Assembly (NCBI RefSeq): GCF_020733635.1
Contig: NZ_JAJFZL010000001.1
Span: 2,666,001-2,730,000 of the forward strand
Length of the DNA stretch: 64,000 nucleotides
Origin: Nocardia spumae
GTDB lineage: Bacteria > Actinomycetota > Actinomycetes > Mycobacteriales > Mycobacteriaceae
Direction of reading: 5' to 3'
A model generated the notes under the pieces. The model worked only from the letters and a program-made list of their open reading frames with translations. It was not told the origin of the DNA and searched no databases. Positions 1-64,000 of this stretch are shown here, in pieces (the first letter of the stretch is position 1; every line of letters starts with the position of its first letter). The translations under genes were made by a program, and so were the position numbers.

Positions 1-1111
1 CGCCCAGCTGGGAATCGCCCTCGTCACCGATGGTCTGATCCAGCGAGATGGGTTCGCGAGCGTACTGCTGGATCTCGAGGACCTTCTCCGGGGTGATGTC
101 CATTTCCTTGGCGAGTTCCTCGGGCGTGGGCTCACGGCCCAGGTCCTGCAGCAGCTCGCGCTGGATACGGCCCAGCTTGTTGATGACCTCGACCATGTGT
201 ACCGGGATACGGATGGTGCGGGCCTGGTCGGCCATCGCGCGGGTGATGGCCTGCCGGATCCACCAGGTGGCGTACGTGGAGAACTTGTAGCCCTTGGTGT
301 AGTCGAACTTCTCCACCGCGCGGATCAGACCAAGGTTGCCCTCCTGGATCAGGTCCAGGAAGGCCATACCGCGGCCGGTGTAGCGCTTGGCGAGCGAGAC
401 GACCAGACGGAGGTTGGCCTCGAGCAGGTGGTTCTTGGCGCGGTTGCCGTCGCGCATGATCCACTGCAGGTCGCGGCGGGTGGCCACGGGCAGCTTCTCG
501 CCCTTGTCGGCGAATTCGCGCAGCTTCTCGGTGGCGTAGAGACCGGCCTCGATCCGCTTGGCGAGTTCGACCTCCTCCTCCGCGTTGAGCAGCGCGACCT
601 TACCGATCTGCTTGAGGTAGGCACGCACCGAATCCGCGGACGCGGTCAGTTCGGCATCCTTGCGGGCCTGACGCAGGGCCTCGGATTCCTCCTCGTCCCA
701 GACGAAGTCGCCGGAGGCCTTGTCCTTCTCGGACGGCTCGTCGGCTTCCTCGTCCTCGGCTTCGGCCTCTTCCTCGGCGGTCTCCTCGACCAGTTCCTCG
801 CCGTCTTCGCTCAGATCCTCCTCGGAGACCTCCAGGTCACCGAGATCGTCGAGCTCCAGCGACTCGTCTTCGATATTCTCGTCGGCTTCGTTGTCCGCGC
901 CGGGAGCCGCCTTCTTGGTGGTGGCCTTCTTGGCGGGAGCCTTCTTGGCAGCTTTGGCGCCGGCCTTCTTGGCAGGTGCCTTCTTCGCTACGGCCTTCTT
1001 GGCCGGAGCCTTCTTCGCGGCAGCCTTGCGGACCGGCCGTGCTGCGGTGCTGTCTGCGGAGTCGGCAGCGTCGGCCGATTCGGCGGTCTGTCGGGTATTC
1101 GTGGCTACCAC
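1..1111 (-). CDS. sigA: Principal RNA polymerase sigma factor SigA/HrdB (3' end outside window)
   Basis: This is the primary sigma-70 factor, which gives core RNA polymerase its promoter specificity. The frame starts at a GTG (1111-1109) preceded by AAAGGG at about 6 nt and stays open to the window edge, giving roughly 370 codons. The N-terminus has Lys/Ala repeats of the AKKAPAKKA kind, then an acidic stretch, as in actinobacterial HrdB/SigA. Region 1.2 ([15 protein letters not shown]) and region 2 ([32 protein letters not shown]) follow, then region 3 ([15 protein letters not shown]). Regions 3.2 and 4 lie outside. The gene follows ppgK on the same strand, the sigA-ppgK order of M. tuberculosis. 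The repeat-rich N-terminus makes the exact start slightly uncertain. Confidence 0.95.
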
Positions 1112-1238
1112 GTACGCCCTTTCGTGACGGTCTCGTGCGGCGTCACGCCAGAGTAAACATCCGGCGGAGCGGTTCTGTCGGGGTTAATCCCGGCTCTCGT
1201 GCCGGGGTCGTTTTCCGGCTCACCGCCGGTCACGTTCC

Positions 1239-1244
1239 ATTGTA
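1239..1244 (-). promoter_or_regulatory. Candidate -10 element for sigA
   Basis: On the minus strand this reads TACAAT, one base from TATAAT, in the 151-bp gap between ppgK and sigA. It would give a leader of roughly 120 nt. No good -35 hexamer is visible at 16-18 bp, so this is an inference from the -10 match and the position. Confidence 0.4.
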
Positions 1245-1262
1245 ACGATCGACGACGAGTGC

Positions 1263-2021
1263 TCACGGCGCGATCCCGCTATCGGCGGCCATCGCGGCAC
1301 CGACGATACCCGCGGTATTGCGCAGCCGCGCCGCCACCACCGGAGTCCGATTGGCCAACAACGGAATCCAATGTTCGGCATCGCGGCTGATTCCGCCGCC
1401 CGCGACGAAGACCGTCGGCCAGAACAAATTCTCGAGGGTGATCAGCACCTTCGACACCTCGGCGGCCCATTCTTTGTACGACAGATTCTTTCGTTCCTTC
1501 ACCGAGGAGGCGGCCCGGTGCTCGGCCTCCTTTCCGTGGATCTCGAGGTGACCGAGTTCGGTGTTCGGAACGAGGACGCCGTGGTGCATCAGCGCCGACC
1601 CGATGCCGGTACCGAACGTCAGCAACATCACCAGACCGTCGATATTGCTGGCCGCGCCGTAGCGGTCCTCGGCCAGACCGGCGGCATCGGCGTCGTTGAG
1701 CACCACCACCTCGCGGCCGCCCAGGGCCAGCGAGAACAACTGGTGGGCGTCGGTGTCGACCCAGCTCTTATCGATGTTGGCGGCCGTACGGGCGATGCCG
1801 TTGACCACGACACTGGGCAGGGTGAGCCCGACCGGTCCGTCCCACTTGGCCTTGCCGACGAGGGTGGCGACGGTTTCGGCGATGGCATTGGGGGTGGCCG
1901 GATGCGGGGTGGAGATCTTGATCCGCTCGTGCGCGAGCTCGCCGGTCGCCAGATCGACGACCGCGCCTTTCACCCCGCTGCCCCCGATATCGATTCCGAA
2001 TGCTTGCCCCCGAGCGGACAT
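1263..2021 (-). CDS. ppgK: Polyphosphate glucokinase
   Basis: A 252-residue cytoplasmic ROK-family kinase that phosphorylates glucose with polyphosphate (or ATP) to glucose 6-phosphate. The phosphate-binding motif [11 protein letters not shown] is at residues 9-19, NDADAAG (sugar/catalytic Asp) lies mid-protein, [11 protein letters not shown] is the second phosphate loop, and ELGHLEIHG and VAGGGIS complete the ROK pattern. Length is close to the roughly 265 residues of mycobacterial PpgK. It is divergent from suhB and co-directional with sigA downstream, exactly as in Rv2701c-Rv2703. Confidence 0.95.
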
Positions 2022-2139
2022 CGCGAACTCCTCGTTCCCTGTGGTCTAGGCCGATGAAGGTGCCAGCGGCACGTTACACTGCGCGGCGCGCGTATCGCGG
2101 CGACCGCGCGGATGCGAGTTCGTCCGGATCTGTGATCGG

Positions 2140-3051
2140 ATGGATACCGTGCCCGAGACGAATTCACCCGCCGATATCGCGGACCAGAGCGTCCTCGACC
2201 CTGCGGAGATCACCGAATTGCGCCGCGTCGCAGTGTATCTGGCCGAAACCGCGGCCGCGCACGTGCGTCGCCGCCGGCCCGAGGTGTTCGGGCCCGGGCG
2301 GCCCGGGGACGGCTCGGTGCATACCAAATCGACGCCGACCGATCCGGTCACCGTGGTCGACACCGAGACCGAACAGCTGATCCGCGCCCTGCTGGCCGAG
2401 GTCCGGCCGGGGGAGAGGGTCCTCGGTGAGGAGGGTGGCGGCGGTCCGGCCGCGCCCGGCGACATCCTGTGGGTGGTCGATCCGATCGACGGCACGGTCA
2501 ACTTCGTCTACGGGATCCCGGCCTACGCCGTGTCGGTGGCCGCCATGCGAGGCGGCCGGTCGCTGGCCGGCGCCGTTGTCGATGTGCCCGGTGCGAGCAC
2601 CTACAGCGCCGGACTCGGTGCCGGGGCCACCCGGACCGAATCCGGCGGCGACCCGGTCTCGTTGCGGTGCAACGAGATCGACTCGACTCGGCTGGCACTG
2701 CTGGCCACCGGATTCGGCTACGGGGCGGCCCGGCGGCAGCGTCAGGGCGAACTGGTGGCCCGACTGCTACCGCAGGTGCGCGACATCCGGCGCATCGGCT
2801 CCGCGGCACTGGATCTGTGCATGGTGGCCGCCGGTCGCGTCGACGCCCACTACGAGCACGGCCTCAATCCGTGGGACTGGGCCGCCGGCGCGCTGGTCGC
2901 CGCCGAAGCGGGCGCGGTGCTGCGGTTGCCCGCGGCGGAGTCCACCGGAGCGCGGGGGGAGCTCACCGTCGCGGCCGCACCGGGCATCGCGGACGAACTC
3001 GCCGAGCTGTTCGACCGGCTCGAGGTCACCGCGCCCATTCCGGAGGTCTGA
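2140..3051 (+). CDS. suhB: Inositol monophosphatase family protein SuhB
   Basis: A 303-residue Mg2+-dependent phosphatase of the IMPase family, expected to dephosphorylate inositol 1-phosphate for phosphatidylinositol, PIM and mycothiol synthesis. The metal-site motifs are present: LGEEGGG (Glu ligand), DPIDGTVNFVYG (Asp-Ile-Asp ligand set) and NPWDWAAGALVAAEAG (C-terminal Asp). The start used is ATG 2140; a GTG nine bases later is possible. Divergent from ppgK, its partner in M. tuberculosis, and convergent with cei, whose stop lies 12 bp away. Confidence 0.93.
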   Translation: MDTVPETNSPADIADQSVLDPAEITELRRVAVYLAETAAAHVRRRRPEVFGPGRPGDGSVHTKSTPTDPVTVVDTETEQLIRALLAEVRPGERVLGEEGGGGPAAPGDILWVVDPIDGTVNFVYGIPAYAVSVAAMRGGRSLAGAVVDVPGASTYSAGLGAGATRTESGGDPVSLRCNEIDSTRLALLATGFGYGAARRQRQGELVARLLPQVRDIRRIGSAALDLCMVAAGRVDAHYEHGLNPWDWAAGALVAAEAGAVLRLPAAESTGARGELTVAAAPGIADELAELFDRLEVTAPIPEV

Positions 3052-3063
3052 GCGGACCGCGCC

Positions 3064-3750
3064 TCAGCAGCGGGCGGTGCGGGCGGCCTCGAGCAGCGCG
3101 GAGTCGACGTGCGCGCCACCGGGTGCGGGGTTCTTCAGCGCCCGCAGCACCTCCTCGGCGTCGGTGCTCGGCTGCAGGTCGTTGCCGAACAGTGAGCCGA
3201 GTGCGAGATCGACGGTGTCGTCGGTGCGCTGATCCTCGATCAGTTCCGCGCACGGTGCCACCAGCTGTACGGCGGCCGCTGCCGGGCGCCCGCTCACGCC
3301 GTAGCGGATCTGACCGGTGCAGACCAGGTCACCGCTCAGGTAGACCGGGTCGTTGCCGTACACGGGCGCGGGCGGGCTCGCGAAGCCGTAATCACCGAGT
3401 TTGGACGCGATGTGCTCGGCCAGGCCGCGCTGGCCGGAACCGTTGAGCACCCGCACCTTCGCCTGTGCCAGCGGCACCGGCTCGACATCGTGCAGCCGTG
3501 ACGGCGACACCACCTCTCCCAGCGGCGCCGGTTGCTGGGTCGCGGTGGGGTCGGTGACCGGCGACGGCGAATTGCAGGCCATGGCCGTGTGGCCGGTATC
3601 GGCGGTGGTCAGCGCCTTGATCCACACGATTGCGCAGATGAGGGCGAGAATCGCGACGAGCGCGACCCACGGCTGATAGCGGCGACGCAGGAATGGGCGG
3701 CCCTTGTTGTCGACCGTGCGGCCTTCGGTGATCAGTGAAACCACACGCAT
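3064..3750 (-). CDS. cei: Membrane-anchored LytR C-terminal domain protein, Cei-like
   Basis: A 228-residue envelope protein. A short basic cytoplasmic N-terminus (PFLRRRYQPW) is followed by one transmembrane helix at about residues 28-47 (VALVAILALICAIVWIK). The extracytoplasmic part holds a LytR_C-type domain beginning KVRVLNGSGQRGLAEHIA near residue 98. Position and layout match Rv2700, called Cei for cell-envelope integrity in M. tuberculosis; the domain is known, the exact activity is not. Three Cys after the membrane segment (MACNS, DLVCTG, VAPCAE) may form a disulfide. Tail-to-tail with suhB. Confidence 0.85.
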   Translation of the reverse strand: MRVVSLITEGRTVDNKGRPFLRRRYQPWVALVAILALICAIVWIKALTTADTGHTAMACNSPSPVTDPTATQQPAPLGEVVSPSRLHDVEPVPLAQAKVRVLNGSGQRGLAEHIASKLGDYGFASPPAPVYGNDPVYLSGDLVCTGQIRYGVSGRPAAAAVQLVAPCAELIEDQRTDDTVDLALGSLFGNDLQPSTDAEEVLRALKNPAPGGAHVDSALLEAARTARC

Positions 3751-4270
3751 ACCTTACGAGTTGGCGGTGCACGGCCGCGCAAGCGGACGTCCGCGTGCCG
3801 ATACCGCCGCGACGGCGCGCCGTGGAATCGGGCGAGAAACCCGGATTCGGTATCGGGATGGTAACGATCGGTGTGGTGGCCCGGATCGCGGACCGATCAC
3901 AACCGGGCGAATCGCGGAACACGAGACGGTGGCGGATCGCCACAACGTCCCCGCCGCTGTGACGATTACCCCTCGGTTTCGACGCGCTTGGGTTTTGATT
4001 GCGACTTTTGCGCTGTCGTCCGCTATTGTCTGGCGGCCCGATCCGAATCGGCTGATGCGAATCAGGGCAGCGATTTCGGGAACAACCAGGGCATCTCCTG
4101 CGTTGACCGAGCGCGAATCGGTATGGATCACGGTGATCCGTCCGGTCGGCGAGCGGTGTGCACGTGACGTACACCACGGCGGGGCGGCATTGCCGGGACC
4201 GATTCCGAAAGGAATCGGTGACGGTGGAGCCGGTCCGGGATATACGGAGCAAGGACGAGGGGAAGACGAC
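3751..4270 (+). other. 520-bp divergent intergenic region between cei and DUF4193 gene
   Basis: No convincing gene is seen. An open frame runs through it into the DUF4193 gene, but it lacks a ribosome site and protein-like composition and is taken as read-through. The stretch must hold promoters for both neighbours; a weak TTGCGA (3999-4004) and TATTGT (4024-4029) pair with a 19-bp spacer is the best plus-strand candidate. Confidence 0.4.
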
Positions 4271-4573
4271 ATGGCAACCGACTATGACGCACCTAGGCGC
4301 AGTGAATCCGATGAAGTGTCGGAGGACTCGCTCGAGGAGCTGAAGGCTCGTCGCAACGAGGCCGCGTCCGCCGTCGTGGATATCGACGAATCCGATACCG
4401 CGGAGTCGTTCGAGCTTCCCGGCGCGGATCTGTCCGAGGAGGTGCTCTCGGTCCGGGTGATCCCGAAGCAGGCCGACGAGTTCACCTGCTCGAGCTGCTT
4501 CCTGGTTCATCACCGCAGCAGACTCGCCAGCGAAGCCGGCGGGCAGATGATCTGCATGGATTGCGCGGCCTGA
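4271..4573 (+). CDS. DUF4193 family small zinc-ribbon-like protein
   Basis: A 100-residue acidic cytoplasmic protein matching Rv2699c. It starts at ATG 4271 after the purine-rich AAGGACGAGGGGAAG, which argues against longer starts in the same frame. The first 70 residues are Glu/Asp/Ser rich. The C-terminus carries two Cys pairs, CSSC and CMDC, about 30 residues apart, a probable treble-clef or zinc-ribbon metal site. In mycobacteria the family is conserved and highly expressed; its function is unknown. Confidence 0.9.
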   Translation: MATDYDAPRRSESDEVSEDSLEELKARRNEAASAVVDIDESDTAESFELPGADLSEEVLSVRVIPKQADEFTCSSCFLVHHRSRLASEAGGQMICMDCAA

Positions 4574-4633
4574 GCGGTCGCCGCGCACGCAGGAAAGTCA
4601 CAATCCGAACAACGACAAGCCCGGCAGGTTTCG

Positions 4634-5164
4634 TCAGCCCGCGCTCGGCACGCCGAGCGCGGCCAGTACCTGCTCGGGTTTACGCGTGCTGACCAGCCAG
4701 TACGGAGCCGGATCGTCCGGATCGTCGAGGACGAGCAGGACCATGGGCCCGATCCAGGGCCGATGCTGGACGAATGCGGCCGGGTCGAGCTGACGACCCA
4801 GGGCCGCGCTCTTCGCGCTCGTCGGAACCGCGACCGCCCGGGATACATACGTTACCGGCAGGTGGGCCCGGTCCGCGCGCAATTCGAGGACGCCGTCCGT
4901 GTCCGGTGCCACCTCGACCCGATGGCGGCTCACCCACAGCAGGACCCAGACCGGAACCGGGAACAGCAGGACGTACGGCAGCCACGCCCGGATGCCGGGC
5001 GCACCCATGTGGATTTCGGCGGCCAGCAGTCCGGTGATCGCCAGGGCGATCGGCCACCACCACAGCGGCACCCACAGCCGTTCGGAGTAGACCGCGGCAG
5101 CGGGGTCGGCCGGCGCGGGCACCGCGGACTCGCGCGGGGGTACTGCGTGGGACTGGTCGGACAC
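4634..5164 (-). CDS. DUF3093 family membrane protein
   Basis: A 176-residue protein equivalent to Rv2698. An N-terminal Pro/Ala-rich tail is followed by two membrane helices at about residues 35-50 ([17 protein letters not shown]) and 58-78 ([16 protein letters not shown]), then a soluble domain of about 95 residues containing [12 protein letters not shown]. Family function is unknown. It sits between the DUF4193 gene (convergent) and dut (divergent), the arrangement known in mycobacteria. Confidence 0.85.
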
Positions 5165-5295
5165 CTCATCAGACTAGGTCAGCCCGACATATTCGCTGTC
5201 GGCGGGAGCCGATCCGCTACGCGCGCGGGCGCGCGACATCATCGGTGCCGCGTCGAGGTCCGGGACTGCCCGCCGGACGCGTAGGCTCGCTGGAC

Positions 5296-5793
5296 GTGAC
5301 CGGAATTGCACCCATACCCCTGCTGCGGCTCGACCCCGGCGTCCCGGTGCCCACGCGTGCGCACCCGGGCGATGCCGGTGTGGATTTGTGCACCACCGAG
5401 GACGTCATCCTGGAGCCGGGCGAGCGGGTACTCGTCGGCACCGGAATCGCCGTCGCGTTGCCGGTGGGCACCGTCGGCCTCGTTCATCCACGATCCGGGC
5501 TCGCCGCTAAGACGGGTCTGTCGATCGTCAACACCCCCGGCACCATCGATGCCGGGTATCGAGGCGAGATCAAGGTGTGCCTGATCAATCACGATCCGCG
5601 CGCGGCGGTCCAGTTGCGTCGTGGCGACCGGATCGCGCAATTGCTGGTGCAGCGGGTCGAGCTGGTGGATTTCGTCGAGGTCGAACAACTCGACGAAACA
5701 GCGCGCGGCACAGGTGGTTACGGGTCCAGTGGCGGTCACGACAGTCTGTCGGGGGCGGCCGGCGGGGTGGGGCGCCCCGGAGGGGAGGCATGA
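5296..5793 (+). CDS. dut: dUTP diphosphatase
   Basis: Hydrolyses dUTP to dUMP and pyrophosphate, keeping uracil out of DNA and feeding dTMP synthesis. The 165-residue homotrimer-type protein has DAGVDL (motif 1), HPRSGLA (motif 2), [13 protein letters not shown] (motif 3), RGDRIAQLL (motif 4) and the Gly-rich arm [11 protein letters not shown] (motif 5). GTG 5296 is chosen because homologues begin just before the first strand; TAGGCT at 5282-5287 would make the message nearly leaderless. About ten residues longer at the C-terminus than the mycobacterial enzyme. Its stop overlaps the next start as ATGA. Confidence 0.95.
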
Positions 5794-7850
5794 GCATGTT
5801 CGGCCAGGGCGATCATCGCGATCGTGACTCCGAGCTCGACGATTTCGGCCGAGAGGACTCCGGCTACGGCGACGGGCAGTCCTACTACGCCCAGGGGGGC
5901 TACTCGCAGACCGGTGCCCATCGCGCACCCGACGACGCCGACGACGGGGGAGCCTACGGCGAACCCGCCCCGGCGAGCGGCTATGCCGAGCCGCGGTACC
6001 CGACCGGGCAGTACGAGGCGCCGCGGGACCTGCGCGGCCCCGGCCGTCGTGGTCCGGCCGAACCGAATCGTGGGGCACCCGGCCGCAACCCGGCCGGGCG
6101 TCCGGTGGATCCGCCGTATCCCGGTCCGGCGACCGGGCAGTACGAGACCGGCGCCCACGCGCGCATTCCCGGACGCCCCACCGGCGCCGCTCGCGGCGAC
6201 GCCATGAGTGCCCCGCCGCGGCGAGCGCCGGGTGGCCCACGTCCCGCACCGGCGCCGCGCGACGATGACGACACCGGGCCGATTCCCCGGATCCCGCCCG
6301 GTCCGCCGACCGGCCGGCACGCACCGGGACGGACCGGTGCGGCGCCGCGCGTGCCGGCGAATCCGGGCCGGGGCGGGACCGGTGCGATTCCGCGCCTGCC
6401 GTCCGGTGCCCCGGGTCCGGGCGGACCGCCCACCGGTTCGGTGCGCCGGGTTCCGCCCGGTCCGATGCCGGGCCCGGCCGGTCCGCCGACCGGTTCGGTG
6501 CCGCGGTTGCCGGGTGGTCCGGGACCTCGCCCGGGTCCGGGCGGTACCGGCGCGGTGCCGCGAGTTCCGCCGGGGCCGGGCCGACCGGCGCCCGCCGGGC
6601 CGCGACCCGTACCCCAGGCGCCGCCGCGTCCGACACCCGATGCGCCGGGGCCGATGTCGACCGGACAGCACCCCGTGATGCCCGGCCGGCCGCGCCCTGC
6701 GCCGAACGAGCCCGGGTACGGCCGCCCGCAACCAGGTGGTCCGGCGCCGGCCGGCCGGCATCGCCCGGCCGGTCCGGACCGTGAACCCGGTGATCCGTAC
6801 GCGCGGCACGGCTACGACCGTTCCGCGTCCGGCCCCGCCACCGGTGGTTTCGCGGTGGCCGAGGAGTACCGCGATCCGGCCGCCGCACGCCGCGAGGATG
6901 CCTATGCGCCCGCCGAGGCGCCGTATCGGGGAGAGCCGCAGGAAGCGGCCGGCTATCCGGAGCATGTGGCCTACGCCGCCGAGGATGCCTACGTCGAAGA
7001 TGCCTACGTCGAGGACGACGGGTTCGAGAGCGACGGGTTCGAGGACGACGGGTTCGAGGACGGCTACGCCGCCGAGGACTACGCGCAGGATTACGACTCC
7101 GACGATTACGACGAATACGACGCCGCCGAGGAGGAGGAATCCGAACCTCGTACCGGGCCGTTCGACTACGACGAGGTCGCGGAGATCCTCGACGAGATCT
7201 CCGAACAGCGTCTGGATCTGGGGTCGATCATTCTGCCGGTACCCGACGGCGGTCAGCTCCAGGTGGAGATGACTCCCGACGGCACCCCGCAGGCGGTCCA
7301 TCTGGCCACACCGAACGGGCGGCTGACGGTGGCCGCCTACGCGGCGCCGAAATCGCCGGGCCAGTGGCGAACGGTCGCTACCGATCTGGCCGAGTCGTTG
7401 CGTGCCGACGGCGCCCAGGTATCGGTCCAGACCGGCCCCTGGGGACGCGAACTGCACGCGGTGACCGAGGGCGCCGACCTGCGCTTCATCGGTGTCGACG
7501 GATATCGCTGGATGGTGCGGCTGGTCGCGGCCGGGCCGTCGGGTGCGGCCGACGAGGGCACGCCGCTGGTGGAGGCCGCCCGCCGCATCCTCGCCGACAC
7601 CGTGGTTCGCCGCGGTGAGGAACCCATGCCGGTGCGTGAACCGCTGCCGGTGGTGCTGCCGCAGGAGCTGGCCGATCAGCTCACCGCGGCACACCAGCAA
7701 CAGGTCGAGGCGCAGGAGCAGGCGGTCGCCGCGCAGGCCGCGGCCGCCGAAGCCGCCGCGACCGGTACCTTCCCGGTCGTCACGCCCGAACAGCAGGGAC
7801 CGCGCCGCGGTGCCGAGGGGTCGGCGATGCAGCAGCTGGGCCGTAACTGA
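5790..7850 (+). CDS. DUF3710 protein with long Pro/Gly/Arg-rich N-terminal extension
   Basis: The ATG overlaps the dut stop (ATGA), so the two genes are translationally coupled, as in Rv2697c-Rv2696c. The product has about 686 residues. Only the last 230 or so form the conserved DUF3710 domain, from [10 protein letters not shown] to about residue 640 ([23 protein letters not shown]). Before it come about 400 low-complexity residues with degenerate repeats ([24 protein letters not shown]) and an acidic Tyr/Asp/Glu tract. The mycobacterial protein is far shorter, so the extension is lineage-specific. Molecular function is unknown. Confidence 0.85.
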
Positions 7851-7893
7851 TCGACTCCGGCGTCTCGGTCGCGACCGAGACGCCGGATCTCGC

Positions 7894-8799
7894 TCATCCC
7901 CGCAGTGACGGCGCCACCAGGTCGCCGAGTCCGCGCGCCCCGAGAATGCCCGGATCGGCCCCCAGCTCGTCGAGGGTGATCCGGTGCAGCCGGGCGTGCG
8001 GAATCAGGTCGTGCCAGCGCCGCGCGACCGCCAGGGGATGCACCGGATCGTCGACAGCGGCGACGATCGTGGTCGGAACCGTCACTGCCGCAAGCAGTTC
8101 CGGTTCCGGCCAGGCGTAGGCGGCGGCCTCTTCCAGGGCCGTGGGCAGCTCGGGCCAGTGGGCGCGCCACGACTGGGTCAGGGCCCGGGCCAGCCAGGGT
8201 GGGCTGCCGGCCCGCATGCGATCGATCACCGGTTCGAGTCCGTCGGCGCGCAGTTGCGCGGCGGTGGCGGCCGCGCTCAGCGCCGCCGGGCAGCCGGTGG
8301 TGTCGCTGCCGGTCCAGGCCGGCAGTGCGGCCACCACGCCGAAGGCGGAGTGCGGGTGGGCGGCGGCCCACTCCACCGCGATCGCCGCACCCAGCGAGAT
8401 CCCGGCCGCCAGCACCGGCCCGGACCGGGCGGCCTCGTCGAGTGCGGCCAGACAGCCGGCCACCACCGCGCGCGGGTCCGGTTCGACGGCGACGAACGGC
8501 AGATCGCTTGCGGCACTGGCCGGTCCGAACGCGCGGCGGGCGAAGTCGGCATCGGATCCGGTACCCGGCAGGGCGACGACGACGGCCGGGCGGGTGCCGC
8601 CGGAACGGGAGAGCTCTGACACGCGCCGGAGCCTACGCGCCGAACCCGCCGCGAATCCGGCGCCCATCCGCACCGCGTTGTGCCGGTTGCGCCGGATCTC
8701 GGACATACCGCCGGCAAACGTGGCGTCCGACACTGCGATCGGAGGATTCGCGAGCGGTCGGGTGGGGAACTCGGCAAACGGTACGGTCAGCGCGGTCAC
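7894..8799 (-). CDS. Alpha/beta hydrolase family protein (Rv2695-like)
   Basis: About 301 residues from GTG 8799; the frame is open further upstream, but VTALTVPFAEFPTRP looks like the natural N-terminus. A conserved leader (MSEIRRNRHNAVRMGAGF) precedes a hydrolase core. The nucleophile elbow is AAGISLGAAIA (GxSxG), the acid is likely in AAVDDPVHPL, and a C-terminal His lies in ARLHRITLD. Substrate is unknown. It is convergent with the DUF3710 gene and divergent from the OB-fold gene, as in mycobacteria. Confidence 0.8.
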   Translation of the reverse strand: MTALTVPFAEFPTRPLANPPIAVSDATFAGGMSEIRRNRHNAVRMGAGFAAGSARRLRRVSELSRSGGTRPAVVVALPGTGSDADFARRAFGPASAASDLPFVAVEPDPRAVVAGCLAALDEAARSGPVLAAGISLGAAIAVEWAAAHPHSAFGVVAALPAWTGSDTTGCPAALSAAATAAQLRADGLEPVIDRMRAGSPPWLARALTQSWRAHWPELPTALEEAAAYAWPEPELLAAVTVPTTIVAAVDDPVHPLAVARRWHDLIPHARLHRITLDELGADPGILGARGLGDLVAPSLRG

Positions 8800-8930
8800 G
8801 ACGGCCCTGGGCTCGCGTAGCGGGCGGACCGGGGTGCATCTACAGTGGCGGTGTACGGCCGACCAGCCGGTCGAGTGGGAAACCGACGACGTGTGACCCA
8901 CGCCGTCTGTCATGCAGGAAGTGTTGCAAG

Positions 8931-9353
8931 ATGCCTTTCACAGGCGGTAACAAGGCGGGATCCGGTGCCGCGGGCAAGGTAGGCCCCGACAGTGGTTATT
9001 TCCGGCGTCTGGGGCGTCGTCTGACAGCCGATCTCGATGTGCTCGATGCGGAAGAGCTGGCCGAGACTTCGGAAGCGTCAGGCGCGTGCAGGGCGGCTGA
9101 ATGCCGGCGTGGCGAAGAGGTCACCATGCTGGGGCGGCTGCGCAGTGTGGAGGCCTGTCCGAAGTCGGCCAGCGCCACGATGGAAGCAGAATTCTTCGAC
9201 GGGACCGACGCGGTGACGTTGGTGTGGATCGGCCGGCGCCGGATTCCCGGCATCGAACCGGGACGCCGTATCCTGGTTCGTGGCCGCATCGGTGATCGTG
9301 ATGGGGCCAAGGTGATCTACAACCCCAACTACGAACTCCGCGAGAATTCCTGA
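8931..9353 (+). CDS. OB-fold nucleic-acid-binding domain protein (Rv2694c-like)
   Basis: A 140-residue protein starting at ATG 8931. The first 50 residues are basic and helical (GYFRRLGRRLTADLD). The C-terminal 80 residues fit an OB fold: MLGRLRSVEAC, then EFFDGTDAVTLVWIGRRRI and GRRILVRGRIGDR, a strand pattern like the RecG/tRNA-synthetase anticodon domain. Likely binds single-stranded nucleic acid; the role is unproven. The DUF3159 gene begins 3 bp after its stop, so they are co-transcribed. Confidence 0.85.
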   Translation: MPFTGGNKAGSGAAGKVGPDSGYFRRLGRRLTADLDVLDAEELAETSEASGACRAAECRRGEEVTMLGRLRSVEACPKSASATMEAEFFDGTDAVTLVWIGRRRIPGIEPGRRILVRGRIGDRDGAKVIYNPNYELRENS

Positions 9354-9356
9354 CGT

Positions 9357-10118
9357 ATGCCGAGACCCCACCACGACGAGGGCGCCGACCCGGCCGCCGC
9401 GGCCGGACTCCGGGTGAGCCCGGTCGAGGGGCGCGGCCGGCATCGCCTGCGCGAGTCCGCCGACGAGCCGGCGGCCGACGGCTCCTACACCGACGAAGAG
9501 CGTGAGGGGGAGATCCAGCAGACGCTGCTCGAGCAACTCGGCGGTATCAGCGGTCTCGTCTACTCCACGTTGCCGGTGGTGGTGTTCGTTCCCGCCAACA
9601 CGCTGTGGGGCCTGACCGTCGCCATCTGGACGGCGCTGGCGACCGCCGCGGGTGTGCTGGTCTGGCGGCTCGTGCGTCGTTCGCCGATTCAGCCGGCGAT
9701 CTCCGGATTCATCGGGGTCGCGGTCTGCGCCTTCATCGCACATCGCACCGGCGCCGCGAAGGGGTATTTCCTGTTCGGCATCTGGGCCAGCCTGGTCTAT
9801 GCCGGGGTGTTCCTGGTGTCATTGCTGGTGCGGTGGCCGTTGGCGGGCGTGATCTGGGGTGTGCTCAACGGGCACGGCCACGACTGGCGCTCGGACCGGC
9901 GCGCGATGCGTCTCTACGATCTGGCCACCGTGGTGTGGGTGGTCGTCTTCGGCGCTCGCTATCTGGTGCAGAACCATTTCTACGACACCGGCAGCACCGG
10001 CTGGCTCGCTGCCGCGCGTATCGCCATGGGCTGGCCGCTGACCGCCATCGCCCTGCTGGTCACGGTGTGGGCGGTGCGCCGCGCCGGACATATGCCGGCG
10101 TCGTCGGCAGCGGACTGA
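9357..10118 (+). CDS. DUF3159 family integral membrane protein
   Basis: A 253-residue protein with a soluble N-terminus of about 60 residues and roughly six transmembrane helices (LVYSTLPVVVFVPANTLWG, GFIGVAVCAFIAHRTG, FGIWASLVYAGVFLVSL, DLATVVWVVVFGARYLV). The motif RDRRAMRLYD-like segment (SDRRAMRLYDL) before a helix is typical of the family. Equivalent of Rv2693c; function unknown. It overlaps nothing but lies 3 bp after the OB-fold gene, forming a two-gene unit. Confidence 0.88.
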   Translation: MPRPHHDEGADPAAAAGLRVSPVEGRGRHRLRESADEPAADGSYTDEEREGEIQQTLLEQLGGISGLVYSTLPVVVFVPANTLWGLTVAIWTALATAAGVLVWRLVRRSPIQPAISGFIGVAVCAFIAHRTGAAKGYFLFGIWASLVYAGVFLVSLLVRWPLAGVIWGVLNGHGHDWRSDRRAMRLYDLATVVWVVVFGARYLVQNHFYDTGSTGWLAAARIAMGWPLTAIALLVTVWAVRRAGHMPASSAAD

Positions 10119-10143
10119 ACCGCCTGCGGCCCGACCGTGCCCC

Positions 10144-10188
10144 CGATGCCGGGGGCATCGCCTCGACGGGGTGGGGTGAACCCACCCC
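10144..10188 (+). terminator. Two tandem hairpins after the DUF3159 gene
   Basis: CGATGCC/GGCATCG (10144-10150 with 10154-10160) and GGGGTGGG/CCCACCCC (10168-10175 with 10181-10188) are perfect short inverted repeats. Neither has a U-tract, as is common for actinobacterial terminators. They separate the OB-fold/DUF3159 unit from the sigma-factor gene. Confidence 0.45.
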
Positions 10189-10261
10189 TGGGGTGTCTAT
10201 CTCGGTGCCGTGATTCGTCGCACGATCGTGAGGACAGTAGCGATCGGCGAGAGGATCCCCA

Positions 10262-10921
10262 GTGGTTACCGAGGACGAGACGGTGGCGACGAACAGCCCG
10301 GCGAAGGGCACGGGTGTCCGCTCGCCGCGATCGGCGCCCGTGGGATCCGACAGCCGCCGCGCCGCCGCCGAGCTGGATCGGCTGATCGGCCCGGCCGCCG
10401 CGGGTGATCAGCGCGCGGTCACCGAGATCATCAAGATCGTGCACCCGCTGGTGCGGCGGTACTGCGCCGCACGGGTCGGGACCAGCAGTAATCCGCATGT
10501 CACCGCCGACGACATCGCGCAGGAGATCTGCATCGCGACCGTCACCGCCATTCCGCGCTACCGCGATCAGGGCAAGTCGTTTCTGGCCTTCGTCTACGGC
10601 ATCTCGGCGAACAAGGTGGCCGACGCGTTCCGCCGCGCCCAGCAGCATCCGTCCTATCCGGTGGCCGAATTCCCCGAAACCGCTTCGAACGCACCGGGAC
10701 CCGAGGACTTGGCCCTCGATATGGAGCGCCGCAGGGCCACCCGCGAACTGATGACGATTCTCGCCCCGGCGCATCGTGAGGTGCTGGTGATGCGGATCGT
10801 GCTCGGCTGGACCGCCGCGCAGACCGCCGAGGCGATCGGCACCAGCCCCGGTGTGGTCCGGGTGATGCAGCACCGCGCGCTGACCAAGCTGCGGGCCCGG
10901 CTGACCGCCGAAACGGCCTGA
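10262..10921 (+). CDS. ECF RNA polymerase sigma factor, SigD/ShbA type
   Basis: A 219-residue sigma factor from GTG 10262 (GAGAGGA 6 nt upstream). Region 2 is HPLVRRYCAARVG, DDIAQEICIATVTAIPRYR and SFLAFVYGISANKVADAFRR, which closely follows the SigD/ShbA pattern. Region 4 is LMTILAPAHREVLVMRIV then WTAAQTAEAIGTSPGVVRV. ShbA drives hrdB transcription in Streptomyces, and SigD is a stringent-response sigma in M. tuberculosis, so it may act on growth genes; that is inference. It has no adjacent anti-sigma gene and is an insertion relative to the M. tuberculosis order, where Rv2693c directly neighbours ceoC. Confidence 0.88.
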   Translation: MVTEDETVATNSPAKGTGVRSPRSAPVGSDSRRAAAELDRLIGPAAAGDQRAVTEIIKIVHPLVRRYCAARVGTSSNPHVTADDIAQEICIATVTAIPRYRDQGKSFLAFVYGISANKVADAFRRAQQHPSYPVAEFPETASNAPGPEDLALDMERRRATRELMTILAPAHREVLVMRIVLGWTAAQTAEAIGTSPGVVRVMQHRALTKLRARLTAETA

Positions 10922-10928
10922 GCCGCGC

Positions 10929-11618
10929 TCAGATCGACGCGGACGGTTCCGAGCCGGTCGGTTCGGCGGTGAGGTTGCGGCGCAGTTCGTCCTCGGCGTC
11001 GACCGACGCGACGAACAGCAGTTCGTCCTCACCTTCGAGCGGATCGTCGGGCTGGGGCACGATCACCCGGCCGCCCCGCAGAATCGTCACCAGCGCGACA
11101 TCGCGCGGCAGCGACAGCGTGCGCACCGCGCGACCGGCCAGTGCGGTATCGGTGGGCAGGGTGATCTCCACCAGGTTGGCCTGCCCCTGGCGCAGCGTCA
11201 TCAGCCGGACGAGATCGCCGACCGAGACCGCCTCCTCGGCGAGTGAGGCGAGCAGCCGCGGTGTCGACACCGCGACGTCGACACCCCAGGACCCGTCGAA
11301 CAGCCACTCGTTGCGCGGATCGTTGACCCGGGCCACCACCCGGCGTACACCGAATTCGGTCTTGGCGAGCAGGCTGAACACCAGATTCGCCTTGTCGTCG
11401 CCGGTGGCCGCGATCACCACCTCGTAGTCCTGCAGGCCCGACTCCTCGAGTAGTTCCAGCTCGCAGGCATCGCCGTGGATCCAGATGGCGGTGGGGGCGG
11501 CGGCCGGGTCGATATGGTCGAGGCGGCGCTCGAGCAGCGTGACCCGGTGCCCACCCCGCAGCAATTCCTGGGCAATGGAGCGGCCGACGGCGCCGGCCCC
11601 CGCGATCGCTACGTTCAC
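10929..11618 (-). CDS. ceoC: TrkA/RCK potassium regulatory protein CeoC
   Basis: A 229-residue cytoplasmic RCK protein. The Rossmann motif NVAIAGAGAVGRSIAQ is at residues 2-17, RCK_N continues through GDACELELLEESG, and a RCK_C ligand domain covers about 145-215 (VEITLPTDTALAGRAV, LLFVASVDAEDEL). It should bind NAD(H)/ATP and gate a K+ transporter. It overlaps the upstream partner ceoB by 4 bp (ATGA), giving coupled synthesis of a likely heteromer. Confidence 0.92.
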   Translation of the reverse strand: MNVAIAGAGAVGRSIAQELLRGGHRVTLLERRLDHIDPAAAPTAIWIHGDACELELLEESGLQDYEVVIAATGDDKANLVFSLLAKTEFGVRRVVARVNDPRNEWLFDGSWGVDVAVSTPRLLASLAEEAVSVGDLVRLMTLRQGQANLVEITLPTDTALAGRAVRTLSLPRDVALVTILRGGRVIVPQPDDPLEGEDELLFVASVDAEDELRRNLTAEPTGSEPSASI

Positions 11619-12286
11619 GACTGGTCCTCGCTCGAAGGTGCGGTAGCGGCGACGGCGACGACCTCGCCGACCTTGTCGGAGACGGCGGCGACATAGACGG
11701 CGTCGCCGGCCTGCAGCACCGTTTTGCTGGTGGGCAGCAACGCCTGCCCGAAGCGGACGAGGAAGGTCACCCGCACCGGAATCGCGTCTTCCAGATCTCG
11801 TACGGTACGCCCGTACCAGTCCTCGTGCAGGACGAGTTCGGTGACCGAGCCGGTACCGGTGGGATCGCGCCAGGTGGCGGTGGTTTCGTCACCGGTCAGG
11901 GTGCGCAGGAAACGGTCGGTGGTCCACGGCACGGTGGCGATCGTCGGAATGCCCAGCCGCTCGTAGACCGCGGCCCGCTTCGCGTCGTAGATCCGGGCGA
12001 CGACCCGTTCCACGCCGAAGGTCTCCCGTGCCACGCGGGCGGCGATGATGTTGGAGTTGTCACCGTTGGAGACCGCGGCGAACGCGCCCGCGCGCTCGAT
12101 TCCGGCCCTGGTCAACACATCCCGGTCGAACCCGACGCCGGTCACCCGCTCACCGGGGAAATCCTTGCCCAGGCGCAGGAACGCGCCCGGATCCCGGTCG
12201 ATCACGGCAACCTCGTGGCCGATCCGGACCAGGGCGCGCGCCAGCGCGGAGCCGACTCGGCCGCACCCCATGATCACTACGTACAC
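11615..12286 (-). CDS. ceoB: TrkA/RCK potassium regulatory protein CeoB
   Basis: A 223-residue RCK protein. GTG 12286 is chosen because it starts directly at the Rossmann strand (YVVIMGCGRVGSALARAL); the open frame upstream overlaps the divergent transporter promoter and does not look coding. RCK_N includes VIDRDPGAFLRLGKDF and NIIAARVARETFGVERV; RCK_C follows (VTELVLHEDWYGRTV, DAVYVAAVSDKVGEV). First gene of a two-gene unit with ceoC. Neither gene is next to a TrkH/TrkG subunit; the APC transporter on the other side is the likely channel partner. Confidence 0.9.
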   Translation of the reverse strand: MYVVIMGCGRVGSALARALVRIGHEVAVIDRDPGAFLRLGKDFPGERVTGVGFDRDVLTRAGIERAGAFAAVSNGDNSNIIAARVARETFGVERVVARIYDAKRAAVYERLGIPTIATVPWTTDRFLRTLTGDETTATWRDPTGTGSVTELVLHEDWYGRTVRDLEDAIPVRVTFLVRFGQALLPTSKTVLQAGDAVYVAAVSDKVGEVVAVAATAPSSEDQS

Positions 12287-12441
12287 CGTGTCAACCCCAA
12301 TTCCGCCGAAAACCGTGGTGTGCGGTCTGGTTCCCTCTCGGGGGAACCGTACCCGTTGACGGCTCCCTGCAGCACGTTCCCCCATCCGGCGGAACCGAAA
12401 CGCGAGTGAACCACCGGCTATGTCACATCGGGCCGTGCCCT

Positions 12442-12447
12442 TATGCT
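12442..12447 (+). promoter_or_regulatory. Candidate -10 element, leaderless promoter of the APC transporter
   Basis: TATGCT lies 7 nt before the GTG start at 12455, so transcription would start at or next to the start codon. A perfect inverted repeat GGTTCCC/GGGAACC at 12329-12348 lies about 90 bp upstream in the same divergent region. Confidence 0.4.
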
Positions 12448-12454
12448 GTGCCGA

Positions 12455-14443
12455 GTGTCGAAGTTGACGACGGCCGTCAAGCGCATGGTGGTCGGCCGCC
12501 CATTCCGTAGTGATTCGCTGGGACATACCCTGTTGCCCAAGCGGATCGCGCTGCCCGTCTTCGCCTCCGACGCCTTGTCGTCGGTCGCGTACGCGCCCGA
12601 GGAGATCTTCCTCGTGCTGTCCACGGCCGGCCTGTCCGCGTATGTCTACACACCCTGGATCGGCTTGGCGGTCGCCACCGTGATGGCGGTCGTGGTGGCC
12701 AGTTACCGCCAGAACGTGCACGCCTATCCGTCAGGCGGCGGTGACTACGAGGTCGCGACGGTCAATCTCGGTCCGATGGCCGGGCTGACGGTGGGCAGTG
12801 CGCTGATGGTCGACTATGTGCTCACCGTCGCGGTCTCGATCTCCTCCGCGGCGTCGAACATCGGTTCCGCGGTGCCGTTCGTGGCCACTCACAAGGTGCT
12901 GTTCGCGGTGGCGGCGATCGTGCTGCTCACCGCGATCAATCTGCGCGGGGTGCGGGAATCGGGCACCGCGTTCTCGATCCCCACCTACGGCTTCATGATC
13001 GGTGTCTTCCTGATGCTGGCCTGGGGGTCGGTGCGGATCTTCGTCTTCGGTGACGATCTGCATGCCGAATCGTCCGGTTTCAGCCTCAACGGCAACGAAT
13101 CGCATCTGCAGGGCATCGCCTTCACCTTCCTGATCGCGCGCGCGTTCTCCTCCGGATGCGCCGCGCTGACCGGTGTGGAGGCGATCAGCAACGGGGTCCC
13201 CGCCTTCCGCAAGCCGAAATCCCGCAATGCCGCCACGACGCTGCTGATGCTCGGCGCCATCGCGATCACCCTGCTGATGGGCATCATCCTGATGGCCCGC
13301 AAACTGGGCGTCGTCTTCGCCGCGAACAGCTCGGATCTGGTCGGCGCACCGGCCGGCTACGAACAGAAGACACTCGTCGCCCAGCTGGCCCACACGATCT
13401 TCGACGGTTTCCCGGCCGGTTTCTTCTACATCACCATCGTCACCGCGCTGATCCTGGTGCTCGCGGCCAACACCGCGTTCAACGGTTTCCCGGTCCTCGG
13501 CTCGATCCTGGCGCAGGACCGCTTCCTGCCGCGCCAGCTGCACACTCGCGGCGACCGGCTGGCGTTCAGCAACGGCATCCTGTTCCTGTCCGGAGCCGCG
13601 ATCGCGTTCGTGGTGCTGTTCGGCGCCGAGGTGACGCGACTGATCCAGCTCTACATCGTCGGTGTGTTCGTCTCGTTCGTGCTCAGTCAGACCGGCATGC
13701 TGCGGCACTGGACCCGGCTGCTGCGCACCGAGACCGACCCCGTCGTCCGGCGGCGGATGCTGCGTTCGCGGGTGATCAACGCCATCGGCCTGACCATGAC
13801 CGGTGCGGTGCTGATCATCGTGCTGATCACCAAATTCCTTGCCGGAGCGTGGATCGCGATCGTCACCATGGCCGCGATCTTCGGCCTGATGCGGCTGATC
13901 CGCCGCCACTACGACACCGTCGGGCGCGAACTCGAGGAGCAGGAGTTCACCGGGGTGCTGCCCAGTCGCACGCATTCGATCGTGCTGGTGTCGAAACTGC
14001 ATCTGCCGACCCGCCGCGCCCTGGCCTACGCCCGCGCCACCCGGCCCGACACGCTGGAGGCGGTGACCGTCAACGTCGACGAACCCGATACCCGGGCGCT
14101 GGTGCGGGAGTGGGGTGACAGCGATATTCCGGTGCCGCTGAAGGTGATCGAGTCGCCCTATCGCGAAATCACCAAGCCCGTCGTCGATTACGTCAAGCGG
14201 GTGCGCAAGGATTCCCCGCGCGATGTGGTGACCGTGTTCATCCCCGAATACGTGGTCGGGCACTGGTGGGAACAATTGCTGCACAATCAGAGTGCGCTGC
14301 GGCTCAAGGGCCGCCTGCTGTTCGAGCCCGGGGTGATGGTCACGAGTGTGCCGTGGCAGCTCAGCTCGTCGACCAAGGCCCGCCGCCCCGAGGTGGTCAA
14401 CGCGCCCGGTGCGGTACGCCGCGGGTACGAGGATCGTTCGTGA
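12455..14443 (+). CDS. APC superfamily permease (Rv2690c/KimA-like)
   Basis: About 662 residues. The conserved start LLPKRIALPVFASDALSS leads into the first of about 12 transmembrane helices, including YPSGGGDYEVA (the unwound substrate helix of APC transporters) and GSALMVDYVLTVAVSIS. A cytoplasmic tail of about 200 residues follows residue 480 (SIVLVSKLHLPTRRALAYA). The pattern and tail resemble the KimA/Rv2690c group; KimA is a K+/H+ symporter. Divergent placement against ceoBC supports a K+ role, but this is inference and an amino-acid substrate remains possible. ATG 12443 is an alternative start. The stop overlaps the next start (GTGA). Confidence 0.85.
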   Translation: MSKLTTAVKRMVVGRPFRSDSLGHTLLPKRIALPVFASDALSSVAYAPEEIFLVLSTAGLSAYVYTPWIGLAVATVMAVVVASYRQNVHAYPSGGGDYEVATVNLGPMAGLTVGSALMVDYVLTVAVSISSAASNIGSAVPFVATHKVLFAVAAIVLLTAINLRGVRESGTAFSIPTYGFMIGVFLMLAWGSVRIFVFGDDLHAESSGFSLNGNESHLQGIAFTFLIARAFSSGCAALTGVEAISNGVPAFRKPKSRNAATTLLMLGAIAITLLMGIILMARKLGVVFAANSSDLVGAPAGYEQKTLVAQLAHTIFDGFPAGFFYITIVTALILVLAANTAFNGFPVLGSILAQDRFLPRQLHTRGDRLAFSNGILFLSGAAIAFVVLFGAEVTRLIQLYIVGVFVSFVLSQTGMLRHWTRLLRTETDPVVRRRMLRSRVINAIGLTMTGAVLIIVLITKFLAGAWIAIVTMAAIFGLMRLIRRHYDTVGRELEEQEFTGVLPSRTHSIVLVSKLHLPTRRALAYARATRPDTLEAVTVNVDEPDTRALVREWGDSDIPVPLKVIESPYREITKPVVDYVKRVRKDSPRDVVTVFIPEYVVGHWWEQLLHNQSALRLKGRLLFEPGVMVTSVPWQLSSSTKARRPEVVNAPGAVRRGYEDRS

Positions 14444-15729
14444 GCGCAGGGCCGGACTGGTTCGGCGAGACCTTCCGGGTGCGGCTGGGTGCCCCCGGAC
14501 ACGGTGGTTTCTGTATCGCCCGGCACGAGGGCCGGGTGCTGTTCGTCCGGCACGGATTGCCCGGTGAGCTGGTGGTGGCCCGGGTCAGCGAGGACCGGGG
14601 TGGTTCGTTCTGCCGTGCCGAGGCGATCGAGATCCTGGAGCCGTCGCCGGATCGGGTGGCGTCGAATTGCCCGGTCTCCGGCCCCGGCGGCGCGGGCTGC
14701 TGCGATTTCGCCTTCGCCACCCCGCGGGCACAACGCGCGCTGAAGGCATCGGTGGTCGGCGAGCAATTGCGTCGGCTGGCGCACTGGGACACCGAGGTCG
14801 TCGTGGAACCGATTCCCGTGCCGGCGGGCACGGCGGCCGGCGACGTCCCCCAGATCGGGTGGCGGACCCGGGTGCGGCTCGTGGTCGACGCCGATGGCCG
14901 CGCGGGCGTGCACCGGTACCGCGGCAGTGAGGTGATCGCGGACCTGCGCTGTCCCCAGCCGGCGCCGGGTGCGGTGGACGGGATCGCCGACCGGAGCTGG
15001 ACTCCCGGGGCGGAGCTGGTGATCGCGGTCGACGGGGACGGGCTGCGCCATATCGTCGAGCTCGCGCCCACGGCGGCGCCCAGGCGCGGTGGCGATCGCC
15101 GTGCGACCGCGGCCCGGCGCGCCGCGGCCCACGCGCGGCGCGCGGAACGGGTGGTGTCGGGCAGCGGCCGGGCGGTGCAGTATGTGTCCGGACGCCGGTG
15201 GGAGATATCGGCGACCGGGTTCTGGCAGCCGCATCGTGGTGCGGCGCAATGCTATTCGGATCTGGTGGCCGAGTGGGCGGATCTCGGCGCCGGATCGTCG
15301 GCGTGGGATCTGTACTGCGGAGCGGGAGTGTTCGCTGCCCGCCTGGCCGAGCAGGCCGGACCGGCCGGTTCGGTATCGGGCGTCGAATCATCACGATCGG
15401 CCGTCGCCGACGGCATCGCGGCGCTACGCGACCTATCCGGTGTCGAGCTGTTCGCCGACCGGGTGGAACGCTGGATCGCGGCCCGCGATCGCACCCCGCA
15501 CGTGGTCGTGCTCGATCCGCCGCGCGCCGGTGCCGGGAAGCAGGTCATCGCGGCGCTCGCCGCCGCAGGTCCCGATCGGATCATCCATATCGGTTGTGAC
15601 CCGGCCGCTTTCGCGCGCGATATCGGCCTCTACCATGAGTCGGGGTACCGGGTCGGGGCGCTGCGTGCCTTCGACGCGTTCCCCGCCACCCATCATGTGG
15701 AGTGCCTGGCTCTGCTCGAACGACGGTGA
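14440..15729 (+). CDS. Class I SAM-dependent RNA (uracil-5-)methyltransferase, TrmA/RumA family
   Basis: A 429-residue tRNA/rRNA m5U methyltransferase candidate whose GTG overlaps the transporter stop. An N-terminal TRAM-like domain (GHGGFCIARHEGRVLFV) is followed by a Cys cluster (SNCPVSGPGGAGCCDFAF) that fits the Fe-S region. The methyltransferase core has DLYCGAGVFAARLAEQ (SAM motif I), VVVLDPPRAGAGKQV and the catalytic Cys in IHIGCDPAAFARD. Equivalent to Rv2689c. The rRNA or tRNA position modified cannot be told from sequence. Convergent with the SIMPL gene, 7 bp apart. Confidence 0.9.
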   Translation: MSAGPDWFGETFRVRLGAPGHGGFCIARHEGRVLFVRHGLPGELVVARVSEDRGGSFCRAEAIEILEPSPDRVASNCPVSGPGGAGCCDFAFATPRAQRALKASVVGEQLRRLAHWDTEVVVEPIPVPAGTAAGDVPQIGWRTRVRLVVDADGRAGVHRYRGSEVIADLRCPQPAPGAVDGIADRSWTPGAELVIAVDGDGLRHIVELAPTAAPRRGGDRRATAARRAAAHARRAERVVSGSGRAVQYVSGRRWEISATGFWQPHRGAAQCYSDLVAEWADLGAGSSAWDLYCGAGVFAARLAEQAGPAGSVSGVESSRSAVADGIAALRDLSGVELFADRVERWIAARDRTPHVVVLDPPRAGAGKQVIAALAAAGPDRIIHIGCDPAAFARDIGLYHESGYRVGALRAFDAFPATHHVECLALLERR

Positions 15730-15736
15730 CTGCGGC

Positions 15737-16432
15737 TCAATCCAATTGCCACGTCGCGCGCAGATCGGCGCTGACCTGCTGTTCGCCGTATTCGACGGCG
15801 ACGGGTGTGTCGGTGGCGACGCGGGCGGCCATGAACCGGATCTCGCCCCGCGGTTCCGGTACGGCGGCGGTGTTCTCGGTGATCTCCAGCACCGGCCCGA
15901 GTGCTCGCTCGGCACGGGCCGCGTAGCGCCGGGCCCGGTCGAGGGCATCGTCCCAGGCCGCCTCGCGTGCCCGGATCAGCAGTTCGGCCTGATCGGCGAC
16001 CGTGAGGTTCAGCCCGCCGAGCCGGACGTCGTCCCCGCCGGCCTCGACCGCGCGCGCGATGATCGCCGCGGGATCCGCGGCCGCGTCGGCGGTGGCCGGG
16101 ATGCGCAGCCCGAGGGTCAGCGACGTGGTCGCGACATATCCGGTGATCCGGGCGCCCTCGTTCTCGGACCAGGTGGTCTCGGTACGGACCGACAGCCCGG
16201 TGGTGGCGATATCGGCCGAGGCGACCCCGTCGGCGCGCAGGGCATCGGTGACCGCCGCGGTCCGCTCACCCGCCCGGCCGTAGGCCGACGCCACGGATTG
16301 CGCCCGGGTCTCGATCGAGATCGACACCTGCATGCGGTCGGGGGTGGCGCTCGCGCTGCCGTGGCCGAACGTGGTCACGGTCCCCGTGCGCGGCTGCTGG
16401 GTGAGACCGGATCGCTGCTGCTCGGTGGTCAT
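15737..16432 (-). CDS. SIMPL (DUF541) domain protein
   Basis: About 231 residues from ATG 16432, which has AGGAAGGA about 7 nt upstream; a longer frame exists but lacks a ribosome site. The SIMPL domain spans nearly the whole protein: [23 protein letters not shown] at the start is kept here as [14 protein letters not shown], then [16 protein letters not shown] and [13 protein letters not shown]. No signal peptide or membrane helix is visible, unlike many periplasmic relatives such as BP26. Role unknown. Divergent from dxs. Confidence 0.8.
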
Positions 16433-16604
16433 ATCGTCCTTCCTGCGGTGCGGACGGCCGCCGCCCACTGTAGTGCCGATGATCTATGTCGAGCCTCACA
16501 CCGATCGCGAATATTGCAGCTCGCCGGTCATTCCCGTCGTCGGGCGCGGATTCGGCTCCGTAGACTGTTCGAAACAGATGAGCATCGGAGAGGGAGCGAG
16601 AACG

Positions 16605-18500
16605 GTGGGAGTTCTTTCCCGGGTCGATACGCCCGAGGACCTGCGCCGGCTGACGGTACCCCAGCTGCGCGAGCTGGCCGAGGAGATTCGGGAGTTCCTG
16701 GTCCGCAAAGTCGCGGTCACCGGAGGTCATCTGGGGCCGAACCTGGGTGTGGTGGAACTGACCATCGCACTGCACCGGGTCTTCGACTCCCCGGCCGATC
16801 CGATCATCTTCGACACCGGCCACCAGGCCTATGTGCACAAGATCCTCACCGGCCGCAAGGACGGTTTCGACCGGCTGCGCAAACAGGGCGGGCTGTCGGG
16901 GTATCCGAGCCGCGCGGAGAGCGAGCACGACTGGGTCGAGTCGTCCCATGCCTCGGCCTCGCTGTCCTATGCCGACGGCCTGGCCAAGGCCTTCGCGCTG
17001 ACCGGCCAGAAGCGCCATGTGGTGGCGGTGGTCGGCGACGGCGCGCTCACCGGCGGGATGTGCTGGGAGGCGCTGAACAATATCGCCGCCGGCCCGGACC
17101 GCTCGCTGGTCGTGGTCGTCAACGACAACGGCCGGTCGTATTCACCGACCATCGGGGGACTGGCCGACCGGCTCGGCGCGCTGCGGATGCAACCGGCCTA
17201 CGAACAGGCCCTCGACGCCACCAAGCGGTTCGTCCAGGGCATACCGCGGGTCGGGAATTCCGCCTATTCGATGCTGCACGCGCTCAAGGCCGGGATCAAG
17301 GACGCCGTCGCACCGCAGGAACTGTTCAGTGATCTCGGGCTCAAGTATGTGGGCCCGGTGGACGGGCACGATCCGGTGGCGCTCGAGGCCGCGCTGCGCC
17401 GTGCCAAGGATTTCGGCGGGCCCGCGGTGGTGCACGTGGTGACCCTGAAGGGCCGGGGCTATCAGCCCGCGGTCGATCACGTGGCCGATCAGATGCATTC
17501 CATCGGTGTGATCGATCCCGAGACCGGGCGGCCGACCGGCGGCAAGTCCGTCGGCTGGACGTCGGTGTTCTCGGAGGAACTGATCAGACACGGCGAGGAG
17601 CGCGACGATATCGTCGCCATCACCGCCGCCATGTCGGGACCGACCGGGCTCGCACCCTTCGGCGAGCGCTTCCCCGAGCGCATGTTCGATGTGGGCATCG
17701 CCGAACAGCACGCGATGACCTCCGCGGCCGGACTGGCGCTGGGCGGGCTGCATCCGGTGGTCGCGATCTATTCGACCTTCCTCAATCGCGCCTTCGATCA
17801 GTTGCTGATGGATGTCGCGCTGCTGAAGCTGCCGGTGACCCTGGTGCTGGACCGCGCCGGTATCACCGGTGACGACGGCGCCAGTCACAACGGTATGTGG
17901 GACCTGTCGGTGCTGGGCATCGTTCCGGGTATCCGGGTCGCCGCACCGCGCGATGCGGCGACGCTGCGCGAGGAACTGGCCGAGGCGCTCGCCGTCGGTG
18001 ACGGCCCCACCGCGCTGCGGTTCCCCAAAGGTCCTGTCGTCGAGGAGGTTTCGGCGCTGGAACGGCTCGACGGAGTCGATGTGCTGCGGATGCCCGAGGG
18101 CTCCTCGGCGCAGGCCGTGCGCGGTGATGTGCTGCTGGTGGCCGTGGGCGCGCTGGGCGCCACCGCCGTGGCGGCGGCGGATGTGCTGACGGCGCAGGGG
18201 ATTTCGGTGACGGTTGTCGACCCCCGCTGGGTGCTGCCGATATCGGACACCATCGTCAAACTGGCCGAGAACTACCGCATGGTGGTGACGGTCGAGGACG
18301 GTGGTCTGCACGGCGGAATCGGCTGCACCGTCTCGGCGCGGCTGCGCGATGCCGGGCTCGATGTGCCCACCCGGGAACTGGGTGTGCCGCAGCAGTTCCT
18401 CGATCATTCCTCGCGCGCGCAGATCCATCAGGAGCTGGGGCTCACCGCCGAGGAGATCGCCGAGCGGATTACCCGGTGGTTGTCCGGTGGCGCCGTGTAG
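16605..18500 (+). CDS. dxs: 1-deoxy-D-xylulose-5-phosphate synthase
   Basis: First enzyme of the MEP pathway: condenses pyruvate and glyceraldehyde 3-phosphate using thiamine diphosphate. 631 residues from GTG 16605, aligned with the usual N-terminus ([18 protein letters not shown]). Key segments are [15 protein letters not shown] (active-site His), [16 protein letters not shown] (ThDP/Mg2+ binding), [13 protein letters not shown] and [15 protein letters not shown] (catalytic Glu of the transketolase domain). TAGACT at 16561-16566 is a possible -10. Upstream in-frame ATG 16578 is less likely. Confidence 0.95.
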
Positions 18501-18554
18501 ATGCCGTGTAGATTCTGAAACCGGTTACAGTTTTCGTCGCCGGTAGGAGTCCGC

Positions 18555-19358
18555 ATGTCGTTCGTGCTCGTCGAGAAACCGCGCCCGCAGATCGCGCTGG
18601 TCACCCTGAACCGGCCCGACCGCATGAACGCGATGGCCTTCGATGTGATGGTTCCGCTGCGCGAAACCCTCGAGGCCGTCGCCGCCGACAACGACGTGCG
18701 CGTCGTGGTGCTGACCGGCGCGGGTCACGGGTTCTGCTCGGGCGCCGATCTGCAGGGCGCCGGGCGGGTGCCCAATATCGACGGTCTCACCCGCACCACT
18801 GTCGCGCGCCGGTCGATGGATCTGCTCGACAGTGTGATGACGACGTTGCGGCGGATGCATCAGCCCGTGATCGCCGCGGTCAACGGGGCCGCGATCGGCG
18901 GCGGCTTCTGCCTGAGCATGGCCACCGATATCCGGGTCGCCTCGGAGCAGGCCTACTTCCGGGCCGCGGGTATCAACAACGGTCTGACCTCCGCCGAACT
19001 CGGAATCAGCTATCTGCTGCCGCGGGCGATCGGGGCGTCCCGGGCCTTCGAGATCATGCTGTCGGGCCGTGATATCGATGCCGCCGAGGCGGAACGCATC
19101 GGTCTCGTCTCGCGCACCGTGGCCCCGGATGACCTGCTGGACACCTGCTACGAGATGGCCGAGCGCATGATCGGCTACAGCCGGGTCGGCACCGAGCTCA
19201 CCAAGCGCATGCTGTGGAGTGGGATGGAAGCCGGCAGCCTGGAATCGCATATGCAGCACGAGGGCACGGCGCAGCTGTACGTGCGGCTGACCACCGAGAA
19301 CTTCGACGAGGCGATCCGCGCCCGCCGCGACCGGCGCACTCCGGTCTACGAGGACTGA
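18555..19358 (+). CDS. Enoyl-CoA hydratase/isomerase family protein (EchA15-like)
   Basis: A 267-residue crotonase-fold enzyme. The oxyanion-hole segments are GFCSGADLQGAG and NGAAIGGGFCLSMATDIRVA, and a catalytic-type Glu occurs in GLTSAELGISYLL. This pattern (HxxxG-less C-S-G-A-D) is typical of hydratases. Substrate is unknown; the position corresponds to echA15 of M. tuberculosis, but here it directly follows dxs rather than lying beside hemE. Its 3' end overlaps the convergent RNase D gene by 13 bp. Confidence 0.88.
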   Translation: MSFVLVEKPRPQIALVTLNRPDRMNAMAFDVMVPLRETLEAVAADNDVRVVVLTGAGHGFCSGADLQGAGRVPNIDGLTRTTVARRSMDLLDSVMTTLRRMHQPVIAAVNGAAIGGGFCLSMATDIRVASEQAYFRAAGINNGLTSAELGISYLLPRAIGASRAFEIMLSGRDIDAAEAERIGLVSRTVAPDDLLDTCYEMAERMIGYSRVGTELTKRMLWSGMEAGSLESHMQHEGTAQLYVRLTTENFDEAIRARRDRRTPVYED

Positions 19359-20647
19359 TCCGGTTCCGGGAACAGGGCGGCGGCCAGTTCGGGCACCGCC
19401 AGTTCGCGTTGCCAGGTCCGTGCGCCACCGGCCTCCAGATACTTGTCGATCGCCGCGGCCGGTTCCGACGGTGTTGCGCCGGAACGGAATTCGGGTAGTC
19501 CGTCCCAGCACAGCCGCCGCAGCAGATCCGGGGTGAGCAGGTTCTCCACCGGAATCGTGTGCCGCTCGGACAATCCGTTCATCGCGGCACGGGCGGCGGC
19601 CAGGCGCGCGGCGGCGACCGGGTCGCGTCGTTCCCAGCGATTGACCGGCGGGGGACCGTCGAACGGCTGTGACATCGGCGGTAGTTGCGAATCCGGCAGC
19701 GCCCGAGCGCGTTCCACCGCGGTCAGCCATTCGCGCGAATACCGGCGCTGCCGCGGACCGCCGAATACCGGCAGGGCGCGCAGCTGCGGAATGGTCTTCG
19801 GATCCGCCTGTGCCGCGGCGATGATCGCCGAATCCGGCAGAATCCGGGCGGGCGCCACATCGCGATGACGCGCGATACCGTCACGGGTGGTCCACAATTC
19901 GCGCACGGTCGCCAACTGCCGCGCCCGGCGCAGGGTGTGAATTCCGGAGGTGCGGCGCCAGCGATCGGGTTTCGGCGCGGCCGGCTCGGCGGTGCGCACA
20001 TGTTCGAATTCCTGTGCGGCCCAGTCGGCTTTGCCCTGTTCGGTGAGTGCCGCGGCGACCTCGTCGCGCAACTCCACCAGCAGTTCCACATCCAGGGCGG
20101 CATAGTTGAGCCAGTCCTGCGGCAGCGGGCGGGTGGACCAGTCGGCGGCGCCGTGACCCTTGCGCAGTTCGCGGCCGAGCAGCCGGGCGACCATCGCGGC
20201 CAGCCCTACCCGGTCGAATCCGGCCAGTCGCCCGCCCAGTTCGGTGTCGAACAGCTGGGCCGGACGCAATCCGAGTTCGGCCAGGCACGGCAGATCTTGA
20301 TCCGCGGAATGCAGCACCCACTCCAGATCGTTGATCACCGCGGCCAGCGCGTCCACCGCCGCCGGATCCGGAATCGGATCGATCAGGTAGCTGCCGCTGC
20401 CGCGTCGGCGCAGCTGGATCAGATAGGCCCGATTCGAGTAGCGGAATCCCGAGGCGCGTTCCGCGTCCACCGCCAGCGGGCCGGCGCCCGCCGCGAGCGC
20501 CGCGGCCGCGGCGGCGATCTGCTCGGCGCTGTCGAGGACCGGAGGGATGCCGTCGGCCGGAGCCAGCAGGGGAACCGCGGTGTCCGCGTCGGGTGGCGTC
20601 GCGGGCGGGGGCCCCGGGGTGGTGTCGGACTCGTCGGCTTCGGGCAT
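19346..20647 (-). CDS. RNase D-like 3'-5' exonuclease with HRDC domain
   Basis: 433 residues from ATG 20647. The DEDDy exonuclease core is intact: LAVDAERASGF (D and E), LHSADQDLPCLAEL (D), and YAALDVELLVELRD (Y and D). An HRDC domain follows around residues 270-350 (SREWLTAVERARALPDSQ). Likely trims structured RNA 3' ends such as tRNA precursors. Equivalent to Rv2681. The DUF3000 gene ends 22 bp upstream on the same strand, so the pair is a unit. The N-terminal 30 residues are Pro/Asp-rich and variable. Confidence 0.88.
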   Translation of the reverse strand: MPEADESDTTPGPPPATPPDADTAVPLLAPADGIPPVLDSAEQIAAAAAALAAGAGPLAVDAERASGFRYSNRAYLIQLRRRGSGSYLIDPIPDPAAVDALAAVINDLEWVLHSADQDLPCLAELGLRPAQLFDTELGGRLAGFDRVGLAAMVARLLGRELRKGHGAADWSTRPLPQDWLNYAALDVELLVELRDEVAAALTEQGKADWAAQEFEHVRTAEPAAPKPDRWRRTSGIHTLRRARQLATVRELWTTRDGIARHRDVAPARILPDSAIIAAAQADPKTIPQLRALPVFGGPRQRRYSREWLTAVERARALPDSQLPPMSQPFDGPPPVNRWERRDPVAAARLAAARAAMNGLSERHTIPVENLLTPDLLRRLCWDGLPEFRSGATPSEPAAAIDKYLEAGGARTWQRELAVPELAAALFPEPDQSS

Positions 20648-20669
20648 AGCTTTGAACTCTACGTGGCCC

Positions 20670-21308
20670 TCAGAACCGGTCGTCGGCGTTCTGTGGATGC
20701 GGACGCAAATGGGTGATACCCGCCGGGGGTAGCCCGGCGGCGTAGGCCAGTACCTCGCAGAATGCCTCGACGTGCGGCGCGAGCTGCGTAGAGCCCACCG
20801 TCCAGGAAGCGCGCAGCTCCAGCTGGTAGGCGCGCGGTGGTCCGGCGATATCGCCGTAGCGGACCGAACTCGTGGAGGTGACGGTGCCGCCCAGCGCCGT
20901 GAATTCCTCACCCCGCGACTCCAGCGCGTCGACCAGCCAGCTCCACGCGACCTCGGGGAGCAACGGATCCCCCGCCAGCGCCGCGTCGATATCGGCCTGA
21001 ATGTAGGCCACCAGCCGGAACACGCCGTGCCAGGCCTCGTGCCCGTTCGGATCGTGCAGCAGGATCAAGCGGCCGAACGCGTCGTCGTCGGAGTCGACCG
21101 GGATCACGTTGGTGTCGGGATGCTTGACCTCCGCTCCGATGGCATAAGAATAGGGAGCCAGTCGCTGGGGAGGCCGGATCGGTGCGAGCTCGATCCGAGG
21201 ATGGACGGATGCGGTGCCCATCGCATCGACCGCGGCGCGAAACTGGGCTGGTTCGCTGTCAGGCTCCGGGGTCGGTGCGGCGCCGTCGCGGAAGTCGAGC
21301 GGTGTCAC
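20670..21308 (-). CDS. DUF3000 family protein
   Basis: 212 residues from GTG 21308 (PLDFRDGAAPTPEPDSEPAQ); longer in-frame starts run into the divergent hemE promoter. Typical family segments are SVHPRIELAPIRPPQRLAP, RLILLHDPNGHEAWHG and GLPPAGITHLRP. Equivalent to Rv2680, always next to RNase D in this group; function unknown. No membrane helix or signal peptide. Confidence 0.88.
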   Translation of the reverse strand: MTPLDFRDGAAPTPEPDSEPAQFRAAVDAMGTASVHPRIELAPIRPPQRLAPYSYAIGAEVKHPDTNVIPVDSDDDAFGRLILLHDPNGHEAWHGVFRLVAYIQADIDAALAGDPLLPEVAWSWLVDALESRGEEFTALGGTVTSTSSVRYGDIAGPPRAYQLELRASWTVGSTQLAPHVEAFCEVLAYAAGLPPAGITHLRPHPQNADDRF

Positions 21309-21414
21309 GAATGTGAACGGTAGACCTGAACCGTGTCCGGCACGCGGAGGCGCGCCGCTACGGGCGCTTGCGCCACGTGCGCACGGTGGCGCGGATGCGC
21401 TCGTCGCGGCGGCA

Positions 21415-21420
21415 TACGAT
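21415..21420 (+). promoter_or_regulatory. Candidate -10 element of hemE, leaderless
   Basis: TACGAT ends 7 nt before the ATG at 21428, so the transcript probably begins at or within a base or two of the start codon. No clear -35 is visible. Confidence 0.4.
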
Positions 21421-21427
21421 AGCGGTG

Positions 21428-22495
21428 ATGAGCACACCAACCCGCCGCCTTCTGTCCGATGCGCCGTTCCTCGCCGCCGCCACCGGCGCCGGGCCCAGCC
21501 GGCGTCCCGTCTGGTTCATGCGCCAAGCCGGCCGCTCGCTGCCCGAGTACCGCGAACTGCGCGCCGGGATCGGCATGCTGGAATCGTGCTTCGATCCGGA
21601 GCTGGTGTGTGAGATCACCATGCAGCCGGTCCGCCGCCACGGTGTGGACGCGGCAATCCTGTTCTCCGACATCGTCGTTCCACTCAAGGCGGCCGGTATC
21701 GATCTCGATATCGTGCCCGGTGTGGGTCCGGTGATCGCCGATCCGGTGCGTTCGGTCGAGGATGTGCGCGCGCTGCCGCGGCTGCGGCCCGAGGAGGTCG
21801 GCGCGGTCACCGAGGGGGTCAGGCTGCTGCTCGGTGAGCTCGGCGCGACACCGCTGATCGGATTCGCCGGTGCCCCTTTCACTCTCGCCTCCTATCTGGT
21901 GGAGGGCGGGCCGAGCCGCAATCACGAGCGCACCAAGGCGATGATGCTGGGTGAGCCGCGGACCTGGCACGAGCTGCTCGGTGTGCTCACCGATATCACC
22001 ATCGAATTCCTGCGTGCGCAGATCGCCGCCGGGGTGGACGCGGTGCAGCTGTTCGATTCGTGGGCCGGTGCGCTGTCGCTGGCGCAGTACCGGGAATTCG
22101 TCCTGCCGCATTCGGAACGGGTGTTCGCCGAGATCGCCGAGTCCGGTGTGCCGCGCATCCACTTCGGTGTCGGCACCGGCGAGTTGCTGGGTGCGATGGG
22201 GGAGGCGGGCGCCGATGTCGTCGGGGTCGACTGGCGGGTGCCGCTGACGGCCGCGGTGCGCCGGGTCGGCGCCGGAAAAGTGTTGCAGGGCAATCTCGAT
22301 CCGGCCGTGCTGTTCGCGGGGAGCGCGGTCGTCGAACGCGAGATCCGCCGGATCGCGCACGAGGCGGACGAGGCGATCACCCTGGGGGCGGCCGGGCATA
22401 TCTTCAACCTGGGCCACGGCGTCCTGCCCGATACCGACCCGGCCGCCATCACCGCGGCCGTGGAGTTGATCCACAGCCTGCCCGTCCCGCTGTAA
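21428..22495 (+). CDS. hemE: Uroporphyrinogen decarboxylase
   Basis: 355 residues. Decarboxylates uroporphyrinogen III to coproporphyrinogen III, the branch intermediate of the coproporphyrin-dependent heme route. Signature 1 is [16 protein letters not shown]; signature 2 is [29 protein letters not shown] carries the catalytic Asp. ATG 21428 is chosen from homologue length and the upstream -10. hemY starts 13 bp after the stop with a strong GAGGAG, so the two are co-transcribed. Confidence 0.95.
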
Positions 22496-22508
22496 CGAGG
22501 AGCGTTCG

Positions 22509-23849
22509 ATGCGAGTCGCGGTGATCGGCGGTGGCATCAGTGGGCTGGTCGCGGCCTATCGGCTGCGGCGGGCGCTGGGTTCCGACCTCGAGCTGATCCT
22601 GGTCGAGCGACGCGAGCGGATCGGCGGAATCCTGTACACCGGTGAGCTCGGCGGTGGACCGGTGGATCTGGGCGCGGAGGCCTTCGTGGGCCGCCGGCCC
22701 GAAATCCCGGCGCTGCTGGCCGAATTGGGCCTGTCCGACCAGCTGGTGCATCCGGCCGGGCGACGGCCGCTGATCTGGTCGGGTGGGGTGGCCCGTCCGC
22801 TCCCCGAACGCACCCTGATGGGGATTCCCAGCGGTCCGGACCCGGTCGCCGGCCTGGTCGACGAGGCGACGCTGGCCCGGATCGCCGACGAGCCCGGCCG
22901 CCCGCTGCGCTGGGAACGCGGCGGTGACGTCTCGGTGGCCGAGCTGGTCGCCGACCGCTTCGGTCCGCAGGTCGTCGCGCGCAGTGTGGATCCGCTACTG
23001 GGCGGGGTGTACGCCGGGCGCGCGGAGTCGATCGGGGTGCGGGCCGCGCTGCCGACGCTGGCGGCCGCGCTCGACGCCGGTGCTCCGAATCTGACGCGGG
23101 CGATCGCGGACGCGCTCCCGCCTCCGTCGACCGCACCGGTCTTCGGCGGTCTGCGCGACGGATATCGCGTCCTGCTCGACGGGCTGCGCGAGGCCGCCGC
23201 GCCGAAGCTCGAAACCGATACGGTGGCAACGAGTCCGACGCGCACCGCGAGCGGGTGGGCGATCGATCCGATCGGTGCGGTCGACGCGGTGATCCTGGCG
23301 ACACCGGCGCCGGTGACAGCCGCGCTGCTGCGTGAGGTCGCCCCGGAGGCGGCGGCGGTCGCGAGCGCCATCGAGCTGTCGTCCTCGGCCGTGGTGGCGC
23401 TCGGGCTGCCGGTCGGCACGCCGCTGCCCGACAATTCCGGAATTCTGGTCGCCACCGGAGAACCGTTGCGCGCCAAGGCGTTCACACTGTCGAGCCGCAA
23501 GTGGCCGCATCTGGCCGAACGGGATGTGGCGCTGGTGCGCGCCTCCTTCGGCCGCTTCGGCGACGACACCCCGCTGTCGTGGTCGGACGAGGAATTGATC
23601 GCGGCCGCGGTCGCGGATCTGTCCACGGTCACCGGTGTGGCGATGCGCCCGGAGACCGCCCTCGTCCAGCGGTGGCGGGGCGGCCTGCCGCAATACGCGC
23701 CCGGTCACACGGCACGTATCGCCGAGTTGGAGGCCCGGGTGGCGGCGCTGCCCCGGCTGGCGGTGGCGGGCGCCTATCTGCACGGTGTCGGTGTCCCGGC
23801 ATGTGCCGCTTCGGGAACCGCTGCGGCTCAGCGCATCCTGTCGGAGTAG
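22509..23849 (+). CDS. hemY: Coproporphyrinogen III oxidase (HemY/CgoX type)
   Basis: 446-residue FAD enzyme that in Gram-positives oxidises coproporphyrinogen III to coproporphyrin III. N-terminal dinucleotide fold VAVIGGGISGLVAAYRLR, then the Glu-ending strand LELILVERRERIGG. The C-terminal FAD-binding stretch is LAVAGAYLHGVGVPACAASG. It belongs with hemE and hemQ to the actinobacterial pathway. The start has AACGAGGAG 7 nt upstream. Confidence 0.93.
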   Translation: MRVAVIGGGISGLVAAYRLRRALGSDLELILVERRERIGGILYTGELGGGPVDLGAEAFVGRRPEIPALLAELGLSDQLVHPAGRRPLIWSGGVARPLPERTLMGIPSGPDPVAGLVDEATLARIADEPGRPLRWERGGDVSVAELVADRFGPQVVARSVDPLLGGVYAGRAESIGVRAALPTLAAALDAGAPNLTRAIADALPPPSTAPVFGGLRDGYRVLLDGLREAAAPKLETDTVATSPTRTASGWAIDPIGAVDAVILATPAPVTAALLREVAPEAAAVASAIELSSSAVVALGLPVGTPLPDNSGILVATGEPLRAKAFTLSSRKWPHLAERDVALVRASFGRFGDDTPLSWSDEELIAAAVADLSTVTGVAMRPETALVQRWRGGLPQYAPGHTARIAELEARVAALPRLAVAGAYLHGVGVPACAASGTAAAQRILSE

Positions 23850-23993
23850 GCGGTCCCTGGATCACCCGGCCGCCGTCTCGGCGAGCGGTGAGCGCCGGCG
23901 GGGCGGCACCGACCGGGTATCCGCCGGAACCGGGTGGGGGCGGACTGGGTGCGGCTGTGCTGTCGTGGAGTGCTCAGTGGCACGATGGTGGCT

Positions 23994-24689
23994 ATGGCGC
24001 GACTCGATTACCAAGCTCTCAACTCGACCATCCGGTATCTGATGTTCTCGGTGTTCCAGGTCAAACCCGGGGCCCTGGGCGAGCAGCGCGACACCGTGGT
24101 CAAACAGGCGCGCGAATTCTTCGACTCGCTCGACGAGCGCGGTGTCGTGGTGCGCGGAATCTACGATGTGGCCGGTCTGCGTGCCGACGCCGATTTCATG
24201 ATCTGGTGGCATGCCGAGCGGATCGAGGATCTGCAGGCGGCCTACGCCGAATTCCGCCGCACCACCGATCTGGGCCGCGCGAGCACCCCGGTGTGGAGCA
24301 ATGCCGCGATCCACCGCCCCGCGGAGTTCAACAAGAGCCACATCCCGGCCTTCCTGGCCGGTGAGGAGCCGGGCAACTACATCTGCGTCTACCCGTTCGT
24401 CCGGTCCTACGAGTGGTACCTGCTGCCCGACGAGGAGCGCCGCCGCATGCTGGCCGACCACGGTAAGCAGGCCCGGGCCTATCCGGATGTGCGGGCCAAT
24501 ACCGTCGCCTCGTTCGCCCTGGGCGACTACGAGTGGATCCTCGCCTTCGAGGCGCCGGAGCTGCACCGCATCGTCGACCTCATGCGCGAGCTGCGCGCTA
24601 CCGACGCGCGCAATCATGTGCGCGAGGAGATCCCGTTCTTCAGCGGGCCTCGGGTGGACATCGAACAGCTGATCGCCGCACTGCCCTGA
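23994..24689 (+). CDS. hemQ: Coproheme decarboxylase (chlorite dismutase-like HemQ/ChdC)
   Basis: 231 residues from ATG 23994, the N-terminus [19 protein letters not shown] being like that of Rv2676c. It turns coproheme into heme b by two H2O2-dependent decarboxylations. [19 protein letters not shown] contains the conserved catalytic Tyr region and [18 protein letters not shown] the proximal-side His region. It follows hemY after 144 bp. ATG 23985, three residues earlier, is an alternative. Confidence 0.93.
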
Positions 24690-24708
24690 CCGGGGCCGCC
24701 GGCCGGTG

Positions 24709-24728
24709 TGCCCCGGGAATTCGGGGCA
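24709..24728 (+). terminator. Hairpin after hemQ
   Basis: TGCCCCG and CGGGGCA form a perfect 7-bp stem with a 6-nt loop 19 bp after the hemQ stop, in the gap between the convergent hemQ and msrB genes. There is no U-tract. Confidence 0.4.
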
Positions 24729-24832
24729 TGCCGCCGCGGTCTCGTACCCCGTAAGGTCTTGCCGTCAGCTCGGTCGCGCGTCTGCCCGACGTGTCCCGAG
24801 GGTTGCGGGACCGGGCATCGGGCCGGGTCCGA

Positions 24833-25288
24833 TCAGCCGGCCGTGTCGTCCGAGGGGTGCAGACGCAGTGCGATCGAGTTGATGCAGTACCGCTTGTCGG
24901 TCGGCGTCGGATAGCCCTCGCCCTCGAAGACGTGGCCGAGGTGGCTGTGGCAGTTCGCGCACAGCACCTCGACCCGGCGCATCCCCAGCGAATCGTCGGA
25001 CCGCAGGATCACCGCATCGGAATCGGCGGGATCGAAGAACGACGGCCAGCCGCAGTGCGAATGGAATTTCTCGGCGCTGCGGAACAGTTCGGCACCGCAG
25101 GCCCGGCAGCTGTAGACACCGGTGGTCTCGGTGTCGGTGTATTCACCGGTGAACGCCCGCTCGGTGCCGGCCTCACGCAGCACCGCGTACTCCTGCGGAC
25201 TCAGCCGGGCCCGCCACTGTTGCGGGCTCAGCTCGATCTTGGGGGCCGGTAGCGACGAGGTCGCGGATGATTCGGCGTCGGAGCTCAT
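24833..25288 (-). CDS. msrB: Peptide-methionine (R)-S-oxide reductase
   Basis: 151 residues. Repairs methionine-R-sulfoxide in proteins. Zinc Cys pairs are CRACGAELF and CANCHSHLGHVF, the substrate region is HCGWPSFFDP, and the catalytic Cys is in RYCINSIALRL. The 20-residue N-terminus is Ser/Ala rich and not conserved. Equivalent to Rv2674. It is followed on the same strand by aftC upstream at 58 bp. Confidence 0.94.
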   Translation of the reverse strand: MSSDAESSATSSLPAPKIELSPQQWRARLSPQEYAVLREAGTERAFTGEYTDTETTGVYSCRACGAELFRSAEKFHSHCGWPSFFDPADSDAVILRSDDSLGMRRVEVLCANCHSHLGHVFEGEGYPTPTDKRYCINSIALRLHPSDDTAG

Positions 25289-25346
25289 GAGTCGATTCTA
25301 GTGGCGCTCCCGAACCCGCATCGGGTGTGCGCGCTCACCCCGCGGA

Positions 25347-26702
25347 TCAGCGCAGCGCCCCGGCCTCCGACGGTGTCGGCGGCTCCACCGCGTCATCGTC
25401 GGCGGGGACGGGTTCGCGGCTGCCGACCCGGGTGGACGGCGAATCGGTGACGGTGGCCGCCGGGCTCGCCGCGCGTGGCAGCAGGAATGCGGGTTCGATA
25501 CCCGAATCGAGGCGCCCGTCTCGCCGGGCGGCCAGATACCGGTCGCCCAGCACGCAGAACACCACGATCAGCAGCAACGCCCAGCCGAAGGTGACCCGCA
25601 GATACTCCAGGGCGCGACCGGCACTCTGCCAGTGGTCCAGCAGCCATTTGTCGTAGGTCATGAAACCGAAGATCGCCACCCACGCGGGCCAGTTGCGCAG
25701 CACCGAATTACGCAGCACCACCGTCATGAGGAACGGGAACAGCATCATCGAGTAGTACTGCTGGCCCAGGCCGGGCAGCAGGAACGAGGCGGTCAGGATG
25801 ACGCCGGCGCTGGTGCAGACGAAGAACACCTCGTCGTCGCGGCAGTACCGGTACAGCAGCCACAGCGAGATCAGCACCAGTACGCCCAGCACGATCCGGA
25901 TACTCCAGGTGAGCCACGGCGGCAGGCCGTAGTACTCGGCGTTGCCGACGATGGCGCTGTTGAAGTAGTCGCGGGATTTGAGCAGGTACGGCACGGTGCG
26001 GTGGACGAAGTCCATCGGATCCTTGATCAGCGGCCAGGCGATGGCCATCAGCACGACCGGGACGCCGATCGCGGTGATGAACACCTGCCACTGCCTGCGT
26101 GCCAGCGGTATCAGCAGCAGCGGCGCGAGCGTCGGTTTCACCGCGATGGTCAATCCCATGACCAGCCCGGCCAGCAGATCGCGTCGCTGCAGCAGCAAGT
26201 GGATGAACAGCACCTCGGCCAGCAGGAGGCAGCCGTTGACATTGCCGAAGCCGAGGGTGTTGATGACGGTTTCGGAGGCGAACATCAGCAGCAGCAGCAA
26301 CGGCGCGGCCACCGACTTCGTCGAGTACTTGAACAGCCGCAGCAGCAGGTACCAGGCCAGGATGATCGCGACCGCGTTCAACGCGATGAAGCACCAGCGA
26401 GATTTATCCGGATCGATCAGCGCCAGCGGCGCGACCAGCAGTGTTCCGCTCGGCGGGTACAGGTAGTGCGGATCGACGAGATCGAAGTTCTCACCGTAGA
26501 TCGACCGGCCGTTGAGAAATGCCAGCGACGCCTTGTAGACGGGTGCGAAGTCGTCGGTGATGCTGAAATTGGTCCCTTTGACGATGACCTGGTGCAGCAC
26601 GGTGAGTATCGCGAAGGGCCACAGTGCGAAGTTGAACACTTCGGCGGTGGTGCGAGCGGTGCGCGGCTCGAGCTGACGAAGGAACACTGGGGCACGGTAC
26701 AC
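25347..26702 (-). CDS. aftC: Alpha-(1->3)-arabinofuranosyltransferase AftC
   Basis: 451-residue GT-C (DUF2029/GT87) membrane glycosyltransferase from GTG 26702. In mycobacteria AftC adds the alpha-1,3 branch to arabinan of arabinogalactan and lipoarabinomannan using decaprenyl-phosphoarabinose on the outer membrane face. The first extracytoplasmic loop carries the acidic pair ITDDFAPVYKA typical of GT-C enzymes; HYLYPPSGTLLVAPLAL follows. About ten hydrophobic helices are readable (MNLIF-free; e.g. PLLLLLMFASETVINTLGF). The last 45 residues are a Pro/Ala-rich cytoplasmic tail. Its place matches Rv2673. Confidence 0.88.
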   Translation of the reverse strand: MYRAPVFLRQLEPRTARTTAEVFNFALWPFAILTVLHQVIVKGTNFSITDDFAPVYKASLAFLNGRSIYGENFDLVDPHYLYPPSGTLLVAPLALIDPDKSRWCFIALNAVAIILAWYLLLRLFKYSTKSVAAPLLLLLMFASETVINTLGFGNVNGCLLLAEVLFIHLLLQRRDLLAGLVMGLTIAVKPTLAPLLLIPLARRQWQVFITAIGVPVVLMAIAWPLIKDPMDFVHRTVPYLLKSRDYFNSAIVGNAEYYGLPPWLTWSIRIVLGVLVLISLWLLYRYCRDDEVFFVCTSAGVILTASFLLPGLGQQYYSMMLFPFLMTVVLRNSVLRNWPAWVAIFGFMTYDKWLLDHWQSAGRALEYLRVTFGWALLLIVVFCVLGDRYLAARRDGRLDSGIEPAFLLPRAASPAATVTDSPSTRVGSREPVPADDDAVEPPTPSEAGALR

Positions 26703-26771
26703 CGGAAACCCTGGCTATGGTTGCGCGGACCCGCCGTCGAGCGCGTGATCGATCGCATCGGTCACAGGTGG

Positions 26772-28334
26772 TCAGGCCGGGCAGGCGGTGCCGTCGGCCG
26801 GCAGTGTCGCATCCTTCAGATAGGCGGTGATGTTCTGCTGCGCGCAGCCGGAGTGAGTGAACACCGGATGCCCCCAGCCCTGCCACTGCACGGTGGAGGT
26901 GCGCGCACCGGCGGCGCCGAGCGCACCGGTGACCGATGATCTGCCCTCACCGCCGACCACCGGGTCGGCGGTCGTGCCGAGTACCAGCACGGGCAGTGCG
27001 AATGCGCCCGGCTGCTTCGGTGCCTGTGCGGCCGGCCAGGCCGAGCATTCCATCAGTCCGGTCGCGCCCGTCCGGCCGAATACCGGATACTTTGCGCCCC
27101 AATCGTTTTCCAGCTGCTTGGCGCGGTCCGGCGTGGCCGGCTGCTGGTTGTCGCTGCAGCGCGACACGAATTGGCCGTCGGATCCGATCGCCGCGGCCTC
27201 CCGGGTGACCAGTCCCTGTAGCGGACCGCGGTCGCCGCGTCCGGCCGCTGACAGGGCATCGGCCAGTTCGGTGGTGTGCGCGGGCTGGTCGGCGCGGGGA
27301 TCACCGAGGAAACCGGTGATGGTGGTGGTCAGGGCGGATGCGGACAGTTCGCCGAGTTGCCCGGATCCGGCTTTGCCGACCAGATCGGTGATCGCCGCCC
27401 GGGGATCGGGTCCGAGTGAACAGCCGAGATCGGCGCAGCGCCGCGCGAATCCGGTCAACGCGGCCTCGGCGCCCTTGACCTGCTGTTCGGTCCGGGTGAC
27501 CGCGTCGGTGCCGCTCGGTTCGGGTGAGTCCAGTACCAGCCGGGCCAGGTGATCACCGTATTTGGCCGCATATCCGAGTGCCACCCGGGAACCGTTGCCG
27601 GTGCCGAGCAGATCGATCCGATCGACCTGCCACTGCTTGCGCAGCTGCTCGATATCGTCGGCGGCGTGCGGGGCGTCGAAGGTCCCCTGGTACGGCTGCA
27701 GGAAGTCCTGGCAGGCGATGGTGGCGTTCTGGCTCAGCGTCGCCATCGCGTCCACCTTGTCGCCGCCAGGGGCGAACTGTCCGTTGTCGGCCAGGCCCTG
27801 TCGGATGTCGTCGGGCAGGCAGTCGATCGGCTGCGAGCTGCCGATGCCGCGCCGATCGACCCCGACGAGTGGGTGGCTGGCCAGGATCTCCGCGCCCGGG
27901 CCGGAGACCAGGCCCGCGACGGTGGCGGTGGTGGAGCGGTCACCGCCGGAGGTCACCACCAGCGGCGCGGCGTCGGCGGGGGTCTGCGGGGTGCGGGCAC
28001 GGACCGCGGCGATACGGAAGGTGCCCAGCACCGATCCGCCGGAATCGATCGGGCTGGAGAATTCGGCGCATTCGAAGATCACCCCGGCCGGCGGCGCACC
28101 CGTTCCCAGCAGGTTGAACGTCGGTGCGGCGCAATCGTGCCAGGACAGATCGGTTGTGGGCACCTGCGCCTGCGGCGGCGCCGCCGCAGCGGCGCTGGTG
28201 CTGGTGGCCGGGCCCGATCCGCCGTGCGGATGTTCCACCGCCACGCCCGGACGTTGCGACGGTCCGGCACCGCAGGCGGTGGTCAGCAGAACCGTCAGCG
28301 ACGATGCCAGCAGAGCGGCGCGAGTCCAACGCAT
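26772..28334 (-). CDS. Exported TAP-like alpha/beta hydrolase-fold protein lacking the nucleophile Ser (Rv2672-like)
   Basis: 520 residues with an export signal (ALLASSLTVLLTTAC) and a lipobox-like LTTAC, so probably a lipoprotein. It has the tripeptidyl-aminopeptidase/SlpE layout: HPLVGVDRRGIGSSQPIDC (oxyanion part) early, LLGTGNGSRVALGYAAKY at the elbow, VLGTTADPVVGGEGRSS (acid) and WGHPVFTHSGCAQQ (His) at the C-terminus. In active relatives the elbow reads GTSYG; here the Ser is Gly (GTGNG), so catalysis by the usual triad is doubtful. Six or more Cys suggest disulfides outside the cell. Confidence 0.82.
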   Translation of the reverse strand: MRWTRAALLASSLTVLLTTACGAGPSQRPGVAVEHPHGGSGPATSTSAAAAAPPQAQVPTTDLSWHDCAAPTFNLLGTGAPPAGVIFECAEFSSPIDSGGSVLGTFRIAAVRARTPQTPADAAPLVVTSGGDRSTTATVAGLVSGPGAEILASHPLVGVDRRGIGSSQPIDCLPDDIRQGLADNGQFAPGGDKVDAMATLSQNATIACQDFLQPYQGTFDAPHAADDIEQLRKQWQVDRIDLLGTGNGSRVALGYAAKYGDHLARLVLDSPEPSGTDAVTRTEQQVKGAEAALTGFARRCADLGCSLGPDPRAAITDLVGKAGSGQLGELSASALTTTITGFLGDPRADQPAHTTELADALSAAGRGDRGPLQGLVTREAAAIGSDGQFVSRCSDNQQPATPDRAKQLENDWGAKYPVFGRTGATGLMECSAWPAAQAPKQPGAFALPVLVLGTTADPVVGGEGRSSVTGALGAAGARTSTVQWQGWGHPVFTHSGCAQQNITAYLKDATLPADGTACPA

Positions 28335-28366
28335 GCGTTACACCCTGCCAGGTTCGGTGCGCCGTT

Positions 28367-29158
28367 TCAGCTCTGGGTGCGCGTGCGCTCCCATCGGGTG
28401 AGCACCGTGCCGTCGTCGTCGAGCAGCGCGTGACGCAGGCTCATCGCCGTCGGCAAGGCCTTGGGCGACACCGCGATTCGTCCCGCGGTGCCGCCGACCA
28501 GCAGTGGTGAGACGGTCAGGCACAACTCGTCGACCGCACCCGCGCCGATCAATTCGCCGAACAGTGACGGCCCGCCCTCGCACAGCACCCGCAGCAGACC
28601 GCGTTCGGCCAGCACGCGGCGGATATCGGCGGCGGTGACCGTGCTCTGGCCGGCCTCGATCACCTCCGCGCCGGTGCCGGCGAGCAGGTGTTTGCGCGCG
28701 CTGTCGGCGGCGGCGGTGGTGAGAATCAGCGGCGGGCGCTGGGTATCGGTGAACAGCCGGCTCGCCGGGTCCAGCGCCGCGCTCGCGGTGACGACCGCGA
28801 TGGGCGGCGGCGCGCCGTCACGCGCGCCGCCCAGACCGTGATGGTGCAGCCGCATCCGGCGCCGGGAGTCGGTGCGGGCGCCGCCGTAATTCTCCGCGCG
28901 CACGGTTCCCGCGCCGACGAGGATCACATCGGCCAGGTCCCGCAGGATGGCGAAGACGGTGCCGTCGGCGGGCCGTCCCAGCGCACCGGAACGGTCGTCC
29001 ACGGTGGCGGCGCCGTCGAGGCTGGCCACGAAGTTGACCCGGATCCACGGCGTCTCCACCGCGGCCGGATAGGTGTAGAGCTGAACGAGGTCGGTGATCT
29101 CACCGGCGCCGTCGGCCGTCAGGGCTGTGAACTGGATCGCATCGGGGACACGCTGCAT
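28367..29158 (-). CDS. RibD C-terminal-type pyrimidine reductase (Rv2671-like)
   Basis: 263-residue NADPH-dependent reductase of the RibD-C/dihydrofolate-reductase fold. WIRVNFVASLDGAATV is the substrate/cofactor start, DVILVGAGTVRAENYGG the NADPH loop, and RVLCEGGPSLFGELIGAGAVD the conserved Gly-rich segment. It has no deaminase domain, so it is not a full RibD. In M. tuberculosis Rv2671 can supply dihydrofolate reductase activity; the same is plausible here but untested. Divergent from zapE. Confidence 0.87.
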   Translation of the reverse strand: MQRVPDAIQFTALTADGAGEITDLVQLYTYPAAVETPWIRVNFVASLDGAATVDDRSGALGRPADGTVFAILRDLADVILVGAGTVRAENYGGARTDSRRRMRLHHHGLGGARDGAPPPIAVVTASAALDPASRLFTDTQRPPLILTTAAADSARKHLLAGTGAEVIEAGQSTVTAADIRRVLAERGLLRVLCEGGPSLFGELIGAGAVDELCLTVSPLLVGGTAGRIAVSPKALPTAMSLRHALLDDDGTVLTRWERTRTQS

Positions 29159-29181
29159 AAGGTCCGATCACACCACGTCAG

Positions 29182-29187
29182 TACGCT
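29182..29187 (+). promoter_or_regulatory. Candidate -10 element of zapE, leaderless
   Basis: TACGCT lies 6 nt before the GTG at 29194, again placing the expected transcript start at the start codon. The gap to the divergent reductase is only 35 bp. Confidence 0.35.
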
Positions 29188-29193
29188 ACGAGC

Positions 29194-30213
29194 GTGCAAC
29201 AACGCCTCGTCGATCGCCATCCGGAGGTTCCGGCCGATCAACTCATCGCCCAGATGGTGCCGCCGCCCACATTCGACGAGGTGAGTTTCGCCTCCTACAT
29301 TCCCGACCCGAAGGAGCCGAGTCAGGCCGCGGCCGTGACCGCGGCGCGCGACTTCGCCGAGCGGGTGGGCAAAATTCACGCCGCCGCGGGCAAGAAATCA
29401 TTGTTCGGTAAGAAGAAGCAGGTCAGCGGCGCGGGGCTCTACCTCGACGGTGGCTTCGGCGTCGGCAAGACCCACCTGCTGGCCTCGATCTTCCACGCGT
29501 CGCCGGGGCCGAAATCGTTCGGCACCTTCGGAGAATTGACCAATCTGGTCGGCGCGCTGGGCTTCACCAACGCGGTGGAACGGCTCGGCGGCAACAGCGT
29601 GTTGTGCATCGACGAATTCGAACTCGATGATCCGGGCGACACGATGCTCGTGTCGCGTCTGCTCACCGAGTTGACCGCGCGCGGCGTGTCGGTGGCGGCG
29701 ACGTCGAACACCCTGCCCGATCAGCTGGGGGAGGGCCGGTTCGCCGCCCAGGACTTCCTGCGCGAGATCCGCAAACTGGGCTCGTTGTTCGAGCCCATCC
29801 GGGTCGACGGCCCCGACTATCGCCACCGCGATCTGCCGCCCGCGCCGGAACCGACCGATCCCGAGGTCCTGACCGAAAAGGCCGCGGCGACATCGAATTC
29901 CACCCTCGACGATTTCGACGCGCTGCTGAAGCATCTCAGCACGCTGCATCCGTCGAAGTACGGCTCGCTGATCGCCGACGTCTCGGCGGTCTACATCCGC
30001 GGCGTGCACACCATCACCGACCAGGCCGTCGCGTTGCGCATGGTGGTGCTCGCCGACCGGCTCTACGACGCGGGCACGCCCGTGACGGTGGCCGGGACGC
30101 CGCTGGACAAGATCTTCTCCGAGGAGATGCTCGGCGGCGGATACCGCAAGAAGTATCTGCGTGCGATCTCCCGGCTGCTGGCGCTGTCGCGCTTCGAGGT
30201 ACCGGCGGGCTGA
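29194..30213 (+). CDS. zapE: AFG1/ZapE-family ATPase
   Basis: 339-residue AAA-related P-loop ATPase linked in E. coli to the divisome under stress. Walker A is GGFGVGKTHLLASIF, Walker B is VLCIDEFELDD, sensor 1 is GVSVAATSNTLPDQ, and the C-terminal family block YIRGVHTITDQAVALR precedes VVLADRLYDAG. Equivalent of Rv2670c. GTG start at 29194 with a -10 just upstream. Confidence 0.92.
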   Translation: MQQRLVDRHPEVPADQLIAQMVPPPTFDEVSFASYIPDPKEPSQAAAVTAARDFAERVGKIHAAAGKKSLFGKKKQVSGAGLYLDGGFGVGKTHLLASIFHASPGPKSFGTFGELTNLVGALGFTNAVERLGGNSVLCIDEFELDDPGDTMLVSRLLTELTARGVSVAATSNTLPDQLGEGRFAAQDFLREIRKLGSLFEPIRVDGPDYRHRDLPPAPEPTDPEVLTEKAAATSNSTLDDFDALLKHLSTLHPSKYGSLIADVSAVYIRGVHTITDQAVALRMVVLADRLYDAGTPVTVAGTPLDKIFSEEMLGGGYRKKYLRAISRLLALSRFEVPAG

Positions 30214-30290
30214 GTCCGTTCCGTACGGCGTACCGTCGGGGACGAAATCGCACCATGGACGAACGTCCAGTTTCTCCGATCGGAGCTGAT

Positions 30291-31097
30291 ATGGCCCCCC
30301 GTTCGATTCGCCTCGCCGCCGCGGTGGCGGCCGGAGCCCTCATCGTGACCGGCCCGGCGCTGGGTGTCGCGGTCGCCGCCGATCCGCCCGCCCCGCCGCC
30401 GGCGGTGGCGGTGAACACCCAGGATCGCGCGCTGCCGCTGGCCAGTGTGCAGAACGCCCGCGATATCGGTGGTTACCGCACGACCGACGGCCGGGTGGTG
30501 AAGACGGGGCTGGTGTTCCGCAGCGCGGACCTGAGCAGATTGTCCGACGCCGACTCCGCGGCCCTCGCCGCCCGCGGTCTGCGCACCGTCGCCGATCTGC
30601 GCACGAGCTACGAGCGGGCGCTGAGCCCGGATCGCGTCCCGGCCGGTGCGGCACTGCATGTCCACGATGTGATCGGTCAGGCGCCGCCGCAGGTGATGGC
30701 CTCCACCCTCAGCGCGGGCAGTGACCTCTATCGCGCCTTCATCACCGCGCCGGGTGCGAGCGATGCGTTCGCGGGCGTCCTGCGCGACATCGTCGACGCC
30801 GACGGCTCGGTGCTGTTCCACTGCTCGGCCGGCAAAGACCGCACCGGATGGACCGCCGCCGTGCTGCTGACGATTCTCGGCGTCGATCGCGACACCGTGA
30901 ACTACGACTTCCTGCTGTCGAACTACTACCGCAACGCGTCCGAGGGCGATGCGCTCAACGGTGTGATCCTCTCGGCGCTGGACTCGGCCTTCGATCAGGT
31001 GGATCAGAGCTACGGCAGCTTCGACAACTACGTCCGTGACGGACTGAAGTTGAGCGACAACGATATCGCCGCGTTGCGGGCGAAACTGCTGTCCTGA
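30291..31097 (+). CDS. Secreted tyrosine-protein phosphatase (PTP-like, MptpB family)
   Basis: 268 residues from ATG 30291 (GGAG 6 nt upstream; ATG 30255 has none). Signal peptide: PRSIRLAAAVAAGALIVTGPALG..AVAA with likely cleavage near AVAA-DPP. Mature protein begins NARDIGGYRTTDGRVV, a hallmark of the tyrosine/serine phosphatase family, and has the P-loop FHCSAGKDRTGWTAA (HCX5R), with Lys-Asp-Arg as in the lipid/triple-specificity PtpB group. Predicted extracellular. It interrupts the conserved zapE-GNAT order of M. tuberculosis. Confidence 0.88.
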   Translation: MAPRSIRLAAAVAAGALIVTGPALGVAVAADPPAPPPAVAVNTQDRALPLASVQNARDIGGYRTTDGRVVKTGLVFRSADLSRLSDADSAALAARGLRTVADLRTSYERALSPDRVPAGAALHVHDVIGQAPPQVMASTLSAGSDLYRAFITAPGASDAFAGVLRDIVDADGSVLFHCSAGKDRTGWTAAVLLTILGVDRDTVNYDFLLSNYYRNASEGDALNGVILSALDSAFDQVDQSYGSFDNYVRDGLKLSDNDIAALRAKLLS

Positions 31098-31122
31098 CAC
31101 CGGTTTTCGGCATGCGGTGCGC

Positions 31123-31147
31123 AATCCGGCTGCCCGGCGGCCGGATT
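31123..31147. terminator. Bidirectional hairpin between convergent phosphatase and GNAT genes
   Basis: AATCCGGC and GCCGGATT make a perfect 8-bp stem around a 9-nt loop, filling the 49-bp gap between two stops. No U-tract. Confidence 0.45.
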
Positions 31148-31686
31148 CACGGACGCAACGCCATCACGAAGTCGTGGCACAGCTGATCGCCGACGGTGAA
31201 GGTCTTGGTGCCGACCGTGCGGAATCCGTGCTTGGCGTAGAAGCGCTGCGCGCGTTCGTTGCGCTGGTTGACCCCCAGCCACACCACCGCGTATTCGCCG
31301 CGGCGCGCGTGCTCGATCGCGGCGTCCATCAGCGCGGTCGACACCCCGGTGCCGTGATGGCCGGGCATCACATACATCTTGCTGATCTCCAGCGCGGGGC
31401 GGACATCGATCACCGCCGCGACCGACGGATCGGCCGGATCACCGGCCACCACCATGGCGTATCCCACGATATCGCCGCCCGCCACGGCCTTGAGCACCGT
31501 GCGCCGGGGATCGCTGAGGTAGTCGCCGAAGCGCTCGTCGGACAGGACATCGGCGATGAAGGTCTCGATACTCTCGTCGGTCAGCTCCGGCGGGCAGGCC
31601 AGTGGAAAGGTGGCCGCCGCAACGTCGCTCAGTGCCTCGGCGTCCCAGAGCCCGGCGCGATCGACGACGACTTGTTGCTCGGTCAT
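31147..31686 (-). CDS. GNAT family N-acetyltransferase (Rv2669-like)
   Basis: 179 residues from ATG 31686, which overlaps the stop of the upstream MFS gene (ATGA). The acetyl-CoA loop is ISKMYVMPGHHGTGVSTALM and the C-terminal motif is NERAQRFYAKHGFRTVG. FPLACPPELTDESIETFI near the N-terminus is typical of this subgroup. Acceptor unknown. Last gene of the M. tuberculosis-like block. Confidence 0.88.
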   Translation of the reverse strand: MTEQQVVVDRAGLWDAEALSDVAAATFPLACPPELTDESIETFIADVLSDERFGDYLSDPRRTVLKAVAGGDIVGYAMVVAGDPADPSVAAVIDVRPALEISKMYVMPGHHGTGVSTALMDAAIEHARRGEYAVVWLGVNQRNERAQRFYAKHGFRTVGTKTFTVGDQLCHDFVMALRP

Positions 31687-32927
31687 GGGTCCAGTACAGC
31701 ACGTCCGGAATTCGTTGCCGCGTGTTCGCTGGGACTCGGGCGCGGCCGGAAGAACCGAGCCGTGGCGATCAGGATCGCGGCGAACAGCAACGGGATGACG
31801 AATCCGGCCCGCCTGCTCGACGCGTCCGCGACCGCCCCGACCACACCGCCGCCGATCAGCGTGCCCGCGTAGTTGAACAGGTTGAGCCGGGCGATCACCG
31901 CATCCAGGCCGCGGCCGTCGGTCAGGCGCCCGGCCTCGCTGAAGCACAGCGGCGCGATCACCGGCAGGCCCAGCCCCGCGACGAGGAAACCGATCAGCGC
32001 CGCCACCGGTCCCGGCGCCGCGACCACCAATGCCAGGCCGAGCACGCCGATGGTGGCGGCCACCCGCACGACCGCGCGCGCCCCGAACCGGCGCACCCAC
32101 CAGTCACCCGTGAGTCGCGTGATCAGCGAGGCGCCCTGATAGGCCGCCAGTGCCAGCGCGGCCGTCGCCGACGAGGCCAGCAGATCGTCGGTCAGATACA
32201 GCGCCGACCAATTGCCCACCGCCAGATCTATCGCGAAGACCAGCGCCATCGCGATACCCAGCGCCAGGTAGGCACGCAGCGGAACCGCGGTGACTGTCCG
32301 GGGGCTGGGCGCGGCGCCCGGCTCGGCGGCGTGTCCCTCGGCTTGATCGGAACCCAGCAACCGGGGCCCGAACACCAGTCCGGCGACCGCGACCACGAGT
32401 GCGGCCATGGTCACCGCGTAGGGCAGGGTGATCCCCGCCTTCTCGCATCCGGACACGAACAGCGCGCCCAGGATCGAGCCCGCGCTCCAGGCGGCGTAGA
32501 ACGACGACAGCACGAACCGCCCGTACCCGTGCTGGATGAAGACCGCCTGCATATTCGTGCCGGCATCGACCATGCCGACCGCGACGCCGTAACAGCCCAG
32601 CGCGATCAGGTCGATCACGATATTCGGCGCGACCGCGATCACCAGTCCGGTCACCGCCACCAGCGCCAGGCCCACGCGCAGTGCCACCCGGCTGGACCAG
32701 CGCAGTGCCACGCGCTCGGCGAGCAGGCTGCCGCCCGCGGCGAGTCCGGAGATCATCACGACGGCCACCAGGATGACGGTGTCGGTCAGGCCGAGCCGAT
32801 CGCGCTGCTGTGGCAGTTCGGTGAGGATGACCGCCAGGAAGAATCCCTGCAGCGCGAAGGCCACCGAATTGGCCGTGCGGGCCGCCCGGAGCGGTGTCGA
32901 TACAGAGATGTATCCGCGGTCGAACAT
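31683..32927 (-). CDS. MFS transporter
   Basis: 414 residues with about 12 transmembrane helices (e.g. ALQGFFLAVILTEL, FVLSSFYAAWSAGSILGAL, YLALGIAMALVFAIDLAVG). It has the compact fucose/YbjJ-like layout with short loops; GYGRFVLSSFYAAWSAG is the conserved mid-protein block. Substrate unknown. It is translationally coupled to the downstream GNAT gene by a 4-bp overlap and divergent from the CoiA-like gene. Confidence 0.85.
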   Translation of the reverse strand: MFDRGYISVSTPLRAARTANSVAFALQGFFLAVILTELPQQRDRLGLTDTVILVAVVMISGLAAGGSLLAERVALRWSSRVALRVGLALVAVTGLVIAVAPNIVIDLIALGCYGVAVGMVDAGTNMQAVFIQHGYGRFVLSSFYAAWSAGSILGALFVSGCEKAGITLPYAVTMAALVVAVAGLVFGPRLLGSDQAEGHAAEPGAAPSPRTVTAVPLRAYLALGIAMALVFAIDLAVGNWSALYLTDDLLASSATAALALAAYQGASLITRLTGDWWVRRFGARAVVRVAATIGVLGLALVVAAPGPVAALIGFLVAGLGLPVIAPLCFSEAGRLTDGRGLDAVIARLNLFNYAGTLIGGGVVGAVADASSRRAGFVIPLLFAAILIATARFFRPRPSPSEHAATNSGRAVLDP

Positions 32928-33196
32928 CTGGGCAGCCTAATCGGTCGGTGCCGGGCGACGGTAGTGGACCGGTGCGTGCCGCCGCGGGCCCGCACGGGGT
33001 ACCGGCTGCGCGACGTCCCGATCACGCCGCTGTCCGGCCGTGCCGAAACCGCAGCTCAGCGAGGCAGTTGATCACGCCGGGCTCCCGGTTGGATAACGAA
33101 TCCGGTCACGGGTACGTGAAGCCCCCTGGCATGTACGGCACTCTGGAGAGAGCGGGCCGGACGGGCCGCGGGTGCACGGGTAGGGGAAGTGGTGCC

Positions 33197-34138
33197 GTGA
33201 GTACGACAGAACGGACCGAGACGAGGCAGCAGGCAACGATTCTGGCTCCGCTGGAGACAGTGAAACTGCCTGCGGTGGAACCGAATCCGCGCGGACACCA
33301 GGCAGGGGACCGGTGTCGTGAACCGGGCTGTGGCAATTGTCATTGGGATGTGCAGCGGCTCAAGTACTGGTTGCGGGGCAGACTGTTGGCGGCGGGCGCC
33401 GACGATGCCGAGGTGGACAAGCCGCTGGGAGCGCAAACCCCCGGACTGCTGTGGCGGCGCGGCGGGCGGCTGTATGCGATCGAGGTCCGCAGCTCACCCG
33501 TATCGCTGACCCACGCCCGCAAACGCACCGCCCGGTTGAAGGCGGTGGGCTGTGACGAGGTGTTGTGGTTGTGCCCGACCGGATATTGGATCGGGCAGAT
33601 TCCGGCTCTCGGTGTCGACGATTTCGCCGCCGCCGGCTGCGAGTACCGGGCACTGTCGGGTGGGCTGGTCGTCGACTCCGACGGTATCCTGGGGCCCAGG
33701 CAAACCCCCTGGGGAATAAGGGAATTCATCGATGGCTGGGTCGCGGGCGAGTTGTCCTGCGGGTATCTGGACGAGAACACGAGAGGGTGGGCGACGGTGA
33801 GCAATTGGGAGGCCCACACCCACGCGCAGGCGATGATGATCGCGCAGCAGCGTCAGGAACTACTCGATCAGCGCACCGAACTGGCCGTGGCCCGCAGGGC
33901 GACCCGGGACAAGGCGAAACACATCCACAAACTGAACCAGCGGCTCGAGCGGGCAGAACTGGTCGTCGGCCAGCTGGATGCCGCGCGGCGCACCCTGGCC
34001 GACCGGGACCGGCTCGAGGCGGGCCTGCGGGTGCGTCTGGCCCGGCAGCGTGAGGCGGTCATGCACTGGCAGCTGATGACGTGCTTCGCGATGCTGGTGA
34101 TCGTCACCTTCATCGTGGCCGGGTTCATGCTGCACTGA
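33197..34138 (+). CDS. Tail-anchored protein with CoiA-like nuclease-fold region and coiled coil
   Basis: 313 residues from GTG 33197 (GGGGAAG about 10 nt upstream). Residues about 40-60 hold Cys motif DRCREPGCGNCH. Residues 65-165 resemble the CoiA/PD-(D/E)xK fold: RLKYWLRGRLLAAGADDAE, RRGGRLYAIEVRSSPVS, HARKRTARLKAVGCDEVLW. In CoiA the core reads ExQ; here EVR. A coiled coil spans about 210-280 (QQRQELLDQRTELAVARR), and the end is one membrane helix (CFAMLVIVTFIVAGFML), so the soluble part faces the cytoplasm. Function unknown; nuclease activity is not assured. Confidence 0.65.
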   Translation: MSTTERTETRQQATILAPLETVKLPAVEPNPRGHQAGDRCREPGCGNCHWDVQRLKYWLRGRLLAAGADDAEVDKPLGAQTPGLLWRRGGRLYAIEVRSSPVSLTHARKRTARLKAVGCDEVLWLCPTGYWIGQIPALGVDDFAAAGCEYRALSGGLVVDSDGILGPRQTPWGIREFIDGWVAGELSCGYLDENTRGWATVSNWEAHTHAQAMMIAQQRQELLDQRTELAVARRATRDKAKHIHKLNQRLERAELVVGQLDAARRTLADRDRLEAGLRVRLARQREAVMHWQLMTCFAMLVIVTFIVAGFMLH

Positions 34139-34140
34139 GC

Positions 34141-35325
34141 TCAGGACGCCGCGAGCCGGAAGGGGGCGCGGTCCCAGCGCCAGTGGTGGCGCAGCACCAG
34201 CGCGATCAGATCCACGGGCTCGAGATCGGTGCCGTCGACGCAGGCCCGGAACCCGGACCAGTCGAGCGGACCGGTAGCCAGCCGATTCCGCAGGATATTC
34301 TCCGAGCGCGCGGATACTGTGTGCTGCAACAGGTCCGGCTCGCCGAGGCGGCTTCCGGTGAACACCAGCAGGCCCCAGCCGCGCGCATGCGCGTGCGCCC
34401 GGGCCGCCTCGAGCCGGACCCGGTTGGCATGCAGTCCGAGCTGTCCCAGCGCGACCACGTCGACGAGCAGCACCCGGCCGTCGGTGAGCCGGACCGCGAT
34501 GGTGGGGCAGTACGAGTCCGGCACACCGTCGAGCTCGTAGTCGACGGCGATCGGACGTTCCACATAGCTGTCGACCTGTTCGCTCTCGTCGAGCAGTCGC
34601 AGTAGCCTGGCCTGGAGCGCGGTGTCGAATGTCGCTTCCCGGCCCAGCTTTTCGGCGAAGATCCGCCCGCGCGCGTCATCGTCCGCGTCGACGGTGGTGA
34701 TCGGCAGTTCGGGCAGCGCGGCGGGATTCCCGCCCGGCCACTGTGCGCGCCGCAGCAGCGGAAGGAGCTGTCCGGCAGTGGGTTCGGACGTCCGGGGGCG
34801 ATCCGGATGCCAGCGTCCCCGCTGCTGCCATACGGCGATGCGCTGAAAGACGAAGCCCGCCACCCGTTTGGCGTCGATCAGCGAATGCCCGGCCAGTCGT
34901 AGTTTCAGGTAGGCGAGATCCTGGGCGGCGATATCGCTGTCTCCCACATAGGTTTCGATGAGCAGCGTGCGAATCAGATGCTGATCGCCGGCTTCGGCCG
35001 GATACTGCTCGGCGAAGATCGCGGGATCCGGATATCCGGTGGCCTGCACCCGCCGGATCAGCTGTCCGGCGGCGCGGGTGTAGAGCTGGCGAACCCGGTC
35101 GCGGGACAGCTCGAAGCGCGCCCCCAGCAGCGTCAGCGTTTCCGGGCGCACACCGTTCAGCCCCAGCCTGCGGGTGAGCAGTTCTCCGTCGCGGGGACGA
35201 TCGCAGGCCTGGTCGCCGACCATCGCCGCCAGCGTGTCGGCGATCTGCTCGGAGCGGAAGGAGATGCCGTCACGCAGGTCGTCGAGCAGCCCGGCCTGTA
35301 TCTCCTCGATCCGGTTGGTCGTCAC
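34141..35325 (-). CDS. HTH protein with TnsA-like (PD-(D/E)xK) C-terminal region
   Basis: 394 residues from GTG 35325 (GAAAGG 7 nt upstream; ATG 35355 is the alternative). An N-terminal sigma-region-4-like helix-turn-helix is seen (LGARFELSRDRVRQLYTRAA). The C-terminal part from about residue 270 has the TnsA/PD-(D/E)xK strand layout: YVERPIAVDYELDGVPDSYC, IAVRLTDGRVLLVDVV, ARAHAHARGWGLLVFTGS. The catalytic-type residues appear altered (PD is PT; ExK is DVV), so it may bind rather than cut DNA. Its stop is 2 bp from that of the convergent CoiA-like gene. Confidence 0.6.
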   Translation of the reverse strand: MTTNRIEEIQAGLLDDLRDGISFRSEQIADTLAAMVGDQACDRPRDGELLTRRLGLNGVRPETLTLLGARFELSRDRVRQLYTRAAGQLIRRVQATGYPDPAIFAEQYPAEAGDQHLIRTLLIETYVGDSDIAAQDLAYLKLRLAGHSLIDAKRVAGFVFQRIAVWQQRGRWHPDRPRTSEPTAGQLLPLLRRAQWPGGNPAALPELPITTVDADDDARGRIFAEKLGREATFDTALQARLLRLLDESEQVDSYVERPIAVDYELDGVPDSYCPTIAVRLTDGRVLLVDVVALGQLGLHANRVRLEAARAHAHARGWGLLVFTGSRLGEPDLLQHTVSARSENILRNRLATGPLDWSGFRACVDGTDLEPVDLIALVLRHHWRWDRAPFRLAAS

Positions 35326-36766
35326 CGCTTGCCTTTCGCCGTCTCGCACGTCCATTCGAAAGCCTATGCCCTCGTGTGGTTTCGGCCCGGCAAGCGCGGC
35401 CGTGTCCGATCGCGAACAGTGTGATGAGCAACGCTACGACCCACGCGGCCGCCGACGCGGCGCCCAGCAGGTGGATCCCGTCCACGAATCCCGCCGCGGC
35501 CGGCGACCCGGCCACCGCGCCGAATATCGCCACACCACAGGCGGTTCCGACCTGGCGAGCGGTGTTGGACACCCCCGTCGCCAGTCCCGATCGGTCGGCC
35601 GGGGTGGCGCGGACCGTGGCCGCGACCACCGCGGTGGTGATGAGCCCGGAGCCACAGCCCAGGACGGTGAAGGCGGCGAGCAACCGGCCGATTCCGCCGG
35701 TGTGCCCGAGAGTGGTCAGCGGGATCGACCCGCAGGCGGCGAGGACGCAGCCACCTGCGATGGCCGGTCGCGGCCCGTACCGCGCGGTGAGCCGTCCCGA
35801 TACCGGTGCCAGGATCACCAGCGGTAGCGCCAGCGGGATGATCGCGGCGCCCGCGGCGGCGGGGGAGCGGCCCAGCGTGTCCTGCAGATACAGCATGCCC
35901 ACGAACAGGATTCCGTTGAAGATCAGATTCATCGTCAGGGCCACCACATTCGGCGCCAGGAGTTGCTTGCGCCGCAACAGGTCCACCGGCAGGAACGGAT
36001 CGGTGCCGCGGCGCGCGGACGCGAAGGCCGCGGCGAGTGCGGCGACGGCGACCACCGCGGCCGTGGCGACGATTCCGGGCCCGGCCCGGTGGCCCGCGGA
36101 GATGATCGCGAACACCAGGCTGCCCAGGCCCAGGACGAACCCGGTCAGACCGGGCAGATCGAGACGACCGCCGCGGCGTGCGACGTCGGCCGGAACGACG
36201 ATCCGGGCGGCGACGGTCGCCGCGATCGTCAGCGGTACGGCGATCCAGAACACCGGCCGCCATCCCCACCGCGTCACCAGCACGCCGCCCAGCAGGGGGC
36301 CGGCCGGCAGCGCCAGCGACGACACCGCCGCCCAGGTCCCCAGCGCCCGCGCCTGTTCGGCGCGGCCGGGAAAGACCTCCACGATCACGGCCATCGTGCT
36401 GGGCAGCAACAGCGCGCCGCCCACCCCCTGCGCGATCCGCGCCCCGATCAGCACCGCGACGTCCGGCGCCAGCGCACACCCCAGTGCGGCCAGGCCGAAC
36501 AGCGCGAATCCGGTGAGTAGCATTCGGCGGTGCCCGACCCGGTCGCCGATCGTCCCGGCCGCGAGCAGCAGTCCGGCGATGGCGACGACATATCCGTCGA
36601 CCACCCACTGCAGCTGCGCGATCTGGGCGCCCAGCCCCCGTCCGATCGCGGGTAGTGCGACGTTGACGATGGTCACGTCCAACAGCACCAGGAACATGCC
36701 GGCACACATCACCGTGAGGATGAGAGCACGGTCGCGCCGGTGCGAGGTCGTGGGTGCGCTGGTCAT
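35270..36766 (-). CDS. DHA2-family (EmrB/QacA type) MFS drug exporter
   Basis: 498 residues, ATG 36766, with 14 predicted helices. Motif A is GDRVGHRRMLLTGFALFG; motif C region is LPAGPLLGGVLVTRWGWRPV; VLLDVTIVNVALPAIGRGLG is the D1 motif of the DHA2 group. Proton-driven efflux of drugs is the family role; substrate unknown. Divergent from an ArsR regulator, with operators between, so likely repressed by it. Its basic C-terminal tail overlaps the start of the next gene by 56 bp. Confidence 0.88.
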   Translation of the reverse strand: MTSAPTTSHRRDRALILTVMCAGMFLVLLDVTIVNVALPAIGRGLGAQIAQLQWVVDGYVVAIAGLLLAAGTIGDRVGHRRMLLTGFALFGLAALGCALAPDVAVLIGARIAQGVGGALLLPSTMAVIVEVFPGRAEQARALGTWAAVSSLALPAGPLLGGVLVTRWGWRPVFWIAVPLTIAATVAARIVVPADVARRGGRLDLPGLTGFVLGLGSLVFAIISAGHRAGPGIVATAAVVAVAALAAAFASARRGTDPFLPVDLLRRKQLLAPNVVALTMNLIFNGILFVGMLYLQDTLGRSPAAAGAAIIPLALPLVILAPVSGRLTARYGPRPAIAGGCVLAACGSIPLTTLGHTGGIGRLLAAFTVLGCGSGLITTAVVAATVRATPADRSGLATGVSNTARQVGTACGVAIFGAVAGSPAAAGFVDGIHLLGAASAAAWVVALLITLFAIGHGRACRAETTRGHRLSNGRARRRKASGDDQPDRGDTGRAARRPA

Positions 36767-36786
36767 GCGGCCAGTGTGGGACGCGA

Positions 36787-36810
36787 ATCGTTCGGCGTGG
36801 ACCGAAGTGT
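36787..36810. promoter_or_regulatory. Imperfect second operator for the ArsR/MFS pair
   Basis: ACCGAAGTGT at 36801-36810 is identical to one arm of the perfect palindrome 20 bp away. Its left partner (36787-36796) matches 6 of 10 positions at the same 4-bp spacing. Confidence 0.5.
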
Positions 36811-36830
36811 TCGCGCGAGCGCCGACGCCC

Positions 36831-36854
36831 ACACTTCGGTGCGGACCGAAGTGT
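36831..36854. promoter_or_regulatory. Palindromic operator for the ArsR/MFS pair
   Basis: ACACTTCGGT (36831-36840) and ACCGAAGTGT (36845-36854) are perfect inverted 10-mers separated by 4 bp, placed 20 bp before the regulator start and about 65 bp before the exporter start. This is the expected form of an autoregulatory dimer site. Confidence 0.75.
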
Positions 36855-36874
36855 CGTCGCGGCAGACTGGTGTC

Positions 36875-37642
36875 ATGACCGACCGTCGACCGCTCTACGG
36901 ATATGCCGATATCGCCGCAGTCGGCGCCCTGCTGTCCGATCCGACCCGGGCGCGGATGATGATCGGCCTGGCCGACGGCCGGGCACTGCCCGCCTCGGTG
37001 CTCGCCGCGGAATCCGGTGTCGCGGCCTCGACCGCCAGCGAGCATCTCGCCCGCCTGGTCGAGGGCGGACTGCTCAGTGTCGAGCGCTCGGGCCGGCACC
37101 GCTACTACCGGATCGCGAATTCGCAGGTCGGCGCGGCGATCGAGGCGCTGGCGGTACTCGCGCCGACCCGGCCCGTCCGGTCGCTGCGCGAATCGACCCG
37201 GGCGGCCGCGCTGCGCCGGGCGCGCAGTTGCTACGACCATCTCGCCGGGCAGCTCGGCGTGGCGGTCACCGAGGCGTTACTCGACCGGGAAGCGCTGACC
37301 CGCACCGATGGTGTGGACGGCACCGGCCGCGCCGCCGGTGACCCCATCTCGGCGCCGCTTCCGAGTCACCCGTATCGGCTCGGCCCCAACGCCGCCGCGC
37401 TGTTCGCCGAATTGGGCGTCGATCTCGACGGTGCGCGGCATCAGCGTCGTCCGCTGCTGCGCTTCTGCGTCGATTGGAGCGAGCAGCGCCACCACCTCAG
37501 CGGTGCGCTGGGCGCCGCGGTCCTGACCCGGATGGAATCGGCGGGCTGGATCGATCGCCCGGGCACGCGTCGCGCCCTGCGACTGACCGATCGCGGTGTG
37601 CGCGAACTCGATCGGGTACTCGGGGTGGAACTCGCCGGTTAG
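36875..37642 (+). CDS. ArsR-family winged-helix regulator
   Basis: 255 residues from ATG 36875. The winged helix spans about 12-90: LLSDPTRARMMIGLADG, LAAESGVAASTASEHLARL, SVERSGRHRYYRIA. The remaining 160 residues are the C-terminal domain of the larger ArsR subgroup (RSCYDHLAGQLGVAV, LLRFCVDWSEQRHHLSGAL). No metal-binding Cys motif of classical ArsR is seen, so an organic ligand is more likely. Divergent from the DHA2 exporter; predicted to repress both through the palindromes between them. Confidence 0.88.
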   Translation: MTDRRPLYGYADIAAVGALLSDPTRARMMIGLADGRALPASVLAAESGVAASTASEHLARLVEGGLLSVERSGRHRYYRIANSQVGAAIEALAVLAPTRPVRSLRESTRAAALRRARSCYDHLAGQLGVAVTEALLDREALTRTDGVDGTGRAAGDPISAPLPSHPYRLGPNAAALFAELGVDLDGARHQRRPLLRFCVDWSEQRHHLSGALGAAVLTRMESAGWIDRPGTRRALRLTDRGVRELDRVLGVELAG

Positions 37643-37815
37643 CCGCGCCGCACATGCCCGCGGAACTTCGCGCCCACCGCGGGACCGGTTGCGCCACCGA
37701 GCCACTCGGCCTCGAAAGTCTCCGGACCGCACTCGCCGATCCGCGTGATATCGCTGATCAGTGCCCAGACCTGCGCCGGGGTGGCCGACATACGAACGGT
37801 GACCGAACCACGCAC
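37639..37815 (-). pseudogene. Truncated SRPBCC (polyketide cyclase-like) gene
   Basis: The 58-residue frame reads RGSVTVRMSATPAQVWAL, SDITRIGECGPETFEAEW and GGATGPAVGAKFRGHVRRG, the N-terminal third of the SRPBCC family common in mycobacteria and nocardiae, then stops. Full relatives are about 150 residues. The stop overlaps the convergent ArsR gene, suggesting that a deletion or rearrangement joined the two and removed the C-terminal ligand pocket. The start (GTG 37815) is uncertain. Confidence 0.65.
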
Positions 37816-37866
37816 ACCCTCACCTCGCAATCGCCGCACCGCGCCTCCGACGGTAGTCCGCCGTTG

Positions 37867-38166
37867 CTATTCGCTGTCCGGTTTCATCGGCCACCTCGCG
37901 AAGGACAGACGCGGTGTGACGGTCTCGACATCCGCCACGCACATCACCGCGTGCAGGGTCATGATGCCGATATGGTCGGTCGACGGCGTGATGACGACGT
38001 CCGCCCCGGCCGCACGCGCCTGGTCCGCGAGGGGAATCCGGCTGTTCTCCGGCGACCACACCAGGCAGTAGCCCAGGTGTCGCGCCAAGCGCCGAACCTG
38101 GGCCATATCCCAGTCCAGCGCGGGTGCCTCCGGATGCACCCATCCGAGTGCGATCGGGCGCGTCAC
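37867..38166 (-). CDS. Small resolvase-domain-like protein without catalytic Ser (module 1)
   Basis: 99 residues. The pattern IALGWVHPEA, QVRRLARHLGYCLVW, ADVVITPSTDHIG resembles the N-terminal domain of serine resolvases (strand A, helix with Gln/Arg, GY, then vvvP..dRlgR), but the R-x-S catalytic Ser and the DNA-binding domain are missing. It shares this pattern with the protein at 44703-45143. It overlaps the upstream 34-residue membrane peptide gene by 4 bp and is divergent from the XRE/DUF397 pair. Function unknown. Confidence 0.6.
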   Translation of the reverse strand: MTRPIALGWVHPEAPALDWDMAQVRRLARHLGYCLVWSPENSRIPLADQARAAGADVVITPSTDHIGIMTLHAVMCVADVETVTPRLSFARWPMKPDSE

Positions 38167-38267
38167 CGCCGCCTACCGCCGCGCCGCCGCTCACCTCGCG
38201 GGGGGAGCCGCACCGTCACGACCGTGAACACGACCAGCGCCGCGATCAACAGCACCACCGGCAACAT
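38163..38267 (-). CDS. 34-residue single-helix membrane microprotein (module 1)
   Basis: MLPVVLLIAALVVFTVVTVR gives one membrane helix, followed by an Arg-rich cytoplasmic tail (GERRRGGRRR). Start ATG 38267 has GGGAGAGG about 7 nt upstream, a strong ribosome site that supports translation. The stop overlaps the ATG of the resolvase-like gene (ATGA), so the two are coupled. It has the same position as the 56-residue peptide at 45133-45303. No homologue is recognised. Confidence 0.6.
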   Translation of the reverse strand: MLPVVLLIAALVVFTVVTVRLPPRGERRRGGRRR

Positions 38268-38396
38268 TTCGCACACCTCTCCCTCGTCCGCTTCGGTATG
38301 CCGTCGAGAGTCGAGGAGAGCGAAAGAGGATGTGCGCCAACACGATAACCTGGGAAAACTCATGCGAATCGCCTGGTCGTGTTGAGCAATGCCGCA

Positions 38397-38402
38397 TACA
38401 AT
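38397..38402 (+). promoter_or_regulatory. Candidate -10 element of the XRE/DUF397 operon
   Basis: TACAAT, one base from consensus, lies 53 bp before the TTG start and directly before the palindrome at 38405. A weak -35-like TGGTCG is 17 bp upstream. Confidence 0.45.
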
Positions 38403-38404
38403 CG

Positions 38405-38422
38405 GCGCGTTCTGCAACGCGC
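38405..38422. promoter_or_regulatory. Palindromic operator candidate before XRE/DUF397 genes
   Basis: GCGCGTT and AACGCGC are perfect 7-bp inverted arms around CTGC, beginning 3 bp after the -10 TACAAT, over the expected transcription start. A dimeric HTH protein such as the downstream XRE product could bind here. Confidence 0.55.
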
Positions 38423-38454
38423 ACCGACTTCAGAATGCAACGAGGGGAGAGTCG

Positions 38455-39363
38455 TTGATCGTCGATGGCGATGAATCGGAGGCAGCGGGCAGCACGTTGC
38501 CGCGACGGCAACTCGGACGTTATCTGCGGGAGGCACGCGAAGGATCGGGTCTCACGGTCGAGCGAGCCGCCGCGCTGATGGAATGGCACAAGTCGACCTT
38601 GAGTCGCCTGGAACGTGGATTGACCGAAAAGGTCAGGGTTCGGGATGTTATGGGCTTGTGTGAGGTGTACGGGCTCGATGAGGAGAAGGCCGACGCGGCC
38701 AGACAACTGGCCGAACAGACCCCGGCGCGATCGTGGTGGCGAAGCTATGGGGATGTGATGGCGGCGAAGTTCAACACATACGTCGCATTGGAGGGCGGCG
38801 CCAGCGAATTGGCGATGTTTCAGCCGCTGATCGTGCCGGGAATACTGCAGACCGCCGACTATGCAAGAACGCTTGACCAGCAGTATTTCTCAGAAGGCTC
38901 ACATGACGAGGTGGAACGCGCTGTAGCGCTGCGGATTCAGAGACAGCACGCTGTCACACGCCAACGGCAGCCACTGCGGATCTCGGTCATTTTGCACGAG
39001 AATGTACTGCATACCGTAGTAGGCGGGCCACAATTGATGGCTGCCCAGTTGCGTCACATCGCGGATATGGACACGCGGGAAAACGTCCAGGTGCGAGTCC
39101 TGCCGTTCCGTGCAGGATTTCCCACCGGCATGGTCACGTCGCAATTCATCATCATGACGTTTCCCAAGGACAGCAGGGGCAAGCCGGTTGAGCCGACCAT
39201 AGTGTTCGCCGAGAGTCACACCGGCCACGTCTACCTTGAAAGCGCGGACGACGTGCGTAGGTGCCGACAGGCGTTCCATACCCTGCTGGCAGCGGCCCTG
39301 GACGACCGGCCGAGTAGAGATCTGATCAGAGAGGCAGCAAGGAAACATGAGCGTGGAGCCTGA
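38455..39363 (+). CDS. WhiJ-like XRE regulator with DUF5753 domain
   Basis: 302 residues from TTG 38455, preceded by GAGGGGAGAG; no in-frame ATG or GTG has a better site. The XRE helix-turn-helix spans about 15-70 (RQLGRYLREAREGSGLTVER, MEWHKSTLSRLERG). The DUF5753 ligand-like domain covers about 95-275: MFQPLIVPGILQTADYART, VALRIQRQHAV, ILHENVLHTVVGG, VRVLPFRAGFPTGM. Such proteins pair with small DUF397 proteins across actinobacteria (WhiJ/BldB-type loci) and affect development or antibiotic control. The next gene starts inside its 3' end. Confidence 0.88.
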   Translation: MIVDGDESEAAGSTLPRRQLGRYLREAREGSGLTVERAAALMEWHKSTLSRLERGLTEKVRVRDVMGLCEVYGLDEEKADAARQLAEQTPARSWWRSYGDVMAAKFNTYVALEGGASELAMFQPLIVPGILQTADYARTLDQQYFSEGSHDEVERAVALRIQRQHAVTRQRQPLRISVILHENVLHTVVGGPQLMAAQLRHIADMDTRENVQVRVLPFRAGFPTGMVTSQFIIMTFPKDSRGKPVEPTIVFAESHTGHVYLESADDVRRCRQAFHTLLAAALDDRPSRDLIREAARKHERGA

Positions 39364-39556
39364 TCCGACCACGGCACAGTGGTTCAAATCCAGTCACAGC
39401 TCCGGGGGAGCCGAGTGCGTCGAAGTTGCTTTCCTCGCGGGAAATACAGTCGGCGTACGCGACTCCAAGAACGTGAACGGCCCGGCGCTGGTGTTCACCC
39501 CGGCTGAGTGGGATGCGTTCACCGCCGACGTGGCGGGCGGAAAGCTCGAGCGCTGA
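39347..39556 (+). CDS. DUF397 small protein
   Basis: 69 residues. The family signature is complete: QWFKSSHSSGGAECVEVAF, then VGVRDSKNVNGPALVFTPAEWDAF. It overlaps the XRE gene by 17 bp and is its usual partner; in studied loci such pairs antagonise one another, which is family knowledge and not shown here. The stop lies in a 16-bp tandem duplication. Confidence 0.9.
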   Translation: MSVEPDPTTAQWFKSSHSSGGAECVEVAFLAGNTVGVRDSKNVNGPALVFTPAEWDAFTADVAGGKLER

Positions 39557-39576
39557 GAAACTCGAGCGCTGAGAAA
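39545..39576 (+). repeat. 16-bp perfect tandem duplication over the DUF397 stop
   Basis: CTCGAGCGCTGAGAAA occurs at 39545-39560 and again at 39561-39576. The first copy encodes the last residues and stop of the DUF397 gene; the second lies just outside. Probably a recent slippage event. Confidence 0.85.
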
Positions 39577-39582
39577 ACGGGC

Positions 39583-39630
39583 GAAGCCCGGCCCGGACCG
39601 GGCGCGATCGATCGGTCCGGGCCGGGCTTC
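39583..39630 (+). terminator. Strong hairpin terminator after DUF397
   Basis: Perfect 17-bp arms GAAGCCCGGCCCGGACC (39583-39599) and its complement (39614-39630) around a 14-nt loop, followed by TCTCTGTGTGGTT. It is 26 bp after the DUF397 stop. From here to the tRNA terminator at 39896 no gene is seen. Confidence 0.8.
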
Positions 39631-39895
39631 TCTGTGTGGTTCGTAGGCGGCCGACGAGGCCGCGATCGTCGTGCGCACTCCGTCGCGATGCCTGCGCTCG
39701 CGCGGCTCGCGCGGGCGCCTGAACATCGACCTCGCCGGCGCCCGGTGCCCTCGTCGGCGCCGGGCGCATCCCCTTGGCCTACAGCGGTTTTCGCGAAGGC
39801 CCGCGCATTCCGCACCGGCGCGAGTGGCTGACATCACTGCCCGTCGGACAGGCGAGGCGGGGTTGTCATCGCATACGGTTGCGCAGATACAAGAA

Positions 39896-39917
39896 AGCCC
39901 CGGTGTGAACCGGGGCT
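39896..39917 (-). terminator. Terminator of the tRNA Gly-Cys-Val operon
   Basis: On the minus strand AGCCCCGGT and ACCGGGGCT form a 9-bp stem with a 4-nt loop, followed by TTTCTTGT. It lies 10 bp after the tRNA-Val(GAC) CCA end, a classical rho-independent layout. Confidence 0.8.
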
Positions 39918-39927
39918 GACCTGCAGT

Positions 39928-40002
39928 TGGTGCGCGATACTGGGATTGAACCAGTGACCTCTTCCGTGTCAGGGAAGCGCTCTCCCGCTGAGCTAATCGC
40001 GC
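39928..40002 (-). tRNA. tRNA-Val (GAC)
   Basis: Minus-strand cloverleaf: acceptor GCGCGAT/ATCGCGC, D arm with AGCTCAGCGGGAGAGC, anticodon stem CTTCC/GGAAG with loop CTGACAC (anticodon GAC), and T arm GGTTCAATCC. The CCA end is encoded (39930-39928). Last of three tRNAs on this strand. Confidence 0.95.
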
Positions 40003-40018
40003 GTGGTTCGCCTACTAG

Positions 40019-40089
40019 AGGCGGCGACGGGAATCGAACCCGTGTGCACGGCTTTGCAGGCCGTTGCCTCACCACTCGGCCACACCGCC
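40019..40089 (-). tRNA. tRNA-Cys (GCA)
   Basis: Acceptor GGCGGTG pairs with CGCCGCC (one G-U), U73 as normal for tRNA-Cys, anticodon loop CTGCAAA (GCA) and T arm GGGTTCGATTCCC. CCA is not encoded. Confidence 0.95.
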
Positions 40090-40112
40090 AACCAAGGCCG
40101 GGTTGGCCTTCG

Positions 40113-40185
40113 AGCGGATGACGGGATTCGAACCCGCGACCCTCACCTTGGCAAGGTGATGCGCTACCAGCTGCGCTACATCCGC
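40113..40185 (-). tRNA. tRNA-Gly (GCC)
   Basis: Acceptor GCGGATG/CATCCGC, anticodon stem CACCT/AGGTG with loop TTGCCAA (GCC), T arm GGGTTCGAATCCC. CCA is not encoded. First gene of the tRNA operon, 47 bp after the -10. Confidence 0.95.
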
Positions 40186-40231
40186 ATGCTGCTCTCCGGG
40201 GCTTTCGGGCCCCTTCCGGCTGCGAGAGAGA

Positions 40232-40258
40232 ACATTAGCCCACTACCCGCTTCGTCAA
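40232..40258 (-). promoter_or_regulatory. Promoter of the tRNA Gly-Cys-Val operon
   Basis: On the minus strand TTGACG (40258-40253) and TAATGT (40237-40232) are near-consensus -35 and -10 hexamers with a 15-bp spacer. The first tRNA begins at 40185. The rest of the gap 40259-40638 shows no gene. Confidence 0.6.
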
Positions 40259-40638
40259 CAAATCGGCTGGTAGATGGGGGTAAATGTGAATGACAAGCAT
40301 GTAGTCCGGAAGATGCCTCCCGGTGTCGGCCAGAGGCTTCCGTACGAAGCCGGTCCCGAACCGGACGAATACCTGGATCCAGATCGCGCCCGGTGCCGCT
40401 CCGAGCGTCGGTAGCCGGCTGTCCCTGCGGCCGACACTCCGCATCCCACGCGCGGTCGACTGTCGCGCTGCCGGCCGGACTCGATCGTGGCCGCGCGATC
40501 GCCCACGTCGGCGGGGCTCATTCCGTGCCCGGTTCTCCCGGCCTCGATGCGCCCCGAAGCCACTTGCGCGAGACCCGCTGCGCCCGTTCCTTTTCCGTCC
40601 CTCGCATGCCACGGAAAATCCCCAGTTCAAGGCCCGAT

Positions 40639-40668
40639 TTGGTGTGACACCGGTGATGCGTGTTAAGG
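40639..40668 (+). promoter_or_regulatory. Candidate promoter of tRNA-Val(CAC)
   Basis: TTGGTG (40639-40644), 18-bp spacer, TTAAGG (40663-40668), about 45 bp before the tRNA 5' end. The -10 is a modest match. Confidence 0.4.
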
Positions 40669-40713
40669 TTCCTTCTCGTTCGGAACGGCACTTCCGCCGC
40701 CCCGAATCCCCAC

Positions 40714-40788
40714 GGTCCCATAGCTCAGTGGGAGAGCGCTCGCCTCACACGCGAGAGGTCGCTGGTTCGAAACCAGCTGGGACCACCA
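40714..40788 (+). tRNA. tRNA-Val (CAC), integration target
   Basis: Acceptor GGTCCCA/TGGGACC, anticodon stem CTCGC/GCGAG with loop CTCACAC (anticodon CAC), T arm CTGGTTCGAAACCAG, and an encoded CCA (40786-40788). The antisense strand of its 3' half is read as the last codons of the serine recombinase, marking an element junction. Confidence 0.95.
40745..40788. other. Probable attL: tRNA 3' half shared with recombinase 3' end
   Basis: The recombinase frame enters the tRNA CCA end and stops at 40745 in the anticodon loop. The last 14 or so residues (VPAGFEPATSRV type) are plain antisense tRNA translation, so the recombinase originally ended elsewhere and now borrows host sequence. No second copy of the tRNA end was seen to the right by eye. 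Confidence 0.6.
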
Positions 40789-42430
40789 GAACCTCTTTAT
40801 TCGAAACGGCGACCGTTCGCATGTGTGCATCGCGGCGGTTGATCCTGGTTTTGTCCGCCGTCCGATTTGGGTGGTTTAGGGCTGCCGAGTGAAGGTCAGC
40901 GAACATGCCGGTCTTGTCGTCGGTGATTCGTAGGGCCGTGGCGTCTTCCAGGTCATCGATGTAGAAGCATTCGAAGAACGTCTCGTTCAGCAGTCGCCGT
41001 ACGTCTGGGGCTGCGTCCAGATACAGGCTGTACGGGTCGGCGATGAGGTCGAGGGCGTGACGGAGAACCGTCGTTCCGACGCCGAGTTCTTCGGAAGTGT
41101 TGGTGAGGGCCGCTTCGATGCGGTTGCGCTGGGCTTTGATCTCGATGAGTCTCATGCGCACCTTGGCTTGGGGCATCGAGCCATCGGCGAGCAGATCGAC
41201 CAACCGGTTTTCGCTCTGGTCGAGTTCCTTCATTTGCCGGTTCAGGTTGGCGTGCAGCTCTCGGGTGGTGTTCTGCTCGTCGGAGACGACTTGTTCGAGC
41301 AGGCGTCGCGTCGTGGCGGCGAAGTCGGTCGGCAGCTGCAGAGTGCGGTAGTGGTCGACGATTGCTTCTTCGACGGTCTCGGCCGGCAGGTGGGGGAGGT
41401 CGCAGAGGCCTTGTTTGCTCCTGCGGCAGACGAAGTAGGCGTACCGCACTCGGTTGCGGCCGGTGGAGACGTTGTAGATCAATCTGGCGGTGGTGTCTTC
41501 GTCTCGGCAGCGTGCGCAGAAGAGCCACCCTTTCAGGTAGTGGGCGTGTATGCGGTCCCGGGTGCCGTTGCCGCTGCGTTTGCGCAAGACGTTCTGCACA
41601 CGTTCGAAGAGTTCGTGGTCGATCAGTGGCTCGTGCCGGCCGGGATAGATCTGGCCCTTCCAGGTGACGTAGCCGACGTAGTAGGGATCGCGCAGCATGT
41701 TGTGGAGGGTCGCCGCGGAGACGGGGCGTGGGTTCGGGCGGGCGCCGGTGGGGCGGGACGTGAGGCCCATGTCGGCCATTGCTGCTTCGAGGTCCTCGAT
41801 CGAGTAATCGCCGGTCGCGTAGAGCTCCCATGCTCGAACAACGAGTGATGCGCGTTCTTCGTCGGTCTTGATGGTGTTGACTTGGCGGCCCTCGACTGTG
41901 ATCCGTGCGTTGATGTAGCCCAGTTTTGCCCGGCTGCAGGTGCCGCCGTTCATGGCTTTGTTCAGCATCTTGGTGCTGATGTCCTGGCCTGACAACCGGT
42001 TCTGGGTGTCGTTGAAGATGTCGGTGATGGCGGCCATCATGTCGCCGTAGATGCCGTCGCCGAAGTCTTCCTTGGCCGATATCAGCTTGACGCCGAGCAG
42101 GTCGAGTTGGCGTTTGGTGATGGCGGCGTCGATGTAGTTGCGGAAGGCGCGGGAGCGCATGTAGACGATGACGTACTTGATCTGTGGGTTCTGCTGGAGG
42201 TAGGTGAGCATCCGCTGGAAGGCGGGGCGCTTTTCGATCGACTGAGCCGAGACTCCTGGCTCGACGAATTCCTGGACGATCTGGGCGGGCAGTGTGTGGG
42301 CTCGTTGTTCGACGATCGTGCGTTGGGTGGCAATGGAATTGCCGTCGGGGTCGATGTCGATGGCGGTGTTCAGCTGCTTCTTGTCCGAGACGCGCAGGTA
42401 GGCGACAGCGAGCACGACGGTGCCGTTCAA
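40745..42430 (-). CDS. Large serine recombinase (integrase)
   Basis: 561 residues from TTG 42430, with GAGGAAA 6 nt upstream. The resolvase domain has the catalytic Ser in VAYLRVSDKKQ (residue 15) and VIVYMRSRAFRNYIDAAI. The recombinase domain follows (AKLGYINARITVEGRQVNT, LHNMLRDPYYVGYVTWKG), then a zinc ribbon (FCARCRDEDTTARL with FVCRRSKQGLCDLPH) and a coiled coil (LHANLNRQMKELDQSENRL). The final part runs antisense into tRNA-Val(CAC) and stops in its anticodon loop. Directional integration/excision of the element is the expected role. No excision factor (RDF) gene is recognised. Confidence 0.9.
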   Translation of the reverse strand: MNGTVVLAVAYLRVSDKKQLNTAIDIDPDGNSIATQRTIVEQRAHTLPAQIVQEFVEPGVSAQSIEKRPAFQRMLTYLQQNPQIKYVIVYMRSRAFRNYIDAAITKRQLDLLGVKLISAKEDFGDGIYGDMMAAITDIFNDTQNRLSGQDISTKMLNKAMNGGTCSRAKLGYINARITVEGRQVNTIKTDEERASLVVRAWELYATGDYSIEDLEAAMADMGLTSRPTGARPNPRPVSAATLHNMLRDPYYVGYVTWKGQIYPGRHEPLIDHELFERVQNVLRKRSGNGTRDRIHAHYLKGWLFCARCRDEDTTARLIYNVSTGRNRVRYAYFVCRRSKQGLCDLPHLPAETVEEAIVDHYRTLQLPTDFAATTRRLLEQVVSDEQNTTRELHANLNRQMKELDQSENRLVDLLADGSMPQAKVRMRLIEIKAQRNRIEAALTNTSEELGVGTTVLRHALDLIADPYSLYLDAAPDVRRLLNETFFECFYIDDLEDATALRITDDKTGMFADLHSAALNHPNRTADKTRINRRDAHMRTVAVSNKEVLVVPAGFEPATSRV

Positions 42431-42582
42431 TGGGTTTCCTCCTCGGTGGTTTTCGACTCTTTCGCCAGCTCGATGACGACTCGGCTGAGCCTGCGAAGAT
42501 CGGGCGGATCGCGCCGATCGCTTTCGACGACAAGGTGATGCTCACGTCGCTCGCCGATAGGTCTGCCGCCGCCGCTAGGCAT
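42427..42582 (-). CDS. 51-residue ORF coupled to the serine recombinase
   Basis: Starts at ATG 42582 (MPSGGGRPIGERREHH) and ends in a helical, charged segment (LRRLSRVVIELAKESKTTEE). Its TGA overlaps the TTG start of the recombinase (TTGA), and the recombinase ribosome site is inside it. Such short helical proteins ahead of actinobacterial serine integrases are familiar; a role as accessory or directionality factor is only a guess. Confidence 0.55.
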   Translation of the reverse strand: MPSGGGRPIGERREHHLVVESDRRDPPDLRRLSRVVIELAKESKTTEEETH

Positions 42583-43208
42583 CGGACATTCCTGAGACGC
42601 GCCGGAGGGCCGAACTGCGGGCTGTTCGAGACTGGTTCCAGCTATGAAGTTTCTCGGCTCTGCCTCGAATTACAAGAACCGAATGATTGCTGGCGGATAG
42701 CTGTCGGTGTGGCTCATCGGTGAGGAACCAGCGTTGCTGGAGTGGTCGGCATGGTGCGCAATGCCGTACCGCCTGGCGGAAGGTGAGTCCTGCGGTCGTC
42801 CTGCCCGCATCGGACGGATCCACGGTTGCCGCGGAAGTAAGAATCGGTGGCGAAATGTAGGCAGCCGCACGGGGACAGCTTTCGAATCCGACTAGCGCGC
42901 TCGGCGTGCCGGGCGTGCAGCTGTGTTCGGAATTGTCGGCGCAACTACCTCGGCGCAAATTCCAGAGTCGCAACATGGTCGAGGCCTCGATTCGGTTCCT
43001 ATCGAGTTCCTCGCGCTACGCCAGATACGTTCGAGGCTTCCATCCGTGTCGCCAAAGGGGAAGGGGTATATCGAATCTTGCTTCTTTTCTTCGGAGAATT
43101 TCAGATCCGATCCACCTCGACGCCCAAAGTGGATTCGGGAGTGTCACGAATGATAAGAAGACAGTTCGCGATCAGTAATCGGTCGGTTCGCAGGGCTTGG
43201 CGCTGGTG
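42583..43208. other. 626-bp stretch without a recognisable gene
   Basis: Open frames on both strands exist but have no convincing ribosome sites, are rich in rare-looking Cys/Arg/Ser runs and match no family. Base composition is closer to even than in the flanks. It may hold the promoter of the recombinase unit and remnants of lost genes. Confidence 0.4.
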
Positions 43209-44372
43209 TCATTCCGCTCCGATGTCTGGACCGCTAGGCCAATACGTCATGAGGTCGCCGGGAGTGTGCGGTGCCTGATAGACGGCTCGCAAGATCTGAT
43301 CCTTCGGCGCACCAGGGGTGTCGGCGAGGCGAACGAACCAGTCTATTCCGGCGGAGTATGACCACATGTAGGACCGCAAGAGAATGTTGGCGCCACGGTC
43401 GGTGAGCAAGTCGGCGATCTGGGAATCGGTCCAGTAGGGCACGCAGCGCCGGGCGCGCTCTGCTAGGTCGAGAATCGGGTGTCCGGCTGCCAGCGCGAGG
43501 TGTAGCTGGCCGCGCACCAGTTGGTGGTAGTGGTCCAATCGCACTCGGGCGGTGAGGTTTTCGTCGTCGGGAGTGACGAATAGCGGCATTGCCTGTGCGA
43601 GGCCTTCGAACAGGACTTGGTTCGATGAGTGGACCGAGCATAGGCGGATCCACGGCACGTCTTCTTGGGCGCAGCGTGCGGAGATGCTTGCGAATTGGAG
43701 CGCGTGGCCGAGGATTTCGTGGAGTGCGAATTGGCGGGCTACCACCTGGGTGAAGCGGGCGTTTCGGAGGTTGATTCGTAGTCGGGGTTTCTGGCCGGCG
43801 CCGTCGAGCCAGTAGCTCCAGTAGGCGTCGACGTCAACGGATTCGATGGTGAGGTCGTAGTCTGCGGTCGATCCGGTTGCGGCGCGGACGCTCGGCTCGA
43901 GGTCGGCTGCGGCTTCGCGGATCGCGTCCGCGCTGACCGAGACATCTAGCGGGCCTTCGGCTTCCATCAAGTCGGTCAGGGTCTTGGGTCCCCAGTCTAT
44001 GCCGAGTGCGGCGAGGCTGTGTTGTGCTCGCTCGAGGTGTTGCTGGAGGTATTCGTCCGACCATCCCTTGGGTTCGCATCCCTGCGTGCGGCGAATGTAT
44101 CGCTCGAGGGAGTCGTGTTCTCCGAGCAGTGCGGCGCAGTAGGCGATGTCTGCGTCGATTCTGGTTGCGAGGGCGGTGTCGCCGGCTGCTGCGGCTTCGG
44201 CGTGGAGTTCCGACAGCCTTTGCAGGGCTTCGAGCCTGTTGTCGACTGCCGGGACGTCTGAAGTTATCGGCGAGCAGTCGTAGTCGATGACGGGGTGCGC
44301 GCCGCGTTCGATTTCGTATCGGTTCCAGGCTCGTAGAACGTGCTCGGCGGCGTCACGCAGTTGCCTGGTCAC
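43209..44372 (-). CDS. Predicted gluzincin-type zinc metallopeptidase
   Basis: 387 residues. The zinc motif is FALHEILGHALQFA (HExxH) near residue 225, and a downstream Glu in QVLFEGLAQAMPLF fits the third ligand of gluzincins such as the M2/M3/DUF885 type. The N-terminal 180 residues are helical (RLEALQRLSELHAEAAAAGD). No signal peptide or membrane helix, so probably cytoplasmic. Substrate unknown. Its start overlaps the end of the frameshifted upstream gene by 20 bp, implying a joint transcript with the small genes to its right. Confidence 0.6.
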   Translation of the reverse strand: MTRQLRDAAEHVLRAWNRYEIERGAHPVIDYDCSPITSDVPAVDNRLEALQRLSELHAEAAAAGDTALATRIDADIAYCAALLGEHDSLERYIRRTQGCEPKGWSDEYLQQHLERAQHSLAALGIDWGPKTLTDLMEAEGPLDVSVSADAIREAAADLEPSVRAATGSTADYDLTIESVDVDAYWSYWLDGAGQKPRLRINLRNARFTQVVARQFALHEILGHALQFASISARCAQEDVPWIRLCSVHSSNQVLFEGLAQAMPLFVTPDDENLTARVRLDHYHQLVRGQLHLALAAGHPILDLAERARRCVPYWTDSQIADLLTDRGANILLRSYMWSYSAGIDWFVRLADTPGAPKDQILRAVYQAPHTPGDLMTYWPSGPDIGAE

Positions 44373-44683
44373 GATCGATCTCCCAACGTAGCGTCACCGA
44401 TTCGTTCGGTCGCAGATAGTCTCTGGTCAGCGTGACCACGATGTCATCGCCGTCGTAGTGCCACAGTAGGTCCTCGGTCGCGCTGTTGATCAGGTCGTTC
44501 GCTGCACTGCTCGCTGGTGCAGGTGAACAGCTGCGCGGTGATCCGGCCGGGCGAACCGGTGCGATGAGGTGCTGCTGCACCGGCGGCCAAGTCGCCAGCA
44601 CTTCCTGCTGTGTACGTCATCTCCCGATACACCCGTCGCTTGGTTACCGCGACCTGCCGGGCAGGGCTGATGGAATCTTCCAC
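44353..44683 (-). pseudogene. Small gene broken by a one-base frameshift near 44608
   Basis: From GTG 44683 one frame reads EDSISPARQVAVTKRRVYRE then MTYT; removing one base at about 44608 joins it to QEVLATWPPVQQHLIAPV and onward to YDGDDIVVTLTRDYLRP ending at 44353. Joined, the product has about 110 residues with sensible composition throughout; unjoined, both parts turn into low-quality sequence. Either a true pseudogene, a sequencing error or programmed frameshifting. Family not recognised. Confidence 0.5.
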
Positions 44684-44702
44684 GCTTCCACTCTGGAGCC
44701 AA

Positions 44703-45143
44703 TCAGTGGCCAGTGTGAGAACCGGGCGCCTGGGGCTGCTGAAAGTTGGTTGTATTTAAACCGGTTCGCACGTCACTGCTGCCTTCGATGGGTATGGACG
44801 TATCCAGGGGATTCCTCCGGCCTCCCTCCGGGGCGTATCCACCGCCGCGTTCGTAGGTCCGACTGGTCGCAAGGTCGTGGATATCCGTCATTTCGCCAAG
44901 TTCGGCGGGTATACGCCCCCGTAGATGGGCGATGTGGGGAACGATCAGTAGTTCGATCTCGTGGGTGGCTACGTGATCGATGAGGGCCTCCGGCACGATC
45001 AGGCTGCTCCCTCGAGTCATGCCGACGTAGTCGTAGCCCAAACGAGCGGCGATGCGCTGGGATTGGAAGAGCAAGGGTTCGATCGCTGTCACCAGGTCGA
45101 CGCAGACGTAACCCATTGCCCGCGGTAGAGTTTCAGCGTTCAT
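44703..45143 (-). CDS. Small resolvase-domain-like protein without catalytic Ser (module 2)
   Basis: 146 residues. AMGYVCVDLVT, SQRIAARLGYDYVGM, IELLIVPHIAHLRGRIPAEL follow the resolvase N-terminal pattern and line up with the 99-residue protein at 37867-38166, but R-x-S is absent and there is no DNA-binding domain. The last 55 residues are Gly/Pro/Ser rich and probably disordered. Overlaps the upstream membrane peptide gene by 11 bp. Function unknown. Confidence 0.6.
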   Translation of the reverse strand: MNAETLPRAMGYVCVDLVTAIEPLLFQSQRIAARLGYDYVGMTRGSSLIVPEALIDHVATHEIELLIVPHIAHLRGRIPAELGEMTDIHDLATSRTYERGGGYAPEGGRRNPLDTSIPIEGSSDVRTGLNTTNFQQPQAPGSHTGH

Positions 45144-45303
45144 AGGTATCTCCGTGCGGATCGGCGGGGTCGGTGTTCTCCCGTTCGATGCGATGGCGAA
45201 TTTCTGTGACGCGTCGTTCCGGTGGAATGCGTTGCGGCCAGCACACGATGGTGATGTAGATGATGATCGTCAGGATGACGCAGCCGATGAAGAGTGTGAT
45301 CAT
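45133..45303 (-). CDS. 56-residue single-helix membrane microprotein (module 2)
   Basis: MITLFIGCVILTIIIYITIV is a membrane helix, followed by a charged tail (PPERRVTEIRHRIERENTD). ATG 45303. The stop lies 8 bp inside the next gene, giving translational coupling. Size, helix-first layout, position and coupling repeat those of the 34-residue peptide at 38163-38267. No homologue recognised; the ribosome site is weak. Confidence 0.5.
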   Translation of the reverse strand: MITLFIGCVILTIIIYITIVCWPQRIPPERRVTEIRHRIERENTDPADPHGDTYER

Positions 45304-45678
45304 GGCCGGTTCGCACCGCCCAGACGGCGTACCGATGATGTCCTGGTTCTGACCGGTATGTATCCGGACGAGCGATCAGCTCTCGCTACCCTGCTGCTGG
45401 GCATGGCGTCCCCTTCCTGAGCGCGGCTGGTCTGCAGCACAGCGCCATGTGTCCGTGTTCTGTCGTGGAAAGCAGCTGCCGCCGGGGATGGTGAATCCCT
45501 GGCATCTGCCCCGGCGGGCGTCACTTGTGGTGCGCCGGGTGTGCTGGTGGGATCGGGGCTCGACCCGGCGGCAGCGCTGTTCCCAACTTTCTCGCGCTGG
45601 TGCAGGTCACACCAGGTACAGATGGGGTACGTGCGGGGTACTCTCGGCGTACTCGACCCCTGACGACGGATACTGCTG
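45304..45678. other. 375-bp divergent control region of module 2
   Basis: Between the membrane microprotein (minus) and the XRE/TPR regulator (plus). It holds an inverted repeat CCGCCGGGG/CCCCGGCGG (45479-45487 with 45509-45517, with a nested GGGAT/ATCCC hairpin) and four phased operator repeats. No gene is seen. Confidence 0.55.
45614..45657 (+). promoter_or_regulatory. Four 11-bp direct operator repeats (iterons) before the XRE/TPR gene
   Basis: Units at 45614, 45625, 45636 and 45647 read AGGTACAGATG, GGGTACGTGCG, GGGTACTCTCG and GCGTACTCGAC. GTAC recurs exactly every 11 bp, so the sites lie on one face of the helix. They end 21 bp before the start codon at 45679, over the expected core promoter. 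Likely binding sites of the adjacent regulator. Confidence 0.65.
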
Positions 45679-47025
45679 ATGCGATCGTGTGGACGATGGA
45701 CCGGACGAGAAGTAGCTGCATTTCGGCACGCGCTCGGTATGAAGCGCGAGGCTTTTGCGGCTCATGCCGGTGTGTCTGTGGAAGCGGTGCGTAAATGGGA
45801 GCGGCGACGCGAGACGATCGTTCTGTCGGTGCCTTACGCGGCGCGCATGGATCGCAAGCTCCGCGAAGCCGAAGCGTTTGTCGTAGAACGATTTTGGGCG
45901 CTGCTGCCTGACAAGGACGCTGATGCCGAGGCCAATTGCGACGAAGAACGAGTGCCGGAGCCCGAAAGTGCTGATCGCATGTTCGTGCCGGCGCATACTG
46001 CGTCGGGTGAGGTTGTGTTGATGTCTATTCCACGACGCACGTTCATGGCCGGCGTTGGGGTTGGTGCTGTCGGTGTCGTCGTGGACCGGGCGGTGTCGGG
46101 GATCCCGCTGGCGGAGGCCTTCGCCGGTAGCGATATCGACCACGTCAAATTCTTCCTCGACAAGCGGATGAACATCATCGAGGCGGACAATGTCTACGGC
46201 TCGGCGAGCACACTCGCCGAAGTATTGGGTGCGATCGCCCGCATGCAAGCTCTGAAGCAGGCGAAAGTCGTTGATTCTCAGCGTATCTTGCGGCTGTTGG
46301 CGTTGTATGCGGAGACTGCGGCCTGGCAGTACCAGGACCAGCGAATGTTCGGCGAAGCGCAGCATTGGGCCGAGAAGGCTTTGACGTGGGCACATCAACT
46401 GGGCGACAACTACTGCATCGGCATGGCGCTGGTTCGGATGAGTCAGCTGGCGTCGGATCAAGGCGATGGCGCAAGCAGCGGTGAACTCGCCGAAGCCGCG
46501 AAACGGGCTGCGCCGGAAAGCTCTTTGTTCGCCGCCGCAGCTGTCGCCTACGGCGCGCACGCGCTGTCGCTCGAAAAGAATGCGACCGCGAGCGCACGCG
46601 CCTACGACGATGCCCGCCTTCTGATCGAGAAGGCCGACGCCGATCCTGTCTGGGGATTCTTCCTCGACCACTCCTATATCGACGCCTACCAAGCACACAG
46701 CCTCGTCGCCCTCGGTGACCATCACTCCGCCGCAGAACAATTCGACGCGGCGACCGCTCGCATGCAGTCCGGCTATCCGCGTGACCGGGGTGTGTACTTG
46801 GCGCGGGCAGCGGTGGCGCATATGACCGCGGGGGATATCGAGCCGGCGGCGTCGGCGGGGAAGCAGGCTTTACGGGTTGGCATTGCCACGAATTCGGGCC
46901 GGATCATGGAGCCGGTGATCACGCTTGCGGCGTTGATGGATCCGCACAGCACCCAGCCCGGGGTGGGCGAGTTCGTAGAGGAGTTCGATCAGTGGAAGGT
47001 AGCGAGTTGCCCAAGCCGTATGTAG
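45679..47025 (+). CDS. XRE regulator with TPR domain
   Basis: 448 residues. N-terminal helix-turn-helix (FRHALGMKREAFAAHAGVS, AVRKWERRRETI), then the RRTFMAGVGVGAVGVVVD segment found in actinobacterial XRE-TPR regulators of the NsdA type, then helical TPR-like repeats to the end (LLALYAETAAWQYQDQRMFG, HQLGDNYCIGMALVRMSQLA). Likely senses a ligand or protein through the TPR part and controls its own divergent promoter region. The reductase gene starts 34 bp before its stop, so they form an operon. Confidence 0.85.
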   Translation: MRSCGRWTGREVAAFRHALGMKREAFAAHAGVSVEAVRKWERRRETIVLSVPYAARMDRKLREAEAFVVERFWALLPDKDADAEANCDEERVPEPESADRMFVPAHTASGEVVLMSIPRRTFMAGVGVGAVGVVVDRAVSGIPLAEAFAGSDIDHVKFFLDKRMNIIEADNVYGSASTLAEVLGAIARMQALKQAKVVDSQRILRLLALYAETAAWQYQDQRMFGEAQHWAEKALTWAHQLGDNYCIGMALVRMSQLASDQGDGASSGELAEAAKRAAPESSLFAAAAVAYGAHALSLEKNATASARAYDDARLLIEKADADPVWGFFLDHSYIDAYQAHSLVALGDHHSAAEQFDAATARMQSGYPRDRGVYLARAAVAHMTAGDIEPAASAGKQALRVGIATNSGRIMEPVITLAALMDPHSTQPGVGEFVEEFDQWKVASCPSRM

Positions 47026-47702
47026 TGCTCTCGGTGGCGGTGAGTGTGGATGGCTATATCGACGACCTCGTTCCCGAACGCCTCTACCTGTCGAACGAGG
47101 CGGACTTCGATCGAGTCGACCAGGTCCGCGCCGGATGTGATGCCATCCTGATCGGGGCGGAGACATTGCGGCGGGACAATCCGCGTTTGATCATCAAGAG
47201 CGCAGACCGTCTCGAGGCTCGCGCCGCCGCGGGGAAGCCCGCGCATCTGCAGAAGGTCGTGGTGACGGCTTCCGGCAACCTGGATCGTGAGGCGAAGTTC
47301 TGGCACCACGGCGTGGAAGAACGCCGTCCGATCGTCTACACCTCCGACACGGCAGCGCCGAAGCTGCGTGAACGGTTCGGCGACCTCGCCACAGTCGTAA
47401 CGCTCGGCGACACAGTGGATTTCGGTACTCTTCTCGATGACCTCGGTACGCGCGGCATCGGCCGGGTGATGATCGAAGGTGGTACCTCAATACACACCGC
47501 GGTACTTGCCGCCGGGTTGGCCGACGAACTCCATGTCGCTGTCGCGCCTTTGCTGATCGGGCAGGGGGATGCGCCCCGCTTCGTCAATCCGGCGGAGTTC
47601 CCTGGAGGGTCTCGTCGACGGATGCAGTTGGCCGATGTGACCCAGATCGGGGATGTTGCGCTGTTGCGATACTTTCCGAAAGTCCCGTCCGCAGACGGCT
47701 GA
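46992..47702 (+). CDS. RibD C-terminal domain (dihydrofolate reductase-like) protein
   Basis: 236 residues. VVLSVAVSVDGYIDD, CDAILIGAETLRRDNPRL and RVMIEGGTSIHTAVLAAGLAD are the three blocks of the RibD-C fold, giving an NADPH-binding reductase. It has no deaminase domain. As an element-borne gene it could reduce a pterin, flavin precursor or unknown carbonyl. It overlaps and depends on the XRE/TPR gene. A second, chromosomal member of this fold is at 28367-29158. Confidence 0.85.
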   Translation: MEGSELPKPYVVLSVAVSVDGYIDDLVPERLYLSNEADFDRVDQVRAGCDAILIGAETLRRDNPRLIIKSADRLEARAAAGKPAHLQKVVVTASGNLDREAKFWHHGVEERRPIVYTSDTAAPKLRERFGDLATVVTLGDTVDFGTLLDDLGTRGIGRVMIEGGTSIHTAVLAAGLADELHVAVAPLLIGQGDAPRFVNPAEFPGGSRRRMQLADVTQIGDVALLRYFPKVPSADG

Positions 47703-47751
47703 CAAGAACCACTTCCGCATGTTGCTGTACGAATCGCCGTCGGCCGCGTAG

Positions 47752-50700
47752 TTACAGGCCGAGGTCGGTGATTGCCGATCTTTCGTGGACCTGTTGCTCA
47801 CTGCCGGAAGCGGTTTCGTACTCGAGGTCGGTGGTGACGGGCAGTGCGGTGTCTACCGCCGAGTCGATGGCAGAACCCGCGGATGGGATATCGACACCAC
47901 CGGAGCCGCCGTCGGCGGGGGCGGTCTCTGCACTGTCCATTGGTGCGTGCTTGGGGAGTTCGAGGCGGTGCCAGAGCGCTGCGGCGGGCATGTCGTCGGG
48001 GAGGGGACGTTGGGCGGCGGCGGTGGTGAGGAGGGCTTCGATGTCGTGGCCGGCGTGGGCGGCGGTGTCGAGGTGTTGGGCGAGGGTGGGCCACCAGGGG
48101 TCGGTGGTGATTCGGGTGTCGATGCGTTTGGCGAGTGCTGACCAGGTGTGGGTGGCGGTGTGGAGGTCGCCGAGGGTGTCGGTGACGTGGGTGTCGAGCC
48201 GGTGTTGATGATGGCGTTCGGTGGTGGGGTAGCGGCGTGGTCCGGTGGGGCGCAGGTCGGTGTCGGGGATGTGGTGGGCTGCGCGCCAGACGGCGAGTTC
48301 TGCGATGAGGGAGGGGTTTTCGAGTAGTGGTTGTGCCCATGGTGGGGCGGTGGCGTGTGTCCACGTTCGGGTGTCGCTGGTGATTTGTTGGGTGAGGGTG
48401 GTGATGATGCGGGCGCGTGCGTCGAGGTGTTCGGTGAGCTGGGGGTCGGTGATGTGGTGAGGGTGTCGGGGTGTCCAGGGCAGTGGTCCGGGTTGGGTGG
48501 AGTGTGTTCCGGTGGTGTCGAGGCGCCAGTCGAGGACGGCGGCTGGGTCGTGGGCGGTGTCGAGTTCTCGTTGGGCGGCCGCGGTGTGGAGGGCGTGGAT
48601 GGGGTCGTGTCCGGTGAGGGCGAGGGTGGCGAGGTGGTGGCGCAGGACGGTGTAGGCGGGTGCGTCGGTGAGCCCTGGAAGGAGGTTTTCTGCGGCGGTG
48701 TCGATGTGGTCGAGGGTGGCGGGGCTGAGGGTGTGTTCGATGGCGATGCCGGTGGCGTCGAGGTAGGTGTCGATGGCGGGGCCGAGTCGTTTGTGGGGGT
48801 TGAGGGTGTCGCGGAGGTGGTTGTGGGCGCTGGTGTGGGTGGCGTCGCGGGCGAGGATGTGTTGCAGCACTTCGGTGCTGGTGCGGGGAAGGACCGCCGG
48901 TTCGGTCCAGGGGGAGGGTTCGTCCGGGTTAGTGGTGGTGGGGATGTAGGCGTGGTTGGTGTGGATGCCGCGGGTGAGGGCGACGTAGAGCTGGTTGCGT
49001 GATTCGTGGCCGGTGAGCACGGTGTGGCAGGTGTCGGTGGTGATGCCTTGGGCGGAGTCGAGGGTGAGGGCGTAGCCGAGGCGGACGTGTTCGGCGACGT
49101 AGTCGGCGGGTAGCAGTGTTGTGGCGCCGGGTTTTCCGTTGTGGGTGTGGTGGCTGGCGGTGAGGCTGCCGTCGGGGTGGACGGTAGTGATGGTCCATCG
49201 GTAGCCGTTGCGGACCCAGTCGTTGTCGCCGACGGGGAGGCGGGGGTTGTTGCGTCGGGTGCAGATGATGTCGCCGGCCGAGGCGGCCAGTCCGTCGGCG
49301 AGGACGACTTCCGGACCGTGCGGGGCGAGCGTGCGGGTGAGTCGGTCGGTGCGGGCGCGGGTGTTGAGGTCGGTGACGATGTCGTGCGTGGTGGCGAGCA
49401 TGAGGGTGTTTCGGCCGTGGTGGTGGTCGGCGAACCATGCGACATACGCCTTGTCCGCGATCGCGGCTGGGGTTCCGGAGTGGACGCGTTGATGGTCGAG
49501 GTAGAACCCGAGCGCGGCGGGATCGCCGTCGCGCAGCATGAGACTGGCGCGGGCTTCGGCCGGTGAGGCGAAGCGCACGACCTCGGTGACGGTGGGTGTT
49601 TCGGCGTTGTGGGTGGTGTCGATGCCGGTGCCGCCGGGCTCGATGGAGGGTAGTTGTTTGTCGTCGCCGAGGCATCGGATGGTCGCGTCGCGGGTGGTGA
49701 GGAATTCGAACAGGCGCAGACGTTTGTCGTCGCCGAGCTTGACGTGCTCGTCCACGATCACCAGGGTGCGGTGGTCGATCTGCAGTAGCCATTCCGGTAA
49801 CGGCGGCGGGTGTGTCGAGTCGGAAATCGGCTGTGGGGCGTGTACATGCTGGTCGACGATGTGTAGGAGGCGGTCGACGGTTTCAACTCGGATGCCGGTG
49901 TTTTCGGCGAGGACCGCAGCTGCGGCGGCGGTGGGGGCGAGGCCGAGGACAGTGCCGCCGGAGGCGTGCCAGGCGCTGACGAGCACGCGCATGGCGGTGG
50001 TTTTGCCGGTGCCTGCGGGCGCGTTCGCGACCGCAATCCGCGCGGGAGACGTGGCAAAATACGTGATGAGAGCTGTTTGACCGCTGTTGAGCTGCGCGTG
50101 GTTGTTCGCGGGATCAGCGTCGTAGGCGTCGATCGCTGAGGTCACTAGATCGTGCGGCAGTGTGCGGGCGCCGGGCTGTATGGAGAGGTCGAGGAGGCGT
50201 TGTTCGGTGTCGAGTCGACGTGTCGAGGTGTAGGTCTGGGCACCTGAAACGGTGTAGACACTGGTGCCGTCGCGGCGTCGCAGGACCTCAGGTGAGTGTT
50301 GAAGGACAGATTCTGCGGTGATGTCCGGGTCGCCGCGGGCGAGGGATCTGGTGGGCGATAAGGCTTCACGGACGACGGCTTCCACTACGTTGGGCCACTG
50401 CGTCGGCTGAATGTGTCCGCGGGTTTGGCGTTCGGCTTCGGCGCGAATGTGGTGGTGCTGCCACACCGAACGCTGCCCGGAAACAACATCGACGACCTCG
50501 TCGGCAGTACGGGAAATCCACGCCTCATCGATCGTCGAACGAGGATGTGCGGAGCGATCCAGCACTGCTTTCACGGTGTCCCGGACAGCGTCGGGTCCGC
50601 CGAGGAGTGTCGCTGCATCGTGGTGCCAGTCGCGGCGTTGCTGAGCGTATGAGCGCGAGAGATGTTTGGAGGGGCGGGTTTCGAGAGTGGCGCGCTCGGC

Positions 50701-51882
50701 GAGAGCGAACAGTTCTTTCGGTGTCGGTTCGCGCCCGAGCTGCTGCTGAAACGACACCGCGAGAGAGTCGAGCCGGTGGGTGATGGCGGCGTCGCGGCGC
50801 GACCAGTGGCGTATCAGTTCGGCTAGGATGCCAGTGATTTCGCGGATGGGGCGCTTGTTGGGTGTGGGTGCGGGGCGTTCGGTGAATTGGATGCCGAGGC
50901 TGGTTTCGAGATGGTGTTCGAGGCGGGTGTTGTAGATCTCGCTGACCACGACGAGGTTTCGGTAGAAGTGGGTCGCATCCAGAGTCCGCCATTTGCCGTC
51001 GAGGGTGCGCACGCGGTTGGCGATGAGCATGTGGGTATGCAGATCGGGGTCGCCGGAGCGGGATTCGCGGTGGGTGAAGCGTGCGGCGACGAGTCCTTCG
51101 ACGTCGACTTGCCGCACGCCGCGGGTGCCGAGGCGGGTGTAGGTGGCGTTGTTTTCCAGCCAGGCGATGGCGTCGTCGACGGCAGCATTGTGGGCGGCCT
51201 GGATGGTGTCGGCGATGGGTTTGGGGGCGATGGCCCACAGCGCGGAGACGCTTTTGACGGGAGAGAAGGTGATGTCGAACCCGGCGACCGCGGCCGATTG
51301 GGGGCGGGAGATGCGAGCGACGAATCCGGAAAGTTCTCGATCGTCGAGCGGTGCGCGATCGTAGTTCTCGACGAACATCGCTGTGGCGACCTCGGTGCGG
51401 ATGTGGGCGCGAATGTCTTCGTCGATGGCGGTGTTGGCGTCGAGTCCGTGGGCGAGGTTGTGATCCCGATAGGCCCGGGCGCAGCGGGTGCGGAAGGTGT
51501 TGTCGCCGTGGCGTGCCGGGAAGGCTTTCCTGAGCCGGCTGGCTTGTTTGGCCGCATACACAGCGTCTTTGGGTTTGGCACCCTTCGCTATCGCTTCGGT
51601 GACGATCTCGTATTCGATGGCGGTCGCGTTGGGGTGGCGGCCGAGCCCGAACAGGCACCGCATCTGGTCCTCGGTGACCTGTTCGCCTGCTGAAATACCG
51701 AGGGCGGCAAGGCCGGTGCCGTGCCACGTGCCGGGTGCTTCGCCGCGGGTGGAGTAGTAGTCGGCGAGGCTGGAATTACCCAGGTCGGTGGCATCGGCGG
51801 CGGCTACCTGGCGTTGGTAGTACAGGTAGCTGGTTCCGGCGAGGATTTTGTGCAGCGTCGCTGTCACGTATCCATCAGACAC
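47752..51882 (-). CDS. MobF-type relaxase-helicase (TraA/TrwC family)
   Basis: 1376 residues from GTG 51882 (or GTG 51867). The relaxase domain fills about residues 1-330: paired Tyr in SYLYYQRQ and DYYSTRG, and the HUH metal site in THRESRSGDPDLHTHMLIAN (the final HTH). A SF1 RecD-like helicase follows with Walker A NAPAGTGKTTAM near 620 and Walker B TLVIVDEHVKLGDD, where most relatives have DEAxM. UvrD-like C-terminal motif: LDSAQGITTDTC and QLYVALTRG. The last 400 residues are His/Thr/Pro rich. Nicks oriT and unwinds DNA for conjugal mobilization. Confidence 0.9.
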   Translation of the reverse strand: MSDGYVTATLHKILAGTSYLYYQRQVAAADATDLGNSSLADYYSTRGEAPGTWHGTGLAALGISAGEQVTEDQMRCLFGLGRHPNATAIEYEIVTEAIAKGAKPKDAVYAAKQASRLRKAFPARHGDNTFRTRCARAYRDHNLAHGLDANTAIDEDIRAHIRTEVATAMFVENYDRAPLDDRELSGFVARISRPQSAAVAGFDITFSPVKSVSALWAIAPKPIADTIQAAHNAAVDDAIAWLENNATYTRLGTRGVRQVDVEGLVAARFTHRESRSGDPDLHTHMLIANRVRTLDGKWRTLDATHFYRNLVVVSEIYNTRLEHHLETSLGIQFTERPAPTPNKRPIREITGILAELIRHWSRRDAAITHRLDSLAVSFQQQLGREPTPKELFALAERATLETRPSKHLSRSYAQQRRDWHHDAATLLGGPDAVRDTVKAVLDRSAHPRSTIDEAWISRTADEVVDVVSGQRSVWQHHHIRAEAERQTRGHIQPTQWPNVVEAVVREALSPTRSLARGDPDITAESVLQHSPEVLRRRDGTSVYTVSGAQTYTSTRRLDTEQRLLDLSIQPGARTLPHDLVTSAIDAYDADPANNHAQLNSGQTALITYFATSPARIAVANAPAGTGKTTAMRVLVSAWHASGGTVLGLAPTAAAAAVLAENTGIRVETVDRLLHIVDQHVHAPQPISDSTHPPPLPEWLLQIDHRTLVIVDEHVKLGDDKRLRLFEFLTTRDATIRCLGDDKQLPSIEPGGTGIDTTHNAETPTVTEVVRFASPAEARASLMLRDGDPAALGFYLDHQRVHSGTPAAIADKAYVAWFADHHHGRNTLMLATTHDIVTDLNTRARTDRLTRTLAPHGPEVVLADGLAASAGDIICTRRNNPRLPVGDNDWVRNGYRWTITTVHPDGSLTASHHTHNGKPGATTLLPADYVAEHVRLGYALTLDSAQGITTDTCHTVLTGHESRNQLYVALTRGIHTNHAYIPTTTNPDEPSPWTEPAVLPRTSTEVLQHILARDATHTSAHNHLRDTLNPHKRLGPAIDTYLDATGIAIEHTLSPATLDHIDTAAENLLPGLTDAPAYTVLRHHLATLALTGHDPIHALHTAAAQRELDTAHDPAAVLDWRLDTTGTHSTQPGPLPWTPRHPHHITDPQLTEHLDARARIITTLTQQITSDTRTWTHATAPPWAQPLLENPSLIAELAVWRAAHHIPDTDLRPTGPRRYPTTERHHQHRLDTHVTDTLGDLHTATHTWSALAKRIDTRITTDPWWPTLAQHLDTAAHAGHDIEALLTTAAAQRPLPDDMPAAALWHRLELPKHAPMDSAETAPADGGSGGVDIPSAGSAIDSAVDTALPVTTDLEYETASGSEQQVHERSAITDLGL

Positions 51883-52252
51883 CCAACGGTATTCGGATCG
51901 CGAGGGCTGGAAGGGAGGTAGTTTGTATCAATTTTCGCCGTTTCGCCACGTCGTAAGGAAATTCTCAGCCGGAGTGCAGGAGGTCTGCGTGTGGTGTGTG
52001 GATTTGGGGGTGGAGTGGGTGTGTGAATGTGTGTGTGGTGTGAGTGAGGGAATGTGGGTGGGTATGTGTGGTGAGTTGAGGGTTTGTGTGGGTGCTTGTT
52101 GTGTGGGAGTGGCTGGTTTGCTGTGTGGTGGCGGGCCCCGCAATGGTCGCTCGTGACGTGGGTGGCGCCATTCCGTTTCGGCGGGCCATGGGGTTCGACG
52201 GCGTGAGCAGGGCGAGAGCCTCGTAGTACGGTGTCACTGGCTGCGCTCCCTT
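51883..52252. other. Relaxase upstream region with GT-rich tract, candidate oriT
   Basis: From about 51988 to 52130 the plus strand is almost only G and T (52021-52080 has no C and nine A). Extreme strand asymmetry beside a MobF relaxase gene is the expected place for an origin of transfer. No gene is credible here; minus-strand frames give only His/Thr/Pro runs. The nic site cannot be placed by eye. Confidence 0.45.
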
Positions 52253-52567
52253 TCACCATGGGGGCTTTTTCCTCGTGTCCGCTCCGCTCGCCCGCCGCGG
52301 GTGGATCCCGCCAGACGGTGGCTGGCGGTGCGAGTACTCCAGTCCGGGGTCGGTCGGCTTTCGTACTAGGTACGCCATGTCTGGTGGGAGCCTTGTGCGC
52401 AGGTATGCGTCAGCCAAGTCGCGTTGGCGCTGCTCTCGTTCCTCCTGCGCGCTATTCAGCACTGGCCGTTTTTCCTTGCGCGTCTGGTCTGCGGCGTCGG
52501 TGGCCTCGCGTGCCAGTTGCACCTGCTCGATATGTGCGCTAATCGCTGCAGCTCTTCGACTGCGCAC
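52253..52567 (-). CDS. Hypothetical helical protein, probably 5'-truncated or frameshifted
   Basis: 104 residues from GTG 52567 with no proper ribosome site. Helical and charged (ARPEATDAA-like stretch AREATDAADQTRKEKRP, then AQEEREQRQRDLADAYLR), with a basic C-terminus. Upstream, other frames read IKRGEHEAWERCAVEELQRL, which looks like the missing N-terminus displaced by frameshifts. Family unknown; may be a decaying element gene. Confidence 0.4.
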   Translation of the reverse strand: MRSRRAAAISAHIEQVQLAREATDAADQTRKEKRPVLNSAQEEREQRQRDLADAYLRTRLPPDMAYLVRKPTDPGLEYSHRQPPSGGIHPRRASGADTRKKPPW

Positions 52568-52644
52568 CTCTCCCAGGCCTCGTGCTCTCCGCGCTTGATG
52601 TCAACGTTTTCGTTCGCTCAGCTCGGGGTTCGTCGCTCTGCGAT

Positions 52645-55600
52645 TCAGGGCCCGCTGTGGCTGGCCCATGCCGCGATCTGGGCGCGGGAGGTGAAGCCGA
52701 GTTTGGTCAGGATGTGTTCGACGTGTCCTTCGGCGGTGCGTTGTGAGATCACAAGGCGGGCGGCGATGGCCTTGTTGGTCAGACCTTCGGCGACGAGGTC
52801 GGCGACCTGGCGTTCACGCCTGGTCAATGTCGCCGATGGCGTTGCCGATGCTGCGGCCGACGAGTTCTCGTCCACGGCGAAGGCCACCGCGGTGTGGAGG
52901 CTCATCGCGGTGCCTTCCTGGCGGGCGGCCTCGAATGCTCTGGCGCCCAGCGCTGTTCGGGCGGCTCGCTCGGCCTGTTCGTGATAGATCTGCAAGTCCG
53001 AGAGTATGAAGGCGGAGATTCCGGCGGCGTGCCCCAGCGTGTCGGCGGCGCCCATCAGAACCGTCGCGCGGCGGTGATGGTGCTGCTGTGCCGCTGTCCA
53101 GGCCAGTGTCTCCGAGCACGCCGCCGCGACGAGGGGGTCGTTCACCTGGCGCGCGGCCTGGATTCCCGTTCGGAGCATGTGCGTGGCAGCGTCGAGATCG
53201 CCTTGTCGCCACCGGGCGAAACCCGCAGCCCACAATGCCCACGATCGGAGCATCACTTCGCCGGTCGATTCGGTGACAGCCAGTGCCTCCTCGAGGGGCG
53301 GAAGAGCTCGATCGCTGTCGCCCCGAAGGGCGTAACACCATCCGAGCGAGATCTCGGCATCGAGCCGCAAGCCGAGTTCACCGCGCGTGGTGTACCAGGA
53401 GATCGCCTCGGTCAGAAGGTCGATCGCACGCTGGAGTTCGACGTGGCCGCCGCCGAGGTAGATATTGGCTTCGGCATGGGCGAGTAGCGCCTCGGTCATC
53501 GGGTCCGCTGTGTCGTCGGCCAGGGCTGCGAGTTCTCGTAGTTTGTCGGAAGCGGTCGGCAGGTCTGCCTGTATCCCGGCCATCGAGCTGGCGGCGAAGA
53601 GCGCCTTGGCTCGGAAGGGCTGCGGGGAGCGAATCGGCTGGGCGAGGGCGCGTTCCAGCCAGCGGCGGCCTTCGCTGAGCCGGCCACCCAATGCCCAGAA
53701 CAGATAGAGCGTGGTCGTGATCGGCACAGCACTCTCGTTCGGTTCGGAAAGACTGAATTCCAACGCCTTTCGCAGATTCGGAAGCTCACGTTCCAGTCGC
53801 GCTACCCACTCGAGTTGGTGCGGGCCGATCCACTCCTGCTCGGCGTGTCGGGCGATGTGCTCGCACCAATCACGGTGGCGCCGCGCGGTTTCCGGATAGG
53901 TCCCGTGCGCCTCGGCCATTTGCCGGCCGTACTGCTGGACGGTTTCGAGCTCCCGGAATCGGACACTGTCGTCGGTCTCGTCGCGGAGCAGGATCGACTT
54001 GTCCACCAGCGCGGCCACCGCATCGAGCAACTCCGCGCCGTCGAGGTCGCTGCCGCAGACATGTTCGGCGGCGTCGAGTTCGAATCCACCGGCGAAGACC
54101 GAAAGTTGCTCCCACAGTCGTTGTTCGGCCGTCGTGCATAGGTCGTAGCTCCAGGCAATGCACCATCGCAGGGTTTGCTGCCGCTTCGGTGCGCCGCGGC
54201 TGCCGCGGGTCAGCAACGCGAATCGGTCGTCGAGACGCGAGTCGATCTGTTCGAGTGACATAGTGCGCAGCCGTGCGGCGGCCAGTTCGATCGCCAACGG
54301 CAGGCCGTCGAGCCGGGCGCAGATGCGGGTGACGGTGGAGCGATTGCGTTCGGTCACCGCGAATCCCGGCACGGCCGCGGCGGCTCGTTCACCGAACAGG
54401 GTAAGCGCGTCGTCGCGAGTGGCTCGTCTTCCGGCCGGGTCGGAAATCCCCAGGGGCGCAACTGCGTACACCGATTCGGCGCCGATGCCGAGGGCCTCGC
54501 GGCTGGTGGCCATGATTCTCACGTCCGGGCAGGTTCGTAGCAGTGACTCGGTCAGTTTCGCGGCTTCGTCGACGACGTGTTCGCAGTTGTCGAGTACCAG
54601 GAGGAGGTCTTTGCTGGACAGGTACCGGATGAGGACGTCGAGTGTTCGGCCGGCACCGCGGTTCTGCAGGCCGAGGGCGGCTGCGACATTTTCCGCGACC
54701 AACGCCGGATCGTGGAGCTCGCTCAGTTCGACCAGCCACACACCGTCGGTGAAATCCGGGATCAGTTTGTGGGCGACTCGCAGGGCGAGCCGGGATTTGC
54801 CGATTCCGCCGATCCCGGTCAGGGTGACAAGACGAGAACCGGCCAGCAGATTCTTGACCTCGGCCAGTTGGATACGGCGATCGATGAAACTGGTCAGTTC
54901 GAGCGGAAGATTCCCGGCGGCGGTTTCCACGGATTCCGGTGATGGCCTGTGCTCGGTGTCCGAGGCGTCTTGCAGGGGTATCTCGTCGACGGTGAAGCCG
55001 TGCTCGTGCTCTATGCGCTGGAGTTGTTCGCCGAGCATCTCGGCGGTGGGCCGGTTGGAGGGATCGCGGGACATCGCTGCCTCGATCACCGCGCACACGT
55101 CGTCGGGGTAGCCGCGTTCGCGTAGGTCGGGGACGGGTTGTTCGGTGATGCGCAGGAACTGCGCGACGACCTGCTCGCCGCTGCGGCGTTCGAAGGCCGC
55201 GTGTCCGGTCAGCGCGGTGAACAAGGTGGCGCCCAGTCCGTAGACGTCGGAGGCTCGGCTCGCGGCGCCCGCACTGATCACCTCGGGTGCGGTGAACGCC
55301 GGAGAGCCGGTGATCGTGCCGGCCGAGGTCTCGAATCCACCGGTGATGTGGGCGATGCCGAAGTCGGTCAGCGCGGGTTCGTCGTAGTCGGTGATCAGGA
55401 TGTTGCTCGGCTTGATATCGCGGTGCAGCACATCGGCGCGATGCGCGGTCGCCAGCGCACCGGCGATCTTCACCCCCAGACGCAGCACCTGCGGCAGCGG
55501 CAGCGGGCCGTCGCGACGAATGCGGGCATCGAGCGAACCACGCGCGTAGTAGGGCATCACCAGGTACGGGCGACCGGCGGAGGTTTCGCCGACTTCGAGC

Positions 55601-55860
55601 ATCCCCGCGATATTGGGATGACCGGTCAGCCGCCCCATCGCCCGTTGCTCGCGAAGGAAGCGCTCCCGATTCTCGTCCAGTTCGGCAGTCAGTACTTTGA
55701 CCGCGACGGTGCGCTCGACGGCGAGTTGAGTGCACCGATATACCTGTCCGAAACCACCCCGTCCGATCGCCTCCGCCTCCGCGAACCCCGCAGCGTCCAG
55801 CTCCGTGATGATATCGACACCGTCATCACGCTGAGTCTTGAACGGATCGCTCTCAACCAT
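52645..55860 (-). CDS. PknK-like Ser/Thr kinase fused to NTPase, TPR and LuxR HTH
   Basis: 1071 residues. Kinase domain at about 25-285: IGRGGFGQVYRC, AVKVL (Lys), LHRDIKPSNILI (catalytic loop), LTDFGIAH. A signal-transduction ATPase follows, with P-loop LTGIGGIGKSRLAL near 350 and LLLVLDNCEHVVDEA. A helical TPR-like region spans about 650-980. The C-terminal LuxR HTH is LTRRERQVADLVAEGL then NKAIAARLVISQRTAEGHVE. Layout and length match M. tuberculosis PknK. Likely autophosphorylating transcription regulator; targets may include the metabolic cluster to its right, which is inference. Confidence 0.9.
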   Translation of the reverse strand: MVESDPFKTQRDDGVDIITELDAAGFAEAEAIGRGGFGQVYRCTQLAVERTVAVKVLTAELDENRERFLREQRAMGRLTGHPNIAGMLEVGETSAGRPYLVMPYYARGSLDARIRRDGPLPLPQVLRLGVKIAGALATAHRADVLHRDIKPSNILITDYDEPALTDFGIAHITGGFETSAGTITGSPAFTAPEVISAGAASRASDVYGLGATLFTALTGHAAFERRSGEQVVAQFLRITEQPVPDLRERGYPDDVCAVIEAAMSRDPSNRPTAEMLGEQLQRIEHEHGFTVDEIPLQDASDTEHRPSPESVETAAGNLPLELTSFIDRRIQLAEVKNLLAGSRLVTLTGIGGIGKSRLALRVAHKLIPDFTDGVWLVELSELHDPALVAENVAAALGLQNRGAGRTLDVLIRYLSSKDLLLVLDNCEHVVDEAAKLTESLLRTCPDVRIMATSREALGIGAESVYAVAPLGISDPAGRRATRDDALTLFGERAAAAVPGFAVTERNRSTVTRICARLDGLPLAIELAAARLRTMSLEQIDSRLDDRFALLTRGSRGAPKRQQTLRWCIAWSYDLCTTAEQRLWEQLSVFAGGFELDAAEHVCGSDLDGAELLDAVAALVDKSILLRDETDDSVRFRELETVQQYGRQMAEAHGTYPETARRHRDWCEHIARHAEQEWIGPHQLEWVARLERELPNLRKALEFSLSEPNESAVPITTTLYLFWALGGRLSEGRRWLERALAQPIRSPQPFRAKALFAASSMAGIQADLPTASDKLRELAALADDTADPMTEALLAHAEANIYLGGGHVELQRAIDLLTEAISWYTTRGELGLRLDAEISLGWCYALRGDSDRALPPLEEALAVTESTGEVMLRSWALWAAGFARWRQGDLDAATHMLRTGIQAARQVNDPLVAAACSETLAWTAAQQHHHRRATVLMGAADTLGHAAGISAFILSDLQIYHEQAERAARTALGARAFEAARQEGTAMSLHTAVAFAVDENSSAAASATPSATLTRRERQVADLVAEGLTNKAIAARLVISQRTAEGHVEHILTKLGFTSRAQIAAWASHSGP

Positions 55861-56416
55861 CGGCCACTCGTCGGATTGCCAGCAGGTGGATTCAGACTAT
55901 CGCCGCTGGTGCCCTTCGGCGGAGACCCGTCGGGTTTCGGGCTGCTGCAGGTCCGCTCCGGTTCATTGAACAAGTGACCCCGACGAGCGCAATCATCCAT
56001 ATCCGTAGTCCCGACGGTCTTCAGCTGGCGTCCAGCCTCACCACGCTTGATCACCCCACGGCGTGCCGTCATCCTGGTGGTGGAGGGGTAATCCGCGATG
56101 CCGACTCCGCGCCGCAGCGTGAGCACACCGCCGGGCCCGGTGCAGGAGTGGGCGAGAAGTGCGTGGGACACAGTGTGCTTCGTCGCCAGCCGAGGAGATT
56201 CGGCGCGTCGCTTCGGAGGGTGGTACTGACGCACGTCGACCGTGTCCGCGCTCGATTACCGGACGTCGGCCGTCGGGAAAACCGACGTTCCGGTCGGCGT
56301 CGCGTGGTGAAAAGTGCACCGTCTTCGAGCCACACCCGGTGGGGGTTGCGGTAGAGCCGCAGTGACCTCGGTCACGAAGCTGAACCGCGACATGTGGTTC
56401 GGCAGAAGGAGGATTC
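55861..56416. other. 556-bp divergent region between PknK-like and amine oxidase genes
   Basis: No gene is supported; open frames are Arg/Pro-rich and lack ribosome sites. Close to the amine oxidase start are a perfect palindrome (56362-56375), an imperfect repeat GCTGAACC/GGTTCGGC (56379-56403) and the ribosome site AGAAGGAGG. Confidence 0.5.
56362..56375. promoter_or_regulatory. Palindromic operator candidate GTGACC-TC-GGTCAC
   Basis: Perfect 6-bp arms with a 2-bp centre, 42 bp before the amine oxidase ATG. The form suits a TetR- or MarR-like dimer, but no such regulator gene is within the window. Confidence 0.5.
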
Positions 56417-57880
56417 ATGGAACGCGAGAACGCTGCGGTCGACGTGATCGTAGTCGGGGCCGGCTTGTCTGGACTGGTCGCGGCACGTCGTATGGACCAG
56501 GCGGGTATCACTTCCCTGCGAGTCCTCGAGGCGCGTGACCGGGTCGGTGGGCGCACCAAGATCCATCGACTCGAAAACGGCCGGTTCGTCGAGGAGGGCG
56601 GGCAGCTGGTCGGTCCCGAGTACAAGCGGCTCATCGCACTCGGAGAAGAGCTGGGGGTGTCGACCTGGCCGCACCATGAGCACGGGAAGACGGTGTTCGA
56701 ACGGCGCGGTCGCGTCATCCGGTTCGGAGGTTCGATGCCGTGGGCGGCGGACCCTATTGGCTCCGCGGACTTCGCGCAGTCCTTGCTGCGTCTGGACCGC
56801 CGGTGCAAGCGTTGTCCCGGCGACGACGAGCTGGCGACGCCGGCGGCGGCGAAGTTGGATGCCGTCACCTTCGCGTCGTGGGTGAACCGCAGCACGAAGA
56901 CAGCCACGGCGCGCACGTTCTGGGCCATCATTGCTACCTTGACTCTCGGCGCGCAGCCGGGCGACCTGTCCTTGCTCTATGTTCTCCGTCATCTGCGCTC
57001 GATCGGTGGTGTGGAGACGCTGCTCGAGTCTCTTTCCGGTGGCAACGAGCGTTCGTTCACCGGGGGATCTGCCGAGCTGAGCCTGAGGATGGCTGCTGAA
57101 CTCGGCGACCGTCTCATGCTCGATTCCCCGGCACTCGCGATCCGGCAGTATGCGGACCATGTCGAGGTCGACACGCCCGGGGCCACTCATCACGCCCGGC
57201 GCGTAATCATTGCGATGAGTCCTTCCGACCGGGCTGCTATTCGCGTCGATCCTCGACTATCTCTACCCCAGCGCAACCTCGGCGAGCGGATGGCGATGGC
57301 ACATGCCTACAAGGTGCATGTCGTTTACCCGCAACCGTTTTGGCGTAGTCAGGGCCTCAGCGGCGCGAGCATGAGTGACACCGCGCCCTTGATGCTGACC
57401 TTCGACGACACTCCGCCGGGAGAGAGGCAGGGCGTCCTGGTCGGGTTCGCGCGAGGCGATGGCGGGATCAGCGCCGATCTTCCCGACCCGTTGCCGGTCG
57501 ATGCGGCCCAGCGTCGCGGGGCCGTTCTCGCGGGCTTGGCTCGCGCGTTCGGTGAGGAGGCACTGTACCCGGACGAGTACCACGAGATGAACTGGACCGA
57601 GGAGCGCTGGTCGTCGGGGTGTGTGCCGGTCTGGTCGCCGGGAATCCTCACCACCTGCGGGCCCGGGTATGCGGCTCCGGTCGGCCGCGTGCATTTCGCC
57701 GGCTCGGAGGTCTCGCCGTCGTGGCCGGGTTCGATGGAGGGGGCGGTCGTCGCCGGGGAACGGGCGGCTGCCGAGATCGTTGCCTCGACCGATGTGGGCG
57801 AACTCGACGGGGCCGGTCGGCACCGTGAGGGCGCATCCCGCAACGGGCAGGCGTTGGGTACAGCCCGTTCCGAAAAATAA
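56417..57880 (+). CDS. Flavin-containing monoamine oxidase family protein
   Basis: 487 residues from ATG 56417 with AGAAGGAGG 5 nt upstream. FAD fold: DVIVVGAGLSGLVAARRMD and VLEARDRVGGRTKIHRL. Substrate-side and C-terminal FAD segment: RVHFAGSEVSPSWPGSMEGA, typical of amine oxidases. Oxidises a primary or secondary amine to imine/aldehyde with H2O2 release; substrate unknown. No signal peptide. Ends at two tandem terminators facing the convergent dehydrogenase. Confidence 0.9.
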   Translation: MERENAAVDVIVVGAGLSGLVAARRMDQAGITSLRVLEARDRVGGRTKIHRLENGRFVEEGGQLVGPEYKRLIALGEELGVSTWPHHEHGKTVFERRGRVIRFGGSMPWAADPIGSADFAQSLLRLDRRCKRCPGDDELATPAAAKLDAVTFASWVNRSTKTATARTFWAIIATLTLGAQPGDLSLLYVLRHLRSIGGVETLLESLSGGNERSFTGGSAELSLRMAAELGDRLMLDSPALAIRQYADHVEVDTPGATHHARRVIIAMSPSDRAAIRVDPRLSLPQRNLGERMAMAHAYKVHVVYPQPFWRSQGLSGASMSDTAPLMLTFDDTPPGERQGVLVGFARGDGGISADLPDPLPVDAAQRRGAVLAGLARAFGEEALYPDEYHEMNWTEERWSSGCVPVWSPGILTTCGPGYAAPVGRVHFAGSEVSPSWPGSMEGAVVAGERAAAEIVASTDVGELDGAGRHREGASRNGQALGTARSEK

Positions 57881-57907
57881 GATCTGCCAACGCCTTTCGG
57901 TGAAACC

Positions 57908-57943
57908 GCGTTGGGGTGGCACCGGACGGTGTCACCCCAACGC
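57908..57943 (+). terminator. Hairpin terminator after the amine oxidase
   Basis: GCGTTGGGGTG and CACCCCAACGC are perfect 11-bp arms; the inner GCACC/GGTGT extends the stem with one G-U. It is followed by TTTCAAC, 28 bp after the amine oxidase stop. Confidence 0.75.
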
Positions 57944-57974
57944 TTTCAACAGACAGCGGTGTGTTCATCGTCGA

Positions 57975-58006
57975 GTTGAGCGGGCGGAACCTACCGCCCG
58001 CTCAAC
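57975..58006 (-). terminator. Hairpin terminator after the saccharopine dehydrogenase-like gene
   Basis: Perfect 13-bp arms GTTGAGCGGGCGG and CCGCCCGCTCAAC around AACCTA, 8 bp past the minus-strand stop. With the hairpin at 57908 it insulates the two convergent genes. Confidence 0.75.
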
Positions 58007-58013
58007 ATGGCGA

Positions 58014-59198
58014 TCAAGCGGTGATTTCTTCGATGACGACCTCGACGGGATCGCTCGGCCGCGGACCGGCGGCCTGCCGGTCCGCGTGCTGGGCCAGGTG
58101 GTCGAAAAACGTTGCAGCGTCGAGGATTTCGGGACCGTGAACGCCCGGTCGGTCGACTTGTCCGCGCGCCGCCATCAGCGTCGCGACTGCCAGCGGGATA
58201 CCGGTCATCGTGCCCATGCTGTCGTCGGGCACGACGAGGGGGCGGGCGCCGACGCGGACGTGCTTGCCGTTCTTGGTTCCTTCCGCGATGGCGAACAGCA
58301 CCGGGAGCGACGGTGCGGGGCCTGCTGCGGATCCCATCGTGTTCGGTTCGAGAACGAGAGCCCGGCTCGCCGCGGCCACATCGAGTTCCCCGGAGCGGAC
58401 ACGGTTGGCCGTACGGATCACGGCCTCCATCAGCCGCGGGCGAGATGTCATGAGGTTGAGGGACTCTCGTACACCGCTGCGACTGCGGGGGAGCGTGAGT
58501 GGCTCGGGATGACCGCACACCCACACCGTCGCCTCACTCAACCCCGGGTAGCTGATCGTGCGCTCCTCGAGCGGTCGACCGTCGGTCAGGCCGCCGTCCT
58601 GCCAGATCTTGATGGTCGCAGTGCAGTTGTGGATCCAATGTTCGATCGCGGCGGAGGACTGGACGCTGGGGTCGACCTCGGCGCGCTGGAAGCCGGATGC
58701 TCGCCACGAGGTGTGGATGGTTTCCACCGTGTCGCACTCGTTCATCGCGAGAACACCGAGCAGGTTGCTGATCCCAGGGCTTGCCCCGACTCCGATCACC
58801 GCGGTGATACCGGCGGTGCGTGCCTCGGCGTCGAGATCGAGCATCTCGAGCGTCGGTTCGAAGTCGTCACAGATGTCGAGGTAATGCGTTCGCGTCGCGA
58901 TCGCGGCCCGCAGAACCAGGGGACCGAACCGGTAGAACGGGCCCGCCGTGTTCAGCACGATGTCGACGTCGGCGAGCGCCTCGGTAAGGGCGTCTGCGTC
59001 GGCGATGTCGAGGGCGAGCGGTTTCGCGCGCGATCCGAGTTCCTCGGCCAGGGATGTGGCGGCCCGCTCGTTCCGGTCGGCGATGAGGACCTCGGCGATG
59101 TCGCCGGCTGCGGCCAGCACTCGACATGCGTGGGCGCCCATCTCGCCTGCGCCGCCCGTGACGAGCACGCGTTTTCCGTTCGGATTGTCATGAGTCAT
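58014..59198 (-). CDS. Saccharopine dehydrogenase-like NAD(P)-binding protein
   Basis: 394 residues from ATG 59198. Rossmann start RVLVTGGAGEMGAHACRVLA, then VDIVLNTAGPFYRFGPLV and THYLDICDDFEP, all typical of the trans-acting enoyl reductase/saccharopine dehydrogenase family. GVGASPGISNLLGVLA marks the substrate domain. The reaction is unknown; family members reduce or oxidise varied C-N or C=C bonds. It overlaps the upstream thioesterase by 11 bp, so both are on one transcript. Confidence 0.85.
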   Translation of the reverse strand: MTHDNPNGKRVLVTGGAGEMGAHACRVLAAAGDIAEVLIADRNERAATSLAEELGSRAKPLALDIADADALTEALADVDIVLNTAGPFYRFGPLVLRAAIATRTHYLDICDDFEPTLEMLDLDAEARTAGITAVIGVGASPGISNLLGVLAMNECDTVETIHTSWRASGFQRAEVDPSVQSSAAIEHWIHNCTATIKIWQDGGLTDGRPLEERTISYPGLSEATVWVCGHPEPLTLPRSRSGVRESLNLMTSRPRLMEAVIRTANRVRSGELDVAAASRALVLEPNTMGSAAGPAPSLPVLFAIAEGTKNGKHVRVGARPLVVPDDSMGTMTGIPLAVATLMAARGQVDRPGVHGPEILDAATFFDHLAQHADRQAAGPRPSDPVEVVIEEITA

Positions 59199-59649
59199 GG
59201 TGGTTTTCGACCTCCTGTTTGTCGGCGGGGAGCGGCCCCGGCGGGTGGTTGCGGGGCGTCTGATCGATGTCATCGAGGAGCGCGCGACGTTCTGCCGGAG
59301 CAAGCGGCCGTGCGCGACGAGCCTCGACGTCCCAGGCCACGAGCGTTGCCTCGGAGCGGTTGCACACCGTGCCGTCGGCGTCGAGGAGCAACTCGGCGAG
59401 ATCGATGCTCGATCTCCCGACGCGCACCGGCCGGATCACGACCTGGACCGGGGCCTGTTCTTCGAGGATCTCGCGCAGGTACTGCATTCGGTGTGCGGCG
59501 ACGACGTAGGCGGGACTGCGGGTCTGCCAGCGATCGCGCAGGTACTGCACCCGCGCCTGTTCGAACGCCTTGGGATAGACGGCTGCGGTCAGGTGGCCGA
59601 GGTAGTCGAAGTCGAACGCCCACGGATGCACCGTCGTCGTCCACGTCAT
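59188..59649 (-). CDS. Hot-dog acyl-CoA thioesterase
   Basis: 153 residues from ATG 59649 (TTGGAG 7 nt upstream; ATG 59676 is weaker). VHPWAFDFDYLGHLTAAVYP is the 4-hydroxybenzoyl-CoA-thioesterase type active region, with Asp in the DFDYLGH segment; SIDLAELLLDADGTVCNRSE is a later strand. Likely hydrolyses a CoA ester made or used by the divergent ligase-carboxylase operon. Coupled to the dehydrogenase-like gene. Confidence 0.82.
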   Translation of the reverse strand: MTWTTTVHPWAFDFDYLGHLTAAVYPKAFEQARVQYLRDRWQTRSPAYVVAAHRMQYLREILEEQAPVQVVIRPVRVGRSSIDLAELLLDADGTVCNRSEATLVAWDVEARRARPLAPAERRALLDDIDQTPRNHPPGPLPADKQEVENHHDS

Positions 59650-59669
59650 GGCGATCTCCAACTGGGCTC

Positions 59670-59708
59670 TTGACATCGGATGGACATGTAACGTTCTATA
59701 TCAAACGT
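59670..59708 (+). promoter_or_regulatory. Candidate promoter and operator of the ligase-carboxylase operon
   Basis: TTGACA (59670-59675), 18-bp spacer, TTCTAT (59694-59699). ACGTT (59691-59695) and AACGT (59704-59708) form an inverted repeat over the -10, a plausible repressor site. The intergenic gap is notably A/T-rich for this genome. Confidence 0.5.
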
Positions 59709-59746
59709 CTCAAATAAGAAACCCCATTCGAGGAAAGGATTGCTCC

Positions 59747-61300
59747 GTGAACGACGTCGGCAGGCATCGATCACTCGCGGCCGATCGCGTCAGCCCGGTC
59801 GACGACCTGCTGCGGGCGATTGCCATCGATCCCGCGCGCCCGTTGCTGCGATCGCACCGCGAGGTCCTCACCGTGGGTGAGCTGGCTGACCGGGCCCGCG
59901 CGGTGGCGGCCGCGCTGAGCTGCCGCGGCGTCTCGGCGGGGGACCGTGTGGCGCTGGTGAGTGGCAACTCGATCGACCGGGTGGTCTGGATGTTCGGCAT
60001 CTGGTGGCTCGGTGCGGTCGAGGTGTCGGTCAACGTCGAACTCCGCGGCCCCATGCTGTGTCATGTCCTGACCGACGCCGATCCCAGGCTGATCGTCTGT
60101 CAGGACGACCTGCTGGAGCATGTGCGTTGTACAGCGGAGGGGGGAGTCCTGCCGATGGGCCGACTGGCGGTGGAGCCGGTCGACCAGCCGCTGCGGGAGG
60201 AGTTGGACACTGCGCAGCGCGACTTCGGCCCCGGCGAACTCGCGACGATCCTCTACACGTCGGGTACGACGGGGCCGGCCAAGGGGGTGATGCTCCCGCG
60301 TGCCTACTTCTGTGAGCTCGCCGAGGTGTGGATCGACCGGTTGGGCCTCGGCCCGGACGACATCGGTTACTTCCCGCTCCCGTTCTTCCACGTGGATGGG
60401 CATGTCCAGCTCACTGCATGCCTGCAATCAGGCGGATCGATGGCGTTCCGTGATCGGTTCTCCGTCTCGGAGTACTTCGCCGACGTCCGTCGGTTCGAGG
60501 CGACGTGGGCGTCGGGTGTGGGCGCGATGTTCTCGATGCTGGCCCAGGCGGAGTTGCCCGAACCGGGTTCGCATCGGCTGACCCGTCTGGTCGGGGCGCC
60601 GATCCCGGCGATCGCCTACGAGATTTTCGAGGACCGGCTCGGTATCCCCGTTCTCACGCTCTTCGGTCAGACCGAGTGCGACGGCATCGCGATGGACAAC
60701 ATGCAGCAGCGCCGCCGTGGGGCGGCGGGGCGAATCCACGATGGGATCGACGTTCAGGTGGTCGACCATGACGATCGGCCGCTTCCCGTGGGGGAGACCG
60801 GCGAGATCGTCTATCGCCCCCGTCGGCCGCACAGCGCGGCACTGGGGTACTGGTGTCGGCCCGACGCAACGCTCGAGGCGTGGCGCAACCTGTGGTTCCA
60901 CACCGGCGACTCCGGTCATCTCGATGCCGAGGGCTACCTCTACTTCGACGGGCGCCGCACCGACAGCTTTCGCCGGCGCGGCGAGAACATCTCTGTCTGG
61001 GAGTTGGAGCACAGCTTGAACACTGCGGCAGGCGTTCGGGAGTGCGTGGCGATCGCTGTTCCTGACGAGCACGGCGGCGAGGACGAGATCAAGGTTTTCG
61101 TTGTCCCGGACGGTGAGTCCCTGGTAATCGAGGAGTTCATCGAGCACTGCCGCGCCGTGCTTCCCCGGTTCGCGATGCCGAGATACATCACGGTCACCGA
61201 CGGCTCCGAATTCGTCCGCAGCGCAGGCACCGGTGTGGTCCAGAAACACCTACTCTCCCGCGACATCACGTCGCCCGACGTCATGGAAGTGCACCGATGA
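59747..61300 (+). CDS. AMP-dependent acyl-CoA ligase (CaiC-like) with altered A10 lysine
   Basis: 517 residues from GTG 59747 (AGGAAAGGA upstream). Adenylation motifs: ILYTSGTTGPAKGVMLP (P-loop), LTLFGQTECDG, WFHTGDSGHLDAEGYLYFDG and RRTDSFRRRGENIS. The final motif reads AGTGVVQKHLL, where the family has TGKVxK, so the adenylation Lys is Val. Should activate a carboxylic acid, perhaps a carnitine- or crotonobetaine-like acid, via an acyl-AMP. Whether the change blocks adenylation is untested. Overlaps the next gene by 4 bp. Confidence 0.87.
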   Translation: MNDVGRHRSLAADRVSPVDDLLRAIAIDPARPLLRSHREVLTVGELADRARAVAAALSCRGVSAGDRVALVSGNSIDRVVWMFGIWWLGAVEVSVNVELRGPMLCHVLTDADPRLIVCQDDLLEHVRCTAEGGVLPMGRLAVEPVDQPLREELDTAQRDFGPGELATILYTSGTTGPAKGVMLPRAYFCELAEVWIDRLGLGPDDIGYFPLPFFHVDGHVQLTACLQSGGSMAFRDRFSVSEYFADVRRFEATWASGVGAMFSMLAQAELPEPGSHRLTRLVGAPIPAIAYEIFEDRLGIPVLTLFGQTECDGIAMDNMQQRRRGAAGRIHDGIDVQVVDHDDRPLPVGETGEIVYRPRRPHSAALGYWCRPDATLEAWRNLWFHTGDSGHLDAEGYLYFDGRRTDSFRRRGENISVWELEHSLNTAAGVRECVAIAVPDEHGGEDEIKVFVVPDGESLVIEEFIEHCRAVLPRFAMPRYITVTDGSEFVRSAGTGVVQKHLLSRDITSPDVMEVHR

Positions 61301-62874
61301 ACGCAGCTGGTGGATTCAACTGGCCCGACGCACTCGCCGAGTTCGACGGCCGTCGCGCCCGAGCCCGCAGGCTCGGCGGCGAGCGGCGGGTAGCTCGCCA
61401 GAAAGAACAGGGCCGGTACACGATTCGTGAGCGGATCGCCGCCATTGCCGAAACCTTCAGCGAGATAGGCGAATTCGCTGTCTTCGAGGAGCGTGACGCG
61501 CTCGGCAACCCGCTGGGAACTCTGTCCTCGAGCTACGTCTGCGGCCTGGCGAGGGTGGACGGCAGGCCGGTGGCGCTGGGCGGGGAGGACTTCACTGTGC
61601 GAGCCGGCGCTCCGCAGAGCTATCTCGATCGCATGAAGGGTGGAATGGGCGGGTTCGTCGAGGACCTCGCTCACGAATACAAGATCCCGCTGCTGATGTT
61701 CGTGGAAGGCATCGGCGGAGATGTCGCGGCGCAGGAGGACAAAGGGCACGCCTATCTCACCAGTTCCCTGAGCTGGACTCGGTCGTTCGAGCTGCTCGAC
61801 GAGGTGCCGGTCCTGACCATGGTGAGCGGCGCCGCGGTCGGTGGCAGTGCGGCGCGCGCGGTGGCCAGCCACTTTTCGGTCATGACCGAGGACTCGGTGA
61901 TCTTCGCCGGCGGACCTCCGTTGGTGCGCCGCGCGCTGGGCGTCGACATCGACAAGCACGAATTGGGCGGTGGGCTTGTCGCTACCGGCACGGGCACCGT
62001 CGACAACTTGGCGAAGGACGAGGACGACGCGATCGCGCAGATGCGCGCGGTGCTGAGCTATCTGCCCCAGAACGTCTGGCAGCTCCCGGAACGCACGCCA
62101 TGCGACGACCCCGTCGATCGGCGGGCCCCGGAACTTCTCGAGATCATCCCGGAGAACCGGCGTCAGGCCTACCGGGCGGCCAGAGTGATCAAGGCGGTGG
62201 TCGATGAGAAGTCGTTCTTCGAGATCGGCTCCCGGTGGGGCAAGAGCCTGGTCACAGGTCTGGCCCGGATCGACGGAATGCCGATCGGTGTCCTCGCGAG
62301 CAATCCGCAGCACCTCGGTGGTGCGATGGATTCCGCCGCGGCCGAGAAGCAGGTCCGGCTGATCAACCTCTGCAATACCTTTCACCTCCCGGTCCTGTAC
62401 TTCGTCGACGTGCCCGGATTCATGGTCGGTCCGCAGGCAGAGCGGGCGAACGTCATGCGCTGGGGGGTGCGCGCGATCCAGTCCGTGGTCGAGGCGACGG
62501 TCCCCATCATCACGGTCCAGGTGCGCAAGGCCTATGGCCTGGCCGTATCCGCGACGGCGAACCCCGACCGACTGGGCCTGCGCCTGGCGTGGCCGAGCGG
62601 CGAGTGGGGCGACCTCCCGGTCGAGGGCGGCGTCGAGGCGGCGTACCGGCGCGAAATCGAAGCCGCCGAGGACCCCGTGCGGATGCGCGCGGAGATCGAG
62701 GCGCGGATGGGCGGCCTCATCGATCCGTGGCGGACCGTCGAGGCATTCGGCGTGGAACACATGATCGACCCACGCGAGACCCGCGAAGTCGTGGCCTCGT
62801 TTCTCGATGCCGGCCGGGGAGCACTCGCCGCGGCCGTGAGCCCGATCTCGCGAGACCGGCGCTATCGCCGATGA
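61297..62874 (+). CDS. Acyl-CoA carboxylase carboxyltransferase (beta) subunit
   Basis: 525 residues. Crotonase-like carboxyltransferase: GGMGGFVEDLAHEYKIPLL and VSGAAVGGSAARAVA in the N-half (carboxybiotin/acyl-CoA oxyanion site), GVLASNPQHLGGAMDSAAAE and LYFVDVPGFMVGPQAE in the C-half. Transfers CO2 from carboxybiotin to an acyl-CoA. Closest in layout to propionyl/methylcrotonyl/geranyl-type subunits; substrate cannot be told. Coupled to the ligase by ATGA. Confidence 0.9.
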   Translation: MNAAGGFNWPDALAEFDGRRARARRLGGERRVARQKEQGRYTIRERIAAIAETFSEIGEFAVFEERDALGNPLGTLSSSYVCGLARVDGRPVALGGEDFTVRAGAPQSYLDRMKGGMGGFVEDLAHEYKIPLLMFVEGIGGDVAAQEDKGHAYLTSSLSWTRSFELLDEVPVLTMVSGAAVGGSAARAVASHFSVMTEDSVIFAGGPPLVRRALGVDIDKHELGGGLVATGTGTVDNLAKDEDDAIAQMRAVLSYLPQNVWQLPERTPCDDPVDRRAPELLEIIPENRRQAYRAARVIKAVVDEKSFFEIGSRWGKSLVTGLARIDGMPIGVLASNPQHLGGAMDSAAAEKQVRLINLCNTFHLPVLYFVDVPGFMVGPQAERANVMRWGVRAIQSVVEATVPIITVQVRKAYGLAVSATANPDRLGLRLAWPSGEWGDLPVEGGVEAAYRREIEAAEDPVRMRAEIEARMGGLIDPWRTVEAFGVEHMIDPRETREVVASFLDAGRGALAAAVSPISRDRRYRR

Positions 62875-62918
62875 CCACCGGGTGCGGTATGTGCACTGTC
62901 GAAGAGGAGAAGACAACC

Positions 62919-63134
62919 ATGAACCAGATCGCAGCCGACTGTGCGGCAACGGTATGGAAGGTCGTCGCGCGGCCCGGCGACCGGGTCAGTGAAGGCGACG
63001 TCCTGCTCGTTCTCGAGTCGATGAAGATGGAGATCCCGATCGAGGCCGAGAACGACGGGGTGGTGGCGCAGGTCCACGTCGGCGTCGGAGCCGTCGTCTC
63101 CGACGGCGACCCTCTCGTCACCCTGGAGGACTGA
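62919..63134 (+). CDS. Biotin carboxyl carrier protein (free-standing)
   Basis: 71 residues from ATG 62919 (GAGGAGA 8 nt upstream; an in-frame-unlike ATG at 62871 overlaps the previous stop and would add 16 residues). The biotinyl motif is VLESMKMEIPIEAEND, Lys in the centre, within a single biotinyl-lipoyl hammerhead (VVARPGDRVSEGDVLLV). Carries CO2 between the biotin carboxylase and carboxyltransferase encoded either side. Separate carrier, unlike the fused AccA of mycobacteria. Confidence 0.9.
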   Translation: MNQIAADCAATVWKVVARPGDRVSEGDVLLVLESMKMEIPIEAENDGVVAQVHVGVGAVVSDGDPLVTLED

Positions 63135-63139
63135 TCGCG

Positions 63140-64000
63140 ATGTTCGACAAGGTACTCGTCGCGAACCGGGGCGAGATCGCCGTGCGTGTCATCACCACAC
63201 TGCGACGGCTCGGTATCGCGAGCGTCGCTGTTCACTCCGATGCCGATGTGAACAGCCTGCCTGTCCGGATGGCGGATGAGAGTGTGCCGATCGGTGCGGC
63301 GCCGGTGGCCGAGAGCTATCTACGCATCGATCGCATCATCGAGGCAGCTCTCGCGACGGGCGCCCAGGCCGTCCATCCCGGCTACGGCCTGCTGTCGGAG
63401 AACCCCGAGTTCGCGCGCGCCTGCGCCGCGGCGGGACTGGTGTTCATCGGCCCGAGCCCCGAGTCCATGGAGATGATGTCGTCGAAGATTCGGGCACGCG
63501 AGACCGTGACGGCTGCCGGCGTGCCCGTCGTCCCGGGGTGTTCCGAGCCGATTCACCCCGGCCCCAAGGCTTTCGCTACGGCGGAGGCGATCGGCTATCC
63601 CGTTGCCGCCAAGGCGGCGAGCGGCGGTGGTGGCAAAGGGTTCCGAGTGGCTCACAGCCCGGACGAGCTTGCCGCGGCAGTGGAAGGTGCGTCTGCCGAG
63701 GGCGCGCGCTTCTTCGGGGACTCCACTGTCTACCTGGAGCGATACCTCGAAGATCCGCGTCACGTCGAGGTGCAGATAATCGCCGACACACACGGCAACA
63801 TGGTGCACTTGTTCGAGCGGGACTGTTCGGTGCAGCGTCGCCACCAGAAGCTGGTGGAAGAAGCGCCGTGTCCGCTGTTGACCGATGACCAGCGTGCGCG
63901 GCTCGGTGAGATCGCGGTGCGAGCAGCGCGCGCGGCGGGCTATTACTCCCTCGGCACCGTCGAGGGACTGCTGGTGGGCGAGAACTTCTACTTTCTCGAG
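63140..64000 (+). CDS. Biotin carboxylase subunit (3' end outside window)
   Basis: 287 codons are visible from ATG 63140, 5 bp after the carrier stop. MFDKVLVANRGEIAVRVI is the pre-ATP-grasp start, VHPGYGLLSENPEFARAC follows, then the Gly-rich ATP-grasp loop AAKASGGGGKG-type (KAASGGGGKGFRVAHS), ERYLEDPRHVEVQII and ERDCSVQRRHQKLVEEAPCP. ATP-dependent carboxylation of biotin on the 71-residue carrier. Because a separate carrier is present, the part outside may lack its own biotinyl domain. Confidence 0.92.
   Translation, partial: MFDKVLVANRGEIAVRVITTLRRLGIASVAVHSDADVNSLPVRMADESVPIGAAPVAESYLRIDRIIEAALATGAQAVHPGYGLLSENPEFARACAAAGLVFIGPSPESMEMMSSKIRARETVTAAGVPVVPGCSEPIHPGPKAFATAEAIGYPVAAKAASGGGGKGFRVAHSPDELAAAVEGASAEGARFFGDSTVYLERYLEDPRHVEVQIIADTHGNMVHLFERDCSVQRRHQKLVEEAPCPLLTDDQRARLGEIAVRAARAAGYYSLGTVEGLLVGENFYFLE

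Follow-up and report, generated by a model that had tools for sequence, protein, structure and literature searches.

Two loci within a stretch of 64,000 nt from the Nocardia spumae genome (the window, to which all coordinates refer) belong to a recurrent gene module that is probably a switchable regulatory unit. The modules are built around a family of small proteins, here called pseudo-resolvases, that was found in a single sampled genus, occurs in multiple copies and lies next to XRE-type regulators; a membrane peptide conserved at the coding level and a hairpin element accompany some of its members. The more specific reading that we favor is that an XRE-type regulator controls, as a switch, a neighboring operon of small cargo genes that in most cases is divergent from it; the main cargo, predicted to have a recombinase fold, is sometimes coupled to a likely membrane-anchored peptide and would act without cutting DNA. 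We give this reading close to an even chance, on the lower side.

Two modules in the window

The original prediction described a divergent module that is present twice, and its open reading frames were recovered in place in both copies:

37867..38166 (-), 99-aa pseudo-resolvase of copy 1
38163..38267 (-), 34-aa membrane peptide of copy 1, its gene overlapping that of the pseudo-resolvase by 4 nt
38268..38454, copy 1 divergent intergenic region with inverted repeats 38267-38279/38313-38325 and 38338-38345/38377-38384
38455..39363 (+), XRE-DUF5753 regulator (WhiJ-like; Pfam DUF5753 1.1e-50, HTH_31 4.7e-16)
39347..39556 (+), DUF397 protein (BldB-like; Pfam 8.4e-24)
44703..45143 (-), 146-aa pseudo-resolvase of copy 2, which matches the copy 1 family by profile
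45133..45303 (-), 56-aa membrane peptide of copy 2, 11-nt overlap, with a single hydrophobic segment followed by a WPQRIPPERRV..I..R tail
45448..45526 (-), weak match (30 bits) to the hairpin element model R1, 145 nt ahead of the copy 2 peptide start
45679..47025 (+), NsdA-family HTH regulator (NCBIfam NF053720, 153 bits, cut-off 75)
46992..47702 (+), RibD_C reductase overlapping the end of the regulator gene (PF01872 4.8e-40)

The open reading frame of the XRE-DUF5753 regulator opens at 38389, and the TTG at 38455 is preceded by a Shine-Dalgarno-like sequence. By Pfam assignment, the order of the XRE-DUF5753 and DUF397 genes in copy 1 corresponds to the WhiJ-BldB arrangement. Model R1 had no match in the intergenic region of copy 1, and a Pfam Conotoxin match of the copy 1 peptide (E 0.095, below cut-off) was treated as noise. 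The weak hairpin element of copy 2 has a paralog scoring 65.5 bits (G000:C1:6660293). Copy 2 had been placed on an integrated element, the far end of which was not found; the attachment-site repeat of the tRNA-Val region did not occur a second time elsewhere within the 64-kb window. Among plasmid records, the copy 1 protein was present in a single N. farcinica record only and the copy 2 protein was not found.

The pseudo-resolvase family and its regulators

The two window proteins are homologous, as had been proposed: pairwise BLASTP gave an E-value of 0.002, hhalign aligned them over 65 columns (92% / 6e-7), and bridging paralogs were matched by the profiles of both. At E<=1e-8, the family was present in 102 of 118 sampled Nocardia genomes among the matches listed (37-41 candidates scored per genome), whereas only one of the 137 genera sampled in the class contained it when the best 12 candidates per genome were considered. 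The named homologs of the copy 2 protein (n=32 in total) were likewise all from Nocardia. Most Nocardia genomes examined carry between one and many copies, including 11 family matches in the genome of the window, and small contigs as well as viral contigs carry further copies. Among 142 distinct members, 123 were intact and 19 were dropped as not intact. Since both the family and its gene arrangement are found repeatedly in the genus, the arrangement in the window is not a product of chance; a chance likeness of the two loci was rejected based on the hhalign match and the regulator adjacency counts.

An XRE-type regulator was located within 1.5 kb of 52 of the 67 intact members in eight genomes that were chosen for few contigs and the presence of matches, and the remaining 15 members had no regulator within this range. 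The XRE-TPR class was found near 35 of 85 members, compared to a mean of 1.1 and a maximum of 6 in 2000 random placements. The XRE-TPR proximity counts, both here and for the hairpin element below, retained 59 of 86 and 85 of 110 matches after HTH-only, short and overlapping ones had been dropped; one member (C1:6660606) was added by hand to 84 found, and four fragment loci (L021, L026, L029 and L140) were left out of the comparison of module arrangements. The predicted recurrence of one unit with different regulators thus held, but the regulators have been swapped between cargos, as the trees of regulators and cargos were only weakly correlated (r 0.11 and 0.33). On this basis, close co-evolution of cargo and regulator was rejected, and a specific regulator-cargo complex is unlikely.

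Many paralogs, some of them on small and viral contigs, would also be expected of a toxin-antitoxin or conflict module in which the peptide or the small protein is a toxin restrained by the XRE regulator, and XRE/DUF397 pairs such as that of copy 1 were once proposed to be toxin-antitoxin systems (PMC7159879, PMC10364602). Several observations argue against this interpretation, which we regard as unlikely: cargo and regulator are in most cases transcribed divergently (43 of the 52 with a regulator) instead of sharing one operon, no peptide was found at most modules, and neither Pfam nor PADLOC returned a convincing toxin or defense family. PADLOC matches were all weak, and weak matches of the regulators to HTH_VI, capH, RmrA and control proteins were treated as noise. 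In addition, 14 XRE/DUF397 pairs of S. coelicolor are described as not behaving like toxin-antitoxin systems (PMC10364602).

The structure model of the copy 1 protein, which consists of one domain, best matched the catalytic domains of serine recombinases (all of ranks 1-9 in VIA-align), in agreement with the predicted resolvase-like fold, while Foldseek gave nothing at E<0.001. The copy 2 model had a pLDDT of 77 and was of low confidence and free of structural elements beyond residue 100. At the level of profiles, the link to resolvases was weak (hhalign 70% for A4, 15% for A3, 6% for A2 and 1% for A1), and the Pfam families listed for the 29 members of A2 and the 35 of A1 at E<=1 did not include PF00239. 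No Pfam entry was found for the pseudo-resolvases.

Serine recombinases rely on a catalytic arginine and serine, R8 and S10. In the register of the hhalign alignment, the corresponding loops of the window proteins, GWVHPEAPALDW and GYVCVDLVTAIEP, contain neither, and, in line with the original prediction, no serine is present between the first strand and the first helix of either protein. The position equivalent to Arg68 is occupied by histidine in 119 of 123 members. A C-terminal DNA-binding domain is absent as well, given the lengths of 99 and 146 aa and the single domain of copy 1. In 89 of the 123 members, a serine is found at the reference position adjoining the aligned catalytic one, an arginine occurs in 31 and both together in 27; owing to this adjoining serine, the loss of catalysis is less certain outside the window.

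The serine retained near the catalytic position in many relatives, the recombinase-like fold of the copy 1 model and the location of some copies on viral contigs would fit a role, whether active or regulatory, in the recombination of the mobile elements that carry these genes. We consider this highly improbable, since neither window protein has a serine in the loop, histidine replaces Arg68, their 99-146 aa include no DNA-binding domain, and the genome of the window has only 2 PF00239 genes vs 11 family matches, so that most copies lack such a recombinase gene beside them. The favored non-cutting cargo would instead be a case in which a recombinase fold may be kept without catalysis, and a resolvase-like appearance of such small proteins should not be equated with recombinase activity.

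Membrane peptide and hairpin element

Conservation of the membrane peptide upstream of the pseudo-resolvase was observed in both clades. In the copy 1 clade (13 loci, delimited by motif and score), all 13 loci encode a peptide whose gene overlaps that of the pseudo-resolvase by 4 nt, as in copy 1. At 14 of 15 loci of the copy 2 type, a membrane ORF overlaps the pseudo-resolvase gene or lies within 17 nt of it, and 12 of these ORFs have a WPQRIPPERRV..I..R-type tail. Coding conservation is indicated by pN<pS in 12 of 12 peptide pairs from both clades, which were hand-chosen and are non-independent. A profile of the copy 2-type peptide recovered 122 proteins, and the named ones among the 120 listed were all from Nocardia. 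The iterated profile had 0 matches in a 400 kb control, and its E-values are optimistic because it was trained on the loci of this analysis. However, the peptide is not the constant part of the unit that it had been taken for: it was present at 38 of 123 intact members and not found at the other 85, and this candidate definition of the module was rejected. No Pfam entry was found for the WPxRIP peptide.

The tiny membrane ORF next to XRE-TPR-like regulators in part of the modules could alternatively encode a pro-signal that is sensed by the XRE-TPR regulator, a form of peptide quorum sensing of the RRNPPA type. As for the XRE and TPR domains typical of this type, the copy 1 regulator is a DUF5753 protein. 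The copy 2 regulator, originally predicted as XRE-TPR, clearly belongs to the NsdA family, but its HTH_31 and TPR_16 matches both remained below the Pfam cut-offs. Quorum sensing appears very unlikely, as the peptide tail stays conserved even where the regulators of the modules differ, contrary to the diversification expected of a signal, most modules were found to have no peptide, and the upstream peptide overlaps or closely precedes the pseudo-resolvase.

A GC-rich hairpin element precedes the first cargo gene in many modules, mainly in those with XRE-TPR regulators. This third part of the module had been missed by the original prediction. Allowing for at most one substitution, the element was present upstream of 28 of 123 members (26 distinct sites), compared to 0 matches in 800,000 strand-bases of control sequence. 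The control had 1 match with 2 substitutions, 14 with 3 and 74 with 4, and matches with 3-4 substitutions are thus near chance. As the 400-kb control regions turned out to hold two family members (L163 and L174) and one element match (L163), the control backgrounds are overestimated. Model R1 was derived from 35 of the 49 candidate sites. Of its 51 matches in the genomes, 31 were located within 500 bp of XRE-TPR genes (random mean 0.35). Sixteen of the 51 were training rows of the model; among the 35 others, 18 were within 500 bp of XRE-TPR genes, including one palindrome matched a second time on the reverse strand. Of 20 element sites without a known family member, 8 precede a remote member. 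On viral contigs, the element motif alone led to two loci with regulator, element, peptide and pseudo-resolvase (L360 and L367) and one with regulator, element and peptides (L361), while L372, one of the 4 strong matches there, lacks any other module part. Searches of the window and of 11 module loci with Rfam 15 yielded tRNAs alone, with no leader above the gathering score.

In our favored reading the hairpin acts in the cargo mRNA, and it is well possible, though short of probable, that it is a DNA site instead, serving either as the regulator's operator or as a promoter element used by a shared factor. Its position between regulator and cargo, 80-115 bp from the regulator in 17 of 25 divergent cases, its strongly conserved dyad sequence and a covariation that is weak and only suggestive are all compatible with a DNA site. 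Conversely, the same sequence precedes operons associated with XRE-TPR regulators of two classes and with XRE-DUF5753 regulators, a distribution not required of an operator specific to one regulator, 5 elements lie between co-directional regulator and cargo genes, and G-U pairs, which preserve an RNA stem while disrupting a DNA dyad, account for 35 of 468 stem cells. The distance to the cargo was 5-25 nt in 14 of 22 cargo matches. Spacing does not decide between RNA and DNA because the distances to regulator and cargo are about equally constrained, and a fixed distance to the cargo but not to the regulator was ruled out for the same reason.

Proposed function and related systems

In Streptomyces venezuelae, WhiJ9 controls the divergent gene iosA (PMC10294661). 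By analogy, the Nocardia regulators would probably act from the intergenic region that they share with the cargo operon to switch the latter. The hairpin in the cargo mRNA, the same sequence of which is found in front of regulators of different classes, may add another gate. With its single span in the membrane, the peptide is proposed to have its basic tail in the cytoplasm and could thereby anchor the pseudo-resolvase, with which it is co-translated. The cargo might work through a binding partner instead of DNA cleavage and, if it behaved like IosA or AbaA, its release would hold back growth or differentiation. A bolder extension, which we regard as rather unlikely, is that a serine-recombinase catalytic domain has been turned in Nocardia into a family of membrane-tethered, non-catalytic regulatory effectors. 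These would be part of a network of paralogous switches under XRE control that spans the genus, comprises up to a dozen and a half switches in a genome and gates growth or differentiation; many of the switches would have a cis-acting RNA leader of a kind not described before.

Within CC-licensed PMC text, no publication describing modules of this kind was found. Among the most similar known systems are the paralogous whiJ-bldB loci of S. venezuelae, in which an XRE (WhiJ) and a DUF397 (BldB) gene are located by a small cargo gene, iosA or the neighboring abaA (PMC10294661). Copy 1 has the same gene order around a different cargo. In contrast to these loci, the Nocardia cargo is a pseudo-resolvase with or without membrane peptide, and many modules use an XRE-TPR regulator together with the hairpin element. 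The direct repeats of WhiJ9, CGNNCTCAAC, had no site with up to one mismatch in the divergent region of copy 1 (38268-38454). The predicted fold of IosA is reported to be distinct from solved structures (PMC10294661). The regulator-partner pair of copy 1 also resembles XRE-DUF397 pairs such as Scr1/Scr2 (PMC6262351), but the text consulted on such pairs does not mention a pseudo-resolvase cargo (PMC10364602). Serine recombinases (PF00239) share the predicted fold of copy 1 but differ from the window copies, which are below Pfam detection, in the catalytic residues and DNA-binding domain discussed above.

Three families for which no Pfam or Rfam entry was found, the pseudo-resolvase, the WPxRIP peptide and the hairpin element, are tied to a class of regulators for which few targets are known, and the module offers a small, testable unit for studying how XRE-TPR and XRE-DUF5753 proteins choose their targets outside Streptomyces. 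The copy 2 regulator scores above the curated cut-off of the NsdA-family TPR-like regulators (NF053720), but differs from that family in facing the element and an operon of peptide and pseudo-resolvase. A paralog with 70% identity to this regulator is divergent from a second copy-2-type module of the same genome. Relatives of the RibD_C reductase that follows the copy 2 regulator likewise adjoin the modules at two further loci (L027 and L096).

Module copies and their regulators

The open reading frames and overlaps of the original prediction were confirmed at their places in the window, which lies at G000:C1:2666001-2730000, that is, on contig C1 of the 7.07 Mb N. spumae genome (G000). Both copies consist of a membrane peptide and a pseudo-resolvase divergent from a regulator operon:

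37867-38267, minus strand: copy 1, membrane peptide (34 aa) and pseudo-resolvase (99 aa)
38455-39556, plus strand: copy 1, XRE-DUF5753 regulator and DUF397
44703-45303, minus strand: copy 2, membrane peptide (56 aa) and pseudo-resolvase (146 aa)
45679-47702, plus strand: copy 2, NsdA-family regulator and RibD_C

The pseudo-resolvases of the two copies matched each other with an E-value of 0.002 in single-sequence BLASTP and with 92% probability (E 6e-7, 65 columns) in a profile-profile comparison. A complete paralog of the copy 2 module, including regulator, RibD_C and peptide, is located at C1:6660606. Database searches returned 57 homologs for copy 1 and 32 for copy 2, and the named ones were from Nocardia with the exception of one Mycobacterium-labelled metagenome protein (copy 1). 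A Pfam scan of family members yielded no convincing Pfam family for any of them. Among 118 sampled genomes of the genus, the copy 1 profile matched 102 at E≤1e-8, each carrying between 1 and 17 matches. The copy 2 profile matched 17; its strong places number 15 and are spread over 7 genomes. In a class-wide search of limited depth, at least 4 of 394 genomes contained a match at E≤1e-5, all from one of 137 genera. N. spumae itself had 10 matches to the copy 1 profile and 6 to the copy 2 profile, several common to both and some fragmentary. A copy-1-type gene remnant at G000:C1:3396671-3396814 comprises the C-terminal half only (DNA 80% identical over 126 nt). Further copies are present on the short contigs C3, C4 and C5, and those on C4 and C5 appear disrupted.

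The loci first fetched contained 85 family hits, of which 81 were counted after setting aside 4 fragments, and 61 of these had an XRE-type regulator within 1.3 kb, placed either divergently or co-directionally a short way upstream. Eight genomes with few contigs contained 67 intact members; such a regulator lay at most 1.5 kb from 52 of them, divergent in 43 cases and co-directional in 9, and the other 15 had none within this distance. XRE-TPR regulators alone were found beside 35 of 85 members (random mean 1.1, maximum 6 in 2000 placements), and 34 of 144 XRE-TPR genes adjoined a member; control regions totalling 400 kb contained 5 HTH genes. Regulator and cargo trees were weakly correlated in both comparisons (r 0.11, reached by 30 of 2000 permutations; r 0.33, reached by 1 of 2000), cargo being the small genes beside the regulator. 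The predicted recurring pattern was borne out: both the family and its XRE adjacency repeat across the sampled genus. The module is real and recurring and was seen in one sampled genus; any function, including the membrane-to-regulator signalling suggested in the original prediction, is a proposal.

PMC10294661 describes whiJ-bldB/iosA loci of Streptomyces venezuelae with the same gene order as copy 1, whereas the cargo of copy 1 is different; overexpression of iosA or abaA6 caused a sporulation-deficient phenotype. Based on this comparison and the gene order of copy 1, the regulator may control the cargo operon. The WhiJ9 operator of the Streptomyces system was not found in copy 1. The peptide would tether the cargo to the membrane, and the module might affect growth.

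Membrane peptide

All 13 loci of the copy 1 clade contained a single-span ORF overlapping by 4 nt, and in 14 of 15 loci of the copy 2 clade a membrane ORF overlapped or was at most 17 nt away, 12 of these 14 with a WPQRIP-type tail. Exceptions in the copy 2 clade were L095 (L numbers denote fetched loci), without membrane ORF, and L091 and L092, with a longer protein. Among control genes, 9 of 275 had a membrane ORF in a comparable test. pN was below pS in all 12 peptide pairs compared. The tail profile gave 32 distinct matches in the fetched loci and none in a 400 kb control, and 122 proteins in a database search, the named ones among 120 listed being from Nocardia. One matching database protein carries the source label CcoQ/FixQ-like. 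A peptide was in range at only 38 of 123 intact members (29 upstream, 9 downstream). The membrane peptide is not constant in the module but comes and goes.

Hairpin element

A GC-rich hairpin element before the cargo operon is a part of many modules and was absent from the original prediction. Upstream of many members, CCYCGGCGGYGGGYGCNNNCCA is preceded by a complementary arm; allowing at most one substitution, 28 of the 123 upstream regions contained the sequence, at 26 distinct sites, and 800,000 control strand-bases contained none. The 14-pair stem was paired in 91.2% of 468 cells across 35 aligned sites, including 35 G-U pairs and 9 pairs changed on both sides. Because 52 of 500 shuffles reached the number of doubly changed pairs (1 of 500 for the paired percentage), RNA covariation is suggestive only. 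An Rfam search gave no match.

The covariance model had 51 matches at E≤0.01 in the eight genomes, 31 of them within 500 bp of an XRE-TPR gene (random mean 0.35, maximum 4 in 2000 placements). Twenty-two preceded a known member on its 5' side, in 14 cases 5-25 nt before the member match and in the rest at a greater distance, up to 338. Fourteen matches lacked a known member behind them and were divergent from XRE-TPR. Twenty of the 29 sites lacking a known member were fetched for inspection: in 8, an iterated profile identified the first gene as a remote family member, and others hold WPxRIP peptides or small family-less proteins. Several fetched sites face XRE-DUF5753-like operons, and the one operon checked contains DUF6879. 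A motif-alone search of viral contigs found 18 stretches, and 4 of these also scored as strong hits to the model: L360 and L367 contain regulator, element, peptide and pseudo-resolvase, L361 has a regulator and peptides beside the element, and L372 shows no regulator, peptide or pseudo-resolvase. In the window, a model search detected no element at copy 1 and a weak one at copy 2, scoring 30 bits and lying 145 nt upstream of the peptide start.

The distance between element and regulator was 80-115 bp in 17 of 25 divergent cases; as this spacing is also constrained, distance does not settle whether the element is of RNA or DNA nature. We lean towards an element acting as RNA, given that the same sequence stands before different regulator classes, that five cases are co-directional and that the stem includes G-U pairs.

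Putative integrated element and further cargo types

Elsewhere in the window, two features overlap:

40714-40788, opposite strand to the recombinase ORF: tRNA-Val gene
40745-42430: large serine recombinase ORF, running into the tRNA-Val gene

This arrangement fits, as expected, an element integrated there. No exact repeat of at least 16 nt of 40714-40830 was present elsewhere in the window. The putative element also carries a 1376-aa protein (47752-51882), which judging by its sequence resembles a conjugative relaxase/helicase, and a presumably kinase-like ORF (52645-55860).

A further small cargo type, which contains two Cys and ends in an AGRMVPD/GAITPD-like sequence, is located behind the hairpin element or adjoins a pseudo-resolvase in L345, L355, L339, L091 and L092; a Pfam scan of the L345 and L339 proteins gave no family. 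The cargo encoded in L350 and L351 is 76-86 aa long, has a CCGSxW stretch and follows a hairpin element that faces an XRE-DUF5753-like operon; a Pfam scan of the L350 protein gave no family. In L126, L125, L276 and L123, CAGGGGA direct repeats with 11-14 nt spacing directly precede the cargo start, and one copy per pair is probably the Shine-Dalgarno sequence.
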